From Aphrocallistes beatrix (lineage: Eukaryota; Porifera; Hexactinellida; Sceptrulophora; Aphrocallistidae): a stretch of 64,000 bases of DNA. The position numbers were made by a program, and so were the translations under genes. The notes beneath the pieces were generated by a model. The model was given only the letters and a program-made list of their open reading frames with translations. It made no database searches and was not told where the DNA came from. How positions within the stretch are numbered: the first letter of the stretch is position 1; each line of letters starts with the position of its first letter. The stretch spans positions 2,852,001-2,916,000 of the forward strand of contig OY725495.1 of assembly GCA_963281255.1 (NCBI GenBank), read 5' to 3'. This document shows, in pieces, positions 1 to 64,000 of the stretch.

Positions 1-159
1 CATTTACGATAATACTGAAGGAGCTTCTTCATTCTTAGAAGTGGATCCGCTAAAAACGTAAAATTGATGATCCCGAAGCTAAATTACCAACACAGATGCA
101 GCCTCTAAATTTTCCAATCAATACTACTACATCTTTAAACAAGAACAGTGTAATACAAG
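1..159. other. AT-rich flank, nothing recognised
   Basis: No coding or repeat signal is visible. The last eight bases, AATACAAG at 152-159, are the left target-site duplication of the hAT element that follows. Confidence 0.5.
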
Positions 160-213
160 CAGGGGTGTAGTGCTCAAATTTCTTTTGGGGGAGCGCTTAT
201 AAAGAATATAATA

Positions 214-1054
214 CAGGGTGGGCCATAAGTAACTATCATACTTTGAATTGCTCCAATTTTTAAACAAAAAGAGATAAATCAGTTTGGTAAAAATTATCAC
301 AAAGTACAAAGGATGCTATTTTGTTTTCTTTTATTGCAGAACTTAACCATTGATGATGTGCTCGATCCAGCTGCCTTTTGTGGAGAGTACCTTTTGGAGC
401 CTCGTGAGTACATTCTCTGAAACTTTCTTCAAAGTATCAGGCTTGATCTTTCTAATTTCTCTTCTTATGTTCTTCTTTAGGTCACGAATAGTCTTAGGAA
501 CAGGGTTAGTGTACACCCTGCCCTTCAGGTACCCCCAAAGGTAGAAATCGCAGGGGTTTAGGTCAGGACTGTAAGTAGGCCAAAAAAATGCTCCAAATTC
601 CTTGAAATGATCCTTTTCTCCTTTTGAAGGTCATTTTGCTTCTGTAAGATCTGTATTTTGTAGGAGAAGAGGTTGATATCTTCATGAAGGATCCTTCTGA
701 CCATTGTCCTGGACAATTGGAGCTCTCTTGACAACCTTCTTGAGGAACGGTGAGGAAAATCAGCCAGTTTGTTCTTCATCTTTCGGATGTTTGAGGGGTC
801 CTGGCAGTGACTGGTGCACCTTTTCTGGATAAATCCTGTACAGTGCTGTTCTCCTCAAGCTTCTTAATGATATTATTATAGTATGGTGGTGTGGGGCCTT
901 CCTGCTGTTGTAGAAACGCCTAAACTGTCTTTGAGTTGTGATGAGAGAGCCCTGGCTTTATAGCTTTCAAATTAACGGTCAATCATGTGAAATGAATGAA
1001 AAATGACGGAGATATGGCATTTTAAAATATGATGGTTACTTATGGCCCACCCTG
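214..1054 (-). mobile_element. Internally deleted mariner-like element
   Basis: Inverted ends beginning CAGGGTGGGCCATAAGTAAC lie at 214 and, complemented, near 1027-1054, each bordered by TA (212-213, 1055-1056), the target of the Tc1/mariner superfamily. The minus strand retains two pieces of a transposase: an N-terminal helix-turn-helix part (779 down to about 600, with the motif RRLSRELQLSRTMVRRILHE) and a C-terminal part (about 560 down to 347, with YSPDLNPCDFYLWGYLKG). The middle of the catalytic domain, including the first acidic residues, is absent and the two parts are in different frames. This is a dead copy that could only move with help from elsewhere. Confidence 0.8.
347..779 (-). 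pseudogene. Mariner transposase remnant (N and C parts only)
   Basis: Read on the minus strand, 779-558 gives a short frame with a paired-type helix-turn-helix resembling the DNA-binding domain of mariner transposases. From about 560 to 347 another frame gives the conserved SPDLNPCDFYLWG block, which holds the last catalytic aspartate, followed by a lysine-rich C-terminal tail. Compared with a usual transposase of about 340-350 residues, roughly half is missing. The piece between the two conserved blocks has been deleted and the frame is broken, so no functional enzyme is encoded. Confidence 0.75.
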
Positions 1055-1378
1055 TATATTCTTTTATAAGCGCTCCCCCAAATGAAATATTTTCGCTTTT
1101 TCGGACATATGAAGAGAGGCTTAGAGAGCTATGTCGCGCGAAAACGTTGCAAAAAGTGTAATTGTCCACTTATGTCCCGTTATTTTGCATGCAGAGGTTG
1201 GCATGTATGCTTTCAGTACATTATAAAACAGTCGACTCCTCAATCCATTCTTGCCAAACGATTCTATAGGTAATAACAATCGTCAAGTTAAAGTGAGGGA
1301 GCACCGATCCCCCTTAAATTTGTAGTGGGGGAGCGCTGCTCCCCCCCGCTCCCCCTACACTACACCCCTGAATACAAG

Positions 1379-1934
1379 TTAATTTTCCATTTCAGTGTTG
1401 CCATATGAGTTGTTTGACATGTTCATGTCATATACCTTCAAATTTCATGCCAAATTCATGCCATAAAACATTAAATGTTCATGCAAAATTCATGCCAAGT
1501 GTGAAAAGTTCAAAGTTCTTGCCATGCTCATACCAGAAGTAGAAAGATATTATGATCCAAATTATATTTCAAGTTATCAAAAATACACCAGTGCATGAAA
1601 TTCTGATTGATATAAACATAATATGGATACTCAAGTTTTAGTTGAGGTTATTTATCAATATAAACCCGTTTGACATTGACAAGATGAAACGATAATGAAT
1701 TCATAAAATGACAATTCACCTAATTGAAAAAGTTCATGCCAAGTTCTGGTTCATGCCATTTTCATGCCACAACTCAAAAGTTCATGAAAATGGTCAAATC
1801 TATGAACTTTGTTCATGATATGGTTACACTGATTCATTTGATGAAGTCAACTCGGTCAAAGGTAATTAGTACTGATCGAACAATGACATATCATTCACAG
1901 ATGATCTAACAGAGATATTAGATTTGGTCACCAA
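1379..1934. repeat. Low-complexity DNA with repeated TTCATGCCA motifs
   Basis: The nonamer TTCATGCCA, or one-base variants of it, recurs many times between about 1415-1520 and again at 1730-1800, at irregular spacing. The two clusters flank an AT-rich middle part. No inverted ends with a target duplication were found, so it may be a decayed element or a local amplification. No coding sequence is seen. Confidence 0.45.
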
Positions 1935-2035
1935 CAGGGTTGGTAGATTTAATCCACCCCTGGGTTAAATCCAGGTTTAAACCGGGTTGGGCAAAACCCC
2001 CTTTTGTGGGTTAAGCCTCATTATTATAAGCGAAT
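1935..2035. repeat. Left end of a CAGGGTTGG hAT family
   Basis: The sequence starts CAGGGTTGGTAG and continues with several short GGTTTAAACC-like palindromic blocks. It matches in order and content the left end of the complete element at 29486-29942. The right end is not found nearby, so this copy is truncated. Confidence 0.6.
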
Positions 2036-2239
2036 CAACTTATAATAATTGGAATTCTTAAAAATCTAAGAATAAATAGGAATTCATAGAATTTATAATT
2101 ATTTCAGATGTTTCAACGAAAACTAAATATAATGCCTGACTATTTAATGAGGGTTTTTCTATACAGCAACCTAGGTTGCTACATAGAACACCTCGAGCAA
2201 CCTAGATTGCTAGAAATGTGCTATCAAACACGCCTACAT

Positions 2240-3480
2240 AGGAACAACAAACCTACAAAAAACTAACATTTGCAATGTGGGGAAGTACAACAGGATACAC
2301 ATACATCTTATGGAAAGAAAAAACATTGGATGGCAATATCTAACATTGTACGGCGCGAAAGACAAAACGCCACAAGGCGAAAAACCAAGAAAACATAAAG
2401 AATGGGAAAATAAAATTAAACATAAATACCCCAGAATCCGATTATTTCCAACAGACGAACTAGTACGATTTTACGAAATATGCGACACGTACAACCCAGG
2501 ATAAAAATACCACCACCATGTACACCGAATCTTCTAAACTCCTTCCTACCCCCGCATCAAAAGCCTAAAAACCTCCGCGAACTCTCATAATCCCGCACGA
2601 AAAAAAGCCTAAATCTCCTCGAACTCTTATAATCCCGCACGAAAAAACCCTCAAATCCAACTGCACTCATACAACCTCGAACGGAAAAAACCCCCCTCAA
2701 ATCTCCCCGAACAACTGCATTCCCCAACCAAAACACCATTACCGCCCGCCCTTTTATATGACTCGTTTCTTTACACTATCCAACTTTTTGCTACTTTTTA
2801 TAATTCAAGAAACCACAGTCTACTACTCTTTTTTATAATTCAAGAAACCACAATCTACTACTCTTTTTTAATCCAAGAGAACTGAATCCGTTACCACTCC
2901 ATAAGCCACGACAACAGAATCCACTACCCCTTATAATTCAAAACAACTGCACCTACCTTTACCACAGCGCTAATACTCAGAACTGACTACAGCCAGCACA
3001 ACACTAACTCAGTGCTAATACACTAAAGTAGCAACAGAAGACTACCAGTGCTATTGCATTCCAGCTACTGCATTCCAACTACTACATCCGCAAATAGAAT
3101 ACTATGAACTACAGATCTACTTAGCTAGATACCAGAAAGAGAGAGCGTAGCAACTCAAGCACGCAAACTGAACAGAGAAAGTAAATAGAGAAACTAAATA
3201 AAGAAACTAAATAAAGAACAAAACAAAACCAGACGTCACTGACTCAAACAAAATACAAACAAAATACAGAACATAACATAATGAATCCAGAACTAAAAGG
3301 CACAAATCAGAATATTGAAACTTAAACAGACACAGAACTTGAAAAGACTTAAATAGTCGAAAGATTAACAATTGTACTATCTTGTTCAACTTAACTTTAA
3401 CTGTAATTTTGATTATTGACATTATTAAACTCTGTGCTTAGTATGTAGCAGCCTATGAGAAATAGTATTACCGCTTTTAT
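2240..3480. repeat. C/A-rich, G-poor tract with short tandem repeats
   Basis: The plus strand is strongly depleted in G over more than a kilobase. Two short tandem arrays are visible: a unit of about 42 bases repeated around 2589 and 2631 (sharing AATCCCGCACGAAAAAA), and a 35-base unit at 2799 and 2834 (sharing TATAATTCAAGAAACCACA). A frame of about 75 codons at 2277-2504 is open but resembles nothing known to me. The rest holds no gene. The origin of the strand asymmetry is unknown. Confidence 0.55.
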
Positions 3481-3552
3481 TCATAGATTAATATTATTAT
3501 TAATCGGTATGCCGTTATTTTTTTCATTAAATTTTCAAAAGTTCTAATCCTT

Positions 3553-3972
3553 GCACCAAAAGGGAGGACCATTACAGGAAGTTTTTACGCGAAATATGTA
3601 CTGTCACAAGTAGTTGATCATTATAAAAAGGTAAGACCAAGGACGGGAGTACGTGGAATAAAATTATTTCATGATAATGCCCCAGCCCATAATTCAAAGT
3701 TTGCCAAGTCTAAACATGCCGAATATGGGATAGAAGTCCTTCCTCACCCACCATACAGTCCAGACCTAGCTCCCTGCGACTTCTGGCTGTTTCAAAAGCT
3801 AAAATATCATTTGCGAGGGAATAGATTCCGCGATCGGAGTGAGCTACGAACCTCGATTTTTCAGTATCTCAAACACCTACCCCAAGAAATGTACATAGAA
3901 GCATTTTACTCATGGATGGCAAGGTTACAAAAGTGTATAAATGTAGATAGGGAGTACTTTGAACAATTATAA
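3553..3972 (+). pseudogene. Mariner transposase, C-terminal part (5'-deleted)
   Basis: An open frame runs without interruption to TAA at 3970-3972. It contains the mariner block FHDNAPAH, then LPHPPYSPDLAPCDFWLF. Thirty-four residues separate the aspartate of HDN from that of CDF, the DD34D spacing of mariner transposases. The N-terminal DNA-binding region and first catalytic aspartate are missing; the frame begins almost directly at the element's left inverted repeat, showing an internal deletion. The retained part is well preserved, so the copy is not very old, but it cannot encode a full transposase of about 345 residues. Confidence 0.8.
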
Positions 3973-3984
3973 TTACTTTAATAC

Positions 3985-4172
3985 TGTTAGAGACAGTCAC
4001 CTAGTATGTATTTAGATAGTTGCTAGGATACCTTAGATAGCTAGGATATAGGCTGTAGGATACTCTATTTATATTCCGCTTAGGTTAACTCGTTTAGTCT
4101 ACCATTCTCTATCTTAATTTGTTATTCTTATAATCTATTGATTAAACACTGGTCATTCATAGACTCGTCACA
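3985..4172 (+). repeat. 5' LTR of the Gypsy element
   Basis: A 188-bp terminal repeat starting TGTTAGAGAC and ending CGTCACA, preceded by the target duplication ATAC. It is short for a Gypsy LTR. The gag start codon follows 21 bases later. No clear tRNA-complementary primer site beginning with TGG was seen directly after the LTR. Confidence 0.92.
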
Positions 4173-4193
4173 TAATAACAAATTAGCTACGCA

Positions 4194-6026
4194 ATGGCAG
4201 CCCCACTAAATATTCCCATTCCTCCGCTTACTGAGGATCTACGCATCGAAGATTGGCAACCGCTATTTATCGCAGCTACCAGCTCTTTAGTAGCGAATTC
4301 CAGTGAGAAGGCGGCCATACAGATCTTACCCTCCTTCATTTGCCGAAATGAATATGAACAGTCCACGGTATTGGAAGCGATCAAAGAAACAACCCTGAAG
4401 GACGCATTTACGCTATTGTGCGAAAGTCTCGATCCGCCTATTGATCAATTCGAAGCAATGACCCGGTACCGGAAAATGCAGTGGGCTAGGGGTGTGCGAA
4501 TAGAGGTCTTCTTCGACCGGCTTCGAAAACAGGCAAGGCGAGCCGGACACTCCAATTTGGATGCATGTACAGCCCTTGTAGGAGAGCTTCCGGAAGAGGT
4601 GCAACCTCCGATTAAAACTTGGGTCAAAGGGAGAGAAGCGTGTACAGAGAAAGAAGCGAGGGAATTTGCAACTCTTGTTCAATCAACCCTACGCCAAAAG
4701 GGGCTTGCACTAGATTACGGAGCTCGAATAAAGGAAGGGACTGCAATTAGAAAGACTGATATGATGCCAAAACAGCACGCAGATTCAGACTCTGAAGAAG
4801 GGGACACGAGCGTACAACCAGAAGTGTGCAGGATCCGGTCGGCGCCGAAATCTTTTCAAAGTCAAAGCTCAGGAGGATATAGGGCAACGAAAACAAAGTT
4901 CGCATGCTACACGTGTGGAAGGCCTGGACACGGCTGGAGGGTTTGCCCAGATAGAGTGTGTGAGAAATGCCACGCTCGAGGACACGATGCCCATCAGTGC
5001 AAAGTAGGAAGGAGCCAGAAAGGATCAACTAATGAAACTCGGCGGGTGTATGTCGTAGATTATGAAAACCGATGGGACGAAGAATCTGCCACAATCTCGG
5101 TTAAGATAGCCGGAAGTACATGCCGAGCCCTCCTGGACACTGGCGCGAAGGTTAATGTCATGGATGAAAACACAATGATAGAACTGGGTTTGGAAAATCA
5201 ATTGGTTTCAACCGGCGGACAAGTATATGGTGTATGTTGTACTCCAGTTACTGTGAAAGGATACGTTGAGGTATCTATCAAGATAGCTGGAGAGAAAGAC
5301 AGAATGGATCGTATCCAGGTTCTGTCAGGTGAGGAGCAAGCGCTCCTACTCGGTCGGAAATTTATGCAGAAATTCGGCCGTATAGCATTCGACTGGGAGG
5401 CAGGAGTGGTCGAACTAGGGAGGGCGAAAGTACCAATCTACGCTAAAGCCACGGGAGGGAATCCGCTTGAAAGGGCAAGGACTGTGAAACTGGTATCAGA
5501 TGAAGATGAAAGCTCGCTACAAGGTAAAAACGTGGTAAACCAGGACCTCACACCGCACCAGGAGAGAAAGCTTAAAGAAGTTATCAAAGAACACGAATTA
5601 GTTTTTGACGAAAAACCAGGACGAACGGACAAATGCAAACACTCAATTCAAGTTGGGGATGCACTACCTATTAAGAATAGACCACGCAGACTGCCTCCTC
5701 GATGGGAAGAGGATATCAATCGACAGTTGGATGAGTTGCTGGCGCAAAACCTATGTAGGCCTTCAAGCTCGGCTTGGGCCAGCAATGTCGTGCTGGTGGC
5801 GAAGAAAGATGGACGGCAGCGATTCACGATTGACTATAGGAAACTCAACCAAGTGACTAAAAAGGATGCATATAGCATTCCACAAATCCAAACCATCCTT
5901 GATAGATTGCACGGGTACCGATACTTTTCAGTCATCGACATCACCTCAGCATACTGGTGGTGCCCGTCAGCGAAAACGATGTGGAGAAGACGGCATTCAA
6001 TACACCAAGGGGACTTTACGAAATGA
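4194..6026 (+). CDS. Gypsy gag-protease-RT (first part of polyprotein, frameshifted)
   Basis: A 610-codon frame starting at ATG 4194. Residues 1 to about 200 are gag-like. Two zinc knuckles follow near residues 238-275: CYTCGRPGHGWRVC fits CX2CX4HX4C, and CEKCHARGHDAHQC is a second. An aspartic-protease motif, ALLDTGAKVNVM, lies near residue 315 (DTG triad). Reverse transcriptase begins near residue 480, with the FTIDYRKLN block. Gag and pol share one frame with no stop between them. The frame leaves the RT sequence after about residue 588, where one base is missing near 5957-5960, and stops at 6024-6026. The rest of pol continues in another frame. This is a broken mobile-element gene, not a host gene. 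Confidence 0.9.
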   Translation: MAAPLNIPIPPLTEDLRIEDWQPLFIAATSSLVANSSEKAAIQILPSFICRNEYEQSTVLEAIKETTLKDAFTLLCESLDPPIDQFEAMTRYRKMQWARGVRIEVFFDRLRKQARRAGHSNLDACTALVGELPEEVQPPIKTWVKGREACTEKEAREFATLVQSTLRQKGLALDYGARIKEGTAIRKTDMMPKQHADSDSEEGDTSVQPEVCRIRSAPKSFQSQSSGGYRATKTKFACYTCGRPGHGWRVCPDRVCEKCHARGHDAHQCKVGRSQKGSTNETRRVYVVDYENRWDEESATISVKIAGSTCRALLDTGAKVNVMDENTMIELGLENQLVSTGGQVYGVCCTPVTVKGYVEVSIKIAGEKDRMDRIQVLSGEEQALLLGRKFMQKFGRIAFDWEAGVVELGRAKVPIYAKATGGNPLERARTVKLVSDEDESSLQGKNVVNQDLTPHQERKLKEVIKEHELVFDEKPGRTDKCKHSIQVGDALPIKNRPRRLPPRWEEDINRQLDELLAQNLCRPSSSAWASNVVLVAKKDGRQRFTIDYRKLNQVTKKDAYSIPQIQTILDRLHGYRYFSVIDITSAYWWCPSAKTMWRRRHSIHQGDFTK

Positions 6027-8506
6027 CTGTGATGCCTTTCGGATTGGTAAATTCCCAAGCTACATTTCAGCGACTGATGGACAACACCCTAAAGGGTCTA
6101 GATCGCGTTGAGTCGTATATTGATGACTGCATAATATTCTCAACTAGCTTCGAGGAGCACCTAACCGACCTTCGAGATGTTTTTGAGCGTCTAGAGCAGG
6201 CAAATATTCGTGTGAAATATCGTAAATGCCAGTTTGGATTTGATGAGGTCGAGTTCTTAGGACATCTGGTGTCAGAGAGAGGAAGGAGACCAACTCCCAC
6301 TGCTGCTCAGAAGCTAGCCAAGTTCCCAACTCCAAAGTCAGTTGGTGAACTCCAAAGGTTCCTTGGTAGCATCAATTTCTATCGCTCGTATATTCCTAAC
6401 CTGGCAGGAATAGCAAAACCTCTGTACGATTTGATGAAGAAAGGAAGGTCATGGGAATGGACTGAACAGCGAGATGACGCGTTTCAGCAGCTTCGATCGA
6501 GGTTAGCAGAAGAACCAGTTCTATTAGCGTTCCCAAACTGGAGCAGGGAGTTTGTAGTGGAGACTGATGCCAGTTCCAATGCAGTGGCTGGAGTCCTATC
6601 TCAACGGGATCCGTTGTCAGGCGATTTACGTCCAATTGACTACTTCTCATCCTCACTTACGTCATCACAAAGGAACTACTCGGCCGGACAACTAGAAGCT
6701 TGGGGTCTAATAGCAGCATGCAGAAAATGGCGCACATATCTGAGGGGATCAGACAAGGTAGAGTTACTGACTGATCACAACCCACTACGCTGGCTGCGCA
6801 GTCAAAAGGACCCGCGACACACCTTTGCCCGCTGGATAATGGAGTTGGAAGAATATGACTACGTGATATCCTATAGGCCGGGCAGAGAAAATGCCCTCCC
6901 TGACTACCTAAGTAGGGTTCCAGGGCAACGCATCGACCTAGATATCCAGGACGAGAATTCTTTCGAGGATAAAGTGTTCAACGTGCGAAACCGAAGTAGA
7001 CAATCAGACATAATAAAGCTTCAGAAACGGGACCCAGTAACACGCGGCGCCATAGAATGTATTGGAGCTGGAGAGGATATTACCTCAGGACAGCTCAAAA
7101 GAGTTGCGTCCCATCTGAACCTTCGCGATGGGGTGTTATACTTCGACCAGCGCCTGGTGGTTCCAAAAGCATTGCAGCACGCCGTGGTTGAGGAGGTACA
7201 TCGCGCAGGGCACTTTGGCCAGGCAAGAACATCACAAATGATAAGGAGGACCTATTTCTGGATCGGGATGACGCGAGACATAAAGGAATACTGTAGGGAT
7301 TGCCTAACCTGCCATCGGGGGAAGCCATCCAATACTCCAAAGGAACCAGTAGGTACATTTAATACCTCTGGCATCGGTCCAGGTGATCTCATCGCCATGG
7401 ACGTGGCCACGCTTCCATGGTCAGATGATACATATAGATACTTCCTCTGTATGGTGGATGTGTTTACAAGATACATTGAAGCAGTGCCACTCAAGGACCA
7501 GAAAGCGGAGTCACTCGTCCGGGAATTCGAAAACGGCTGGATTTATCGCGGTCATGGGGTACCTAAAGGCGTTCTCTCAGATCAGGCACATAATATCGAT
7601 GGTGGAGAAGTAAGAGAAATGTGCAGAAAGTTCGGAATTGAAAAGCGACACACTTCCCCCTACCATCCACAGGCGGATGGATTAGCTGAGAGGAGTATTG
7701 GGATAGTGAAGCAGGTGGCTAGATGCTTAACTTTGGATAGGAATCTCAGTAAAGGATCTTGGCCTAGTCTACTACCTGAAATTACATTCTATTGTAATAA
7801 TATCGAGAATTCGTCCACAAAGTTTTCAGCACAGTTACTGATGACAGGGAGACAGCCCATTTCTCCAGTCGACGCGATGCTCGCAACGTACGGTAAGGGT
7901 AAGACTGAGTCCTATGAACAACACCTGCACAGCTTAACAATCTTGAAAAATGAGCTTCATGATATTGCTAGGAGTAATGACGAGACAAGCAAAGACAAGA
8001 GGCAGGAACGAACCTGCGTGTATAGGAAACAAACTCAAATATGCCCAGGTGACTACGTTCTGGAGCGCAATGAAATGCGTACGGACTCTCTAGACCTGAG
8101 ATATAAGGGTCCTTTTCAGGTGATCGATTGTAGAGGCCATAATATCAAGATCAATCGGCAGAGAGGTTCTAAATGGGTTCATAAAGATAGATGCAAATTG
8201 TATAAGAGGGGAGGTGGTGAAGTTGTAAGTATACCCATACAGGAGAAATCAGCACCCGAGTACATCCAAAACGATGCACTCCCCGAACTTGACATCACCC
8301 TCGAGTCGGAGAGTGAAGAACAACCTGCAGCAGAGGAAAATCCCAGGAATGATCCGGCGAATGGAGGCCAGCCGGAAGAGCCACCAAATGAGAGCACTGG
8401 TAACATAGCTCCTTCTGTGACCACGAACTCACAGATCCCAAACCAGCAACGTAGATACCCACTGAGAATTAGGAAAGCGAAAGAGTATCGCGATTACCTG
8501 ACCTAG
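5957..8506 (+). CDS. Gypsy pol: RT, RNase H and integrase (second part after frameshift)
   Basis: This frame is shifted relative to the upstream gag-pol frame and carries the remainder of pol. It shows the RT block FNTPRGLYEMTVMPFGL and the catalytic YIDD near residue 54. An RNase H follows with ETDASS and TDHNPL. The integrase has an HHCC zinc finger (H..H, then CRDCLTCH) and a catalytic core with D (AMDV), D (LSDQ) and E (LAERS). The tail is acidic and proline-rich with no chromodomain. The frame opens with GTG codons rather than a true start, because it is the continuation of the polyprotein. It ends at TAG 8504-8506, close to the polypurine tract. Confidence 0.92.
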   Translation: MVPVSENDVEKTAFNTPRGLYEMTVMPFGLVNSQATFQRLMDNTLKGLDRVESYIDDCIIFSTSFEEHLTDLRDVFERLEQANIRVKYRKCQFGFDEVEFLGHLVSERGRRPTPTAAQKLAKFPTPKSVGELQRFLGSINFYRSYIPNLAGIAKPLYDLMKKGRSWEWTEQRDDAFQQLRSRLAEEPVLLAFPNWSREFVVETDASSNAVAGVLSQRDPLSGDLRPIDYFSSSLTSSQRNYSAGQLEAWGLIAACRKWRTYLRGSDKVELLTDHNPLRWLRSQKDPRHTFARWIMELEEYDYVISYRPGRENALPDYLSRVPGQRIDLDIQDENSFEDKVFNVRNRSRQSDIIKLQKRDPVTRGAIECIGAGEDITSGQLKRVASHLNLRDGVLYFDQRLVVPKALQHAVVEEVHRAGHFGQARTSQMIRRTYFWIGMTRDIKEYCRDCLTCHRGKPSNTPKEPVGTFNTSGIGPGDLIAMDVATLPWSDDTYRYFLCMVDVFTRYIEAVPLKDQKAESLVREFENGWIYRGHGVPKGVLSDQAHNIDGGEVREMCRKFGIEKRHTSPYHPQADGLAERSIGIVKQVARCLTLDRNLSKGSWPSLLPEITFYCNNIENSSTKFSAQLLMTGRQPISPVDAMLATYGKGKTESYEQHLHSLTILKNELHDIARSNDETSKDKRQERTCVYRKQTQICPGDYVLERNEMRTDSLDLRYKGPFQVIDCRGHNIKINRQRGSKWVHKDRCKLYKRGGGEVVSIPIQEKSAPEYIQNDALPELDITLESESEEQPAAEENPRNDPANGGQPEEPPNESTGNIAPSVTTNSQIPNQQRRYPLRIRKAKEYRDYLT

Positions 8507-8579
8507 TACATCGACGGAGATGGCCTGCAAATGACCGAACTTCCCATTTGGACATGTAGCGTTTTCAAAAGGGGGGTAA

Positions 8580-8767
8580 TGTTAGAGACAGTCACCTAGT
8601 ATGTATTTAGATAGTTGCTAGGATACCTTAGATTGCTAGGATATAGGCTGTAGGATACTCTATTTATATTCCGCTTAGGTTAACTCGTTTAGTCTACCAT
8701 TCTCTATCTTAATTTGTTATTCTTATAATCTATTGATTAAACACTGGTCATTCATAGACTCGTCACA
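8580..8767 (+). repeat. 3' LTR of the Gypsy element
   Basis: It is identical to the 5' LTR except for T instead of A at offset 54. A run of purines ending GGGGGG lies just upstream. It is followed by the target duplication ATAC at 8768-8771. Confidence 0.92.
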
Positions 8768-8828
8768 ATACTGATTCTTCATTTCAACTAGAAAAAATTA
8801 TCATGGGATTAGAACTTTTCGATTGCCC

Positions 8829-9370
8829 CTCGTAATATACAATTATTCCATTCTGACATGATTCCTTGATGTTCAAGTGCGCTGTACAATGAATTAAGAA
8901 GTGCATGTGTGCAGCATGTATGTTATATATACAGTATATGTGTAAGTCTGCGCGCGCGTATATATGTATACATTCATGTATTATTAAATGCGTTTCATGG
9001 GCTAATCGAAAAAGATGAGTTTTCAAGAGACTTTTAAAGATAGTAATGGATTGAGCATTCCGGATGTAGGCAGGCAGGTTATTCTATTAAATAAAATTTA
9101 TTATATTCAACATTAGTGAAAATAGCAAGTATCATATTTTCTAGCATTGATGAGTTCAAGGTTGGAATTTACCCCTGATTAAATAGGTTTAACCCAACCC
9201 ACTTGGCTAAACCCGTTTAAACCAGATTGAACTGGATTTTTTGATATTATCCTTTGGTTGGGTCTCAATTATGTTAAATAATATAGCTATCACTGTCAGT
9301 GTCAGAATACATTTCTTAAAACTGTCAACTCTACATATAAGTAATGATAGTCAAGCACTCAAGGACAGAC
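8829..9370. other. AT-rich DNA with a hAT end fragment
   Basis: No gene is visible. Alternating purine-pyrimidine stretches (CGCGCGCGTATATATGTATA) lie near 8950-8970. A fragment at about 9157-9240 (AAGGTTGGAATTTA and then GGTTTAACCC-like blocks) matches, in inverse orientation, the right end of the hAT family complete at 29486-29942. Confidence 0.5.
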
Positions 9371-10400
9371 ATAGTACACAGTCCACGCTATAGGGGCATG
9401 TGGGAGCTATAATCTCTCTGCACGCAGTTACCAAGTCTAAATGTACTGCACTCCTGAAGGTAGCCAATGATATCCTCTTCTACAAGAACCAAAAACACGT
9501 CACATTTCTCGTCCTCTTGGGTCTCAGCTATGTATTTGACACTGCTGACCATTCTATCCTAATAACATGCCTTCTTACACATTTCGGGATTTGTGACACT
9601 TCTCCCGGTTCAAATAATATCTCTCTGGCAGAACCCAATCCATTTCCATCCGTGGTTCAAATTCACTCGACACTCCCGTTAAATACAGCATTCCCGCTCC
9701 CCTAAGGTTCCTGCCTTGGTACCCTTCTCTTCACTCTTTATACCACCAGCTCGCTCTTTGATATCATTAGGTCCCACCTCCTCGACATGAACTGCTATGC
9801 CGATGATATTCAAATTTATCATTCTTTTAAACCCAATTCTTTACTCTGAGAAATCTGCTCTCACTGTCATCCAATCCTGTGTCTCTAATCTCCGTTCTAG
9901 GTTTCTTAACAACAAGCTGCTCAGCAATGACCAAAACTGAGTTCCTCGTCATCGGTACCCGTCAACAAATCTCCAATTTCTACATTGATAGCATCTCTGT
10001 TAGCAATTCTCCAATCTCGCCATCCAAAGAAGTAAAATTGGGTACCTGGTTCGACAACAACCTATTGATATCTTTCCTAGATCCGTAAAGTTGTTTCTTC
10101 ATGCTTCTATTTCATCTAGAATATCCATCGAATCAGGAAGTATCTCTCCAGTAAACCATGCTAAACTATCGTTGAACTCCTTGTACTAGTGACTTCTCAT
10201 CTTTACAATAGCAACAATCTTTTACATGGTTCTCCCTGGTTGCTCAGGTCTCGACTCCAACGTGTTGCAGCAAGGCTTATTCACAACTCATCAAGAACTA
10301 CTCCATCGTCTCTTCTTCATATTAAATCCCTCTACTGGCTGCCTGTAAAACATCGCATCACATTCAAAATCATCATTTATGGAATACAGACAATTCGTGA
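9371..10400 (+). pseudogene. Decayed CR1/L2-like LINE reverse transcriptase
   Basis: Pieces of a non-LTR reverse transcriptase appear in order but in different frames. Near 9500-9600 is a block ending FDTADHSIL (family consensus: AFDTVDHSIL). Near 9710-9840 is LGTLLFTLYT, followed by NCYADDIQIY, which carries the catalytic YADD. Near 9930 is TKTEFLVIGT. At 10190-10390 come LLRSRLQRVAARLIHNSS and LYWLPVKHRI, the typical C-terminal blocks of CR1/L2-type elements. Frameshifts and deletions separate the pieces, and the 5' half including the endonuclease is missing. This is an old, inactive copy with no intact product. Confidence 0.75.
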
Positions 10401-10728
10401 CAGGACAATTCATGACAAGATTATTCATGACAAATACCAATATAATGTCAGTATGAATCTAAAATATACTGTGATTGTAAAACACGAATAAAACAAAATA
10501 AGTGATTATGATGTTATTTAATATTAGAGAGGTAACAAGAATATAATAAATTATAATGATGATAAATGGAAATAATAATTCAAATAATGATGACCATGAT
10601 GATAATATGAATATTATAATATTGATTAATAAACATGATGAAGGGTTACATGAACTAACTACAAAATCCAAATCTGTATGCAATTCCTTTCAAAAATTCC
10701 ATCTTCGGGCGAGTCAAATAACCGTCTA

Positions 10729-10866
10729 CAGGCCCGGCGGAAGCAACTTTTTATTGGTCCGGCCATAGCGAAAGTTGGTCCGGCCAAAAGCAAATTTGCA
10801 TATGAAAATAAGCCATAATGGCATAAAATTGATCCGGCCAAAGCCGGACCAGTTCCGCCGGCCCTA
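10729..10866. mobile_element. CAGGCCCGGCGGAA MITE, copy 1
   Basis: A palindromic element of about 138 bp with ends CAGGCCCGGCGGAA and TTCCGCCGGCCCTA. The inner arms repeat GGTCCGGCC. Copies 2 (19344-19460) and 3 (36107-36223) are about 117 bp and close to identical to each other in the opposite orientation. The ends look hAT-like, but a clean target duplication was not resolved for this copy. Confidence 0.75.
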
Positions 10867-12021
10867 GTCTATCAGGTTTTTCAAAGCCCTCTCCTTATCC
10901 GTATAACATTTTCTTTTTGGAGGATTTCTCCCGCTTATATAAAATGCATGTTTAATTTCAGTCAATCCCTGTTCCTTTTTTTAAATTTCAATAAATTTCC
11001 ATATCGAAGGATGTTGACAAGACATTAAATTACTAAATCCTCGATGCCAAGATTTTTTTATACAGTGTGTAGTAATAAAGAATTCGTTTATATTCGTACT
11101 ATACTCCAAGGATTCATATTTAAAACAAGGAGATTGTTTATATTCATCACTGTGCATACACAATCATTATGGTCATTATTTCTGCTCAGGCTCTTTTTTG
11201 AGCAGAGTTATCTAGGATTTTGTCACATCTCATTACTTCTCTATAGATCGTGATAAAATCCTAGATAACTCAGAACTTATTAAAAATAGACATGTGAATA
11301 GTATTATTCTCATATAGAAAGTAATAGTTGACGGATTAAATGGTATAATTTCTTAGTGTCTACGATATATACTTTTCGAGTTATGGCTTAAACGTGTATT
11401 TTTTTGTTTCCATAGCAATTGAGGAATGCATAGACATTCCAACTAAAATTTTCAGATTTTTTGGCTTAAGGTCTTCCTATTGTTGCTCTATCAAAAATCA
11501 AGCATTAAAAATGCAGATAGCGATGTTTAATATGAGCTGGGACAGCAACATTTCTGCTCTGAAAAGAGCCTATTGCGGAATCACATGGTGACATATCAAA
11601 TTTTTGACAGCGAAATTGGATACTCTGATATAATGTTTGTATATGGTAATAATACATTTCAAATGTCTATCAGGAGCGATTTTTGATTTATCGATCTAAG
11701 TAAATTTTGACTTTGTTAAAACTGGCCTCTTCGTTTTATGGCCTTCTCGGTGACATATATAGCCGTATGTTAAGTAGGCCATGGGCTGGTCCAACCGAGA
11801 TTGGCAGGCATGGGCATTTACAATATGTCTCAAAATTATTGGCAATGAACTTTAACTTCGTATAATATTAAACCATAGCGTTCTATACACTAAGGCATTG
11901 GTGGTCTCTACATTTTTTGGACCAGGGATTGGTTAGTATATTCAGGCTTATTAACATCACTCACAAAATTTCTTCTCCTGTGCAAGGTCATTGAAATTTA
12001 TCCCCGCATATACGTATAAAC
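10867..12021. other. AT-rich DNA with a short inverted repeat
   Basis: No gene is seen. An inverted repeat, GAGTTATCTAGGATTTTGTCAC near 11211 and its imperfect complement ending near 11270, forms a hairpin of about 22-bp arms. A 60-70 codon open frame near 11394 has no recognisable product. Confidence 0.5.
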
Positions 12022-12723
12022 AATATATACAAGTGCTTAATCAGTAATTAAAATGTCTGCAATCAGCATTATATTGCGCAACAAGCTATAACTACGGCTA
12101 ATTTAACCAATTTTCGTCCATGCTTTGCGCAGTCATAATAACAGTATTAATGTTTATTTAGCGTAGGAACCTCACTTTGGACCAGTTGTTGAAAAATACG
12201 TGGAAATTTTATTTGGAATGTAAACACATTCCTGCGTTGCCAGGGAAACGTAATCTGACTAACTTGGGCTATATCTCAATAACTGTAAGTGCTAAACACT
12301 AATAAATGATGTCATATGATAGATAATAGGCGACTTCCTATTCACTAATAATATAATTTATTCGCCTCAATATTATAGTTTAGTTATGGGTCAATATACT
12401 TTGAAGACATATTGGCCCATAACTGTAAAACTATATTATATAGGCGAATAAATCAATTATTAGTGAATACAAAGTCCCTGTTACCTATCATATGACATCA
12501 TTTATTAGTGTTTAGCACTTACAGTTATTGAGACATAGCCCAAGTTATTTTTTAACAACTGGTTCAAAGTGAGATTTCCTACACTAAATAAACATTAATA
12601 CTGTTATTATGACTGCGCAAAGCATGTACGAAAATTGGTTAAATTAGTCGTAATTATAGCTTGTTGCGCAATATAATGATGATTGCACACATTTTGATCA
12701 CTGATTTAAGCATTTGTATATGC
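12022..12723. repeat. Long fold-back element (about 330-bp arms)
   Basis: Two arms of about 300 bases or more mirror each other around a centre near 12385: for example TTGCGCAACAAGCTATAA near 12075 and its complement near 12650, and TGATGTCATATGATAGATAA near 12307 and its complement near 12490. The left arm has an extra segment of about 70 bases (12189-12262) that the right arm lacks, probably a later insertion or a deletion on the right. No transposase is present. A read-through transcript would fold into a long hairpin. Confidence 0.8.
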
Positions 12724-12893
12724 AGTGGAATTTGCTTATTAGTAACTCGAGTTTGCTTCTAAAATAGTTGTTAATACGTGAAGTTGCTAATAAGGGAACA
12801 GAATTAACGCAACATCTTCACCTGGGACCTGTAAATTGTTTGCAAATAGAGCAATATTGCTAATAAGGGAGTTGCTAATAAGCAAAGTCCACT
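12723..12893. mobile_element. Pogo-like MITE
   Basis: The ends GCAGTGGAATTTGCTTATTAG and CTAATAAGCAAAGTCCACTG form an inverted pair around a short AT-rich core. Related TCCACTGTA ends occur near 39975 and 58660. TA-type ends of this kind are typical of pogo/Tigger-derived miniature elements. Confidence 0.55.
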
Positions 12894-13046
12894 GTATTGT
12901 TTATACGTATATAATCGTATAGCAATGTATTCTTATATAGGGTACTACTGAGTTTAGTTATGCAAATACCCTAGTACAGGGGTTCTTAACCGGGGGGAAG
13001 TGTGTAGGATCTAAGATACTAAAATATTTCTCAGAAAAAGTACACA

Positions 13047-13716
13047 TTGTACAGTAGTGTTTCGAAAAATTCAAAAGTTTTAATCTTTAGATGATTACCC
13101 TTCAAATAGTTTACTTTGATCACCAAATGTTCGCCATAAAAAATTCAAGCAATTTGGAGATGATTTAGTGGTCGCGCAAGGTAGGCTTGTCCAAGTGCAG
13201 ATTAATAATGGGATTTTTCCGGTTTAGGGATAAAATTGCAAACAGTGCACTTTTGATATAAGCAATGGATCTAACAACTTTGTATTGAGATATTTGGGTG
13301 TAGTTTTATATCAGCTAATAATACATTTTGATGGGCTAAAATCTACCGGTTCGGAGATATTGGTGAAACCAGTTGGGGCCATTAATAATTACAAGTACGA
13401 AGACTGGTCCCAACTGATTTCACCAATATCTCTGAACCGGTAGATTTTAGCCCATCAAAATGTATTATTAGCTGATATAAAACTACACCCAAATATCTCA
13501 ATACAAAGTTGTTAGATCCATTGCTTATATCAAAAGTGCACTGTTTGCAATTTTATCCCTAAACCGGAAAAATCCCATTATTAATCTGCACTTGGACAAG
13601 CCTACCTTGCGCGACCACTAAATCATCTGACATTTGGTGATCAAAGTAAACTATTTGAAGGGTAATCATCTATAGGTTCAAAATTTTGAATTTTTTGACA
13701 CACTCTACTGTACAGT
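13047..13716. repeat. Long fold-back element (about 310-335-bp arms)
   Basis: The left arm (13047-13381) and right arm (13404-13716) are nearly complementary, including CTACCGGTTCGGAGATATTGG against its complement near 13420-13445 and GGTAGGCTTGTCCAAGTGCA against its complement near 13585-13610. The spacer is only about 22 bases. Some bases are missing on the right arm near 13630. There is no coding capacity. Outer ends are near GTACAGTAG on both sides. Confidence 0.85.
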
Positions 13717-13858
13717 AGGGGCGTAGCCAGTGGCGCCGACAAGGACCTGCCAGGGGCTACGGTCCGTCTTAACTGGGCCTGCAGAAACATTTTCTGGGCC
13801 TGCAGGATATTTAGTGGGCCTGCGGGCAGGCTCTGCAGGCCCATTGGCTACGCCTATG
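13717..13858. mobile_element. Mini-hAT with CTGTACAG target duplication
   Basis: A 142-bp element with inverted ends TAGGGGCGTAGCCAGTGG and CCATTGGCTACGCCTATG, rich in CCTGCAGG-like blocks. The octamer CTGTACAG flanks both sides (13709-13716 and 13859-13866). It lies directly against the right end of the preceding fold-back element. Confidence 0.8.
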
Positions 13859-14144
13859 CTGTACAGTGATACTGATAGTAAAATAATTTAAGAATTACGG
13901 CAATTGTTCAGTAATGACCCTATTTTATATATTTTCAACTCCAGAATTACGACCAAATTACTAATTACAATCTATTATTCCTGGATTCCAAATCTTGATG
14001 AATAGAAAACAATACTGACTTGACAAATAAATAACAATCTGGATCCAATAGTATAAAATGTAAATAATTTTCTTGCATAGTATATCGTACTGTAGTCATT
14101 ATACTAACTAGTATAGTGTGTTGGGAAAATAAAAATTTCATACC

Positions 14145-14225
14145 TAGTTCAATATTTTGGGATGCGTAGAAATACAAAGGGAAAAATCATGATTCCTTTG
14201 TATTTCTACGCACCCAAAAAAAACA
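14145..14225. repeat. Short perfect hairpin
   Basis: TGCGTAGAAATACAAAGG near 14163 is followed after 13 bases by its complement CCTTTGTATTTCTACGCA. It sits alone in AT-rich DNA and may be a very small fold-back element. Confidence 0.7.
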
Positions 14226-15146
14226 GTCATAACATACTCAATTAGGTTGATATTCGTATTCAGCGTTAAATTTGGAGAAATTTGAGGGGTCACATGACCA
14301 TATTCGAGCTGAATATTTTCCTTGACGACGCAGGAATGTGCAACATTCCAATCTCAAACCTCCTAGTAACCCCATCGAGTGACCCCTTGTTTTGCTCCCC
14401 TATATTCCATAAGTTCAAATAAACATAAATCAACACTATACATGATCATTTAGTAGGATTTCCTGAATGCGGAATTATCTGAATTATTCAGGCTCCCCAA
14501 AATATTTAAGCTTGCATTAAAAAAATTGCCCAAACATGCAAAAGTGGTATGGGCTTAATTTTGGTCAAGGAGGCCCCCCAGAACTCAAAAACTCCAAAAA
14601 AGTTTATACTTCTCAAATTTCTCGGTTGAACCCCGTCCCGTGGTCATGGATTATAAGTAATGATCACGTTATTAAATTATCTCAAAATCACTGGATTTTG
14701 TTAAAAAAGGTAATATCCCGGGATCCCAGGATAGTTGGAGCTATGCTTGAATTCTTGAGGGTTTCGCCTGAGAATTTCGCGCGAAAAGCAAATGCGTGAA
14801 CGGTGAGACCAAATACTCTGATATGATATTTGTATATGGTAATAATACATTTCTAAGGTCTATCGTTAACGACTTGATTTATCGGTCTAATTAAACTTTT
14901 GAACTGTGTAAAAGCTTGCCTTCTATTTATCAGGCCTTCTCGGTCACATTCACGGTCGTATATTAGGCCATACTTGAGACTTTCGAAGCGAATGAATATC
15001 AACTTTTTTACTTAAACTATCGATGGACAATGGATTTTGAGAACTCATTTCCGGTTAAGGCCATTTTGGATGAGGAAGCCATAATGATAGAGTCAATTCT
15101 ATAGTAATTAGAATAGACCCCATGGCATTTAAGGGTTGTAATCCTA
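14226..15146. other. No gene recognised
   Basis: AT-rich sequence with one open frame of 87 codons near 14536-14799 that has no recognisable motif. Nothing else stands out apart from diffuse similarity of 14814-14970 to 11610-11770 (both contain ATACTCTGATAT followed by a TTTGTATATGGTAATAATACATTTC block), an old dispersed repeat. Confidence 0.5.
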
Positions 15147-15768
15147 TCCTTACTATTAAAACTTGATTAATGTGTATGTGTATATCTGTAACGAATTGAT
15201 TGAAGAAAGTTCCAGGTACAGAAAGCTGATTTTTGGCATGTTGGAGTCTTTTGGTAATGACTCCACTAAGTTCCGACCTAATGACTCCACTAAGTTCAGA
15301 CACGAAAATGTCGACTCATTATGTTTAACTCAACCATTTTAGGTGATAGAAGGCTGAAATTTTAATAGATGTGTATCTTAATTAATAATTATCCCACGCT
15401 TGCCACATGAATGTGTTGCGTCATTTCCGGTTTAAGCCATTTTCAATGGGGAAGCCATACAAGTTTGGGGTTACTACTATAAATAGAAAAATCCCAAGTG
15501 CTTTCAAGGGTTTTAATATTCTTCACATACGATATAACTATCATCAAAAAATGAAGACTCAAATTCTGTTATGATATCATCATTACGCGTCAAAAAACAT
15601 TGACAAATTTTGTGATTTTTCGAGTGATATCGATTATAACAGTTTGACAGACGTATTTAGAGTTGTTATCTACCTTACAATTAATCAATGTGAGCCTAAG
15701 TGCCCGAAGGACGCCTCTGGCGGACATAAAGTTCCCCCAACGCAGAAAAAGCAAGCGAAGCGCGCTTG
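15147..15768 (+). mobile_element. Helitron-like element, copy A
   Basis: It starts A|TCCTTACTATTAAAACT and ends GCAAGCGAAGCGCGCTTG|T. The 3' end folds as CAAGCG-AAGCG-CGCTTG, a short hairpin next to the terminus. Insertion between A and T without target duplication, a TC start and a 3' hairpin are the marks of Helitrons; the last four bases CTTG deviate slightly from the usual CTRR. There is no replicase, so it is non-autonomous. The interior contains the dispersed blocks CGATTATAACAGT and ATTAATCAATGTGAG shared with the other copies. Confidence 0.65.
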
Positions 15769-16147
15769 TTTTTATTAATACACTTAGATGTATCAAGCAG
15801 TATCAGTAAAGAATATGGAAATGATGGCGGCTGCGAAACATTACTTTCGATTGTTTCGATATTTATGCAAACAAATTCGTGTAGAGATTTGACTGCTATA
15901 AGTTGGCAGCTATGTGTTTGTTTGTTCTGATCGCCCCCGGTATCCCTCGTCTCATTGCCATAAGTCCCAGGAGAATCTGATAAGACCGGTTATAGTTGCC
16001 ATTATAACTGGTTCGTGTCACAATAAGTGACTGTGGACCAGTAATGGCAACCATAACTGTGTTGTCTCTCTTGATCTACTCCACATTCTTGATTATTGTG
16101 AACTCGGACATTATCTAATCAATTTATCTAACTTGATAAAATAGAGA
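15769..16147. promoter_or_regulatory. Presumed POLR3F 5' flank and leader
   Basis: This 379-bp gap lies between a Helitron-like end and the POLR3F start codon. An imperfect inverted repeat, ACCGGTTATAGTTGCCATTATAACTGG near 15984 and a partner near 16032-16055, is visible. No TATA box at a convincing distance was found. The transcription start is unknown. Confidence 0.35.
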
Positions 16148-19100
16148 ATGGCTGTAGCACACTCTCCTTCAAAAAGCGAACCTAAGTTGGAAGAGCAACC
16201 AGAAGATCCTGAGCTTCTAATTATGTTAGAAAAACGTATTTTGGAGATGTGTCATTCTAGTCCTAAAGGAATTACTGAAAGGCATTTGAAAGAAGACCAA
16301 CCTGAGCTCACTCCGACTATTCGAATGAAGATAATAAACAAGATGTTGGCTTCGGGCGAGATCGAACTCTGTAAACAAGGTTCAAATTTGGTTTATAGGT
16401 TAGTTGTAGGTTAGTGATTTTCTCAGTTATCCGGACTCAATTTTAGTGCACTGTCAATAGGAAGATGCCATGGTAATATGTTATTGATATGTCTGTCCCC
16501 GCAGTCTAATTCTCTAGGATGATTTGAGGATATCCTTACTATTAGAACTCAATTAATGTTTATTTATTTATGTACAAGCGCGCTTCGCTTGCTTGCGCTG
16601 CGCGGCTTGGGGACACTGTGTGTACAGGCGTCCTTTGGATGCCAAGATAGATAACAACTGTAACTACGCCTGTCCTACTGTTATAATCGATATCACTCGA
16701 AAAATCACAACATTTTTGTCAATTTTTCAATTTTTGATGCGTAATAATGACGTCATCATTACGCATCAAAATTTGAAAAATTTGTGATTTTTGAGTGTTA
16801 TCGATTATAGCAGTGAGACAGACTTATTTAGAGATGTTATCTAACTTCTAATTAATCAATGTGAGCCTTGACTCTGTGTCCGCCAGCCACGCAGCGCAAG
16901 CAAGCGAAGCGTGCTTGTATATATAATATTTCTATAGTTTAGACTTCCATCTATTGATTCATGTATTCATATTTGAGAGTTCACTATCAAATTCTTGTCC
17001 TTTTTAATATTCCGATTTTCACACAGAGGAGGAACTATTCACTATTTTAGGAACTATGCTTAAAAATGAATTTTTCAGAATATAATATTCATATAAACAT
17101 TCTGCGCAATGCAGGGATTCCTTCTTGGTACTGCGACCAGAAGGAATATTTCTACTCTGCACAGATCCTTACTTGCCATGGAACAATAGCGTCAACAGGA
17201 TTCGTTCCACTTCCATTCATATGCATTTTATATATTTTAACTTTGATAAATGTTTGTAGGAAAAAGGAAGTGGTTCCATTGGATTCAGGACTGAGTGCAG
17301 GATTGAGCTCTTTAGAACCAGAGCCGCTGTTAGTCTATCATTCTCTGGAAGGCGCTAAGCGTATGGGGATGATTAGCACTGATATCAGGAGAAGGACTAA
17401 CCTTCCGCAGACACAGGTTGGTTCTATTATGAAGGATTCAAGTATCATTTGTTTTAATAATACATCTGAACGTATCAAGGCTTGTGTTTTGTGCCTTTTT
17501 GGAGCACATTCATCAGGGGGCCTCACATTTTTCCTAATTAATGTAAACTCGCATAATCATTAATTTCCTTCAACCCTTGGTGGCAGCATAACTCAAAGGG
17601 TAGTCATCATATCTCAAAAAGACGCCCGTAGTCTCTCTACAAAATGACTGATTTCTGGATTTTTTTAAAGATGACTTTTAAAAAGGTTAAGATTTGGTGA
17701 AATGAGTCGATTTTGTCAAATCATCACATGGAGCAACAACCTGCAAAGGGATCTTTTTGCAATTTTCCATCGTCCATTCATTTCTTGGAGCATAAGCGAG
17801 TTTTCATGCTCTCTTGATTCTTGTCTCAGCTTTCACCTCAGCTGCTCTGAATCGTGATACGAGGCCGTTTTTGCGAGTTATGGTGTTTTAAAGTTCAAAC
17901 ACTAAGGAAAATGGCAGGGCCACTTTAAAACGCCATAACTCGCCTCGTATCACGATAATGCCGCTGAGCTGAAACAATTTTGCGGGGATATTTTTTTATT
18001 AATGAATACCCTTTGAGTTGTGCTGCCACCAAGGATTCGAGGTAGGGAATTTTGTCAAAATTTGAATTTAAGTAAAAAAAGTCTCCAAAGGGTGCTTCGT
18101 GGGTTTTTTGGTGCAAAACATCAAATTTAAACTTCATTCTCGTCCGAAAGTTGACTTTATTACAATTTTGCAATTTTGACCTCTACGCCGTAATTTCAAC
18201 TGTGAAATTGAGCAAGACCCCATTTGTGCTCTTATGGGCGCACAAATGGGGTCTTGCTCAATTTCACAGTTGGAAATCAAACTTCAAACTATTAGAAATT
18301 ATCTGATTGTCTCCCAAGATTACCAAAACTCTATCGCTGTGGAATTATACACTGGTATTTTTCTCAACCAATCGTAAATTTGACCACAAAAAGCTCCAAA
18401 TGAAACATGTGATTTTTCCTGGCATTACTTAGAAACGCGGACGGTCCCGTAGGAATCTGGTTTCAAGTCCGATAATGGTTAAGAGAAAAAGATTACACCT
18501 TTAGTGCAGCTCCTAGTATATAGTAAATGTCCCATGGCATAATCAGCGTGTAACTTCTGTACGTCCGTCTACCTCCTGGAAATTATATTGCACCAAATTT
18601 GACTTATATTCCTTCTTATATGGTGGAGATTTGAACCTGGTTGCAAAGTCTACAAAATCTTCACAACTTTTCACAAAAATTGTCAAAAGTATTAGCCAAT
18701 CAGAATCCAGGGATTTAACACATTACATTTGGTTTTGATTTTACTGACTAATAGGAGGGATTAGACCAACACTCAATGCCTTTCTAAATGATTACAATGT
18801 TTCATTCCCTAAACTTGAAATCTGATTGATTGACATAGAGATAATATAATTTGGACTTCTAAATTCAAATATTTTGGAGTTATGAGAGAAATTTTATTTT
18901 TGGTTTATTTTATAAATTGTCCAATAACTCTAAAATCTTAGAATTTACAAGTCCAAATTGTATTATCACTTGATAAAAAGTAACCTGTTGCTCATCATGA
19001 ACACAGGCTGGTCAAAATGATCTTCCATAGCAACTCAGGAATGTAACAATCCATTAAAAAATTTTAAATATTCAGATCAATAGGTCCCTAGCTTGATTCT

Positions 19101-22100
19101 ATGTAAAATTATACATCTATAACGGTTTTAAATGTCCTTAAAAGAGGTCAGAAAATTTCCAAATTAGACTTCGATATAGCCTATTACGCACAGCGTTATC
19201 ACGACAAATAAAATATTTGCCAGCAGGCATATGTACTTGGATACCATGTTTATATGGGCAGCTGCGTAGATTCGGAATGAGAATTGGTAGGACCTTTGGG
19301 CTAGGACTCAAGATTGGGAGAGCTATTTTGGACAAATCGTTATCAGGGCCGGGGGAACTGGTCCGGCTTTGGCCGGACCAATTTTATGCCATTATGGCTT
19401 ATTTTCATATGCAAATTTGCTTTTGGCCGGACCAATAAAAAGTTGCTTCCGCTGGGCCTGATTATGGCTAATTTAAGATAATACCCAGGGATTTTCACAA
19501 GTCACCAACTCTAATGACTCTGGTCATCATCGAGTCGCCGAATCCTAACCCATCCCAAATTCTGATGGCTCTCGTAATCGAGTCATGACTCAATGACTCG
19601 CGAAATAATTATATACTCTTCACTATTGGTTCATTGATTATGAGTCGGTACTAGCTGAAATAAATTGGTATGTCCCACTTAAAATGACCATAATTGTGTC
19701 TGTTGTCAAGAAAGATGACACACTAATCCTGTTTTGGTGACTTATAAGTAATGACTCGATGACTCGCGAATCAAGACTTCGGTGATTCGAGTCTTCGAGT
19801 CATTTGATTCGTGAAAATTTCCAATGACTTGAGTCACCGAGCCATCTGACTGATTTAAGATTATGACTCAAGTCACCTAGTCTAACTCGATGACTCGTGG
19901 AAAGCCCTGTATTAATAGCCTTCGACAAATTATTGGTAGGACCTGGCCATTGCCTTACCAACCCTACCGGAACCTATGCCTATGCAGAGTGGTAATGCAA
20001 AGCTCTATTCTGCATGGTTAATGATGCAAAAAGGCCACCCACTGACTACTAACAAGTACCTTCAAATGAAAATGGACTTGCTTGTTGAATAGTTTTCTAA
20101 TTATTACTGAATTAAAGCAAAATAATGAAAATCACAAAATACTGCGTTAATCATGATAATTTAGCATACGTATTTTGAAAATTGTAGAGCTAGGTACAAT
20201 TTTAGTCACTTTTTCACGAAAGATTTAAGTCATTATCTTTTAACTCTGGTCAGGGGAACCCGGGAGTAACCACTGCCGTACGGATTATCAGCACTTATTT
20301 GAATATGGTGGCCATTCCATACAATACTAATTGTATAGGAAGCACAATAAAAATTGCTCTAATGTAATCAAGTATAGTGGAGCTTTGAATATCTGTGCAT
20401 AGTCAAGGTCGATCTCATTTCCATTCATTCTCATTTGTTCCTCAATTATTCGAATTCTCAATTACCCGACGTTATTTCCCGGGCCTAGGTTTTGCTATAA
20501 TATTTAAACATTAATACATATGTAAAATCAATTACGGTGTAGGTGTCATATCTATTTTATAACTAGAACAACTTATTGAAAATGACTGTTTTTGAATAAT
20601 CGGGGTCGAACTGGACTATGAACTATAATATCACAAAAAGATCTGGCATTGATTGAGACTGGACTGATACTATTGACCAATGCCTTATCGGTTTGTTGAC
20701 CGACATTTTTGTGTTTTTCCTTTACAATTTTATTGGATATATAAAGTTTACACCTATCCCTACGACTTTCGATGTATATATGCTGATCATCGTTATTACA
20801 TATCACTCTGTGATTTGATAATTTTGCAGTTTTGCTTGTAATATCTAGAAGATATTCAACAACTCAATTAACTCCAAATTAAATCAGACATGTGTCTTGC
20901 CCAGCTGATTGATGAAGTCAAAATTTCGAGTCATCCGTAATTTAATGTTACAAGCGCGCTTCGCTTGCTTGCGCTGCGCGGCTGGCGGACACAAAGTGTC
21001 CGCCGGAGGCGCCCTGCGGGCGCCTGGGGTCACATTGATTAATTATAAGGGAGATAACATCCATAAACACGCCTGCCTACTGTTATAAATTATAATCGAT
21101 ATCGCACGAAAAATCACCAAATTTGTCAATTTTTAAAATTTTGATGCGTAATGATGACGTCATAACAGAGTGATGATGACTCATCATTTTTTGATGATAG
21201 TTGCATCATATGTGAGGTATGTTAGTATACACATTCTATTAAAATGTCAGCCTTCTATCTCCTATAATGCCTGAGTTATGCTCGAATAACTGTATTGCTT
21301 AACTTTTAAAAATGTGACAATGACGTCATAATTCCATGATGAGTCGACATTTTCGTCTGAGCTCAGAACTTACTGGAGCCATAGCCAAAAAACTCCCACA
21401 TGCCAAAAATCAGCTTTCTGCGCCTGACAGTTTCTTCAATCAATTCGTTACAGATATATATATATACACAAACATTAATCGAGTTTTAATAGTAAGGATA
21501 CATTATACAATGATCCGTATGGATAGCAACACTGACTTCATCTGATATACTGACTTCATCATGATGATACAGCAAAATTTAACATCCACGTTTTACTATA
21601 ATATCAGAACATTATGTTGTAGTTCCTTTGGATTATACTTTAAATTGTAAGAGAAAATAATATTGCATTTTCTTTAGGTAACAAGAATACTGAAACAATT
21701 AGAATCGCAAGGGTTAGCTAAAACTGTTAAACTCCCTGATGTAACAGGTGCGAAATCAAAAGTGTATTTGCTAACTAACTTTGATCCAGATCCATCTCTC
21801 CTCAACAGAGAGAGGCTACTGACGAAGGAAGAGATCGATCAGCTGTTTAGTCACACGCTCAAGCTACTATTGGCAGAACGTGCTGAGAATAGCCGGTTTT
21901 TCTCCAGCGAGGAGTTAATCGGCTTATCAGTAGGGCTCTCTTTCACTGTAAATAGGAATAAAATAGAGTTAGTATTGCAAGCTCTAGCTGATGAAGGCAA
22001 ATTAGAAACTGACGCAATGTTACTTCCCAGTGATGAAATGGAAGAGAAAAAGGTAGTTTTGAAGTTTCGAGCGGTGAGAATTAATATATCAAGGCAACTA

Positions 22101-22217
22101 CCATCTGGTGTGTCCCTAGTCCCATGTGTAATGTGTCATTTAATTGACAAGTGTCAGGATATTGGCAATATTTCACCGAACACTTGCTTGTATTTGAAAG
22201 AATGGTTAACATTTTAA
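16148..22217 (+). CDS. POLR3F: RNA polymerase III subunit RPC6 (RPC34)
   Basis: POLR3F/RPC34 is the winged-helix subunit of the Pol III-specific RPC3/RPC6/RPC7 subcomplex, which opens tRNA and 5S promoters with TFIIIB in the nucleus. Three exons join in phase: 16148-16398, 17260-17416 and 21678-22217, giving 315 residues (human protein 316). Donors are AG|GTTAGT and CAG|GTTGGT; acceptors are TTTGTAG and TCTTTAG. Residues 1 to about 84 form the first winged helix (ITERHLKEDQPEL). Exon 2 holds the second (LVYHSLEGA..STDIRRRTNLPQTQ). Exon 3 begins VTRILKQLESQGLAKTVK. The C-terminus, PCVMCHLIDKCQ..NTCLYLKEWL, keeps four cysteines (286, 289, 295, 306) matching the iron-sulfur site of the human protein. 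Overall identity is modest, suggesting fast evolution. The introns carry Helitron-like copies, hairpins and a MITE. Confidence is high because both ends and all phases agree. Confidence 0.9.
16533..16917. mobile_element. Helitron-like copies in head-to-head arrangement (B)
   Basis: A 5' start, TCCTTACTATTAGAACT at 16533, is followed after 40 bases by an inverted pair of 3' halves: a reversed end at 16575 (CAAGCGCGCTTCGC) and a forward end at 16917 (GCGAAGCGTGCTTG). The two halves meet near 16745-16770 at TGATGCGTAATAATGACGTCATCATTACGCATCA. The arrangement makes a 340-bp palindrome inside the first POLR3F intron. Confidence 0.65.
17562..18035. repeat. Fold-back element in POLR3F intron 2
   Basis: CTTGGTGGCAGCATAACTCAAAGGG near 17574 pairs with its complement near 18005-18035, and CGTGATACGAGGC near 17851 pairs with its complement near 17943-17957. 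The arms are imperfect and the centre is near 17900. Confidence 0.65.
18194..18280. repeat. Near-perfect hairpin, 32-bp arms
   Basis: CAACTGTGAAATTGAGCAAG... at 18196 runs to CCCATTTGTG. After a 12-base loop the exact complement follows, ending near 18278. The stem is long and essentially uninterrupted, which suggests a young fold-back or a structured RNA if transcribed in the POLR3F intron. Confidence 0.8.
18836..18985. repeat. Inverted repeat, about 60-bp arms
   Basis: GATAATATAATTTGGACTT near 18850 and AATATTTTGGAGTTATGAG near 18878 pair with complements near 18960 and 18915. It is a miniature fold-back element with imperfect arms, located in POLR3F intron 2. Confidence 0.6.
19344..19460. 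mobile_element. CAGGGCCGG MITE, copy 2
   Basis: A 117-bp element starting CAGGGCCGGGGGAACTGG and ending CCGCTGGGCCTG. It is almost identical to the copy at 36107-36223 and is the reverse-orientation relative of 10729-10866. Located in POLR3F intron 2. Confidence 0.8.
19461..20950. other. POLR3F intron 2: GACTC-rich repeats, no gene
   Basis: From about 19500 to 19905 the motif ATGACTCG or its complement CGAGTCAT recurs at irregular spacing, suggesting a decayed palindromic element. The rest, to 20950, is AT-rich without recognisable features. A minus-strand frame at 20573-20806 has no recognisable product. Confidence 0.45.
20951..21498 (-). mobile_element. Helitron-like element, copy C (full length)
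   Basis: Minus orientation: the plus strand begins CAAGCGCGCTTCGCTTGC (the 3' terminus) and ends AATAGTAAGGA|T (the 5' terminus TCCTTACTATT). It is 548 bp long. It includes the sub-blocks GGCGGACACAAAGTGTCCGCC (a perfect palindrome) and CGCCCTGCGGGCG. It is the best-preserved full copy in the window and ends only 180 bases before POLR3F exon 3. Confidence 0.7.
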
Positions 22218-22353
22218 TGATGATATTAATGATGTATTTTGTTCTTAACGATATAAAATATTGAAAAAATGGGTGCAGGAAGCATCTTTGGGAGGATTAT
22301 TACCTTTAGTCACTAGCTAAATTTCAGCTTTTTACAGAGAATGATCTGAAGTT

Positions 22354-22359
22354 AATAAA
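22354..22359 (+). promoter_or_regulatory. Candidate POLR3F polyadenylation signal
   Basis: AATAAA lies 137 bases after the POLR3F stop codon on the sense strand. It is the first canonical hexamer downstream. Confidence 0.45.
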
Positions 22360-22619
22360 AATATATTTTAGAATTCTCCGTTTTCAGAACGACAAGAATT
22401 ATCTCTTCAATATGACTGGTTTAGAATTGCAATAAAATTATCTAAGCAGTTCAAATGCTACCCAAAAGTTCGATTTTTTTTACTTTGAAACATAACTGTT
22501 TAATTACTGTTGTAAAACAATTAATGTGGCATAATTAACCCTAATTATAATATCAAAAGCTCTATGCCTACCCTCTACTGAATTGTATGTCCTGGGTAAA
22601 GTTGGTTATATCCTATCTC

Positions 22620-22775
22620 TCACCATAGGCGCCGAACCCGGGGGGACTGGGAGGGCTCGAGCCCCCCCCTGGATTCGAAGATGGCCCATAGATGCAATAC
22701 AAAATTTAGGGCTGAGCCCCCCCTGGAACCCCGAAATTGTCTTTAGATTTCGAAAAGTTCGGTGCCCCTGTCTCT
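22620..22775. mobile_element. hAT-like MITE with GGGGCACCGAAC ends
   Basis: TAGGCGCCGAACCC at the left and GTTCGGTGCCCCTG at the right form an inverted pair of about 145 bp with GAGCCCCCCCTGG blocks inside. A relative occurs at 52366-52490 (ending GTTCGGCGCCCCTG). TCTCAC occurs on both flanks, but a clean octamer could not be aligned. Confidence 0.6.
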
Positions 22776-25524
22776 CACGTTCCATATTTCGGTCGTAGTT
22801 ACTCATCACCACTACTATTCCTGTGTGATTAATCAAATGATCTAGACAACGTTCTCAATTTATTAATTAATTAAATAATTAACCACAAACAATTTCAGCA
22901 AGATTTTTTGGCAAGATGTCTTTCTGAAAGGTGGGCAGACACGTTGCCAATCAGTCAAGAAGAAGTGATACAGCTTCCTACATTTATGGGTATTCTTTCT
23001 GTGTGGTAGAGTCTCGTAACTTTTCAAAGAGTCAGTAGGATAAAGGGATTTGTGCAGCAAAGGATTAACGACGAAAACCTTATTTCTCTCTACGAATGTT
23101 GCTTTGAACATCATTATGTCATATTTTAATTTTTTTCGTTATAATTTATCTAAAAATCCAGATATTCCCCCAGTTATGTCTACAATTCCAGTTGGATGGT
23201 TTCGAGAGGATATATTCGTTGAACTCTCAGGAATCTGTTTGTTGAAGATGAAATACTAAATTGTGATGAATTTCCCATTTGGAGTTTAAATGAGTATTGA
23301 TTTCCACTGAATTTATTCAAAGCTGGATTTATAGAGACCCTCAAGAGGAACTAATAACATTATTATTTGTATAGATTTATTTATTGATCCACAAACTACA
23401 AATTTATTTTATTCAATTAATTTAGAATTTAATGCGATTATTATACACAACTATTCTCTTATTATTTATAAAATGAACATGTATGTATGTAACAGCTATC
23501 GGTGTGGATTTTAATAACTAGTATTGGGTAGAAACATGGATTTAGGTTATAGCTATGGATAATAGCTCTATCTGATGAAGTTGCAATTGAGCTATCTTAC
23601 GAGTATTTCATGTGCACTGCATATACGTGCGTATATATTTCCTATCTCTCATCTGTGGGTATTTAAATGCTTCCCTTGGAAATCCTTTGATCGGCTAACC
23701 AGGGAAATAAGGCAGGAATGAATATATTGATTGCATTGTGACAGCCCTTAGGGTTGGTTTCAACTCAGTTGTATGCAAAAGCTGTTTGTATGTACTTCTA
23801 TTACAACCGAGTTTTTTCATAATACCTTGAGCCCATATTTAGAGAGATCTGAGATCGACCGGATCGCAGAGAAAATTGACTTCTAAAAGTTGCCAAACAT
23901 GAAGGATTTCTCATCTAGTCTGGCGTCCAGAGATTTTAGCCATCTCCTTTCAGACTCAAAGCTAACCTACAAGTACTACTTATATTAAATCTTCGTAAAG
24001 CATCTTGAGATGAGAGATTAATTGTCACCGTTCATTCATCCAGAGAATCCCTGGATATGCAATGATACGAATATGGATTCTAAATCGAATTTTAAAAAAT
24101 CCCCCATAGACGGGTTGGGAGTGTTCAATTCTCGAAATGGTACGCAACATTATGCAGCATTACCTTCTCAGGCAATGTGGAAGCACACCCCATCCCATCT
24201 GTGGGGGGCTCTTATATACTTAAATTAATTAAATCCTAAGTTGCCCCAGGATGTGTTGCGTCATTTCCGGTTTGAGCTATTTTTAACAGGAAGTTTGGGG
24301 TAGTTACTATAAATAGAAAAATCCTAGGGGCAAATCAGGTTAAATGATGATGACGAGACAATATTTTTAATTGCAAATGAGTAGCAGGTCAATACACAAT
24401 CGCATTCAGTTTGGAATACTTTTCGAGTTTCTCCAAGTAGCTTTGACGCGAATATGGAATTGAATTGCTTTCATAAATTAGCAAAGATTGAAATCACAAA
24501 ATGCTGCTCAATCATGATTGTCCATCCAAGTGGCAAAACTAGGGGAGGCCGGAGGGGTCTATCTACCCTTTCAGGATTTTCCCTCTCCACTCCCGCCCTA
24601 AATAACCTAGTTTGCCTCCTGTCTAGCATAAGATATAGAGTAGTTTATATCTAGTCGGTACACATCTGCATCTACAGCTACATAAATCAAATAATTTCAA
24701 AATTAATATGTGAATATCTTAACTAATCAGCACACGAATTTACAGGCATCCGCTAGGATACTATGATTCATTTAATAATTGTGCATAATATGATATAATA
24801 TATAATTAGATGCAATACAATAATTACATGTAGCAAGTACATTAACAATTATAATACCGAATACTTTTCAGAATTGAATACACGCACTACCTTCACTAGT
24901 AACGCAATAAAGTCATTATTAGCTGTGTTATAGCATTTTATCCATATTGGAATTTTTTTAATTTTAACGAGCGCAGTTCCTCGAAATAGCAAATCTATGT
25001 ATAATATCAGAGGAAGAAACTTGAGAACAAGTTACCGAAAATGATTTCTAGGTGGCTAGCACCAGAAAATTATGGATCTTTGACCCTCAGAGATATCTAT
25101 GACATATTTAATCAAAGGTAGCCCTAACCGCAGCGAATATCAATCCAATTTAAATACCGCACATTCTTTGCATCCGTCCCAATAAAATCCATTCTACGAG
25201 ACTTCGTTCCAAGGTTTAACGAACATGATACGTGGCATGGCTCCAATACTTTATACGGTTGATTCGAGTGTGCAATTGTAAACTCGAGGAAAGTTTCAAA
25301 TGCAAACTCGTGGAAAACACTACTAGATTCCAATTCTTTTCGCTACTAACATTGAGTATTTTCTAGATTACTCTCTTTATACGATAATATCAATCTTCTA
25401 CACTTAGCTGATACTATGTCTCGTGAGTATAAGCAATAGGTGAGTTTATCTACTATAATGTACATTCATAGTAGGAGTATTACCTATCTCTTTAGGCAAT
25501 CACTTACAGCGTTCCCTTACCTTC
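22776..25524. other. Intergenic DNA between POLR3F and CCNK
   Basis: No exon is recognised. Near 24104-24205 CCCATAGACGGGTTGGGAGTG and a partial complement, CACACCCCATCCCATCTGTGGG, suggest a small inverted-end element. The 5' leader and promoter of CCNK should lie towards the right end. An acceptor-like TCTCTTTAG at 25488-25496 or TTACAG near 25508 may end a leader intron. Confidence 0.4.
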
Positions 25525-28500
25525 ATGTCTTGGTACTTCTCCAAACAACAAATCGAGAATAGTCCCTCTCGCCGGGCGGGCATCAGTGAAGCAGATGAGA
25601 ATAAACTCCGCAAAGAAGGCGCCAAATTCATTATGACCTGCTCCGCTAGCCTCGGCCTGCGCTACGATACCATCGCGACAGCTGTGGTCTTCTTCCACCG
25701 GTTCTACATGGTCGAGTCGATCGCCGAGTACAAGAAGGCCGTGCTGGCCAGCGCCTGCATGCTACTGGCGGGGAAGGTAGAGGAGACGCCCAAGAAGGCC
25801 CGCGATGTTCTCAAGACGGCCAAGGACGTTCTCAAGCCGGGAGATTGGGCGGCCTTCGGAGAAGATCCGAAGGAGAGTCTGTTTATGTTCGAGAGGATCT
25901 TGCTGAAGAGAATAAACTTTGAACTCAACGTCTCTCATCCTTATACACATCTGCTCAAATTTGCTAAAGGGCTAAAGGGAGACAAGACGAAGTTACAGAA
26001 ACTGGTTCAAGTAAGTTACACTCCCTATTTCTTCCCTATCCGAATCTTCATTAAATCTCACTTCCATACATTATGCGCTGGAGTGAGTTCTTTGTTTAAT
26101 GTTTCAATTTCCTTTAGTTTCTGATCGATTACTTAAATATTGCGAGATTTTAAAACGCATTACGTATTATCGGCGGCGGTCATATAAGTAATCCTTTCGA
26201 TTATATCGAATAAAATACACAAACAGTTACGGATTCTAATCGCTGCTTCAGGTATGAGGGTGGTAATACTTCGTCTTAATATTGTATAAGACAATAGTAC
26301 TAAATCATAGAATTCCGTCGAAGAAAAAAGTGAGTGGATACCTTTGCTACAAATTTCATTAGGATAAATTTTCCTGTACTCACGCAGTCTTAGTTATTAT
26401 GGTCTATGGAGATTGCGATTCGAATATTTTCAATGATTTTAGATTTTTCGAATCTAAGACCTAGATCGTCAGGTTGTGGAGAAGAAATGTGTCCTGGCAC
26501 GCAGCGAAAATCGCGAATCAGGCCCAAAGCTTCTTTAAAAAATATCTTCATAATCGATGTTCCATGACGATTTAGCTCCAGATACCTTTAATTCACCATG
26601 GAGATATTTCACAAATCCATTGAATTTATTGAGAGAAGATATACTCGCGAGTTCAAATTAGGTACATTTTGCAAATCACCCAAAGTACACTCTTTACATC
26701 ACCAAAAATCTGATCCAAATGGCTCTCAATATGCACTGATCTAACATCCAATATTTCTACGAATTTATGTTCTAGGAAAATGTGAGAGCTAATTTTTCCT
26801 AGAATTTAAAGACTCTGGAAATATAATTTAAAAAAGCAGTGGACCCTGAATTCGGCACATAAGGCACATTTTTTCTCTTTAAAACTTGCCATATAAAAAA
26901 CAGTTCCAGGCCTTAGACTCGAATAATTTCCCAAAATATTTGACAGTATTCGAATTACGATCTCTAAAGACCATAATACCCAAGATGTTCAAGTTTTAAA
27001 GTTTCATATCCAATAAAGCTTGTAACAGATCCTATGGGTCACCCTATATACAAAATCCGCACACTTGGGTAGCGCGGCTAGCGAACATTTTGTGTTTACA
27101 GAGCTACCCTCCGGGCGCCTGGGAATGTTAACAAATTTAAAAGTCCCTACTGGACCAATATTTATTACTTTCACAAATCCCTTTTAAATTTGCTTAATTT
27201 ATGAGTATATAGTAACCCAGGGGTCGGCAAACTCCGGCCTAGCTTGTATTCCAGTCCGGCCTAACGTATCGACTTCCTTCAAGGTGTTACATTTTCTATG
27301 GCCTGCACTGTGTATATATTAAAGTACCTTATTATAGGAATGAAATTAAGGTCATGGAAATCTACGCTCAAGGAAATTATCGCGAAGGAATTTACGCGAT
27401 TTGGACAAATTCGCGTTAATTTCGTATAATAAAATATACTCAATCGTCCAATTAGAACACTTCGCGTGTTCAATGCTGATCAATTTTCCTTTTGCTTATA
27501 TTTCATGGTCAGAATACCGACATATAGTTTTGAATAAAGCAGCACTTCCTTGGACATCTTGTTTCTTCTGGCCTAGCGCCTTCTTGACCCCCTGAAATGG
27601 CCTAGTAGTCCGAAAGTTTGCCGACCCCTGTTGTAAACAAAAAAATCAATAAAAGATCAAAATATTATATTCGAAATCTCCCCCCCCTAAAAACACCATG
27701 TCAACCTTTAGAAGCTAGTCTCTAGCATATTTATCAAAATTCGTTGAAAGGCGTGAAAATACACATACGTATCACCCCTTTTTATTGCTATACACTAATT
27801 AAAATCAACATATATATCCTTACTATTAAAACTCTGTTTGTGTATAATGTTTGTGTATATATATACACTGCCTGAACAAAAGTATTCGTACACCCCATAA
27901 TTCCCCACACAAATAGTTATAATACTGATTTATTTAGCGAGTCAAGGTATTTAATTGGTAAGAGATACGCTTAATTTAACTTCAAATTCGAATTCTCCAT
28001 ATTCGAATTACTCACTTTTTAAACTTTCAACTTGTTTACACTCCCACAAGGTTAAAAAAATTCAAACTGTGCCACCTCAGACCACCAATGCCATCATATA
28101 CAATGGTGATCACTCGCGACATGTGGCATAGGAAAGCAAATGCTGAAAATACTTATTCTTGAAGAAGAGTAATTAAGTTGAAAACTTATAAAGTGGGTAA
28201 TTTGAATGTGGAAAAGTCAAATTAAGTGTATCTCTCACAAATTAACTATTCTTGAAACGCTAAATAAATCAGTATTACAACTATTTATATGGGGAATTAT
28301 GGGGTGTATGGATACTTTTGTTCAGGCAGTGTATATATACCCAAACATTAATCGATTTTTATTAGTAAGGATGGCATTTTATTTTGGTGTCGTACAATGA
28401 TTTCTATTGTGAGAGTGAAGCCATAAATATTGTATGGAAAAGGTGTGAAAAATTGTTTTACATTTTTTTGCAGAGGTGTGAAAATTTCGCTTAGATCTTC

Positions 28501-31500
28501 GAAATTAATCATAGACTCATCATTTGACACCTACTAATAGCTCTTAAATACTTTCAAGCCTTAACTTAATTTTGTAAAGTCGTGTCTCTCGCTTGTGGAG
28601 GTAACTGACAAACACTTGATTTACAGATGCCCTTCAGGCACTCAATGGAACAGACTAAGATAGGCTCCCTAAGCCCCCTAAATCAATAATAATTAAAGGG
28701 TGATTGTGAGGTTTTATCCATTATGAGTAAGAATATTGAATATGAAACCAATTCAGAGAATGTCATTTGCATCATGTGCTAACCTCTATTTTGTAAAGCA
28801 TATTTTTCCTACCGCGATCACTTTGATCGTTTATTCAATTGTAATGCCTATCGATGACGTAATCATTAAATTAAATCCGGGAATTAAATTGTGTTTTTTT
28901 GTTAACGTTATTTTGGCAACTCATTTGTATTATGATTCCTATCTTGTGTGGCAAAATAATGACACAATTTATTTGCCAAAATTATGGCTTACGTTCGAGT
29001 CCAGACTTAGGTCCTCGAAACATATTTGACTTAATTCCGATAGGCTGTAACCCATTGTTATCATCTATGGCTAATGCCTTTCTAACTTTGAACTTATTGC
29101 AGTGTCATTATCTGGTGCTTAAAAGGTTAAATTACCCCAAATAGACCGATATTTGAAGAATTAAAATTGCCACTTTTGAACAAAAGAAAGAAAATAGTAG
29201 TTTTTCTCCAAAAGAGGAGAAAACCCCCTCCCAAGGCATTTTGGGTGAAAATACGCAGTTTTTTGTCCAAAAGTAACCTTTTTACAATTTGATATATTTC
29301 GTTAATTCAAGTTATTTTATTATTTTTAGGAAATTCTCAATCAGCGAATAGTAATTCGTGGATATCATGTGTGAATTCATGTGTCTATATGAATTATTCT
29401 CTCCTATGGGAATTCATAACTTCTCAATCAAACTATTGAATACGTAGCATACATTGCACACGTGTTTCTTGCTTGCTCTTCTGGTCAGGGTTGGCAGGTT
29501 TAACCCAACCCCTGGGTTTCAACCGGGCTGGGGAAAACCCCCTTTTGTGGATAAAGCTGGGTTAAACCAAGTTAAACCTCATTATTCTAAGCGAATAAAC
29601 TTTATTAGGTCATATCCATTTGGTATTACAAAGAGAATCAATATTCTGTCGATAGCTTCATACAAACCAAACTGAGGAAAAGGTTGGGCGTAGAGAAGGC
29701 ATCCAAACTAGTTACTTGTCATTGTCAACTAGGAGGATCTGTTGAGTTTGACTGGTGACTATCATTAATTATAAATAGCAGTTGACAATTTTGCACTGAC
29801 AGTGATATCTAGACATATCATTAACGTTTATTGTCGAAAAAACCCCGTTCAATCCGGTTTATCCAATTTAACCCGGTTTAAACCGGGTTTAGACCCGTGA
29901 GCTGGGCTAAACCTATTCAACCCAGGTTAAATTCCAACCCTGCTTCTATGTAATACATACTTGCTATAAGGTAGATAACATCTCTAAATACGTCTGTCTT
30001 ACTGTTATAATCAATATAACTCTAAAAATCACAAAATAAGTCAATTTTTCATTTTTTGATGCGTAATGATGATGTCATAACAGAGCTAGAGTGATGAGTC
30101 ATCATTTTTTGATAGTTGTATCACATGTGGAGAATAATAATATATACATTCTATTCAAATTTCAGTCTTTTATCATCTAAAATGGTCGAAAAACTGAAAC
30201 TTCTAATTATAAAAAAGGTGACAATAACGTCATAATTCCATGATGAGTCGACATTTTCTTCTGAGGTCAGGACTTAGTGGAACCATAGCCAAAAGACTCC
30301 CACATGCCAAAAATCAGCTTTCTACGCCTGGCAGTTTTTAGTTTTAATAATAAGGATTTATTATTGTGAGTGAAGCCATATGCTGTAGAATGTATTGAAA
30401 GGTGTGAAAATTTGTCTCGTTGTTTGGGGAATTGTCAAATTTCGATATTCGTATTGCTCACCATTTGTTACCTATCTACCTGTCAATATTCATTTTCCTA
30501 CACTCGCTAGTTCTTCAATCAATTTGGACCAAAAACGACTCGAAAAATCCTAGGCATTTGATATGCGTGTATAAGATACACTTGCACCGCCACTTAAACG
30601 CTCTAGCATTTGTAACCACACCAAGTATAGTGATATACGTATTGATTAACTGCCTATATATGGTCACAATTCCCCAGAGGTTATATAACCCTACCTTATA
30701 GGTAGCCTGGAACTTTATTAACGACAGTCTGGTCACCACTCTCTGTTTGCAGTGGGAGCCAGAGCCTGCCGCCATAGCCTTCCTCTACCTGGCAGCCAAG
30801 CTGTCCAAGCTGGATCTCCAGGGCGCCTCGAAGAAGTCCTGGTGGCTCAAGTTCGTGAACAACGTGGATCAGCACGACCTGGAGGACATCTGCGGGATAG
30901 TGCTGGACTCCTATGATGAAGACGAAATGGAGAAGGAAGGTAGGTAGGATGCTACACTTCCCTTGTGCACTGAGATTGCTACCTACCTGAAATTATTTGT
31001 AGAAAGGGATGTCTTGGGCCTCATCTAGCACCTTCGTTTTAGAAACGTTAAAAACATACGTACAATGATTATATAAGGCAAACCATTTAATACTAGTATA
31101 CCGGAATATTTCCGGAGTGTTTCTTCTTGCCATCTTCCTGATTTCATTTTAAACCTTCGAAGGGGATTGGTTTTGAAATTGATCAAATCCGCAATTTAAA
31201 AATGCCCTTAGCAGACGGGATGGGAGTGTGCATTATAGAAGTGTTATGCCTTATGGCATGGACGGCGAGTGACGTCTGTCCTTCCGTCTGCTCGTTTCTC
31301 AAAACCTACTTGACACCGAACTGCCCTAAATTTGAATTAAATTTTCTTTTATGATTTTGGATACGAGTTTTCTAAATTCACAGAATTTGCAGGGGCGACA
31401 GAAGTGGTCAGACCATGGCTAGCCTATTTGGATGCTTGTAATGCTAAAAGGGCGTTGATCTTGACCACTTACAAATGCCTCCGTCTCGCTTGGTTTGGTA

Positions 31501-34500
31501 AATGATTCTTGGTCATTCTTGCTCTCTGCATTAACTTCCAAGCACTGACATGGCCATCTTCCAAAGCACCTAATGTATGACCTCCTGTACTGAAAAATAT
31601 GGAGTACCAAGAATCGTTTACCAATAAAGTGGTCAGACCCATGACCTAACCGTAGTCATTGTGGTCAGACCCATGACCTAACCGTAGTCATTGTGGTCAT
31701 ACCCATGACCTAACCGTAGTCATTGTGGTCAGACCCATGGCCTAACTGTAGTCATTGTGGTCAAGGCTCATGGCCTAACTGTAGTCATTGTGGTCAAGGC
31801 TCATGGCCTAACCGTAGTCATTGTGGTCAGGCTCAAGGCCCTCTAGTATCACACAGCACCAACAGTGGTCAGGCCATGGCCAGACTGGCCTGACCGCTTC
31901 CGCCATCCCTGAGTTGTCAATTGTATCGGGCAACAAACTCCAATAACTTAATAGAGCTAGCCTTCTTTTAATATAATTAATAAATAGGTTTCAGTGCTCG
32001 ACAATATTAAACTTGGTGGTGGCTAATTTAACCACTTAATTATTTATATTAACACTTAATTATTTATATTAACACTTAATTATTTAATTTGATTTTCGAT
32101 CCGACACGGAAGGACAAAATGAGACACCTTTGAATGACCAGACTGGGTGTAAACTCAGGATCAATGAAGGCAAACCTATAATTGTTTGATGCTTAAGGTA
32201 CATAAAACAATTTTAATACCTTCTGCAGTTTATCTTTCTATATGACGTGCCATTTTTTTACAATCTTTATTTAAAAATTGATTATAAATTTCACACTACG
32301 CGATGCTAGTAATATAGAACTAAATTTAATTATAATACTCTTTGATTACTGAGTAAAATTAATATGATTTTTCTTGGGGCCTTCAAAAAGTTCTAATCCC
32401 ATATCTGTATCTCAAATGATAGTGAAAATAGAATACTTTCGATTTGTCAATTGTATTCCTCGTTTCTCAACCTTTTTCTTCTCGCGGCACCCTTTCTAAA
32501 CTTACACCTTTCAGCGGCACCCCTTAATTTGACTTAGGGGCAGGCCAATGAACAAATGATAGTAAAAGTGGAGATTGATTTGAATTATTACGACTTTATT
32601 ATAGAATAACTAATTAATAAACTAGGAAATTATTGTGAATATTGTGTAATAAATTATTCAAGAGGATTGTCAGAGGACAATCATCAAATTCAACATTGGC
32701 AATTGTATCAATAGAAAATAAAATAAAGCAGTATGTAAGTGTGGTAAGGCCTGCGGCACCCTAATGGCACCCCAGGGTGCCGCGGCACCCCGGTTGAGAA
32801 CCACTGCCTTAGGGGCTCAGCTTCCAAATTGTATATTGTTTTATTTTAAAAGGATAATTATTGTGGTTCCTACATTATATTTTTGTACATCGGTTTAAGC
32901 TAGTCCCTTTGAACGTGATTTTTGGGGTTCCCTTTGATACATTTCAGTTCTGAGCAAATTTAGATTAAAACTGATCCCGCCATCGAATTCTACGCATAAA
33001 CTAACATATAGATTGAATTATCTGAAATATTCTAGTTTTAGGCTGATGGAATGTGTTTTTAAGTGGTTTACTACCATTTTTGTCCCATTTTTAAGTGGCG
33101 AAAATTGATCAAAAATCCACTAAAAGTAGCATGATATTTTTTCAACACGAGCAATTCTATTGAACACCTCCCGTTTACTCTTTCACATTGGTTCTTAATT
33201 GTTTAACCCTTTAATGATCTTATTTTACGATTTTCACAATTTTTATTCTCCAAATTTAGTTTTAATCCATTTTCAATTGCAAGATTCCAACTTTTCGATA
33301 CTTCTCTAATGTAAAAAATGTACAAAAAGTACAAAAATATAATGTAGGAACCACAATAATTGGATTCTTAAAATAAACCAATAAATAAATTAGGGACTGA
33401 GCCCCTAAAGAATACAATGGACATATCGAAAGTATCCTATTTTCACATCATTTGAGATACAGATATGGGATTAGAACTTTTTGAATGCCCTAATATATAC
33501 GTACAAGCGCGCTTCGCTTACTTGCGGACACCTTGTGTCCTCAAGATCCGAAAATAATATAATATTCTAAATCTACGCCCCTGAAAACCCCATGTCAACC
33601 GTTGGAAGCCAGTCTCTAACCTATTTTTGTAATTTGTTTACTTTATGTATCTTATGTAAACAAAAGTAAGCAAAATTTATCATATTGATCTTAAAATATA
33701 ATCTTCGAAATTTACACCCCTAAAAACCCTATTTCAACCTTTGGAAGCTATTCTCTAGCCTATTTTTGTAATTTGTTTACTTTATGTATCTTATGTAAAC
33801 AAAAGTAAGCAAAATTTATCATATTGATCTTAAAATATAATCTTCGAAATTTACACCCCTAAAAACCCTATTTCAACCTTTGGAAGCTATTCTCTAGCCT
33901 ATTTTTGTAATTTGTTTACTTTATGTATCTACTACTATTGTACACAAAAGTAAACAAATAATTTATCATATAGACCATAGGGCGCCAAGTGTAGGTACCT
34001 GTGGGGGGCCGTGGTGCCGGGCAGTGGAGCAGTGGAGGAAGCTGTGGTATGGCAGGACTCCACACAAACTTATGGGTTACAACTAAACCCCAAAATTATA
34101 TCAATTGAGTCTTTCGAATATATATCTCAATTACATTTTTCTACCACTATAGTCCGAGATTTTCTTTTCCCTAGGTAACAACAATAGCTGTATATCGATA
34201 TTTGAGCATCTAAGATTCAAAAAATTTAAAAAACACCTCGAGTTTACTTAAAAGCGACTTAACGGGAGGAGATAGATATTAGGTTATTTGAGACAAAATA
34301 TTTATTAGGCATCACAACACTTTTCTGTATAAATATTTTCATGATCAGATGATAATGATTCATCAATAATTACATCATGAATAAAAAATATTATTTATAT
34401 ACCCCGTTTGCCTCCATCTTTATCATGCAGTCGCCATCCCGACATCCTACAAATGTGCCGTGATACTAAGTGGGTATGGTCTAGCTCAGTATTGCTCAAA

Positions 34501-35544
34501 TAAGTCCCACTGTTTAGCACCCAGATTGTAAACCCCCAGAGAACATAAAAGCTTGGATTCGGGAAGTTTATAAATCTATAAACTCGACATTACTTTATGA
34601 CGACTCCATGCTAAAGGTGTAGGCAAACGGGGGTATCTTTATGATATTTTCTAGAATACCTGGCTACCCTATGTTCTATTCCTCTATTTTTAAGGAAAAC
34701 CCTAGGTGTGAAATGAAAATTTTGATTTAAGATGTAGAATGTTTATGTGTGTGTCAATTGAGTATATTTGGAAACTCGACGCCATTGGTCAACTCAACTT
34801 AACTGTTTGAGATCTCTTCTTATCTTATCTTTTTTTCTAGGACTACAGATAATGACAGCTGCTGCAAACGTTACCTCGACCTCTCTCGACCGGCGGAAAT
34901 CATTCGACGGGCTGAATCACTACAAAGATAATCACATAGCGACCGTCATCTCCAACAGCCTGGACTCCTCACTGCTAGCCATGCAGCACGCCCCACTCTC
35001 CTCCAGCGGGACCCCCCTCACAGAGGACCTGATCTTGAAACAGCTGTTCAACTCTTCAACACAGATGCAAGCATCCCAGCTTGCCTCCTACACCTCCCTC
35101 CTAACCAAGTCCATCCCTCCTCTCGACCCTAAAGCTGTAGCTCAAGCTCAGACCACCCTCAACAACCTGCTGAGCCAGCCAAGCCAGATCCCCATCAACC
35201 TCACACCCACCGCTCCACATTACAACAACTTTATTGGCCATGGCCCGCTCACCCCCACACCCCCTCCTCCTCCTCCTCCCCCCCCTCCCCCCACTGACCC
35301 CTACACAACTAGTACCCCCGGGAAACACCCGCACCGTGAGAGACACAATTCTTCTGCCCCTCCTCCCCCCAAACGACCACCTCCTATCCTCACGGCCACT
35401 GCAGCTCCTCCCCTCCCGTACCCACTGGACCCTCCGCCCAGACCGAGACAGCCCCCCCAGCCTCCACCCCCGCCCCCTCCTCCCTCCTACCCACACCATT
35501 ACCACCCCCCTCACTCGCACGCACACGGGAGAGCTGCTAACTGA
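25525..35544 (+). CDS. CCNK: Cyclin K
   Basis: Cyclin K binds and activates CDK12 and CDK13, which phosphorylate the Pol II C-terminal domain during elongation in the nucleus. Three exons join in phase: 25525-26010, 30702-30939 and 34841-35544, giving 475 residues. Exon 1 holds the first cyclin fold: WYFSKQQIENSPS, KFIMTCSASLGLRYDTIATA, LAGKVEETPKKARDV and ELNVSHPYTHLLKFAKGLKG. Exon 2 carries the second fold, VAWNFINDSLVTTLCLQWEP and then DLEDICGIVLDSYDEDE. Exon 3 is a long proline-rich tail with runs of nine to eleven prolines, as in vertebrate cyclin K (about 580 residues). The KLVQ-VAWNFIND junction and the mid-loop spacing distinguish it from cyclin T. Splice sites are CAA|GTAAGT, ATAG|GTAGCC, AAG|GTAGGT and TTTCTAG|GA. 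Introns of 4.7 and 3.9 kb are filled with transposons. An extra small exon in intron 2 cannot be excluded. Confidence 0.9.
26396..26982. mobile_element. Long-TIR element in CCNK intron 1
   Basis: TATTATGGTCTATGGAGATTG near 26396 and its imperfect complement near 26960-26982 begin arms of about 80 bases that also share ATTCGAATA and GAATCTAAGACCT. It is about 585 bp with no coding part. The superfamily is not clear. Confidence 0.55.
27218..27630. mobile_element. Non-autonomous hAT (CAGGGGTCGGCAAACT ends)
   Basis: The left end CAGGGGTCGGCAAACT and the right end AGTTTGCCGACCCCTG are a perfect 16-bp inverted pair. The octamers TAGTAACC (27210-27217) and TTGTAAAC (27631-27638) agree at six of eight bases, as expected for an aged duplication. 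These ends belong to a hAT type widespread in animals. No transposase is present. Confidence 0.8.
27817..28371. mobile_element. Two opposed Helitron-like 5' ends interrupted by a Tc1 MITE
   Basis: TCCTTACTATTAAAACT at 27817 is a forward 5' end. TTTTTATTAGTAAGGA at about 28356-28371 is the same end reversed. They are separated by the TA-flanked element 27866-28331. Without the insertion only about 90 bases remain, so a short palindromic Helitron-like relic was the target. Confidence 0.55.
27866..28331. mobile_element. Tc1-like MITE with about 170-bp inverted arms
   Basis: The ends CACTGCCTGAACAAAAGTATT and the complementary AATACTTTTGTTCAGGCAGTG (here with GGATAC for GAATAC) are flanked by TA. 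The arms remain complementary inwards through GGGGAATTATGGGG, ACTGATTTATTTAGCG and TCAACTTG. The gap between arms is about 120 bases. There is no transposase. The GGCAGTGTA-type ends are typical of Tc1 relatives. Confidence 0.8.
28372..29485. other. CCNK intron 1, no gene recognised
   Basis: An open frame of 97 codons at 28736-29029 is hydrophobic in places but resembles nothing known to me. The remainder is AT-rich. Confidence 0.45.
29486..29942. mobile_element. Complete hAT-like element (CAGGGTTGG family)
   Basis: The left end CAGGGTTGGCAGGTTTAACC and the right end GGTTAAATTCCAACCCTG form an inverted pair. The interior has many GGTTTAAACC palindromes. The flanks CTTCTGGT and CTTCTATG share only the first five bases, so the target duplication is eroded or uncertain. 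Partial copies lie at 1935-2035 and 9157-9240. Confidence 0.65.
29965..30356 (-). mobile_element. Helitron-like element, copy D (3'-truncated)
   Basis: Reverse orientation: it runs from AAGGTAGATAACATCTCTAAATACG to the 5' terminus near AATAATAAGGA|T at 30356. It shares TGATGCGTAATGATGATGTCA and CATGATGAGTCGACATTTTC with copies C and G. The GC-rich 3' end is missing. It ends about 345 bases before CCNK exon 2. Confidence 0.65.
31629..31845. repeat. 32-33-bp minisatellite in CCNK intron 2
   Basis: At least six tandem units begin GTGGTCAGACCCATGACC and end CCGTAGTCATT. The first four units are 32 bases; later ones are 33 and carry GTGGTCAAGGCTCATGGCC. Related GTGGTCAG..CCATGGC fragments lie outside the array at 31395 and 31868. 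The array is imperfect and probably not very recent. Confidence 0.85.
32377..33490. mobile_element. Mariner-like element with about 190-bp terminal inverted repeats
   Basis: The outer ends GGGCCTTCAAAAAGTTCTAAT and GGGCATTCAAAAAGTTCTAAT (right end complemented) match the mariner around 3533-8828. Complementarity continues inward through GAGATACAGATATGGGA, then AGGGGCTCAG, then ATTATTGTGGTTCCTACATT near 32862 and 33340. The left arm is interrupted by a hAT relic (32461-32806). No transposase is present. The core (TTTTTAAGTGG, AACACCTCCCGTTT) resembles that of 40195-40903. Confidence 0.7.
32461..32806. mobile_element. hAT relic inserted in a mariner arm
   Basis: The right end is GGTTGAGAACCACTGCC; the left end CCTCGTTTCTCAACC is its degenerate partner. 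GGTGCCGCGGCACC palindromes occur inside. CAGTGGTTCTCAACC ends are common among animal hAT elements. It splits the left arm of the surrounding mariner-like element exactly where the right arm is continuous. Confidence 0.65.
33504..33965. repeat. Helitron-like 3' fragment plus 139-bp tandem repeat
   Basis: CAAGCGCGCTTCGCTTACTTGCGGACAC at 33504 is a reversed 3' end of the Helitron-like family. It is followed by about 2.7 copies of a 139-bp unit; TTTATGTATCT recurs at 33642, 33781 and 33920. The second and third units are almost identical. Single diverged units follow similar GC-rich blocks near 27050-27790 and 37015-37210, so the tandem unit is part of a longer dispersed element. Confidence 0.7.
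34399..34636. mobile_element. MITE with ATACCCCGTTTGCCT ends
   Basis: ATACCCCGTTTGCCT at 34399 and AGGCAAACGGGGGTAT at 34621-34636 are an inverted pair, with TA at both borders. The 238-bp element is non-coding. It lies 205 bases before CCNK exon 3. Confidence 0.6.
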
Positions 35545-35820
35545 TGCTATTCGTCTGTTTAGGAGAATTATTAAACCGAATGCTTTGGTTAAATGCTTCC
35601 CTCATTCCGGATACCAATAGGACGGCGTGAGTCATAACTCAGAGATGAATTCTTTCTATAGAGCGAAGATACGAATGGGATTATTATTGACAGTTTACAA
35701 CTCTGATAGGACAAAGTCTATTCCCACTACCGACTGTCTCTTATAATATAGGCTGGCTTGTTTTTATTATTGTCACAGTTTGTCACTAATACAAACACCA
35801 TTTCAAATATTGAACTGAGC

Positions 35821-35826
35821 AATAAA
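35821..35826 (+). promoter_or_regulatory. Candidate CCNK polyadenylation signal
   Basis: AATAAA lies about 277 bases after the CCNK stop and is followed by a T-rich stretch (CTTTATTTT). Confidence 0.55.
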
Positions 35827-36106
35827 TCTTTATTTTAGAACTGATCGCTATCAATGCTTCCTGTGATACTGTATCATGATTGATTATATTTATTCGGCTT
35901 TGCTGAATCCTATCTGCGCTTCTGCAAATTTATTCATTTGAACCCGACAATGCAATCCATTGGTCCACCGAGTCTTCTATTTACACGTGTCGATGTGAAT
36001 TCGCACCCAAATTTTCAAAAAACCGGTTGCATTTCCCGTTATAATAATACAAACGTTTTCATTATAATCCAGTCAAAACGTTTTTCTTACTGTTTGCCTA
36101 TAAAGA

Positions 36107-36223
36107 CAGGGCCGGCGGAACTGGTCCGGCTTTGGCCGGACCAATTTTATGCAATTATGGCTTATTTTCATATGCAAATTTGCTTATGGCCGGACCAATA
36201 AAAAGTTGCTTCCGCCGGGCCTG
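36107..36223. mobile_element. CAGGGCCGG MITE, copy 3
   Basis: Starts CAGGGCCGGCGGAACTGG and ends TTCCGCCGGGCCTG. The flanking octamers TATAAAGA and CTTAAAGA agree at six of eight bases, consistent with a hAT-type duplication that has decayed. Almost identical in sequence to 19344-19460. Confidence 0.8.
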
Positions 36224-37223
36224 CTTAAAGAGATAGTAAGAAAAAAAGGTTTAGACTGTAAATAATCACTCTTTTTTAAATATATTTTAATAGAATGGCG
36301 GACAATTCGTCGCATGGATTAAACATATTAGAAATAATTTGAGTGCGAGTTCATTCATTGACTTATATTCTTAGAGCTACTTAACTATGCACTATTCCAT
36401 CACAGAAAACACTCAATTCATTCCTCGTTCTTACAGATATCTCACCCTAAAAGCCCCCAAATAATCAGTCGAAATTGTCTTTATTCCTCACCTAAATGCC
36501 ACATTTCTGCATTCTTCGCCCAAAATGCTACTCGACCGGGCTCACCTCAAACAATGCCACATTTACTCGCCAATTAAACTATTTTATACAGAAAATGCTC
36601 TTTTGACAAATTGGTCTTACAAATACAAATCTTGCCTTTCTTACAACGAATTTTCCTTTTACGCTCTACTTTAGTGTTATCTTATGTTGCAGTAGAAAAC
36701 ATATCAATCAGGTGAGAATGGGACAATAAACAATTTACTTTTACAACCTCACTCATTTTTTATCATGTGACAAATATATAGCATATTCTCGCGACGAAAT
36801 ATCTGTCAATGATTTTAATGGACTATCTTTGCACAATTTTTTGGAACCACATAATTTGACCAGCGTTTTTTAAAAAGTATGAATTTGACCAACACAGTTG
36901 TTTTTTATTATACACAGCCATGTTTTTATCTCTACCAAAGGAATTCATTATGTTTCATCTTGAGCAATTATAATAGGGTTTCCTTCACTATGTTTGTACA
37001 ATTTCATTCTAACACAAGCGCACTTGCGTAACGCATCTAGCTAACGCTTTGTGTTCACAGAGTCGCCCTGCGGGCTCCGAATGTAAACAAATTCAGAAGT
37101 CCCTACGGCTAAAAATATTGATACTTTCACTAATCCGTTTATTTTACTTTATGAATGTTTTATTAATATAAGATCGAAAATACGATTTTGGAATCTACAC
37201 CCTAGGTCAACAGTTGAAAGCAA
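36224..37223. other. Intergenic DNA, Helitron-like fragment only
   Basis: AT-rich. Near 37015-37110 CACAAGCGCACTTGCGTAACGC followed by CGCCCTGCGGGCTCCGAATG is a diverged relative of the Helitron-like 3' end (another diverged copy is at 27050-27130). No gene is seen. Confidence 0.45.
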
Positions 37224-37715
37224 GTTTGAACTGAGATGTGAATAGGTTAATACAGAAAATTTGTTTTTCATGGAATGTTGCTACATTCCAGTGTTGCTAT
37301 GGAAACGTGTTTTGGTCAGTTGTCATATCTTGAAAACCGCAAAAGCTAGACATTCAAATGTAATTCCATTTGATATCGAATCGACTACTTCCGATTAAGC
37401 AATAGTATAATTACTACATCTAAATACAATAGTTTACGAGATATTCGACAAATTACCAAATGTGACCAATATGATAAACTGTCTAATAACTCGTAAACCA
37501 TTGAATTTAGACGAATAAATTATATATTCATTTAATAGGAAACAGTCTATTTGCTATCAAATGGGATTATATTTGAATGTCTAGCTCTTGCGGTTTTCAA
37601 GATATGACCCCAACTGACCAAAACACGTTTCTATCGCAACACTGGAATGTAGCAACATTCCATGAAAAAATTCCAAATTTTCTATATTAAACCATTCACA
37701 TCTCAGTTCAAAGCG
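37224..37715. repeat. Fold-back element (about 220-bp arms)
   Basis: GAGATGTGAATAGGTTAATA near 37229 and GGAATGTTGCTACATTCCAG near 37273 pair with complements near 37690-37715 and 37640-37660. GAAAACCGCAAAAGCTAGACATTC near 37332 also pairs with its partner near 37575-37600. The centre is near 37465. The left arm has CTACTTCCGATTAAGC where the right has a slightly different stretch. No coding part is present. Confidence 0.8.
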
Positions 37716-38020
37716 TAAAATATTACAATAAAAACACTTAGAAGTACCCTTAAACGGCCTCTGAAAATCACTAAATTTGTCACAAATATAACCTATTGCG
37801 CAATCATATGGTGAATAATATTAATTTTAACAATGGATATTGGTACTTTGACACCATATTTATATATGCTTGTAATACATTCCTAAGCTCTATTGTGCTT
37901 GGTTAATGATTTAAGGCAACTCATGTATTAGTTCAACCATCTTCTACCGCATCCCTAGTCCCAAATCCGCAAGTTACTGTGAGGCTTTATATACAGTAGG
38001 CTATGATACAACAAAAATTG

Positions 38021-38184
38021 TAAAATTGACAAATTTTGTGATTTTTCGAGTGATATCGATTATAACAGTAAGACATACGTATTTGTAGATGTTATCTACC
38101 CTATAATTAATCAATATGAGCATAGGCGCCTCTGGCGGATAGAGTGTCCGCCAGCTCCCAGCGCAAGCAAGCGAAGCGCACTTG
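38021..38184 (+). mobile_element. Helitron-like element, copy F (3' part)
   Basis: Forward orientation, from AAATTTTGTGATTTTTCGAG through CGATTATAACAGTAAGACA and GGCGGATAGAGTGTCCGCC to the terminus GCGAAGCGCACTTG|T. The 5' half is missing. Its end lies only 30 bases upstream of the GST start codon. Confidence 0.65.
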
Positions 38185-38214
38185 TTATAGATGATTTCCT
38201 TAGCCTTTAGTTAT

Positions 38215-38856
38215 ATGGCAACATACTCGACTGCCGAAGCTTCACCTAAACTAACTCTGACATACTTCCCCGTCAGAGGAATCGCAGAGGTAGCCAGGAT
38301 GATATTGAAGCACAAGGAGGTGGAGTTCGTGGATGAGAGACTGACGCAGAAAGAGTGGGATACTCGCAAGTCCCTGTCCCCCTACGGCTTCATGCCGTAC
38401 CTCACTTTAGAGGACGGCACTGTTATCGGGGGCAGTATTCCCATCTACACGTACTTGATCGCCAAATACGGACTGGGAGGCAAGAATGTGGTGGAGGACT
38501 GTCTGCTCATGTCAGCTGTAGACTGCATGAAGGAGATCTGGAATAAGATCCCTCCCTACTCCCAGCAGACAGACCCTGCCAGGAAAGAGGAGCTCAGAAC
38601 GCAAGTCTTGGATATGTGTAAAACTAAACTCCCATTTTTAGAGGCCAAAGTGGCCAATGGTCATCTGGAGGGGGTGTCAGGGGATGGACTGGTGAACTAC
38701 TCAGAGTTCTGGGTAATGCAGATATTCGACCAGATTAAACTGATTGAACCTTCGTTTGGAGAAGATTATCCTAAATTGAAAAGTATTGCAGATAATGTTA
38801 GGGCATTACCGAATATAGCGAAATGGTTGAGAGAGAGACCTACTAGTGCATTTTAG
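38215..38856 (+). CDS. Sigma-class glutathione S-transferase
   Basis: A cytosolic glutathione S-transferase of 213 residues, within the usual 200-225, in one exon. It would conjugate glutathione to electrophiles; members of this class also act as prostaglandin D synthases. Residues 13-90 form the thioredoxin-like domain: LTLTYFPVRGIAEVARMIL carries the expected catalytic tyrosine (Tyr17), followed by PYGFMPYLTLEDGT and GGSIPIYTYLI, where the usual Gln-Ser of the glutathione site is Gly-Ser. The helical C-terminal domain ends LPNIAKWLRERPTSAF, typical of sigma enzymes. The start at 38215 (MATYSTAE) fits the family; an in-frame ATG at 38191 would add eight residues. TTTAG just before the start may be a splice acceptor from an unseen leader exon. 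AATAAA follows 7 bases after the stop. A Helitron-like end lies 30 bases upstream. Confidence 0.9.
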   Translation: MATYSTAEASPKLTLTYFPVRGIAEVARMILKHKEVEFVDERLTQKEWDTRKSLSPYGFMPYLTLEDGTVIGGSIPIYTYLIAKYGLGGKNVVEDCLLMSAVDCMKEIWNKIPPYSQQTDPARKEELRTQVLDMCKTKLPFLEAKVANGHLEGVSGDGLVNYSEFWVMQIFDQIKLIEPSFGEDYPKLKSIADNVRALPNIAKWLRERPTSAF

Positions 38857-38862
38857 TTCTGT

Positions 38863-38868
38863 AATAAA
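38863..38868 (+). promoter_or_regulatory. GST polyadenylation signal
   Basis: AATAAA begins 7 bases after the GST stop codon, implying a very short 3' untranslated region. Confidence 0.7.
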
Positions 38869-40194
38869 GTTATTGCGATGTATTATTTTGTGATATTTTA
38901 TCTAGTCACACATTCGTACATATGATATAAAATATTTATTGCTCACTCCTGGGGAAATGTGCCAAAATGTGTGAAGTGTGATGTATACAAGAGGTGCCAA
39001 ACCCTGTAATAGGCTCTAATTTAGTACAGCCCCTCGGAGATTGAAAAAGAATTAGTTTAGAATCTACAGATATAGGATTCTTTGATGGTTTATATGCCAC
39101 CTGGCATCTTTTTTTTGTGAAATGTGTGACTTTCCTGTTTTTCAATTTAGCAGAATTTGGAAAAACATACTCGCAGGGAAATTCAACAATAAATTATATG
39201 CAATTTGAGAGATAATCCTCTAAGAAATATAAACGAATCTAAAATACTTTATTTTCAGCATCTTTTATGATACAGAGATGGGACGAGAACTTTTGGAGCA
39301 CCTTAAGTACCGACCTACATTCGGATAATAATATTTTTTATTTATCATCTGTATTATGTTCGTGTATATAAATGTGATATTTTACATAAATTAAGATTTT
39401 TAAATTTAAATGAATTTCAACTCTTACAAGATCAAGCACGTATATTATAGTGCGAAATACTCGATCCCAGATTGCAAACTCTAGGAATTAGACCATCTAC
39501 TACTTGCATATATGCTCTGCTAGTACAATTATAATGCTATTAGGTCATAAATCAATTTAGCTGAGTCATTGTGAAATTCTTACATCATGATGATGTTTCT
39601 TTTATAAATCAGTTGAGTTCGTTATTAGCAAAGTTGCAATCGAATAGTTCGATACGTATTCGGTGTGACCGAATATTATTTGCCAAATAGTTGATATTCG
39701 ATTGGGAACCGAATATCAGTATTCGTATCGGTTGGAATAACTGAATATTATCAGTATTCGACTATTCGTATTCGGTTAGGGAACTATTCATGAATACTGA
39801 TATTCGGTTCAATCGGTTTCAACCTTGAGCAACTCCCCTATTAGCAATATTGCTCTAATAGCAACAAATATTCAAGTTCCAAGTGTAGATTTTGTATTAA
39901 TTCTGTTCCATTATTAGCAACTTCACGTATTAGCAACCTTTTTGTGAGCAAAACCCGAGTTGCTAAAAGGTGAATTCCACTGTAATATATGTGAGGAACC
40001 TCCATGCTCCAACTGCAAAAAGTTGAGAAACTCAAACAAAAATCAAATTATTACTGAATTATTTTTAGAATTTCCATTTTTGAGATTATAACTGCCATTT
40101 TCACGTCCTAAAATGCTGCAGGTTGTTCCAAATCGTGTGCTTAACGAGAGTATTAATGCAAAATATTTCTTGTTTTAATGTTTGATAATACTTA
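38869..40194. other. Intergenic repeats between GST and SSRP1
   Basis: Near 39228-39312 GATACAGAGATGGGACGAGAACTTTTGGAGCACC is a diverged right end of the mariner family seen at 32377-33490. Between 39640 and 39835 the words ATTCGGTT, CGAATA and their complements recur densely, a decayed palindromic element. TTGCTAAAAGGTGAATTCCACTG near 39960-39985 resembles pogo-like ends. No gene is seen. Confidence 0.5.
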
Positions 40195-40903
40195 GGGCGT
40201 TCAATATGTTCCAGGCACAACTTTATAATTCGAAAGGCAACTGAAACAATGTATTTTAAATTATTTTATTGTATTCATTAGAGGATTATCTTTCTACTGG
40301 CAATTTGATTTGCTGTGATAATATAATTATTGTGGTTAGCACACACGATTTATACACCCGGTTTACGGTCCTAGTACTTATGGAGAGTTTTAGCTTAATA
40401 TTTTGAATTCTGCAAATCAAATAACATAGAGATTGACTTCTTTGAACTCTTCTAATTTTAAGCTGGGGGAATAATGTAGTTTTTTTTGCCATTCACTGAC
40501 ACTTTTGTCCCACTTTTAAGTGGCAAAAGATTGGGAAAAATCCACCATAATTAGTATAACATCTTTTTATCACAAAATATTCAACTGAACACCTCCCGTT
40601 TGCATCTTCTCCATGCCTTCTTGATTATTTTACATTTCAACGATATTATTTAACAATTTTGAGGAATTTTATCCATACAAATTGTTTTCCAGTCTTTTTC
40701 AATGGCAAAATTGAATTTTTTATAAGGACCGTAAACCGGGTCTATAATCGTGTGTGCTAACCACAGTAATTATATTAATAACACAGCAACCAACATACCA
40801 GTCGAAGCATAATCCTGCAACGAATTCATTAAACGAATTGAAAATACTTTGTCTTTGTTACCTTTTGACATATAAAGTTGGGCCTGGAACATATTGAACG
40901 CCC
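40195..40903. mobile_element. Mariner-like element with about 190-bp terminal inverted repeats, second family
   Basis: The ends GGGCGTTCAATATGTTCCAGG and CCTGGAACATATTGAACGCCC are perfect over more than 20 bases and lie between TA dinucleotides. Complementarity continues inward to TTATTGTGGTTAGCACACACG and ACCCGGTTTACGGTCCT. The core shares GTGGCAAAAG and AACACCTCCCGTTTGC-like blocks with 32377-33490, although the outermost 50 bases differ. No transposase is present. Confidence 0.75.
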
Positions 40904-41159
40904 TAAGTAATCCATTACATTTTTTTAACTAGTTACCACACTATTATTTTCTTCCTACAGTGTACGATTGTGGTCATTGATTCCTGTTACCAAGTTATCA
41001 GAATCATTTGTAATCACTACCTAACCACTATAGCTCCATTTAAAGTTTCGTAACGACTTTCACTTCCCGACTCTAGTCACCCAAATGCTGAATTAGTAAA
41101 TAATGCATCCTCCTGCAGATAGAGTGACCCAGTCCCTCTCCACACTAGAACTCGTCTCT
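40904..41159. promoter_or_regulatory. Presumed SSRP1 5' flank and leader
   Basis: A 256-bp segment between a mobile element and the SSRP1 start codon. No TATA box or other clear promoter element could be assigned. Stop codons in frame upstream support the ATG at 41160 as the start. Confidence 0.35.
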
Positions 41160-44100
41160 ATGGACTCCGCTGAATACTCAGACATATTCTCTGTTGTCAA
41201 GGGAGTTCTTGTTAGTTATTACTAATTCTATGTACATTCAACATTTAGATAATGCAATTTCAAATATAGTTCATATCAACTTAAATATAGAGCATCCATG
41301 TATTTTAATATATTTTTGTGCTACGTGTAGTGTATTCGTTCTATGGACCAACATATGATACAGAATAGATGAATAGTTCAAAGTATGTCAAATCGTCATG
41401 ATTTCTCATCTTATGAGCTCCTTATTTAGATTATTGTACCAAAACTATCCACATCCAAACTAACACTTGTTTTTGTTGTCCCAGTTGGCTTATTTGAGAC
41501 TAAAAATTTAGTCGCGTCATCACCAACGTATTGAATATAATGTAGAATAATGTGTTGAATAGGATTTGACTGGTTGACAGAATTAGTTAATAGAATCAAG
41601 CATGGGCGTATAATAGCGGGGAGCGGTATGTTAGCTTCGCCCCCCCATGAAGTTCCGATAGGTTTCCATATTCCAATCCTAGTATTAGCTAATACAGTCG
41701 ATTCTGCTTATTGATCGCATCGAGTCTCGATATTTTGTCTTATTCTAAAACTAATATGTCTATAAGTACTGTCCTGTTGTATGCAGACTTGTAACTTCTC
41801 TAAAAATAATATCAATCTCAGAATTGAATGATTGTTTCCCTTTGAACATATTTACGTATATATTTCAATTGTTTTATTACTTCCTGTCTCAACCTGCTTT
41901 TGATAAGTCTCATTTCTGGTACAAATATTAGTTTTGTTAGTTTATGTAACGCGGGTATTATAAGTACGTACTATGCTTGAACCACTGTATTGAACTAATA
42001 TATCTAACGTCTGAGTGAATAGGAAATATGGCCATGCACGCATTTCTCTATTCCGCGAATGAATGTAGTCCTTCCTTTAGGATAAAGGGAGACTGAAGTT
42101 ACGCAGTGACAGCGTTCTATTCCAGTCCACCCGGACAGGAGCTGTGGACAGAATCCCTTCCAGGGAGATTAAGCTCTGCGAATGGATGAAAGTGGCTAAA
42201 GGCTATGAGTTGAAGTTCTTGATGGAGTCAGGAAAAGTGCACAAGTTCGACGGATTCAAAGAATCGGTTAGTTATCTCCATTCTCTAGCACAGTGCTCAT
42301 CATATCACTCCTGACCTAATAACCGTGTTTTATTGCAACATAAACGTGGAAATAAACCAGTGGCGGGCAACCTTAATCCTTAAGTGGGCCACAATTGGGT
42401 CTTGCGGGCCCAAATCTGTCAGTTCTTGTTACGGTCACACCACCATGGCCGTAGCAAGAACTGACATTAGAAACCTACAAGTATATGGAAGCAATGTAAC
42501 AACTAAAATTGTACTTATAAAAGCAAAAATAAGTAAAATCAATTGAATCATTATATAATGATTATAGAAAATATATTGATATTCAGCATCAATTTCACAC
42601 CAAAATTAGGCAGGCCGATTTTGTATTACAATCACCAACACGCGGCTCCATAATAGAGTGTTTTGAAAGAGTCGCGGGCCATCAAATTTAGTCTCGCGGG
42701 CCCCAGGTTTCCCACCGCTGAAATAAACGAATATAGTGAGGCGTTATTAAGTTCTGGTATTGAGTGATCTTTATATGCCACATTGTCTGATTTCAGATCA
42801 TATTTGTAGGAGTTTACTAACCTTTCTGAGTTCATCAAGCACAACTACAACTTAGATCTGGATGAAGTTGCTCTCAGTGTGAAAGGCTGGAACTGGGGAA
42901 ACGTGCATTTTATAGGTTCTGTTAGTTTAGATGAGTTCATTCATATCTCGCTGGCTTGTTTTATATTTTTGGGCAGGCACCCTGCATACGCTCGTAATTA
43001 GGCCTTACAATCCAGGGATTATTTTGCAATATACCCGGGATCCCAGGATTCTGGAATTTATTCAGTTTGTACGATTTGTGATATCCGGTCTAAATCTGTT
43101 CTAATTAGCAAATGAAGGTATTAAATATAATTATTATGCGATAGAGTCACAGACATGATTGGTTGATTAAATGCATTCATTAGGCTCACTCCTGAAGTTC
43201 TCAGTGGAGGAGAAAACTGCGTTCGAGATACCTCTCAGCCAAGTGAGTCAGTGCACCAAGAACAAGAACGAAGTGGTTCTAGAGTTTCACCAGTCAGACG
43301 ACGCTCCCGTCTCCCTGGTGGAGATGCGGTTCCACATCCCTACGAATCAGGAGGACGAGCAGGATCCTGTCAAGGTAGCTCTCTGAACCCCGAATCTCAC
43401 TTCTCATGTTCCCGTGCTAATGTATACTATCGCTAGTCTACGCGATTGCACTGATATGCTAAACTAAATTTAATTTGACATACGAGCTGAACTAGTAGAG
43501 ATATGGCATAAGAGAGAGTAATGTCTACACAGTCAGGAAGCTGAGTGTCTTCTTGGCTCTCTTGGCTCTCCTCAGGTTCACCGCCTCGCCCGCCTTCCGC
43601 AGCTTCACACTGCTGTGGCCCTCGTTGCCCACCTTCCCCAGGGTGGCCTTGCACTTCTCGGAGAACTCCTTGAGGAAGCCGCTGGGCAGCTTCAACGTCA
43701 CCATGCCATCCTGGCGCTTCACGATGGTGCAGCAGGTCCCCGCCCCCCTCGCTATCCTCCCCCCGCCGCCCGGCTTCACTTCCAAGTTGAATACGGGGTG
43801 TCCGTCCGGGATACTGCTCAGGGGGTATGTGTTCCCGGGACGGGGGTCGAAGCTCCTGATATCGATTAGTCCCTCCTCTCGCGTATAGATAGGCGTGTCT
43901 CCTACCTTAATTCCAAATAACAAACACACATAGTTTTACACCATTCAAGAGCACCCTGGCCGAAGAAAACATATTCCTATCTGGGATAAATTCCAAAATG
44001 TCAAATTCTAGAATAGCGGAACTTGCATCCCTGGAAGTTTCGTACTGGAATTTTAATCCTGAGATTTTGTCCCTGGATGACCCTTTCGCTCTTAACTATT

Positions 44101-47100
44101 TCTCAATCAAAAGCCCCCATTTTCACCCCTTTTTTCAACATACTCCACTCCAAAAGCCTCAAATACCGCCCCTTCCATATTAATACCCGTTTATTTTAAT
44201 CTAATGAGACGAAATTCCCATGAAACTTTCCAGAGACGAAAATCCGTGGGACAAAAAGTCAGGGGGCGAAAGTTCCACTTCCTATAAATTTAATATTATT
44301 TTCCGGCTTGGGGGAATAATCTTCTATGACTTATAGTGAATCTATCTATCGGGCTTACTTTCATATGCTCGTTGGCCATGATTTGGAAAGTCTCCATGCC
44401 TCTAGCCACCACTGCCACGTAGCCTGACCTCTTTACTGATTTCAGCAACTCGATTATTCTCACTCTTGGGAAATCGTCCTTCTTCTCCTCAGTAGACCAG
44501 AAGTCCTCGGACACCTGTAATGTACCAAGTCTAGGATTATCTAGGAGCATCTCGCCCTCCTTTAGGCTTATAATTTGAGTCCGATTGTCTTAAGGAGCGC
44601 TAAGATTAAGACTACTCTCATATACATATGTTATTCAGCGATTTGGGCGTATGGAGAATTAGGAGCATATCATAGGGATTGGTTTGGCATGCTACGCGTA
44701 TCCAGGTTCAGAACCGCTCAATAGATGCTAGGTTAGATTTAGTTTAGAGCATTGAGTCATACCTGTCTAACTTGAGTTGTCTGATGCGGCAGAGAGCATC
44801 TGAGAACTGCTAGCCTACCTAGCAGCTGCGCTCTACTCCTTAGCAGCGATTGCATGCTGGGTGGTCTAATCTGCACACAAGGATGATAAAGTAATGGTTA
44901 GATGCTGTACGAGGCACAGGAAAGTTTTTTTTTCCTGGGGTTTCTACTAAACCTAGGCATTCTTCCCATTACGTATTGTTGAAAGCCAATTTAATGGTAC
45001 ATCTTGCAAATCGAACTATTTGATCGGACTTTGCGAAAACACGAAATAGAAGTGGCGTTATGACACACCGACGTCGCCACTTTTCCCAGCCATTTTCAAT
45101 ACGATTTTAATTTTAAAAAAGGATTTGGATATCAAAAAGATCGTAGAATACCACTAGTAACGTATTACACATATGTCAAATCCATATACAGTAGAACTCG
45201 GTTAGTACGTACTCTGGATAAGACGTACTTCGGCTTAGTACGTACTCATTTTTCTGAACCAAAATTCATTAATTCTATAGATTCCTATATTTTGGGTTAA
45301 TTTAGTTTATTGCTTACGTCATCCAAACGAACAAATATCAAATATTCGTCTCAGACCTACAAAAATAAACTTTATGTAATTAAGATTTAGAAAATACCGT
45401 AAACTGGGGCGACTTTGTCGTAAGAGGTGACTTTGTCCCACAATAGCAAATTTAATAAAATATACTGAAATATTGCTGTTTAATAATATTACTAATTAAA
45501 CCCTCGCCTGGCTAGGTCTCAAAAGTATAAATAGAGAAAACCCCACTTTCATTTTCACTTTCAATGTACTTTCATTTTCACTTTCAACATTCCTAGCCAA
45601 CCGCGGGTTAATTAATTAACCCTACTTGGACTCGGAATGTTGAAGTGAAAGTGAAAGTTAATTGAAAGTGAAAATGAAAGTGGGAATTTTATATTTATAC
45701 TTTGTACCCCAAGTCCAAGTAGGGTTAAATACCTTTGGATATACTATTGAGAGTTTCGTTCAATATATTATCAATGTGATTACATTGATTCATAAGTTTG
45801 AGTATATTTAATTAATTAAAATTGCTATTGTGGGACAAAGTCACCTCTTAGGGCCCAGTTTACGGTATCTTTTTGATTTTTGAAAATATTATTACTGCGA
45901 GAAATTTACTCCGTAAACAAACTTCTGGTTAGAATAACCTCACTTTTGTCTAGAACTTCCACGATAACGTGCTGGCTAAAGCAGACATCCTACAAGCAAC
46001 TGTAGATGCGTATGCCATATTCGATGACGTCCCCTGTCTAACCCCCAGGTGTGTTCTTCATTCAGTTACTCCTGTTTATTTAAGAATCTATGGTGTATTT
46101 CTACGTACTAGTTCAGGGAGATTTTTTGCTGCTTTGTGCAAGATATCTCAGCTAAAGTATGCTGCTCGTACAGGGTTTCTCCAGCCACCCCTCCCCTCCC
46201 CCCAGGGAGCTGGTTAGCCCCCCTTAATTTAAACTTCAAGCCACCCCCTTCCCCATTAAAAAATCGTGTCTATATCCTTGTAGTTGTAACTAAACTACAG
46301 TTCTGTGATATCGACAGAATTGTAAATAATTCCTAGAATCAGAATCAGAGGTAAATGCAAATACAATCGACTCTGCTTAAATATAATCACATCGGTGAGA
46401 TGAAATTTTGCCCCGATTAAGCAGAGAACCCTATTAATCGAAAATATTTTGTATTAGCTTCTATGTGTGAGAGCTATTCCGGTACTGCCAAGAGTGACCA
46501 GATTAAGCGGTTGATCCGATTAAACAGTGGTCCTATTAAGCGGGGTCGACTGTATTCAGCTGCACGCCACCTTTTAATACATGTATATCACAATTTTTTT
46601 TGGTATATTAAAATTTTCTTCAAACCTCATTGTTTCTGAGCTGAACTAGAACTGTAGATTAATTTTCGATTTTAAAATGATCTTAATTAAACTAGTAAGA
46701 TCGCATTCCTCTAAATCCAACATTCTGGGATCAAGTAATAAAAGTTAAATTCAAAGTTTAATAAATACAAGTACATGTACAATGCAAAAAACACTAATAT
46801 CCATAGTTCAATAAAAGAATAAGTGATTCTACTTTGTTAACTGTCCATTACAAATTGCTAAGTGTTTGGTAGCAGCGTGTCTCGAGACAAGAGCATCAGC
46901 TGGGTGGACCCCTCCGGAGACAAGACCACCCGGCCTGACTCCGTGACGCACAGGTCCGACACTCTGGTGCGGGTCAGCCCTTTCAGATGCAGTCTCTCCG
47001 CCAGGCCCTGTCCGGGGCGCAGCAGACAGAGAGCTGTTCCCGCCATCCCTACCCGCTTCGAGTGAGAAGAGGTGTGGACGAGGAGGTCTCCTGTGGGGGA

Positions 47101-50100
47101 GAGGTGGAGAGAGCGGATGGGATGCGGTAGGTCTCCGATTGCCATCTCGTAGAGCAGTTGTCCCGCCGCACTCAGCACGTAGAGAGTGTTGTGCTGCGAG
47201 GATACGGTGTAGATGCAGTCGTTCTCGTCCACTGCCAGGTGCTTGGGGGAGGGTAGCAACGTGTGTGGCTGATAGGAATGTTCTCCTATCGATACGGCAG
47301 CAGAGAAGTCTTTCTGGCAGATTAGCACGCAGTGTCTGGCTGTGTTGGCGATGACGAGCTGGCGCGCAGAGGTGTGTCCCATCTCGTGGGGGTCCGCGAG
47401 GGGCTGGTGGCCGACGTGGGACATGGAGTAGAGGAGCTGTCCGTTGCGCAGGAAGACCTGGAGGCTGCTGGCCTGTCTGCTCGTGACGTAGAACCTGTCC
47501 CCGTGCTGGTAGAAGTGGTTGATGGGCGCCAGGAGGGTGGAGCTGTGCAGAGCTACGGTGTGCAGCAGCTGTCCCTCCGGGGCTACCAAGTGGATGAGGT
47601 TCTCACCCGCGTCCAGGAGGTAGAAGTTATCGCCGGGCGCCCGCGACAATCGCACCAGGTCCGTGCGGTCGTGAGACAGGCCGAGCGCGGGCTTGGAGAT
47701 GGACTCACTGGCTAGCACCCCCTGACACCTCGAGATGTTCCCTGCGAGTGGCGCTCTGGCCAGGAAGTGGGGGTCGATCTGGAAGGAGACGGACGGGGTC
47801 TGTCTGGAGAGGGAGCGCTTCTGGCTGCTGGTGAGGACGGACTGGTAGAGCGCTTCTCTGTCCACCTCTTCGCCGAGACCGGTCTCTCCTGTCTGCACCT
47901 AAGGACGATATTGAATTATGATAAGTCCTTAGTCGATTATGATTATTGTATCGTCATCAATCAAATCCCTGATTGAGATTATAGTATTTCATAAAGGAGA
48001 CAGATTAGGGATTACCTCTTGGTGTGATGCATTCTGTAGTCTGGTGACGTCATCAGATATGGCAGACTCGAGGAGACTGAGTTGGGACTCGACTTGCTCA
48101 GTGATGCGAGAGAGAGTGTTGAGGAGAGATTCACGTCTCTCCTTCAGTGAGTGTAGCAAACTGTCGAACGTCTCAACAACGTTATCCCTCACACGATCGT
48201 GCTGCTTTGTAGAAAGAGATCTCAGCTTCTGAATCCTGCTCAGCTCGTTGCTGAGCTCCTGTAGGAGTTCACTGTTCCGGCCTTCATTAGACATTCTGCT
48301 ATTGCGCTAACTGACTCTGTAGGTTGCGATGATCTCTTTAAATAATCAATTAATTGATTCACTGCGTCTACTCACGTTTAAATTATTCATTCGTATGTCA
48401 TAATACTACAGTTGAGTTAATGAGAAGGCAAATAGTATCAATTTACATTAATAACATGGCTTCATCGACTGGAGAGTGTCTAAAACAAAAGAGGGATGTT
48501 TCACTGCATCTCGGCATGATGGCCAGCACAGTGGGCAAAAAGTGCCTTACTGTTCTCGGTTAATATGAGCGAACTTGAAGACCACTTTTAAGTCCAGCAA
48601 TGATGACCGCATCATCAATGCCTGGCCTCTCAGCATATTAGCATATTGAAATTCAAGCCAAGGCTGAGAATCCACGACTGCTAATAAAGTAGACGAATCC
48701 GTGTAGGCGTGTCGTAAAAGCCAAGAAAAACCCATCAACTTCAAAGTTCTTGATGGTAGAAGTCCTTATTGTTCAGACACCCTCAGATCAGTCGTTTCGT
48801 CAATGGTCAGAGAGAGAAGTGCATCATGTTTGATATCCTCTACCAGATTCCGAAGAATTGTATGGTGGGCCATCTAGAATTTGGTGATGTATAGCTGGTG
48901 AAGTCCATGCACGTTTTGCTGATGTCATCCACTGCTTTACATCTGAGTTATATTTCCCGAGATCTAAAGTCTGACAAAATTTGAATCTTGTGCTGTGAGA
49001 CCTCTCAAAGCTTGACCTAGGCGACCAAGATAGAAAATCACATCAAAAATAGCTTTCAATTCCCCGTGAGTCTCTTACTCATCAAGGCTTATGACCGATT
49101 TTAATTTATCCCCGATTACTTCTTCAGCTTTTGAAAGGCGACATAGCGCCCACAGATAGTTTGCGGTTTAGCTAAGTCATGCTTAGAAAGTGAATCCTTT
49201 CCTTTCCTACACTTAGACTACCACCCTTGATGAATGGAGAACCGTTAATATCTTGTTTAACCCATGAAGAAAATCGACGGTGTTCCAAGGTCCAGCAGCA
49301 AGGCTCACACCATGCAATATTACGAGACAGATTGTATCGAAGCCATCAAAATTCATTTGACCAAGTTTCACTTTGGAATGATCGCTTTTTGTGCTGTCTC
49401 GAACCGATATTCGTTATTGAAAAAATGGATTTTCCCAAGAGCCTCAACATCCCTACCTGCAGCTGATCTGAGTATGATTCGATTGGATTACGACTAGGTA
49501 CAAATTCTTTCAGGTGACAGGATACAATTGTTTGTTGAGGAATATCACCTGCAGCAGGAATGAAAGAATCCACAGGTTTTAGGAAATAGGTTACAAGCGT
49601 ATCATTTGAATCCAGTTCTTTTTCACAAACATTATGTTGTAATTGCTAAATTTAATGTTTAGATAAAAATGCTGGGGTTTATCTAGGAGCGTGGAAATTG
49701 AATTAGTCCACCATACAGTAAAACAGAATGGAAACCAGGTTGTGCCGCTTATCGAACCTACTAATTTCGCATTTTTGTTTCGCCCATCGTAGGGTTAGGG
49801 TCAAATACAAATGTATTTATTTCTAGTTTATCAGAAAAACCTAAGCTCTATGTCAAACAAACAAACTTCAGTTCTTCGATGCATAATTGTAACAAAAAAT
49901 GGGGCGCGTGCCACCAAATTGTGTCGCGCGACACAATTTAGCATAGGAAATACCCAGGCAGACCAGGAATTAAATTTCAAAATTTGTCTTTGAAAATAGA
50001 TTATAAGGTAACTTTTACGTAGAATCTGAATTTCTGTCTTTTTGACATCAGAACAATTAAAAAAGCACAAAAGACGACACTCTCAAACCAGTATACTGTA

Positions 50101-53100
50101 CAACTGCATTCCAATTCCAATTCATTTCAATCCAATGAAACAAAAATCTGCCAATGAAAGGAAGCTAATTTCGCTTTGTTATAATTTTAAAATAATTTCT
50201 CCTCTAGAGGTCACTACACAGTGAAGGCCTACCCAACCTTCTTTCAGCTGCACGGCAAGACCTACAACTACAACATTCCTTACAACACCATCATCCGTCT
50301 GTTCCTGCTGCCCAACCCCGATGGCATCCACATGTTCATCGTCAAGTACCTGGAGCCCCCCATCAGACAGGGACAGACTCGACACAACTTCGTGATTCAG
50401 AACTACACGAAGGAGGACATGTGTGGGATTACGCTCACCATTCCAGACGAGGATCTGGCTACGAAATTTAATGGAAGGTATGCATACATTCTGATTTCTA
50501 AATTATTATTTTTGTTAAAGTTTGCTTACCATTTTGTGAACAAAAACAAACAATTGCTTTTGTCTCGGAGCAGCCATTCTTTTTTCACAATTTATACATT
50601 ATCCAAATGATGGTTAATTTTGACATCTAAAATGATTGTTAATTAATAAATAAGTTATGATAATATTATGATAACCCTAATTTGACGTGGGGTCAAAGGT
50701 ATAAATAGAAATGACCCCACTTTCATTTTCAATTTCAGTTCACTTTCAATTAACTTTCACTTTCACTTCAACATTCCAAGGCAAACGTAAAATGTTCGAA
50801 CTATCTTATAAGCGACTACCACAAACTTTGAGATAAGAAAAGTCTCTCAAATGAATGAATTCCTCCGCTCTAGCACGGGGAGATGATAGTTCAGTACTAT
50901 TTACATTTTCCTTTTGCTACTAACCAGAACTCGCCTGTAGACTAACCCGCACCATGACTGGTCCCACGTACGAGGTGTACGCGCGCATCCTGAAGGAGCT
51001 GGTGGGGAGGAAGATCACCATCCCCGGCAGCTACACCAGCAGGAGCGGCGCCCATGCCATCCACTGCGCGCTGAGAGCTAACCCCGGACTGCTCTATCCG
51101 CTGGAGAAGGCGTTCCTCTTCATCCACAAGCCCCCCGTCCTGATCCGGTTCGACGAGGTGGCTACTGTCAACTTCGCTCGAGTGTCGGGGGGCGGGACCA
51201 TCAGGTCATTCGATTTCGAGGTGGAGAACAGGAACGGGACTTCTTACACATTCAGCAACATAGCCAGGTAGGGGCAGCATGGAGACAGGTATTCAGATTG
51301 TGAGTTTCTGAAAACTCTCTTTATTTCTGTGTTTTCAGTTCCAAGAAGATTTATCCAAGGACTGTCCCAGAGTTCCTCTAAGATGTAGAATATTTCAGAA
51401 CTGAATCAAACTGTCCGAATACATATTTGGATTATATTTTGTGATTCTATTGATTATCTCGCTTTTAACATTGGACGCTTCATTCTGTAACACATGCAGC
51501 GTCTTCAACTTTCTAGCACTTACATCATGCAAATATTCATTTTCAAAATGACTTTTTTGGGTTCTTAATCTAGTTTGCAATTGCATTTCATAAAATGTGT
51601 TTATGTAAATCAAAAAGCGATTATTTAATTCTTATTTATCTGTGAATTATTCTCAATTGCTCCCAATTATATACGCGAGATGACTAATAGTAGAACTACA
51701 AAATCTCCATCCCATTATATGGATATTTTTATAGTTAGAAATGCTACATACTGTACATCGTAAAGGAACTTTTAGGCAGACCATGTACACATTTAAAATT
51801 AAATTATAGTCCAGGCGATATTTGAAAAAAAAGCATCAAACTTGTCATGCAACTAGATTGAACGTTCCAAAGGATTTTAGACGTATTGCCACCGCGAAAG
51901 TGGCACTACATCTGAATATGTTTCGAAAAGTTAAATCTAGTTGCTTGAGAAGTTTCATGCTTTTATGATAAGAAATGCACGATTATTAACTATCTTTGTA
52001 GAGAGGACTATCCCGCTCTGTGTGATTTTGTAACTCTAAAGAAACTGGCTGTCAAGAACAAAGGACAGAGGGTTGGTTGATAAAATATCTTCTCTACTCA
52101 TGAATTCAACTGGGGCTCACAATCCCGGGATCCTTTCCCGCGGGATTGAGTGAAAAGGCTGATTGTATGAATGAGAAAAATTTCAGACAAAATAGGTGCC
52201 ATAGGGATTACAGATCCTTTGGCGCTGTCAATTAAAGTAATAAATTCCGAACAAATCATTATTTAATATTCAATATATGAAAAAATTCTTTACGCATGCG
52301 TAATTAATACTACAATAACACCAGTTCTTATAGAATATGTACGTATGTGTGCTCATGGTTGCCCAGATCCCCCCCCCCAGAACCCAAAGATAAAGCCCCA
52401 TAGACGTAATACAGGATTTAGTTTTTGAGCCCTCCTAGAAGCCCAATCTATTAGCTAATGATACCAAATGTTCGGCGCCCCTGGGGGTGTTTTGATGCAG
52501 TGGTTCTCAAACCTTTACATCGTGTGCCACCATAATGACCGATATTTAAATATAGCCCCATAAAATAGACCATTGGCGTACCCCGAGAGTCAAAAGGGTC
52601 CGCAAACATGGACGTCGTCAGAATTTTTCCTCTAGGGGGAAAACACAGCAGTTTTTATGATGCAGGGACACAACATCCAGATGGGGGGTCTGGGGGCGGT
52701 GTAAGCCCTCAGTGGGCATACGCGGTTCCGCTGGTGCGGCGAGCGCCGTACCTCCTTGTGTGTAGCTCCTATGTTAGGGGATATACTTATAGAATATAGA
52801 ATGGATAGTATGCAACTTTCGTCCGTTCTGAATTAACTAGTGAACCAATTTGTATCTTATCAGCACCCGACAAGATATCATAGGTAATAAATCAGTAAAT
52901 ATTACATCGATGTAGTATTTACTGCATTCAAATACCTTGTACGACGTAGCTGGACCAAATTTGAATAATATTTCTGCTTTTTCCGAGTGGATGTGCCGCG
53001 CCTGAAGGGGGTTCACAAACTTGTGGGTGCTGCAATTTTACACGAGAATAAAAGGGAGGGGAGGGAGCTTCAGATGCAGCCTGTGAACAATGCGGTGTAC

Positions 53101-56100
53101 GCCCCTGTAAACCATTAGATAGACCTAAGGTCGTATGGCTCGCAGGTAGTCAAACAGATTGAAACAGACATATTTTCCAAAAAAAAAAATACCCCAGTTT
53201 TCCTCCTTCTTTCCCATCGCTTTACAGTTGCCATTCAGACATTCCAGAGAGTCCTGTGGGCAGTCAAGTGAGCATATTCAGAAACTTATCGCATCTGGCA
53301 ATAACTGTACTCCACTATGCTCACTTGACTGAGCGGGACTTTGTGGGATGTCTGGGTGGTAGCTACATGGAAAAGGTCGAGGCAAATTGGGAATCTTTTC
53401 ATGTTCCCATCAACTGCCAGATAGCAAGTCAATTACAGAGTGTAGTTGAGATGTGTATTTCTAGAACATCCGAGACTCGATTCATGATGGGATAGATGAC
53501 AGCGACAATGACGAGACAGACCATTACTTAGAGCAGATGAAGGCGGAGGGAGAGATGAAAGACAGTGAAGATGGTGAGTCAAGGCTTTTCAGTTCAGATC
53601 TAAGTTTTAGTTCAAATGTGTTATTTTCATCTTGATAGGTCACAAATCACGGAATAGTCTAGTCTCGCAAACACTCCAATCGCTTCATCGATAGTTTAGC
53701 TATGTCATTACGGTTATCCCTTGGGTCGCGAATCATTTAGAAGGTCCATAGTTCTGAATTGGTAGGACATGTTGAACTATGAGAAACTGTATATTATATA
53801 GTACAGGGTGATCCAAAAGTTCTGCAACTATAAATTCTACTTCATTGATTTGACTAAGATAATTTAATATAAGTATTGGAACAAATAAAAGTATTGGAAC
53901 ACCCAGAATTTTCACAAAATAATAATTATAAAATGGGCATAATTGTGAAGGAGAATCCATCTAAATTATGCCATTTAATGCTTTTCTGATATTAAATTCA
54001 TGTTCTACACATTCGAATTATCCAGGATATAAGCTTTCTGAAGATAGTTTATTTACGAAAGCTAATTTTTGTGCATCTTGAGCCAATTGTCACAAATAAA
54101 AACCACTATACATGATGGTGATATGTGGCAAAATTGCTTTCGGATGCAATAAGTCCCTAGAAATATAATATATGGGTAATTCGATACGTAGAACACGAAT
54201 TTTATATCAGAAATGCACTAAATGGCATAGTTTGAATGAATTCTCATTGACCAAATTACCAATTTTATTACTATTATGATGGGAAAATTTGGGCTGTTCC
54301 AATACTTTTGGCCAGGTAGTGTAGTATTAACTATATTTTTAATACTAAACGTGTATATTCTGAGGTTAATTAATAGCTAAAATTAGTTAATACGTAGGGT
54401 ATTCCTACTATTGTGTGAACAGGGCCGGCCCCACCACGGGTGTTCTGGATATCTGGACACCACTTCCTCCTCTTTTATCTAATTGTACAGTATATAGCCC
54501 TCTATAAATGGACAAATAAATAAATCAATATTTCAAACATTTGGTTCATATTCTTCTCGGCACAGACTATCGACCAAATGTGTACTGTAATTCTTTCTAA
54601 CCACTTTAGAGGATTCCAGCTATGCTGCTGAGTCTGAAAAAGATGACAGATTAGAGTGAGTATTTAAGGTTGATACTATTTTAATGGAATATGTAGGATT
54701 TACATATTTAATGATATTTTGTTGAATACTCAATTTAGAGGTTCCCCTACCTTTCTTTAGATACGACTCCGATGCTTCTGTCTCATCTCACTCGTCTGAC
54801 GGCAGTGAGCCCGCGTCCAAAGATCATAAGCCGGCCAAGCACAGCAAGGCAGAGAAGGTGGTGAAGAAGGAGGAGAAGGATAAAGAAAAGAAACAAGAAA
54901 AGAAAAAAGAAAAGAAGGTTAAGAGCCCCAGCAAGCATAAGGAGAAACGCAGCACAAGTGAGAAACCTTCTAAAGTGAGTCTAGATTCGATTAATCATGA
55001 TTCTCCTAACATTATTAAAATACGTCAACGTCGAGGCTGTGGAGTAGTCACACCTGTAGCCTAACACATTTAAATCAGAGTATAATATATATTCTATGAT
55101 CCCTGCATACATTACTACCATATTATGAAATTCGAGAAATCTTTCAGATATAGAATTTGATATGTTGGAACGATTTAACTGTAGTTTGTTTATGTCACAG
55201 TTAAAACGTCAAATCTTGCCTGAAAATTTCAGTCATTTCCCATCAGTTATTATGCATAATACACGTACAGTCAGGGTCGCTTATTATGAACCCGCTTAAT
55301 ATGAACATTCGTTTATTATGAACTAACCTCCTGGTCCCAATTTCACTTTTTAGATAGGATTTGTATTGAATCAAGTTCGCTTAATATGAAGTATCTCTAT
55401 TATGAACAGATTTTTTGGTCCCCTGCTGGTGGTTCACAATAAGCGACCCTGACTGTACTTGAGTTTGAGTCATTATTGACAAGGTCTGGTCAAGGCTGGA
55501 TTCAGTTAACCGGTTAACCGGCTAACCGCCGTTAATCACGGTTAACGGTTTAAAAAATCTTGGATCGGTTAGCCAATCTGCTTTATTTTCTAAATATTTA
55601 GACTAATTTCATTGTTTTCAGATGGAGATTCATGAATATTACTTCTAAAATTTGATTTACAATATTATTTCTATTTTCTTAACCAAATACTTAAGTAGTA
55701 TATTTCGAGATAATTGAAAATTGTAATTTTTTCAATATCAGGTTAAATATTAGTCGAAAAATCCATATTTCTATCAATTAATATTGACATCGGTTAACCG
55801 GTTAACCGTCCTGGAGGAAACCAAAATAACCGAGCCCGAATATCGGTTAACCAACCCCAGCCCTGGTCTGGTGAACGTTAGTATCACATCCCTACTTGAG
55901 TGAGGCTTAGTATTTGAAATAAGTTACCATAAGAAATAAAATAAGAATAGTATTACACTCTAGGCATAATATACATAGTATATCTGAAAGGAGACTAGGG
56001 GTTATTGGACACAGCTCTTGAGTAGCACGTAGATGAGGACAGTTCCCTTCTTGCAGTAGGGGTCTCGAATAACGGAGGCGATGGGGATGGTGCAGATCTT

Positions 56101-59100
56101 CTTGTTCTGATTCACGCTGTCACCGGTTCCCTCGTAGAAGTTCCGAGCCAGCTCCAACCCGTCCTCTCCCTCGAAGTGCAGGGACTCGTTCTCACGGTCC
56201 TGGTTCACCAACACAACGATGGACTTTCCTCTGAACGGCCACTTGACCGTCTTGTCCCCTGCCCCCTTCACCGTGCTCAGTTTCACGTGTAGTTTCACGT
56301 CTTCTAACAAGATGGAGCATTTGAAGGCGTATCCTTCCAGCGCGAAACCCGGACTCTCGTAGTGGATAGCGTCGGATCCGAACCCAGTGATCTTCCAGCG
56401 CAGAGCTGTGCCTATCAATGACGTCATCACGATGGCATTCAAATAACGCACCTTATTTCCCAGCTTAGTATTCTGTTTAGCCAGCTCTTCCATCTGCACA
56501 GATTTCTGTCTGTCTGTCTCTTCTAACCGAGTGATGCGATCCAGCAAATCTTTCTGAGTGCTAGCGATACTCGCATTGAACAGTGCGGTGTGTAGCTCCG
56601 AATTCTCTCTCATATGCTCTCCCAGCTGTTGCCTCCTCAGCTGCGTAGCGCCACACCCGTACCGGACGTAGGAGCAGTCGTGTACGCTGTTCATGCACTC
56701 AGACTTCAGATGGGCAGCAGCCTCTCCAAGTTTTATCTGCATTCCGCAAGCATTCCTGCACTCCACCAAGCTTTCCCTGCACTCCTCCTGATGCAGTGGG
56801 AGTTCTGCTGAGCTCACTTTTCTCTGACATAAATTGCATTCAACTTTAAGCTTAGCGCAGTCTGTATTCTCGTGTAGCGTAACATCACACCTCTGCAGTA
56901 CCATTCCACAGCCCAGGGAACACTCAATCATAAAACAGAGGCACTCATCAACGTGCTTTGTAAGATCGCAAATCTTCCCTTTCCAATCGCAGCCCCTCAT
57001 ATGCAGTGGACACATGATAGCCAGCTCTAGCACGGACTTCCTTGCAGAGGCTAGGCTCTGGTAGGCAGCTTCAGTTATCTCGATGCAGTAGAGACAGGCC
57101 TGTAGCATGCCTTCGTTGATAGTGCACGCGTCCCGCATGATTCCCTTGCACTTGGCGCAGATGAGGAAGCTCTCTTCTATCGGGGTCAGTTCGGTGAGGA
57201 GCAGGCTCTGCTTGTACCCGCTGAATCCCTCCGCGGTCTGCATGAACAGCAGCTTCTCTCTTATGTCTGGCGTTTCCATCGTTGCTAAGCGGGTGCATTA
57301 AATAATTAAATAATGTCCTGATTGCATGCACCTCTCAGTACAGAGTGCTTGATCTGCTCTTCTCCCCGAAATGAATAAAATTAGGTTTCTACTTACGTTT
57401 ATCGTAGCGCGAAAACCTGCTCGAGTGAATAGATACCGTTTGTAGCAACAGCACAATTTGGATCTTTTGAGGATTCAAATGAAAATGATAATGAGAATTC
57501 AAATGAAATTACGAGTAATACGTAGATCAGGTATCAAGTTGAAAAAACGATAAATCAACTCATTATGTTTATTAATTAAGACAACCATTGAATCCATTGT
57601 GTGTATTAGAAATCTAAGAAGGCGAAAGATCCAAACCAGCCCAAGAAGCCAGTCAGTGCGTACATGATTTGGTTCACTGAGAATAGGAAGAAGCTAATAG
57701 AGAAGTACGGATTGGTAGGGATTGGAGAAACTGGCAAGAAGGGAGGGGAGCTGTGGGGGAAGATGACAGGAGAAGATAAACAGGTATTATTTCATATTCT
57801 CTGTTCGATCTTATCACAATCATACATGTACAAGTGATGCTGTTATATACAGCCACTGAATTCAATGCGCCTATGCTTACATACACACATACGGCGTAGA
57901 ACGCCATCCATGCCATAAATGGGCATCTCCCTACAGGAGCTTCTCTAAAAAGAAGCAATTGGCTATAGTTGAGGTGCCCTAGTCGATGACATTCCGTACT
58001 AAATTTATTGGATATATTGATAATTTGACCAAAAATTCCCTGTCCCCGGCACTATCACGATATCCAATATCTGCTGTTACTGTAGCTAATGTCTTCATAG
58101 ATACTGACAGTGACTGACAAAATAGATCTACACGTAGACTACTGTGCTAAGTCAATTTCTTTTGTGGTCTTGTTCTAAATGAGTTGCCAAATTTCCATCG
58201 CGCCGATAGATATCCCACTTAAGTACGATATGATGTCTCTACTTACCCCTTCTTGGGGATAAAATTACTCCACTGCAGGTTAATAATCTCTGTTCTATAT
58301 GAAATAAATTCTTAAACTTCTTGTACCCCTTTGTCCATAGCCTTACGTAGCCAAATACGAAGAAGCTAAGAAGAGATATGAGCGAGAAATGAAAGACTAC
58401 CAGGCCAGTGGCGGGGGGGCCGATATTCCTACTAGGTGAGTCATGATAAGTGCAGTAAAGCTAGAGAAGTCTTCCATATATAGACTCCGCGTAACTGGGT
58501 GCATCCAGTCACGATATTTCCTCCAGATTAAAAGCGGAGTTCCCAATTAAACGACGAAATATATTATTAGCTTCTTTATATAGGAGCTATTCGTTCAGGA
58601 TTTTTGTCCCAATCAAGCGATATTTCCCGATTAACCGGTGTACCAATTAAGCGGAGTCCACTGTATTACTACGCATACATGTTAAAAAATACCCAGCTTC
58701 ATGAGATTAGTTAGCCCTACTCCTGCATATGCTGATTTCAACGTAGATACGTCGGGATTAGATTATAACTAGGATGGAGAACTTAGAAGTTATAACTTTC
58801 TCTAATATTGGTTTAGCTATATTAATTGGATTTTTTAACATTAGAATGTCATCGCATAAACTTCCTATCTCTGTTTAGCTCTCGAGCATCCAAGTCTACG
58901 AAAGGAGCTTCAAAGAGTGAGAAAAAGCGAAGTACTCCTAAGAAAGGCACACCTCAGAAAACCTTCAAGAGCAAGGAGTTCGTTAGCACTGATGATGACG
59001 AGTCTAGCGGCGAATCCAGTGCGCCTAAGAAAAAGGAATTTAAGCAAACAAAGTTATTTAAAACAGAGATGAAGAGTGCCAGCGATGATTCCAGGTAGAA

Positions 59101-60472
59101 TGCGATTGTATTAACATGTCCACTTATGTCGCTCTCAAGAGTGTCCTCATAATTCTCCCTTCCCATTGCTAGCTGGCGTCTGAGACCTGAAAGCAATACT
59201 TGCACTATGCCATTGCTTCTAATGTTCTCTGTTTTCGTGAATGCTCAATAACAACTCTGCCCGATCACTAGTAGATCAGAATAAGTTCACCTCTACTAGT
59301 GTTTATACGTATTTTTATCAATATAATATGTGTAAGGCTCTTGCATAATTTAGCTAATATTTACCTGCTAGTACGTAGCTAATACAAATCCCTCCTCCAA
59401 GTGTAACGTTGTTAGCAAACGAAACAGAATAAACACAACGATGAGATTCTAAAGTATATTATAAACCCTACATTCTAGTCTCTATATGAATAGCATTATA
59501 TAGACTATAGTACATTCAATGATGTTCCAATCCAGACTATCTGCTAATTCGATACTACTACAGTCGTATCGATTTCAAATTGCCCTACTAATCTAATAAT
59601 ATATTTTAACAGCGTTGAGGAGATGGATGTTGACCTTAGTCCGAAACTAAAGCCTTCTCGGGGAGGTAGAAGCACTCGATCCAAGACTAACGACGATGAC
59701 CTGGTAAGTGCTGAGTAGAGTAATCACGAATAATGATTTTACACGGACGGTACGGCCGTACACCTGTTCATGCAATTCTATATTCACCATTGCATCTGTT
59801 TATACAGGTTACTTACTTAAGTAAGTTGCGCAATATTGTTAATTTTCGTATACGATGATAATAACGACAAATATATCGAATGTATCTATATGTATTTTGG
59901 GAGCCGCACATTTGCGTACATCACAGTTGGAAAGGACTTTTAAATTTAGTGGCATCATTTTTTCATAGGCCAATATTAGTATATTTAAGAGGTATTGCTT
60001 TTAGAACTATATTTTAACTATCCCTTTCATAAACACATTTATACTTCGGTTATGATAATTAAATTACAACTCCCATTTTAAAATTAATGAGTATAATAAG
60101 TTTGTGTGAAAAAGTAACTGATGTACGCAACTGTGAATGATAAAATTGTACGCAATTGTACTGTATGCAAACGTGCTAGACCCTGTATTTTGAAGCAATA
60201 CAAACATGATAATTTTTTGTTTTCTCAACGGATATTGATAAAACAGGCAATGGAAATTAAAAATCCGTCTGATACCTTTTAGATCGAAATACTTCAGCCA
60301 TATCTGGCCTTTAAGTCAACTCACTCTAGTTTATCTGGGCGTGTATTCTAATTCAATGACTGTTCTGATCTCACAGGTTGCATTGCCGAGTGGGAGCGAC
60401 TACGAGGAGAGTCTAGCATCAGACGATAAGAGCAACAGCGGATCTGCTCCTGGTAGTGATAGCGACATGTAG
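41160..60472 (+). CDS. SSRP1: FACT complex subunit SSRP1
   Basis: SSRP1 pairs with SPT16 in FACT, the nuclear histone chaperone that opens nucleosomes during transcription and replication. Sixteen exons join in phase to 776 residues (human 709): 41160-41204, 42081-42266, 42810-42915, 43184-43374, 45954-46048, 50208-50477, 50941-51267, 52002-52071, 53465-53573, 54610-54655, 54761-54974, 57610-57783, 58341-58435, 58879-59094, 59613-59703 and 60377-60472. Residues 1-112 form the N-terminal domain (VKGWNWGNVHF). Tandem PH-like middle domains follow (FEIPLSQVSQC, LFLLPNPDG, GLLYPLEKAFLFIHKPPV, IRSFDFEVENRNG). An acidic stretch lies near 440-500. An HMG box starts near 563 (KKPVSAYMIW) and ends in exon 13. 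The tail is lysine/serine-rich (FKSKEFVSTDDDESSGE) and ends acidic. The first donor, GGA|GTTCTT, is weak. Three antisense genes lie in introns 4, 5 and 11. Confidence 0.93.
42358..42720. mobile_element. Non-autonomous hAT with perfect AAATAAAC duplication
   Basis: The left end CAGTGGCGGGCAACC and the right end GGTTTCCCACCGCTG form an inverted pair. The identical octamer AAATAAAC flanks both sides (42350-42357 and 42721-42728). It is 363 bp with no transposase. It lies in SSRP1 intron 2, 90 bases upstream of exon 3. Confidence 0.88.
43469..43474 (-). promoter_or_regulatory. Candidate polyadenylation signal of nested MRPL2
   Basis: Minus-strand ATTAAA about 50 bases downstream of the MRPL2 stop and still about 95 bases short of SSRP1 exon 4, so the nested transcript can end within the intron. 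Confidence 0.5.
43525..44855 (-). CDS. MRPL2: Mitochondrial ribosomal protein L2 (reduced), nested in SSRP1 intron 4
   Basis: uL2m is a core protein of the large mitochondrial ribosomal subunit, near the peptidyl-transferase centre. Three minus-strand exons join in phase: 44855-44763, 44514-44359 and 43905-43525, about 209 residues (alternative exon 2 start at 44559 adds 15). Exon 1 encodes a basic, non-acidic leader (MQSLLRSRAQLLGRLAVL) typical of mitochondrial targeting. Exon 2 gives VRIIELLKSVKRSGYVAVVA and ANEHMK. Exon 3 begins VGDTPIY and contains GNTYPLSSIPDGHPVFNLEV, KPGGGGRIARGAGT and CKATLGKVGNEGHSS, the L2 SH3-like domain. Missing are the GGR..GR..GGGHK block at the N-terminus and everything after KAG, including the basic C-terminal extension, so the protein is about 95 residues shorter than the human precursor. 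Whether extra exons restore these parts is not visible within the intron. The whole gene lies antisense between SSRP1 exons 4 and 5. Confidence 0.82.
45397..45865. mobile_element. MITE with CCGTAAACTGGG ends carrying a nested TTAA element
   Basis: The outer ends CCGTAAACTGGGGCGACTTTG and CAAAGTCACC..CCCAGTTTACGG sit between TA dinucleotides. The inner arms continue through GACTTTGTCCCACAATAGCAA and its complement. Between the arms a second element (45496-45728) has inserted at TTAA. Located in SSRP1 intron 4, between MRPL2 and exon 5. Confidence 0.7.
45496..45728. mobile_element. piggyBac-like miniature element(s) at TTAA
   Basis: TTAA tetranucleotides border two adjoining units: one from TTAAACCCTCGCCTGG to CCAACCGCGGGTTAA, and one from TTAACCCTACTTGGACT to AGTCCAAGTAGGGTTAA. 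Both contain dense ACTTTCATTTTCACTTTCA repeats in opposite orientation. A related single unit lies at about 50690-50790. TTAA targets and CCCT ends point to the piggyBac superfamily. Confidence 0.6.
46364..46552. mobile_element. Pogo-like MITE
   Basis: The left end CAATCGACTCTGCTTAA and the right end TTAAGCGGGGTCGACTG are an inverted pair between TA dinucleotides. Internal words CCGATTAAGC repeat. This is the usual form of pogo/Tigger-derived elements. In SSRP1 intron 5. Confidence 0.7.
46757..46762 (-). promoter_or_regulatory. Candidate polyadenylation signal of the NHL gene
   Basis: Minus-strand ATTAAA lies about 96 bases downstream of the stop codon of the nested NHL-repeat gene. Confidence 0.4.
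46858..48294 (-). CDS. Coiled-coil/NHL-propeller protein, nested in SSRP1 intron 5
   Basis: Two minus-strand exons, 48294-48016 and 47898-46858, join in phase 0 (CAAGAG|GTAATC; CCTTAG|GTGCAG) to 439 residues. Residues 1-93 are heptad-rich and predicted coiled coil (LLQELSNELSRIQKLRSLS, then RRESLLNTLSRITEQVESQL). From about 115 the protein is a beta-propeller-like region of repeated strands with NHL-type spacing: DNFYLLDAGENLIHLV, DRFYVTSRQASSLQVF, LAVDENDCIYTVSSQ and ISDLCV-like VSDLCVTESGRVVLSP. The layout resembles the C-terminal half of TRIM-NHL proteins, but no RING, B-box or filamin domain is present, and the start codon lies directly before the coiled coil. It could be a derived TRIM-NHL protein that lost its E3 module; specific function is unknown. 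It is antisense to and wholly within SSRP1 intron 5. The exons are much richer in GC than their surroundings, arguing for a real gene. Confidence 0.8.
48420..49660 (-). pseudogene. hAT transposase relic (TTF-zinc-finger type)
   Basis: On the minus strand, fragments of a hAT-like transposase occur in order but with stops and frame changes. VSCHLKEFVPSRN, near 49520-49570, is a possible zinc-finger part. IFDVIFYLGRLGQALRGL lies near 49000-49070. HDALLSLTIDETTDLRVS lies near 48780-48840 and matches the hAT block around the first catalytic aspartate. The copy is heavily decayed; terminal inverted repeats were not found. It lies in SSRP1 intron 5, downstream of the NHL gene on the plus strand. Confidence 0.6.
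50660..50800. repeat. Relative of the TTAA/ACTTTCA element
   Basis: ACCCCACTTTCATTTTCAATTTCAG and the following ACTTTCAATTAACTTTCACTTTCA match the internal repeats of 45496-45728. The ends are eroded. Located in SSRP1 intron 6. Confidence 0.5.
51339..51382 (+). other. Possible alternative terminal exon of SSRP1
   Basis: A strong acceptor (polypyrimidine tract ending GTTTTCAG at 51338) precedes a short segment that, joined to exon 7, would read 14 more residues and stop at TAA (51378-51380). The main splice form skips it to exon 8 at 52002, which fits family similarity. The segment has no known counterpart; it may be a decoy site. Confidence 0.3.
51830..51967. repeat. Small inverted-repeat element
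   Basis: AAAAGCATCAAACTTGTCATGC near 51831 and its imperfect complement ending near 51966, with AACTAGATT and its complement just inside, make a 137-bp MITE-like palindrome 35 bases before SSRP1 exon 8. Confidence 0.6.
52072..53464. other. SSRP1 intron 8: MITE fragments
   Basis: 52366-52490 is a diverged relative of the GGGGCACCGAAC hAT-like MITE. CAGTGGTTCTCAAACC at 52499 is a lone hAT end. Near 53265-53345 CAGTCAAGTGAGCATA and its complement form a small palindrome. No nested gene is seen. Confidence 0.45.
53804..54327. mobile_element. Tc1/mariner fragments in SSRP1 intron 9
   Basis: ACAGGGTGATCCAAAAGTTCTGCAAC near 53804 is a lone mariner-type end. Just inside, AAAGTATTGGAACACCCAG near 53887 and CTGTTCCAATACTTTTGGCCAGGTAGTGTA ending near 54325 are the two ends of a Tc1-like element of about 450 bp, the left one truncated. 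No transposase is seen. Confidence 0.55.
55268..55455. mobile_element. Pogo-like MITE (CAGTCAGGGTCGCTTATTATGAAC ends)
   Basis: CAGTCAGGGTCGCTTATTATG at 55268 and CAATAAGCGACCCTGACTG ending at 55455 form an inverted pair between TA dinucleotides. TTAATATGAAC and TTATTATGAAC repeat inside. A fragment of the same end lies at 60964, inside another element. Confidence 0.75.
55491..55865. mobile_element. hAT-like element with GGTTAACCGG repeats
   Basis: The left end CAAGGCTGGATTCAGTTAACC and the right end GGTTAACCAACCCCAGCCCTG form an inverted pair. GTCTGGT flanks both sides. The arms consist largely of GGTTAACCG words. It has 375 bp and no coding part. It lies in SSRP1 intron 11, downstream of the nested TRAF-like gene. 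Confidence 0.7.
56002..57279 (-). CDS. TRAF-like zinc-finger/MATH protein, nested in SSRP1 intron 11
   Basis: A single uninterrupted minus-strand frame of 425 residues. Residues 20-70 contain a partial RING-like stretch (LICAKCKGIMRDACTI, then ACLYCIE) with fewer cysteine/histidine ligands than a normal RING. Residues about 88-225 are a run of TRAF-type zinc fingers (CPLHMRGCDWKGKICDL, ECSLGCGMVLQRCD, CNLCQRKVSS, ECRNACGMQIKL, CSYVRYGCG). Residues about 230-275 are a coiled coil (LLDRITRLEETDRQKS). The C-terminal 150 residues are beta-rich and resemble a MATH/TRAF-C domain (KCSILLEDVKLHVKLST, KWPFRGKSIVVLVNQ, CTIPIASVIRDPYCKKGTVLI). TRAF proteins link receptors to ubiquitin signalling in the cytosol; the weak RING leaves E3 activity doubtful. 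The absence of introns may reflect retroposition. It lies wholly within SSRP1 intron 11 in antisense orientation. The start at 57279 is the first ATG of the frame. Confidence 0.85.
   Translation of the reverse strand: METPDIREKLLFMQTAEGFSGYKQSLLLTELTPIEESFLICAKCKGIMRDACTINEGMLQACLYCIEITEAAYQSLASARKSVLELAIMCPLHMRGCDWKGKICDLTKHVDECLCFMIECSLGCGMVLQRCDVTLHENTDCAKLKVECNLCQRKVSSAELPLHQEECRESLVECRNACGMQIKLGEAAAHLKSECMNSVHDCSYVRYGCGATQLRRQQLGEHMRENSELHTALFNASIASTQKDLLDRITRLEETDRQKSVQMEELAKQNTKLGNKVRYLNAIVMTSLIGTALRWKITGFGSDAIHYESPGFALEGYAFKCSILLEDVKLHVKLSTVKGAGDKTVKWPFRGKSIVVLVNQDRENESLHFEGEDGLELARNFYEGTGDSVNQNKKICTIPIASVIRDPYCKKGTVLIYVLLKSCVQ
58478..58665. mobile_element. Pogo-like MITE in SSRP1 intron 13
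   Basis: ATAGACTCCGCGTAACTGGG near 58479 and AATTAAGCGGAGTCCACTGTA near 58645-58665 are imperfect inverted ends, with AAGCGGAGTTCC and GATTAACC words inside. TA at the right border is clear; the left is eroded. Confidence 0.55.
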
Positions 60473-60578
60473 CATACCCAGCTCACTTACGTATGCGCCA
60501 GAATTAGTTATTAATCTGTTTCACCCAAAAGTTAGAATATTGTTAAATTGTTAGCTAATTTTAATTTGACCTGTTTTA

Positions 60579-60584
60579 ATTAAA
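60579..60584 (+). promoter_or_regulatory. Candidate SSRP1 polyadenylation signal
   Basis: ATTAAA lies about 107 bases after the SSRP1 stop codon. No canonical AATAAA is seen closer. Confidence 0.4.
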
Positions 60585-60841
60585 TTCTGCTATGTTGAAT
60601 TCAGTGCAAGGTCATTGAATATATATTGATACAATCAAACGTAACTCGGATGGTAATTGTGCTAATCTAAATATGTTGTAGGTTAGTTAAGTAGTAGCAC
60701 CGCCTTACTCTCTATAGTTTAGGCCAATTTAGTACTTTCTTCACACATCTGTCTCTATTCACAGACCAGCACTTTCCTAGTATTGCTGTTCCCACCCAAA
60801 TCCACCAATCACTTTAATAATAATTATTCTTTTGTATATAG

Positions 60842-61244
60842 CAGGGTTTCTCAAACTGTGGTCTTTGACCAAAAATAACCACTTTTTGGTCAAGGAGAAA
60901 TTCCTGCTACTTATTGAAACTCTATCATCTAAATATTTTTTTAAAATTCAAGCTCAAAAATATACAGTCAGGGTCACTTATTATAAACGCTTAATAAGGT
61001 TAAATCACGATGTAGAGATCAAAATTAGAAAATTTGTGTTTTGCTCCAAAAACACCACCAAGCACCCTTTTGGAGACTTTTTTAACCTAAAATTCCCACT
61101 TGACTCAATAAATTAGATTATATATATTTTATATATAATATAAGTTTTTAAAATATAAGAACATAAATGTAATTAATATCAGTCCAAAAGTGTAGTCAAT
61201 TTTGGTCAATTGTGGTCATGAGCCAAAAAGGTTGAGAAACCCTG
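60842..61244. mobile_element. Non-autonomous hAT (CAGGGTTTCTCAA ends)
   Basis: The left end CAGGGTTTCTCAAACTGTGG and the right end GGTTGAGAAACCCTG are an inverted pair. The octamers GTATATAG (60834-60841) and GTATATAT (61245-61252) match at seven of eight bases. TGACCAAAAATAACC-like words occur near the left end and TTTTGGTCAA-like words near the right. A pogo-like fragment (60964-61000) is embedded. Confidence 0.8.
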
Positions 61245-61252
61245 GTATATAT

Positions 61253-62020
61253 AGTATGGCCATGATATAGATAAGTAATTACGTAGTGAACGAATTAACT
61301 TGGAACTTAGATTGAAGTATATTATGAAACAGCAAGCAAACATGTTTCACGGCGGAACATGGAGTGCCGCCCACAGTTACCTCAATTAAGCGAGTTTGCT
61401 GCCGCGCTTAAGAATGAGATGCAGAGTTTATGCTTGCAATGTTGCACAGGTGCTATGTGGTTGATGCGTTGTAGCAGCCAGTGGAGGGATGGCGGGATCC
61501 AGAGCAAATATGGGACGTGTACCCTAGACACTAGAGAAGTTGGAGCGGCTATTATAAACTAAATGTGTGGGGAAGGGTGGCTGTAATTTTACTACAGGGT
61601 TCAGTAGGCGGGCGTGATCCTTTGCAATAGAACATGAGAAAGTTGAACTGAAAAAAGGGAGTGGAGGGAGAGGATGTAGAGGTACTTGTGGACCAGAACA
61701 TTCATAATTGTGTGTACAAGGGAATTTTGGAATGACGTGACGCAGTCAGGGGTAACTAGGTCTGGGATTGACCACTGAAGAGTAGGGATGAGTCCGGTAT
61801 ACATTTCTGGAATCTGCATGCATCGAGTCAAATGAATGACTCCTCGAGAGGATCTTTGAAAGAGGAACTCTTGACCTCTTTGCACAATCTGAGAGGTCAC
61901 ACAGTATATGTAAATAGATGGAACTGGACTGAACGAATTCATCACGCCACGGGCAAGGAGCAGTCGGTCGAGATTTAGAGTTTCCATTTCAACCTCGGAC
62001 AATTAAACGGTAAAAAGTAT
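61253..62020. other. Downstream of SSRP1: open frames of unknown status
   Basis: A plus frame of 67 codons (61359-61562) and a minus frame of 133 codons (62002-61601) are open; neither has a recognisable motif, and codon content does not clearly favour either. They may be by-chance frames or parts of an unannotated small gene. GC content is higher than in the surroundings. Confidence 0.3.
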
Positions 62021-62030
62021 GTGACCGACC

Positions 62031-62262
62031 TCAGGGGAGCATCCTCTCTCCACCACTCAGCCGCATTCCTTTGGAGTATCCGTGGACCCCTACCACCACC
62101 ACCAGCGAATCACACCCTACCACCACCACCAGCGAATCAGATCCGACCACCACCACCAGCGAATCAGATCCGACCACCTTGCCCATCAATTCGCAGCCTA
62201 CATTCTCCAATATTATCCCATGGACCTCCATCCTACTTATATCTCGGTACTGTATAGTTTAA
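62031..62262 (+). CDS. Possible terminal exon with TTTTSES repeats (partial, uncertain)
   Basis: From an acceptor-like CCTCAG (62030-62035) an open frame runs to TAA at 62260-62262. It contains about three 27-base units (CCACCACCACCAGCGAATCAGATCCGA-type), each read as PTTTTSESD or a close variant, then a short hydrophobic end (ILLISRYCIV). AATAAA overlaps the stop region at 62262-62267. Threonine/serine-rich repeats with a hydrophobic tail would suit a secreted or surface mucin-like protein, but no upstream exon was found and the repeat could equally be a simple minisatellite. Treat as a candidate only. Confidence 0.3.
62088..62175. repeat. 27-bp tandem repeat
   Basis: Slightly more than three units of CCACCACCACCAGCGAATCA plus seven variable bases. 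The last two units are identical; the first has CACCCT in place of GATCCG. Confidence 0.85.
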
Positions 62263-62993
62263 ATAAAAGGGGATTTTTTCACACAAACTTCGTCTAATTC
62301 TGTGGTTCAAGTTGGTATCGAATGTTTATAAAGATACAGAGACCTCCCAGATGACATGGAAAGCTGTTGGAAAATCTCCTCATTATCTTAATTGCAAATC
62401 GTATTCGATGTACGAATGTGTTTTATACATTTCAATTATTTTATTTGCTGAAAGTTATTTTGCTTTATATATATTTACTCATTACAGACCCTAGACCCTA
62501 GATTATCCGAACAGTCCGAGTTTCTCCGTCTATTAATATTTTTCGATCGAATTTGAAAAAATAATGCGTCCGAAAAAACTGAAATACACTGCAATATTTA
62601 AACTGTTAAAATCGATATCCTTAGTAACTAAATTTATGTATTTTTTGTTCATAACATCATAATCAATCAAATTACAGGGAAATGCTATGATCCGAATTCA
62701 TATCAATATTATTCATTGAACAAACACGTTTCCACTAGTTTGGAACAACAAACCCCAAGTTACAGATTACACGACTATATGATATGATGTAATCTTATAA
62801 ACCAATCACAACTTCATTAGAATAATTTGTCTACATACTGTATGTGAATTAGTTCGTAAAATGAATGGTTTTCGTCTTATAATCGAAGCTTACTTTCGTA
62901 AAATCAGTTTATTGAACAGTTAGATATTAGTTCAAAATCGCAGCAAAGTCACATAATTAATACATTATTATTATTATTATTATTATTATTATC
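62263..62993. other. AT-rich DNA ending in an ATT microsatellite
   Basis: No gene is seen. An (ATT)n run of about ten units lies at 62964-62992, directly beside the next Helitron-like copy. Confidence 0.6.
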
Positions 62994-63501
62994 ACAAGCG
63001 CGCTTTGCTTGCTTGCGATGCGCGGCTGGCGGACACTTTAAGTCCGCCAGATGCGTCTATTGCACATTGATTAATTATAAGGTAGATAACATCTATAAAT
63101 ACGTATGTCTTACTGTTTAATCGATACGTATTACTCGAAAAATCACTAAATTTGTCAATTTTTCAACTTTCGATGAGTAATGATGATGCTATAATAGAGT
63201 GCTGAGTCATCATTTTTATGATAGTTGTATCACATGTGAAGAATGTTAATGTACACATACTGTACTATTAAAATTTCAGCTTTCTATAAAATGGCTGAGT
63301 TATAGTCAAAAACTGAAATTTAGTAATAATTTAAAAAAGGTGACAATGACGTCATAATTCCATGATGACTTGATGAGTCGACATTTTCGTCTGAGGTCAG
63401 GACTTAGTGGAGCCATAGCCAAAAGATTCCTACATGGCAAAAATCAGCTTTCTGTGCCTGGCAGTTTTTTCAATCAATTCGATACAGATATAGATATATA
63501 C
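62994..63501 (-). mobile_element. Helitron-like element, copy G
   Basis: Reverse orientation, starting CAAGCGCGCTTTGCTTGC (3' terminus) with GGCGGACACTTTAAGTCCGCC inside, and continuing through CATGATGAGTCGACATTTTC-like and GCCAAAAGATTCCTACATGG blocks as in copy C. The 5' end is cut off at 63501 where a mariner element begins. Confidence 0.65.
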
Positions 63502-63503
63502 TA

Positions 63504-64000
63504 GGGCATTCAAAAAGTCTTGCGGGTCATACCATAAAATAATAAATACATGTCATAGACTATGTTTCAATGTATTATATATTCGAAATACCCCCCTCCT
63601 AATTCTACACAGCGTTTCAATCTTTCCACCTACTTTATGGATGCATTTCTGTACTCTTCTTCGGGGATGGATTTGAAGCAGTGGTACAGGGCCGACCCGA
63701 GGGTTTGTTTCGGCTCAAGTTCCCTGCCTGAAGGTAGATTTTGAGCTTGGGGAATAGCCAAAAATAACAGGGAGCTAGGTCTGGTGAGTAGGGTGGGTGG
63801 GGAAGTAAATTTAACCCCTCTGATTCCAAGAAATTTTTAATGTGCTTGGCTGTATGGGAGCTAGCATTATCTATCAATAATTTTATTCCCCTCGTTTTAG
63901 CCTTGGCTCGGAGCTCTTCCGCGTTTTTGATTAGGTTTGGAAGTACTTTCTTTGTAAAAAACGTTGCGTTTACTGTTTTACCACTTTCAGAAGGTATTTG
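63504..64000 (-). mobile_element. Mariner element, partial at window edge
   Basis: Starts at TA with GGGCATTCAAAAAGTCTTGCGG, the inverted end of a mariner. The minus strand encodes the C-terminal part of its transposase. The other end lies beyond the window. Confidence 0.8.
63629..64000 (-). pseudogene. Mariner transposase with substituted catalytic aspartate (partial)
   Basis: Read from the window edge on the minus strand, the frame gives GKTVNATFFTKKVLPNLI, then KLLIDNASSHTAKHIKNF and LPHPPYSPDLAPCYFWLF. In the related copy at 3553-3972 the same place reads CDFWLF. Here the third catalytic aspartate of the DD34D triad is tyrosine, so cleavage activity is expected to be lost. The C-terminal 30 residues (near GNLSRNKPSGRP) also depart from the family. 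The remainder of the gene lies outside the window. Confidence 0.8.

Follow-up and report, generated by a model that had tools for sequence, protein, structure and literature searches.

Three unrelated coding genes nested antisense in separate introns of the SSRP1 gene of the sponge Aphrocallistes beatrix

The analysis concerns a window of 64,000 nucleotides from the genome of Aphrocallistes beatrix (assembly GCA_963281255.1, contig OY725495.1, positions 2,852,001 to 2,916,000); positions given below are those of the window. Its plus strand carries the gene for SSRP1, whose coding span, from 41160 to 60472, is split into 16 coding exons, located at 41160-41204, 42081-42266, 42810-42915, 43184-43374, 45954-46048, 50208-50477, 50941-51267, 52002-52071, 53465-53573, 54610-54655, 54761-54974, 57610-57783, 58341-58435, 58879-59094, 59613-59703 and 60377-60472. 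The exons lie in order on one contig and join in frame into a protein of 776 aa, and all 15 introns have GT-AG borders. Pfam domains POB3_N, SSrecog, PH1_SSRP1-like, Rttp106-like middle and HMG box were detected in this order, all scoring above their cut-offs. The best match in PDB is 9eh2_y, described as 'FACT complex subunit SSRP1' (E 6e-189), which we take to be the human chain; residues 3-700 of the sponge protein align to residues 4-687 of its 709.

Introns 4, 5 and 11 of this gene each contain one complete minus-strand gene model, as had been proposed in a previous, sequence-only reading of the same DNA. The three models, related to MRPL2, to coiled-coil/NHL proteins and to TRAF proteins, have three, two and one exons respectively, in agreement with that reading; each runs from an ATG to a stop, shows a coding signal and has its coding span contained within a single host intron. 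The SSRP1 exon 5, 95 bp long, is located between the first two of them, and its residues align to 9eh2_y without gaps, so that the host gene spans both the MRPL2-like and the NHL-like genes. The eventuality, raised in the sequence-only reading, that SSRP1 might correspond to two distinct loci is contradicted by this alignment, by the in-frame join of the exons and by the search of the whole genome (100.5 Mb in 28 contigs), where SSrecog was matched only once. SSRP1 is one continuous gene running across the nested units.

The gene within intron 4 (43525-44855, minus strand) is composed of three exons (44763-44855, 44359-44514 and 43525-43905), with GT/AG sites at its introns, and encodes 209 aa. 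Its first exon was defined by its reading frame, by the splice site and by its appearance, without homology support; by eye, it looks like a mitochondrial presequence. The 209-aa model matches the L2 C-terminal domain (PF03947, 94.9 bits, profile positions 2-94 of 126), with no further Pfam family matched at E 1; a provisional model of 190 aa had scored 95.1 bits with the same domain. Among solved structures, bacterial and mitochondrial L2 proteins were matched, including the 39S L2 chain 3j7y_D (E 2.7e-19), where residues before 113 and after 262, out of 305, fall outside the match. The L2 N-terminal domain (PF00181) was detected neither in the protein nor at its genomic place. Because of this lack of an N-terminal domain match and of the unmatched ends of 3j7y_D, the product is named here a shortened uL2m-like protein: judging from its sequence, it appears to be shortened at both ends. 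A missing N- or C-terminal exon was looked for in the minus-strand frames of 43380-45950 and none was evident, in an inspection made by eye and therefore insensitive; similarly, a motif presumably typical of the L2 tail, used as a query for a lost C-terminal exon, gave no match over 36000-44400 of the minus strand, in an equally insensitive scan. Two L2 C-domain matches are found in the genome, the one described here (96 bits) and a stronger one on contig C11 (155 bits), whose translation looks cytosolic. Between the stop codon and the donor site at which host exon 4 ends there are 150 bp, and the nearest poly-A hexamer, an ATTAAA at 43469-43474 of the minus strand, follows the stop by 51 bp, still within host intron 4; the 3' end of the gene can therefore fit in the intron.

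The gene within intron 5 (46858-48294, minus strand) has two exons (48016-48294 and 46858-47898), separated by an intron with GT/AG sites, and encodes a coiled-coil, TRIM-NHL-like protein of 439 aa, starting with ATG and closed by a stop. Its similarities to solved structures are weak, with E ranging from 5e-4 (TRIM3) to 2.4e-3 for TRIM3 and TRIM2, and the NHL region of Thin is weakly matched too (E 5.5e-3). No Pfam domain scores above cut-off in this protein, and no NHL, RING or B-box match is found at E 0.1. When compared to the genome, the protein matched only its own two exons at E<=1e-3, among the 96 candidates scored out of 135. An ATTAAA is present on the minus strand at 46757-46762, 96 bp past the stop.

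The gene within intron 11 (56002-57279, minus strand) consists of a single exon, from ATG to stop, encoding 425 aa. The protein contains a zf-TRAF domain (39.1 bits, cut-off 27), while TRAF-mep_MATH scores 21.7 bits, below its cut-off of 27.4. It belongs to a very large family, with at least 117 matches in the genome, itself included, when 99 of 478 candidates were scored; the best-scoring paralog among these is 37% identical. TRAF-like genes occur in long open frames, many of them clustered on contig C9 at about 3.96-4.57 Mb, roughly 1.0-1.7 Mb from the window. The first poly-A hexamer is found 415 bp past the stop.

The three nested genes belong, by their matches, to families with no relation to SSRP1 or to each other. 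The identities originally assigned were retained for MRPL2 and for the TRAF-like protein, with the qualification that the former is a shortened, uL2m-like form; the label 'NHL' depends on the weak TRIM3 match reported above. A recent duplication of the nested genes was considered and discarded, as no recent copies were seen among the scored candidates: the best-scoring TRAF paralog is the 37% identical one, the NHL-like protein finds only itself at E<=1e-3, and the other L2 match is the higher-scoring, cytosolic-looking one on C11.

Splice sites of the nested genes were picked by eye, and their coding character was evaluated by the following measures. The longest minus-strand frames in introns 4, 5 and 11 are 157, 346 and 431 codons long, and frames of such length were reached by 2, 0 and 0 of 300 random sequences, generated for each intron by a first-order model based on its neighbouring-base frequencies. 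In intron 4, the MRPL2 frame has 136 codons and is distinct from the 157-codon one, so that the case for this gene is carried by codon score and homology. In-frame codon scores, computed on host codon usage, exceed those of base shuffles by 7.2, 8.9 and 9.2 sd for the MRPL2-like, NHL-like and TRAF-like genes respectively, and the G+C content at third positions is 66-75% in the nested genes, vs an overall G+C of 36% in the residual introns. No overlap exists between nested coding exons and host exons. An artefact of annotation or assembly, with SSRP1 being two loci or the minus-strand frames being pseudogenes, is on these grounds most improbable: the former would have to account for 16 exons joining in frame and in the right order along a single contig, for the unbroken alignment to 9eh2_y and for the single SSrecog match, the latter for frames that are intact and exceed shuffles by 7-9 sd in codon score.

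Nearby poly-A hexamers had been reported for two of the genes, and they are indeed present at the distances given above for the MRPL2-like and NHL-like genes. When either AATAAA or ATTAAA is counted, 17% of random minus-strand points in this region have a hexamer within 100 bp; the hexamers are near chance level and constitute weak evidence of polyadenylation.

Introns 4, 5 and 11 measure 2579, 4159 and 2635 bp, which become 1248, 2722 and 1357 bp once the nested spans are subtracted, while the remaining 12 introns of SSRP1 range between 105 and 1393 bp. The residual sizes of introns 4 and 11 fall within this range, and nesting thus explains the extra size of two of the three introns; intron 5, at 2722 bp, stays large even without its nested gene.

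Other elements were observed in the window. Intron 4 also contains, between the start of the MRPL2-like gene and host exon 5, a repeat (45382-45880) with terminal inverted arms, pairing 45382-45408 with 45854-45880 and 45412-45462 with 45809-45859. By eye, it resembles a non-autonomous DNA transposon; its 45390-45880 portion has at least 102 matching pieces in the genome, itself included, with 40 of 1053 candidates scored. Two inverted arms of 122 bases, with 80% complementarity, are found in intron 9 (53887-54309) and are perhaps another transposon remnant. Upstream of SSRP1, two long overlapping plus-strand frames (4179-6026 and 5906-8506, spanning 4179-8506) look by eye like a retroelement of the Ty3/gypsy type, and three further plus-strand frames resemble, again by eye, a Pol III subunit of the RPC34 type (21678-22217), a cyclin (25459-26124) and a glutathione S-transferase (38191-38856). 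No tRNA gene was detected by ARAGORN over the window.

The reading by far best suited to these data, and very probably the correct one, is that of ordinary intron-nested genes, i.e. three unrelated coding genes residing antisense in SSRP1 introns with no special regulatory link to their host. Each nested gene would be transcribed from its own promoter, ending inside the host intron, and the SSRP1 pre-mRNA would be spliced across them. The three genes were probably inserted independently into existing introns: as the flanking host exons are conserved SSRP1 coding exons, insertion into introns already present is the simplest history, and the introns kept by the MRPL2-like and NHL-like genes point to an arrival at the DNA level. 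The TRAF-like gene might have followed another route, namely retroposition, which is suggested by its single exon as opposed to the intron-containing structure of the other two. This possibility, which concerns origin and is compatible with ordinary nesting, is rather unlikely, as many of the TRAF relatives among the matches listed are also long, single open frames, so that intronlessness looks like a trait of the family.

Gene nesting is familiar in animals; its reported extent varies widely, and the base rate used here is borrowed from other species. In Aphrocallistes vastus 2432 nested genes were reported, 12.4% of all genes, and the authors of that study consider a nested share of 5-10% typical and about 10% of nested exonic bases normal (PMC10282587). 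The same source lists 83 and 0 annotated nested genes for two other sponges, and attributes the near-zero counts of several genomes in part to the annotation method (PMC10282587). It also states that nested predictions are off by default in some gene-modelling programs (PMC10282587). A. vastus is comparable to the present case as a small animal genome with many nested genes; it differs in its short introns, and SSRP1 and MRPL2 do not appear as terms in the main text of the paper (PMC10282587). In Hormiphora californensis 2357 nested genes were counted in 1654 hosts (PMC8527503). From these totals, which include doubly nested genes, about 129 hosts with at least three nested genes are estimated by a zero-truncated Poisson model and about 147 by a geometric one. 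The likeness to Hormiphora extends to its being an animal genome of 110 Mb, where, according to the legend of Figure 4A, four genes are nested in a single host; the differences are that double nesting occurs for two of the four, that many nested genes are parallel to their host and that transcripts are known (PMC8527503). For other animals, one source gives nested shares of about 1% in human and 10% in Drosophila, with two thirds of the nested genes antisense (PMC4394429), and another gives 0.5% in human, 2.1% in C. elegans and 6% in Drosophila (PMC3786989). Among human hosts chosen for signs of interference, with coding and noncoding nested genes taken together, 23 of 74 were reported to contain two or three of them (PMC3192792).

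Individual precedents are also described. Human NF1, which hosts OMG, EVI2A, EVI2B and AK4P1, is similar to SSRP1 in having three coding nested genes, all antisense, as is a nested pseudogene; it differs from it in that its coding nested genes lie together in a single intron and the pseudogene occupies another, whereas three different introns are used in SSRP1, and in its size of 283 kb, vs a coding span of about 19 kb (PMC4394429). Drosophila tim2/2mit likewise places an antisense coding gene in an intron, the host having a role in chromosomal stability, but a single nested gene is present, and conservation and function were studied there (PMC3786989). The probability that all of three nested genes are antisense is 0.13 if orientation is decided by coin flip, and 0.30 at the two-thirds rate. 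The sequence-only reading had presented the arrangement as striking, and as pointing to antisense regulation or collision; as far as these sources go, such a view is not sustained, nesting being well known, the antisense orientation usual and NF1 a precedent. Multi-gene antisense nesting is part of the gene nesting already familiar in animals, to which the SSRP1 trio adds an example. A search of a collection of open-access papers for SSRP1 together with nested genes retrieved one unrelated paper.

A control was sought within the same genome. MCM has 15 matches, and the surroundings of one locus, 50 kb on contig C17, were examined. Three MCM-domain pieces are found there in order on the minus strand of C17:2300001-2349999, over about 49 kb, and are perhaps one gene with introns larger than 20 kb. 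Between the pieces, transposon-like or unassigned frames were seen and no cellular gene was evident, by eye, at this single locus and with limited sensitivity; the codon score, whose training set was SSRP1 plus its nested genes, misses the MCM exon itself and is not a sensitive gene finder. SPT16 has one match in the genome, and the 20 kb around it are uninformative on nesting. The MCM control, being one locus insensitively surveyed, argues to that extent against nesting everywhere in this genome, and hosts with as many as three nested cellular genes may be less common in it than in the published species.

A regulatory role of the arrangement was weighed against ordinary nesting. Antisense transcription, from one nested gene or from several, could interfere with elongation or splicing of SSRP1, thereby tuning FACT levels: the geometry permits it, with three opposed units in the host and the MRPL2 stop so close to the exon 4 donor, and in human hosts intron retention, exonization and cryptic polyadenylation have been linked to nested genes (PMC3192792). 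Against it, the nested coding exons are clear of host exons, the nested genes belong to unrelated families, and antisense is the orientation usually found for nested genes (PMC4394429). Regulation of this kind appears very unlikely on balance. Even less credit is given to a bolder version, in which the three opposed units act as a deliberate brake, their combined transcription slowing or truncating the SSRP1 pre-mRNA. FACT eases the passage of polymerase through chromatin, and for this reason the level of SSRP1 would, in such a scheme, feed back on its own antisense load.

Taken as ordinary nested genes, the SSRP1 trio offers a clean case of multiple nesting outside the model species and, as some gene-modelling programs leave nested predictions off by default, a reminder to annotators. 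If the antisense load did affect SSRP1, a general elongation factor would be linked to interference within its own gene.
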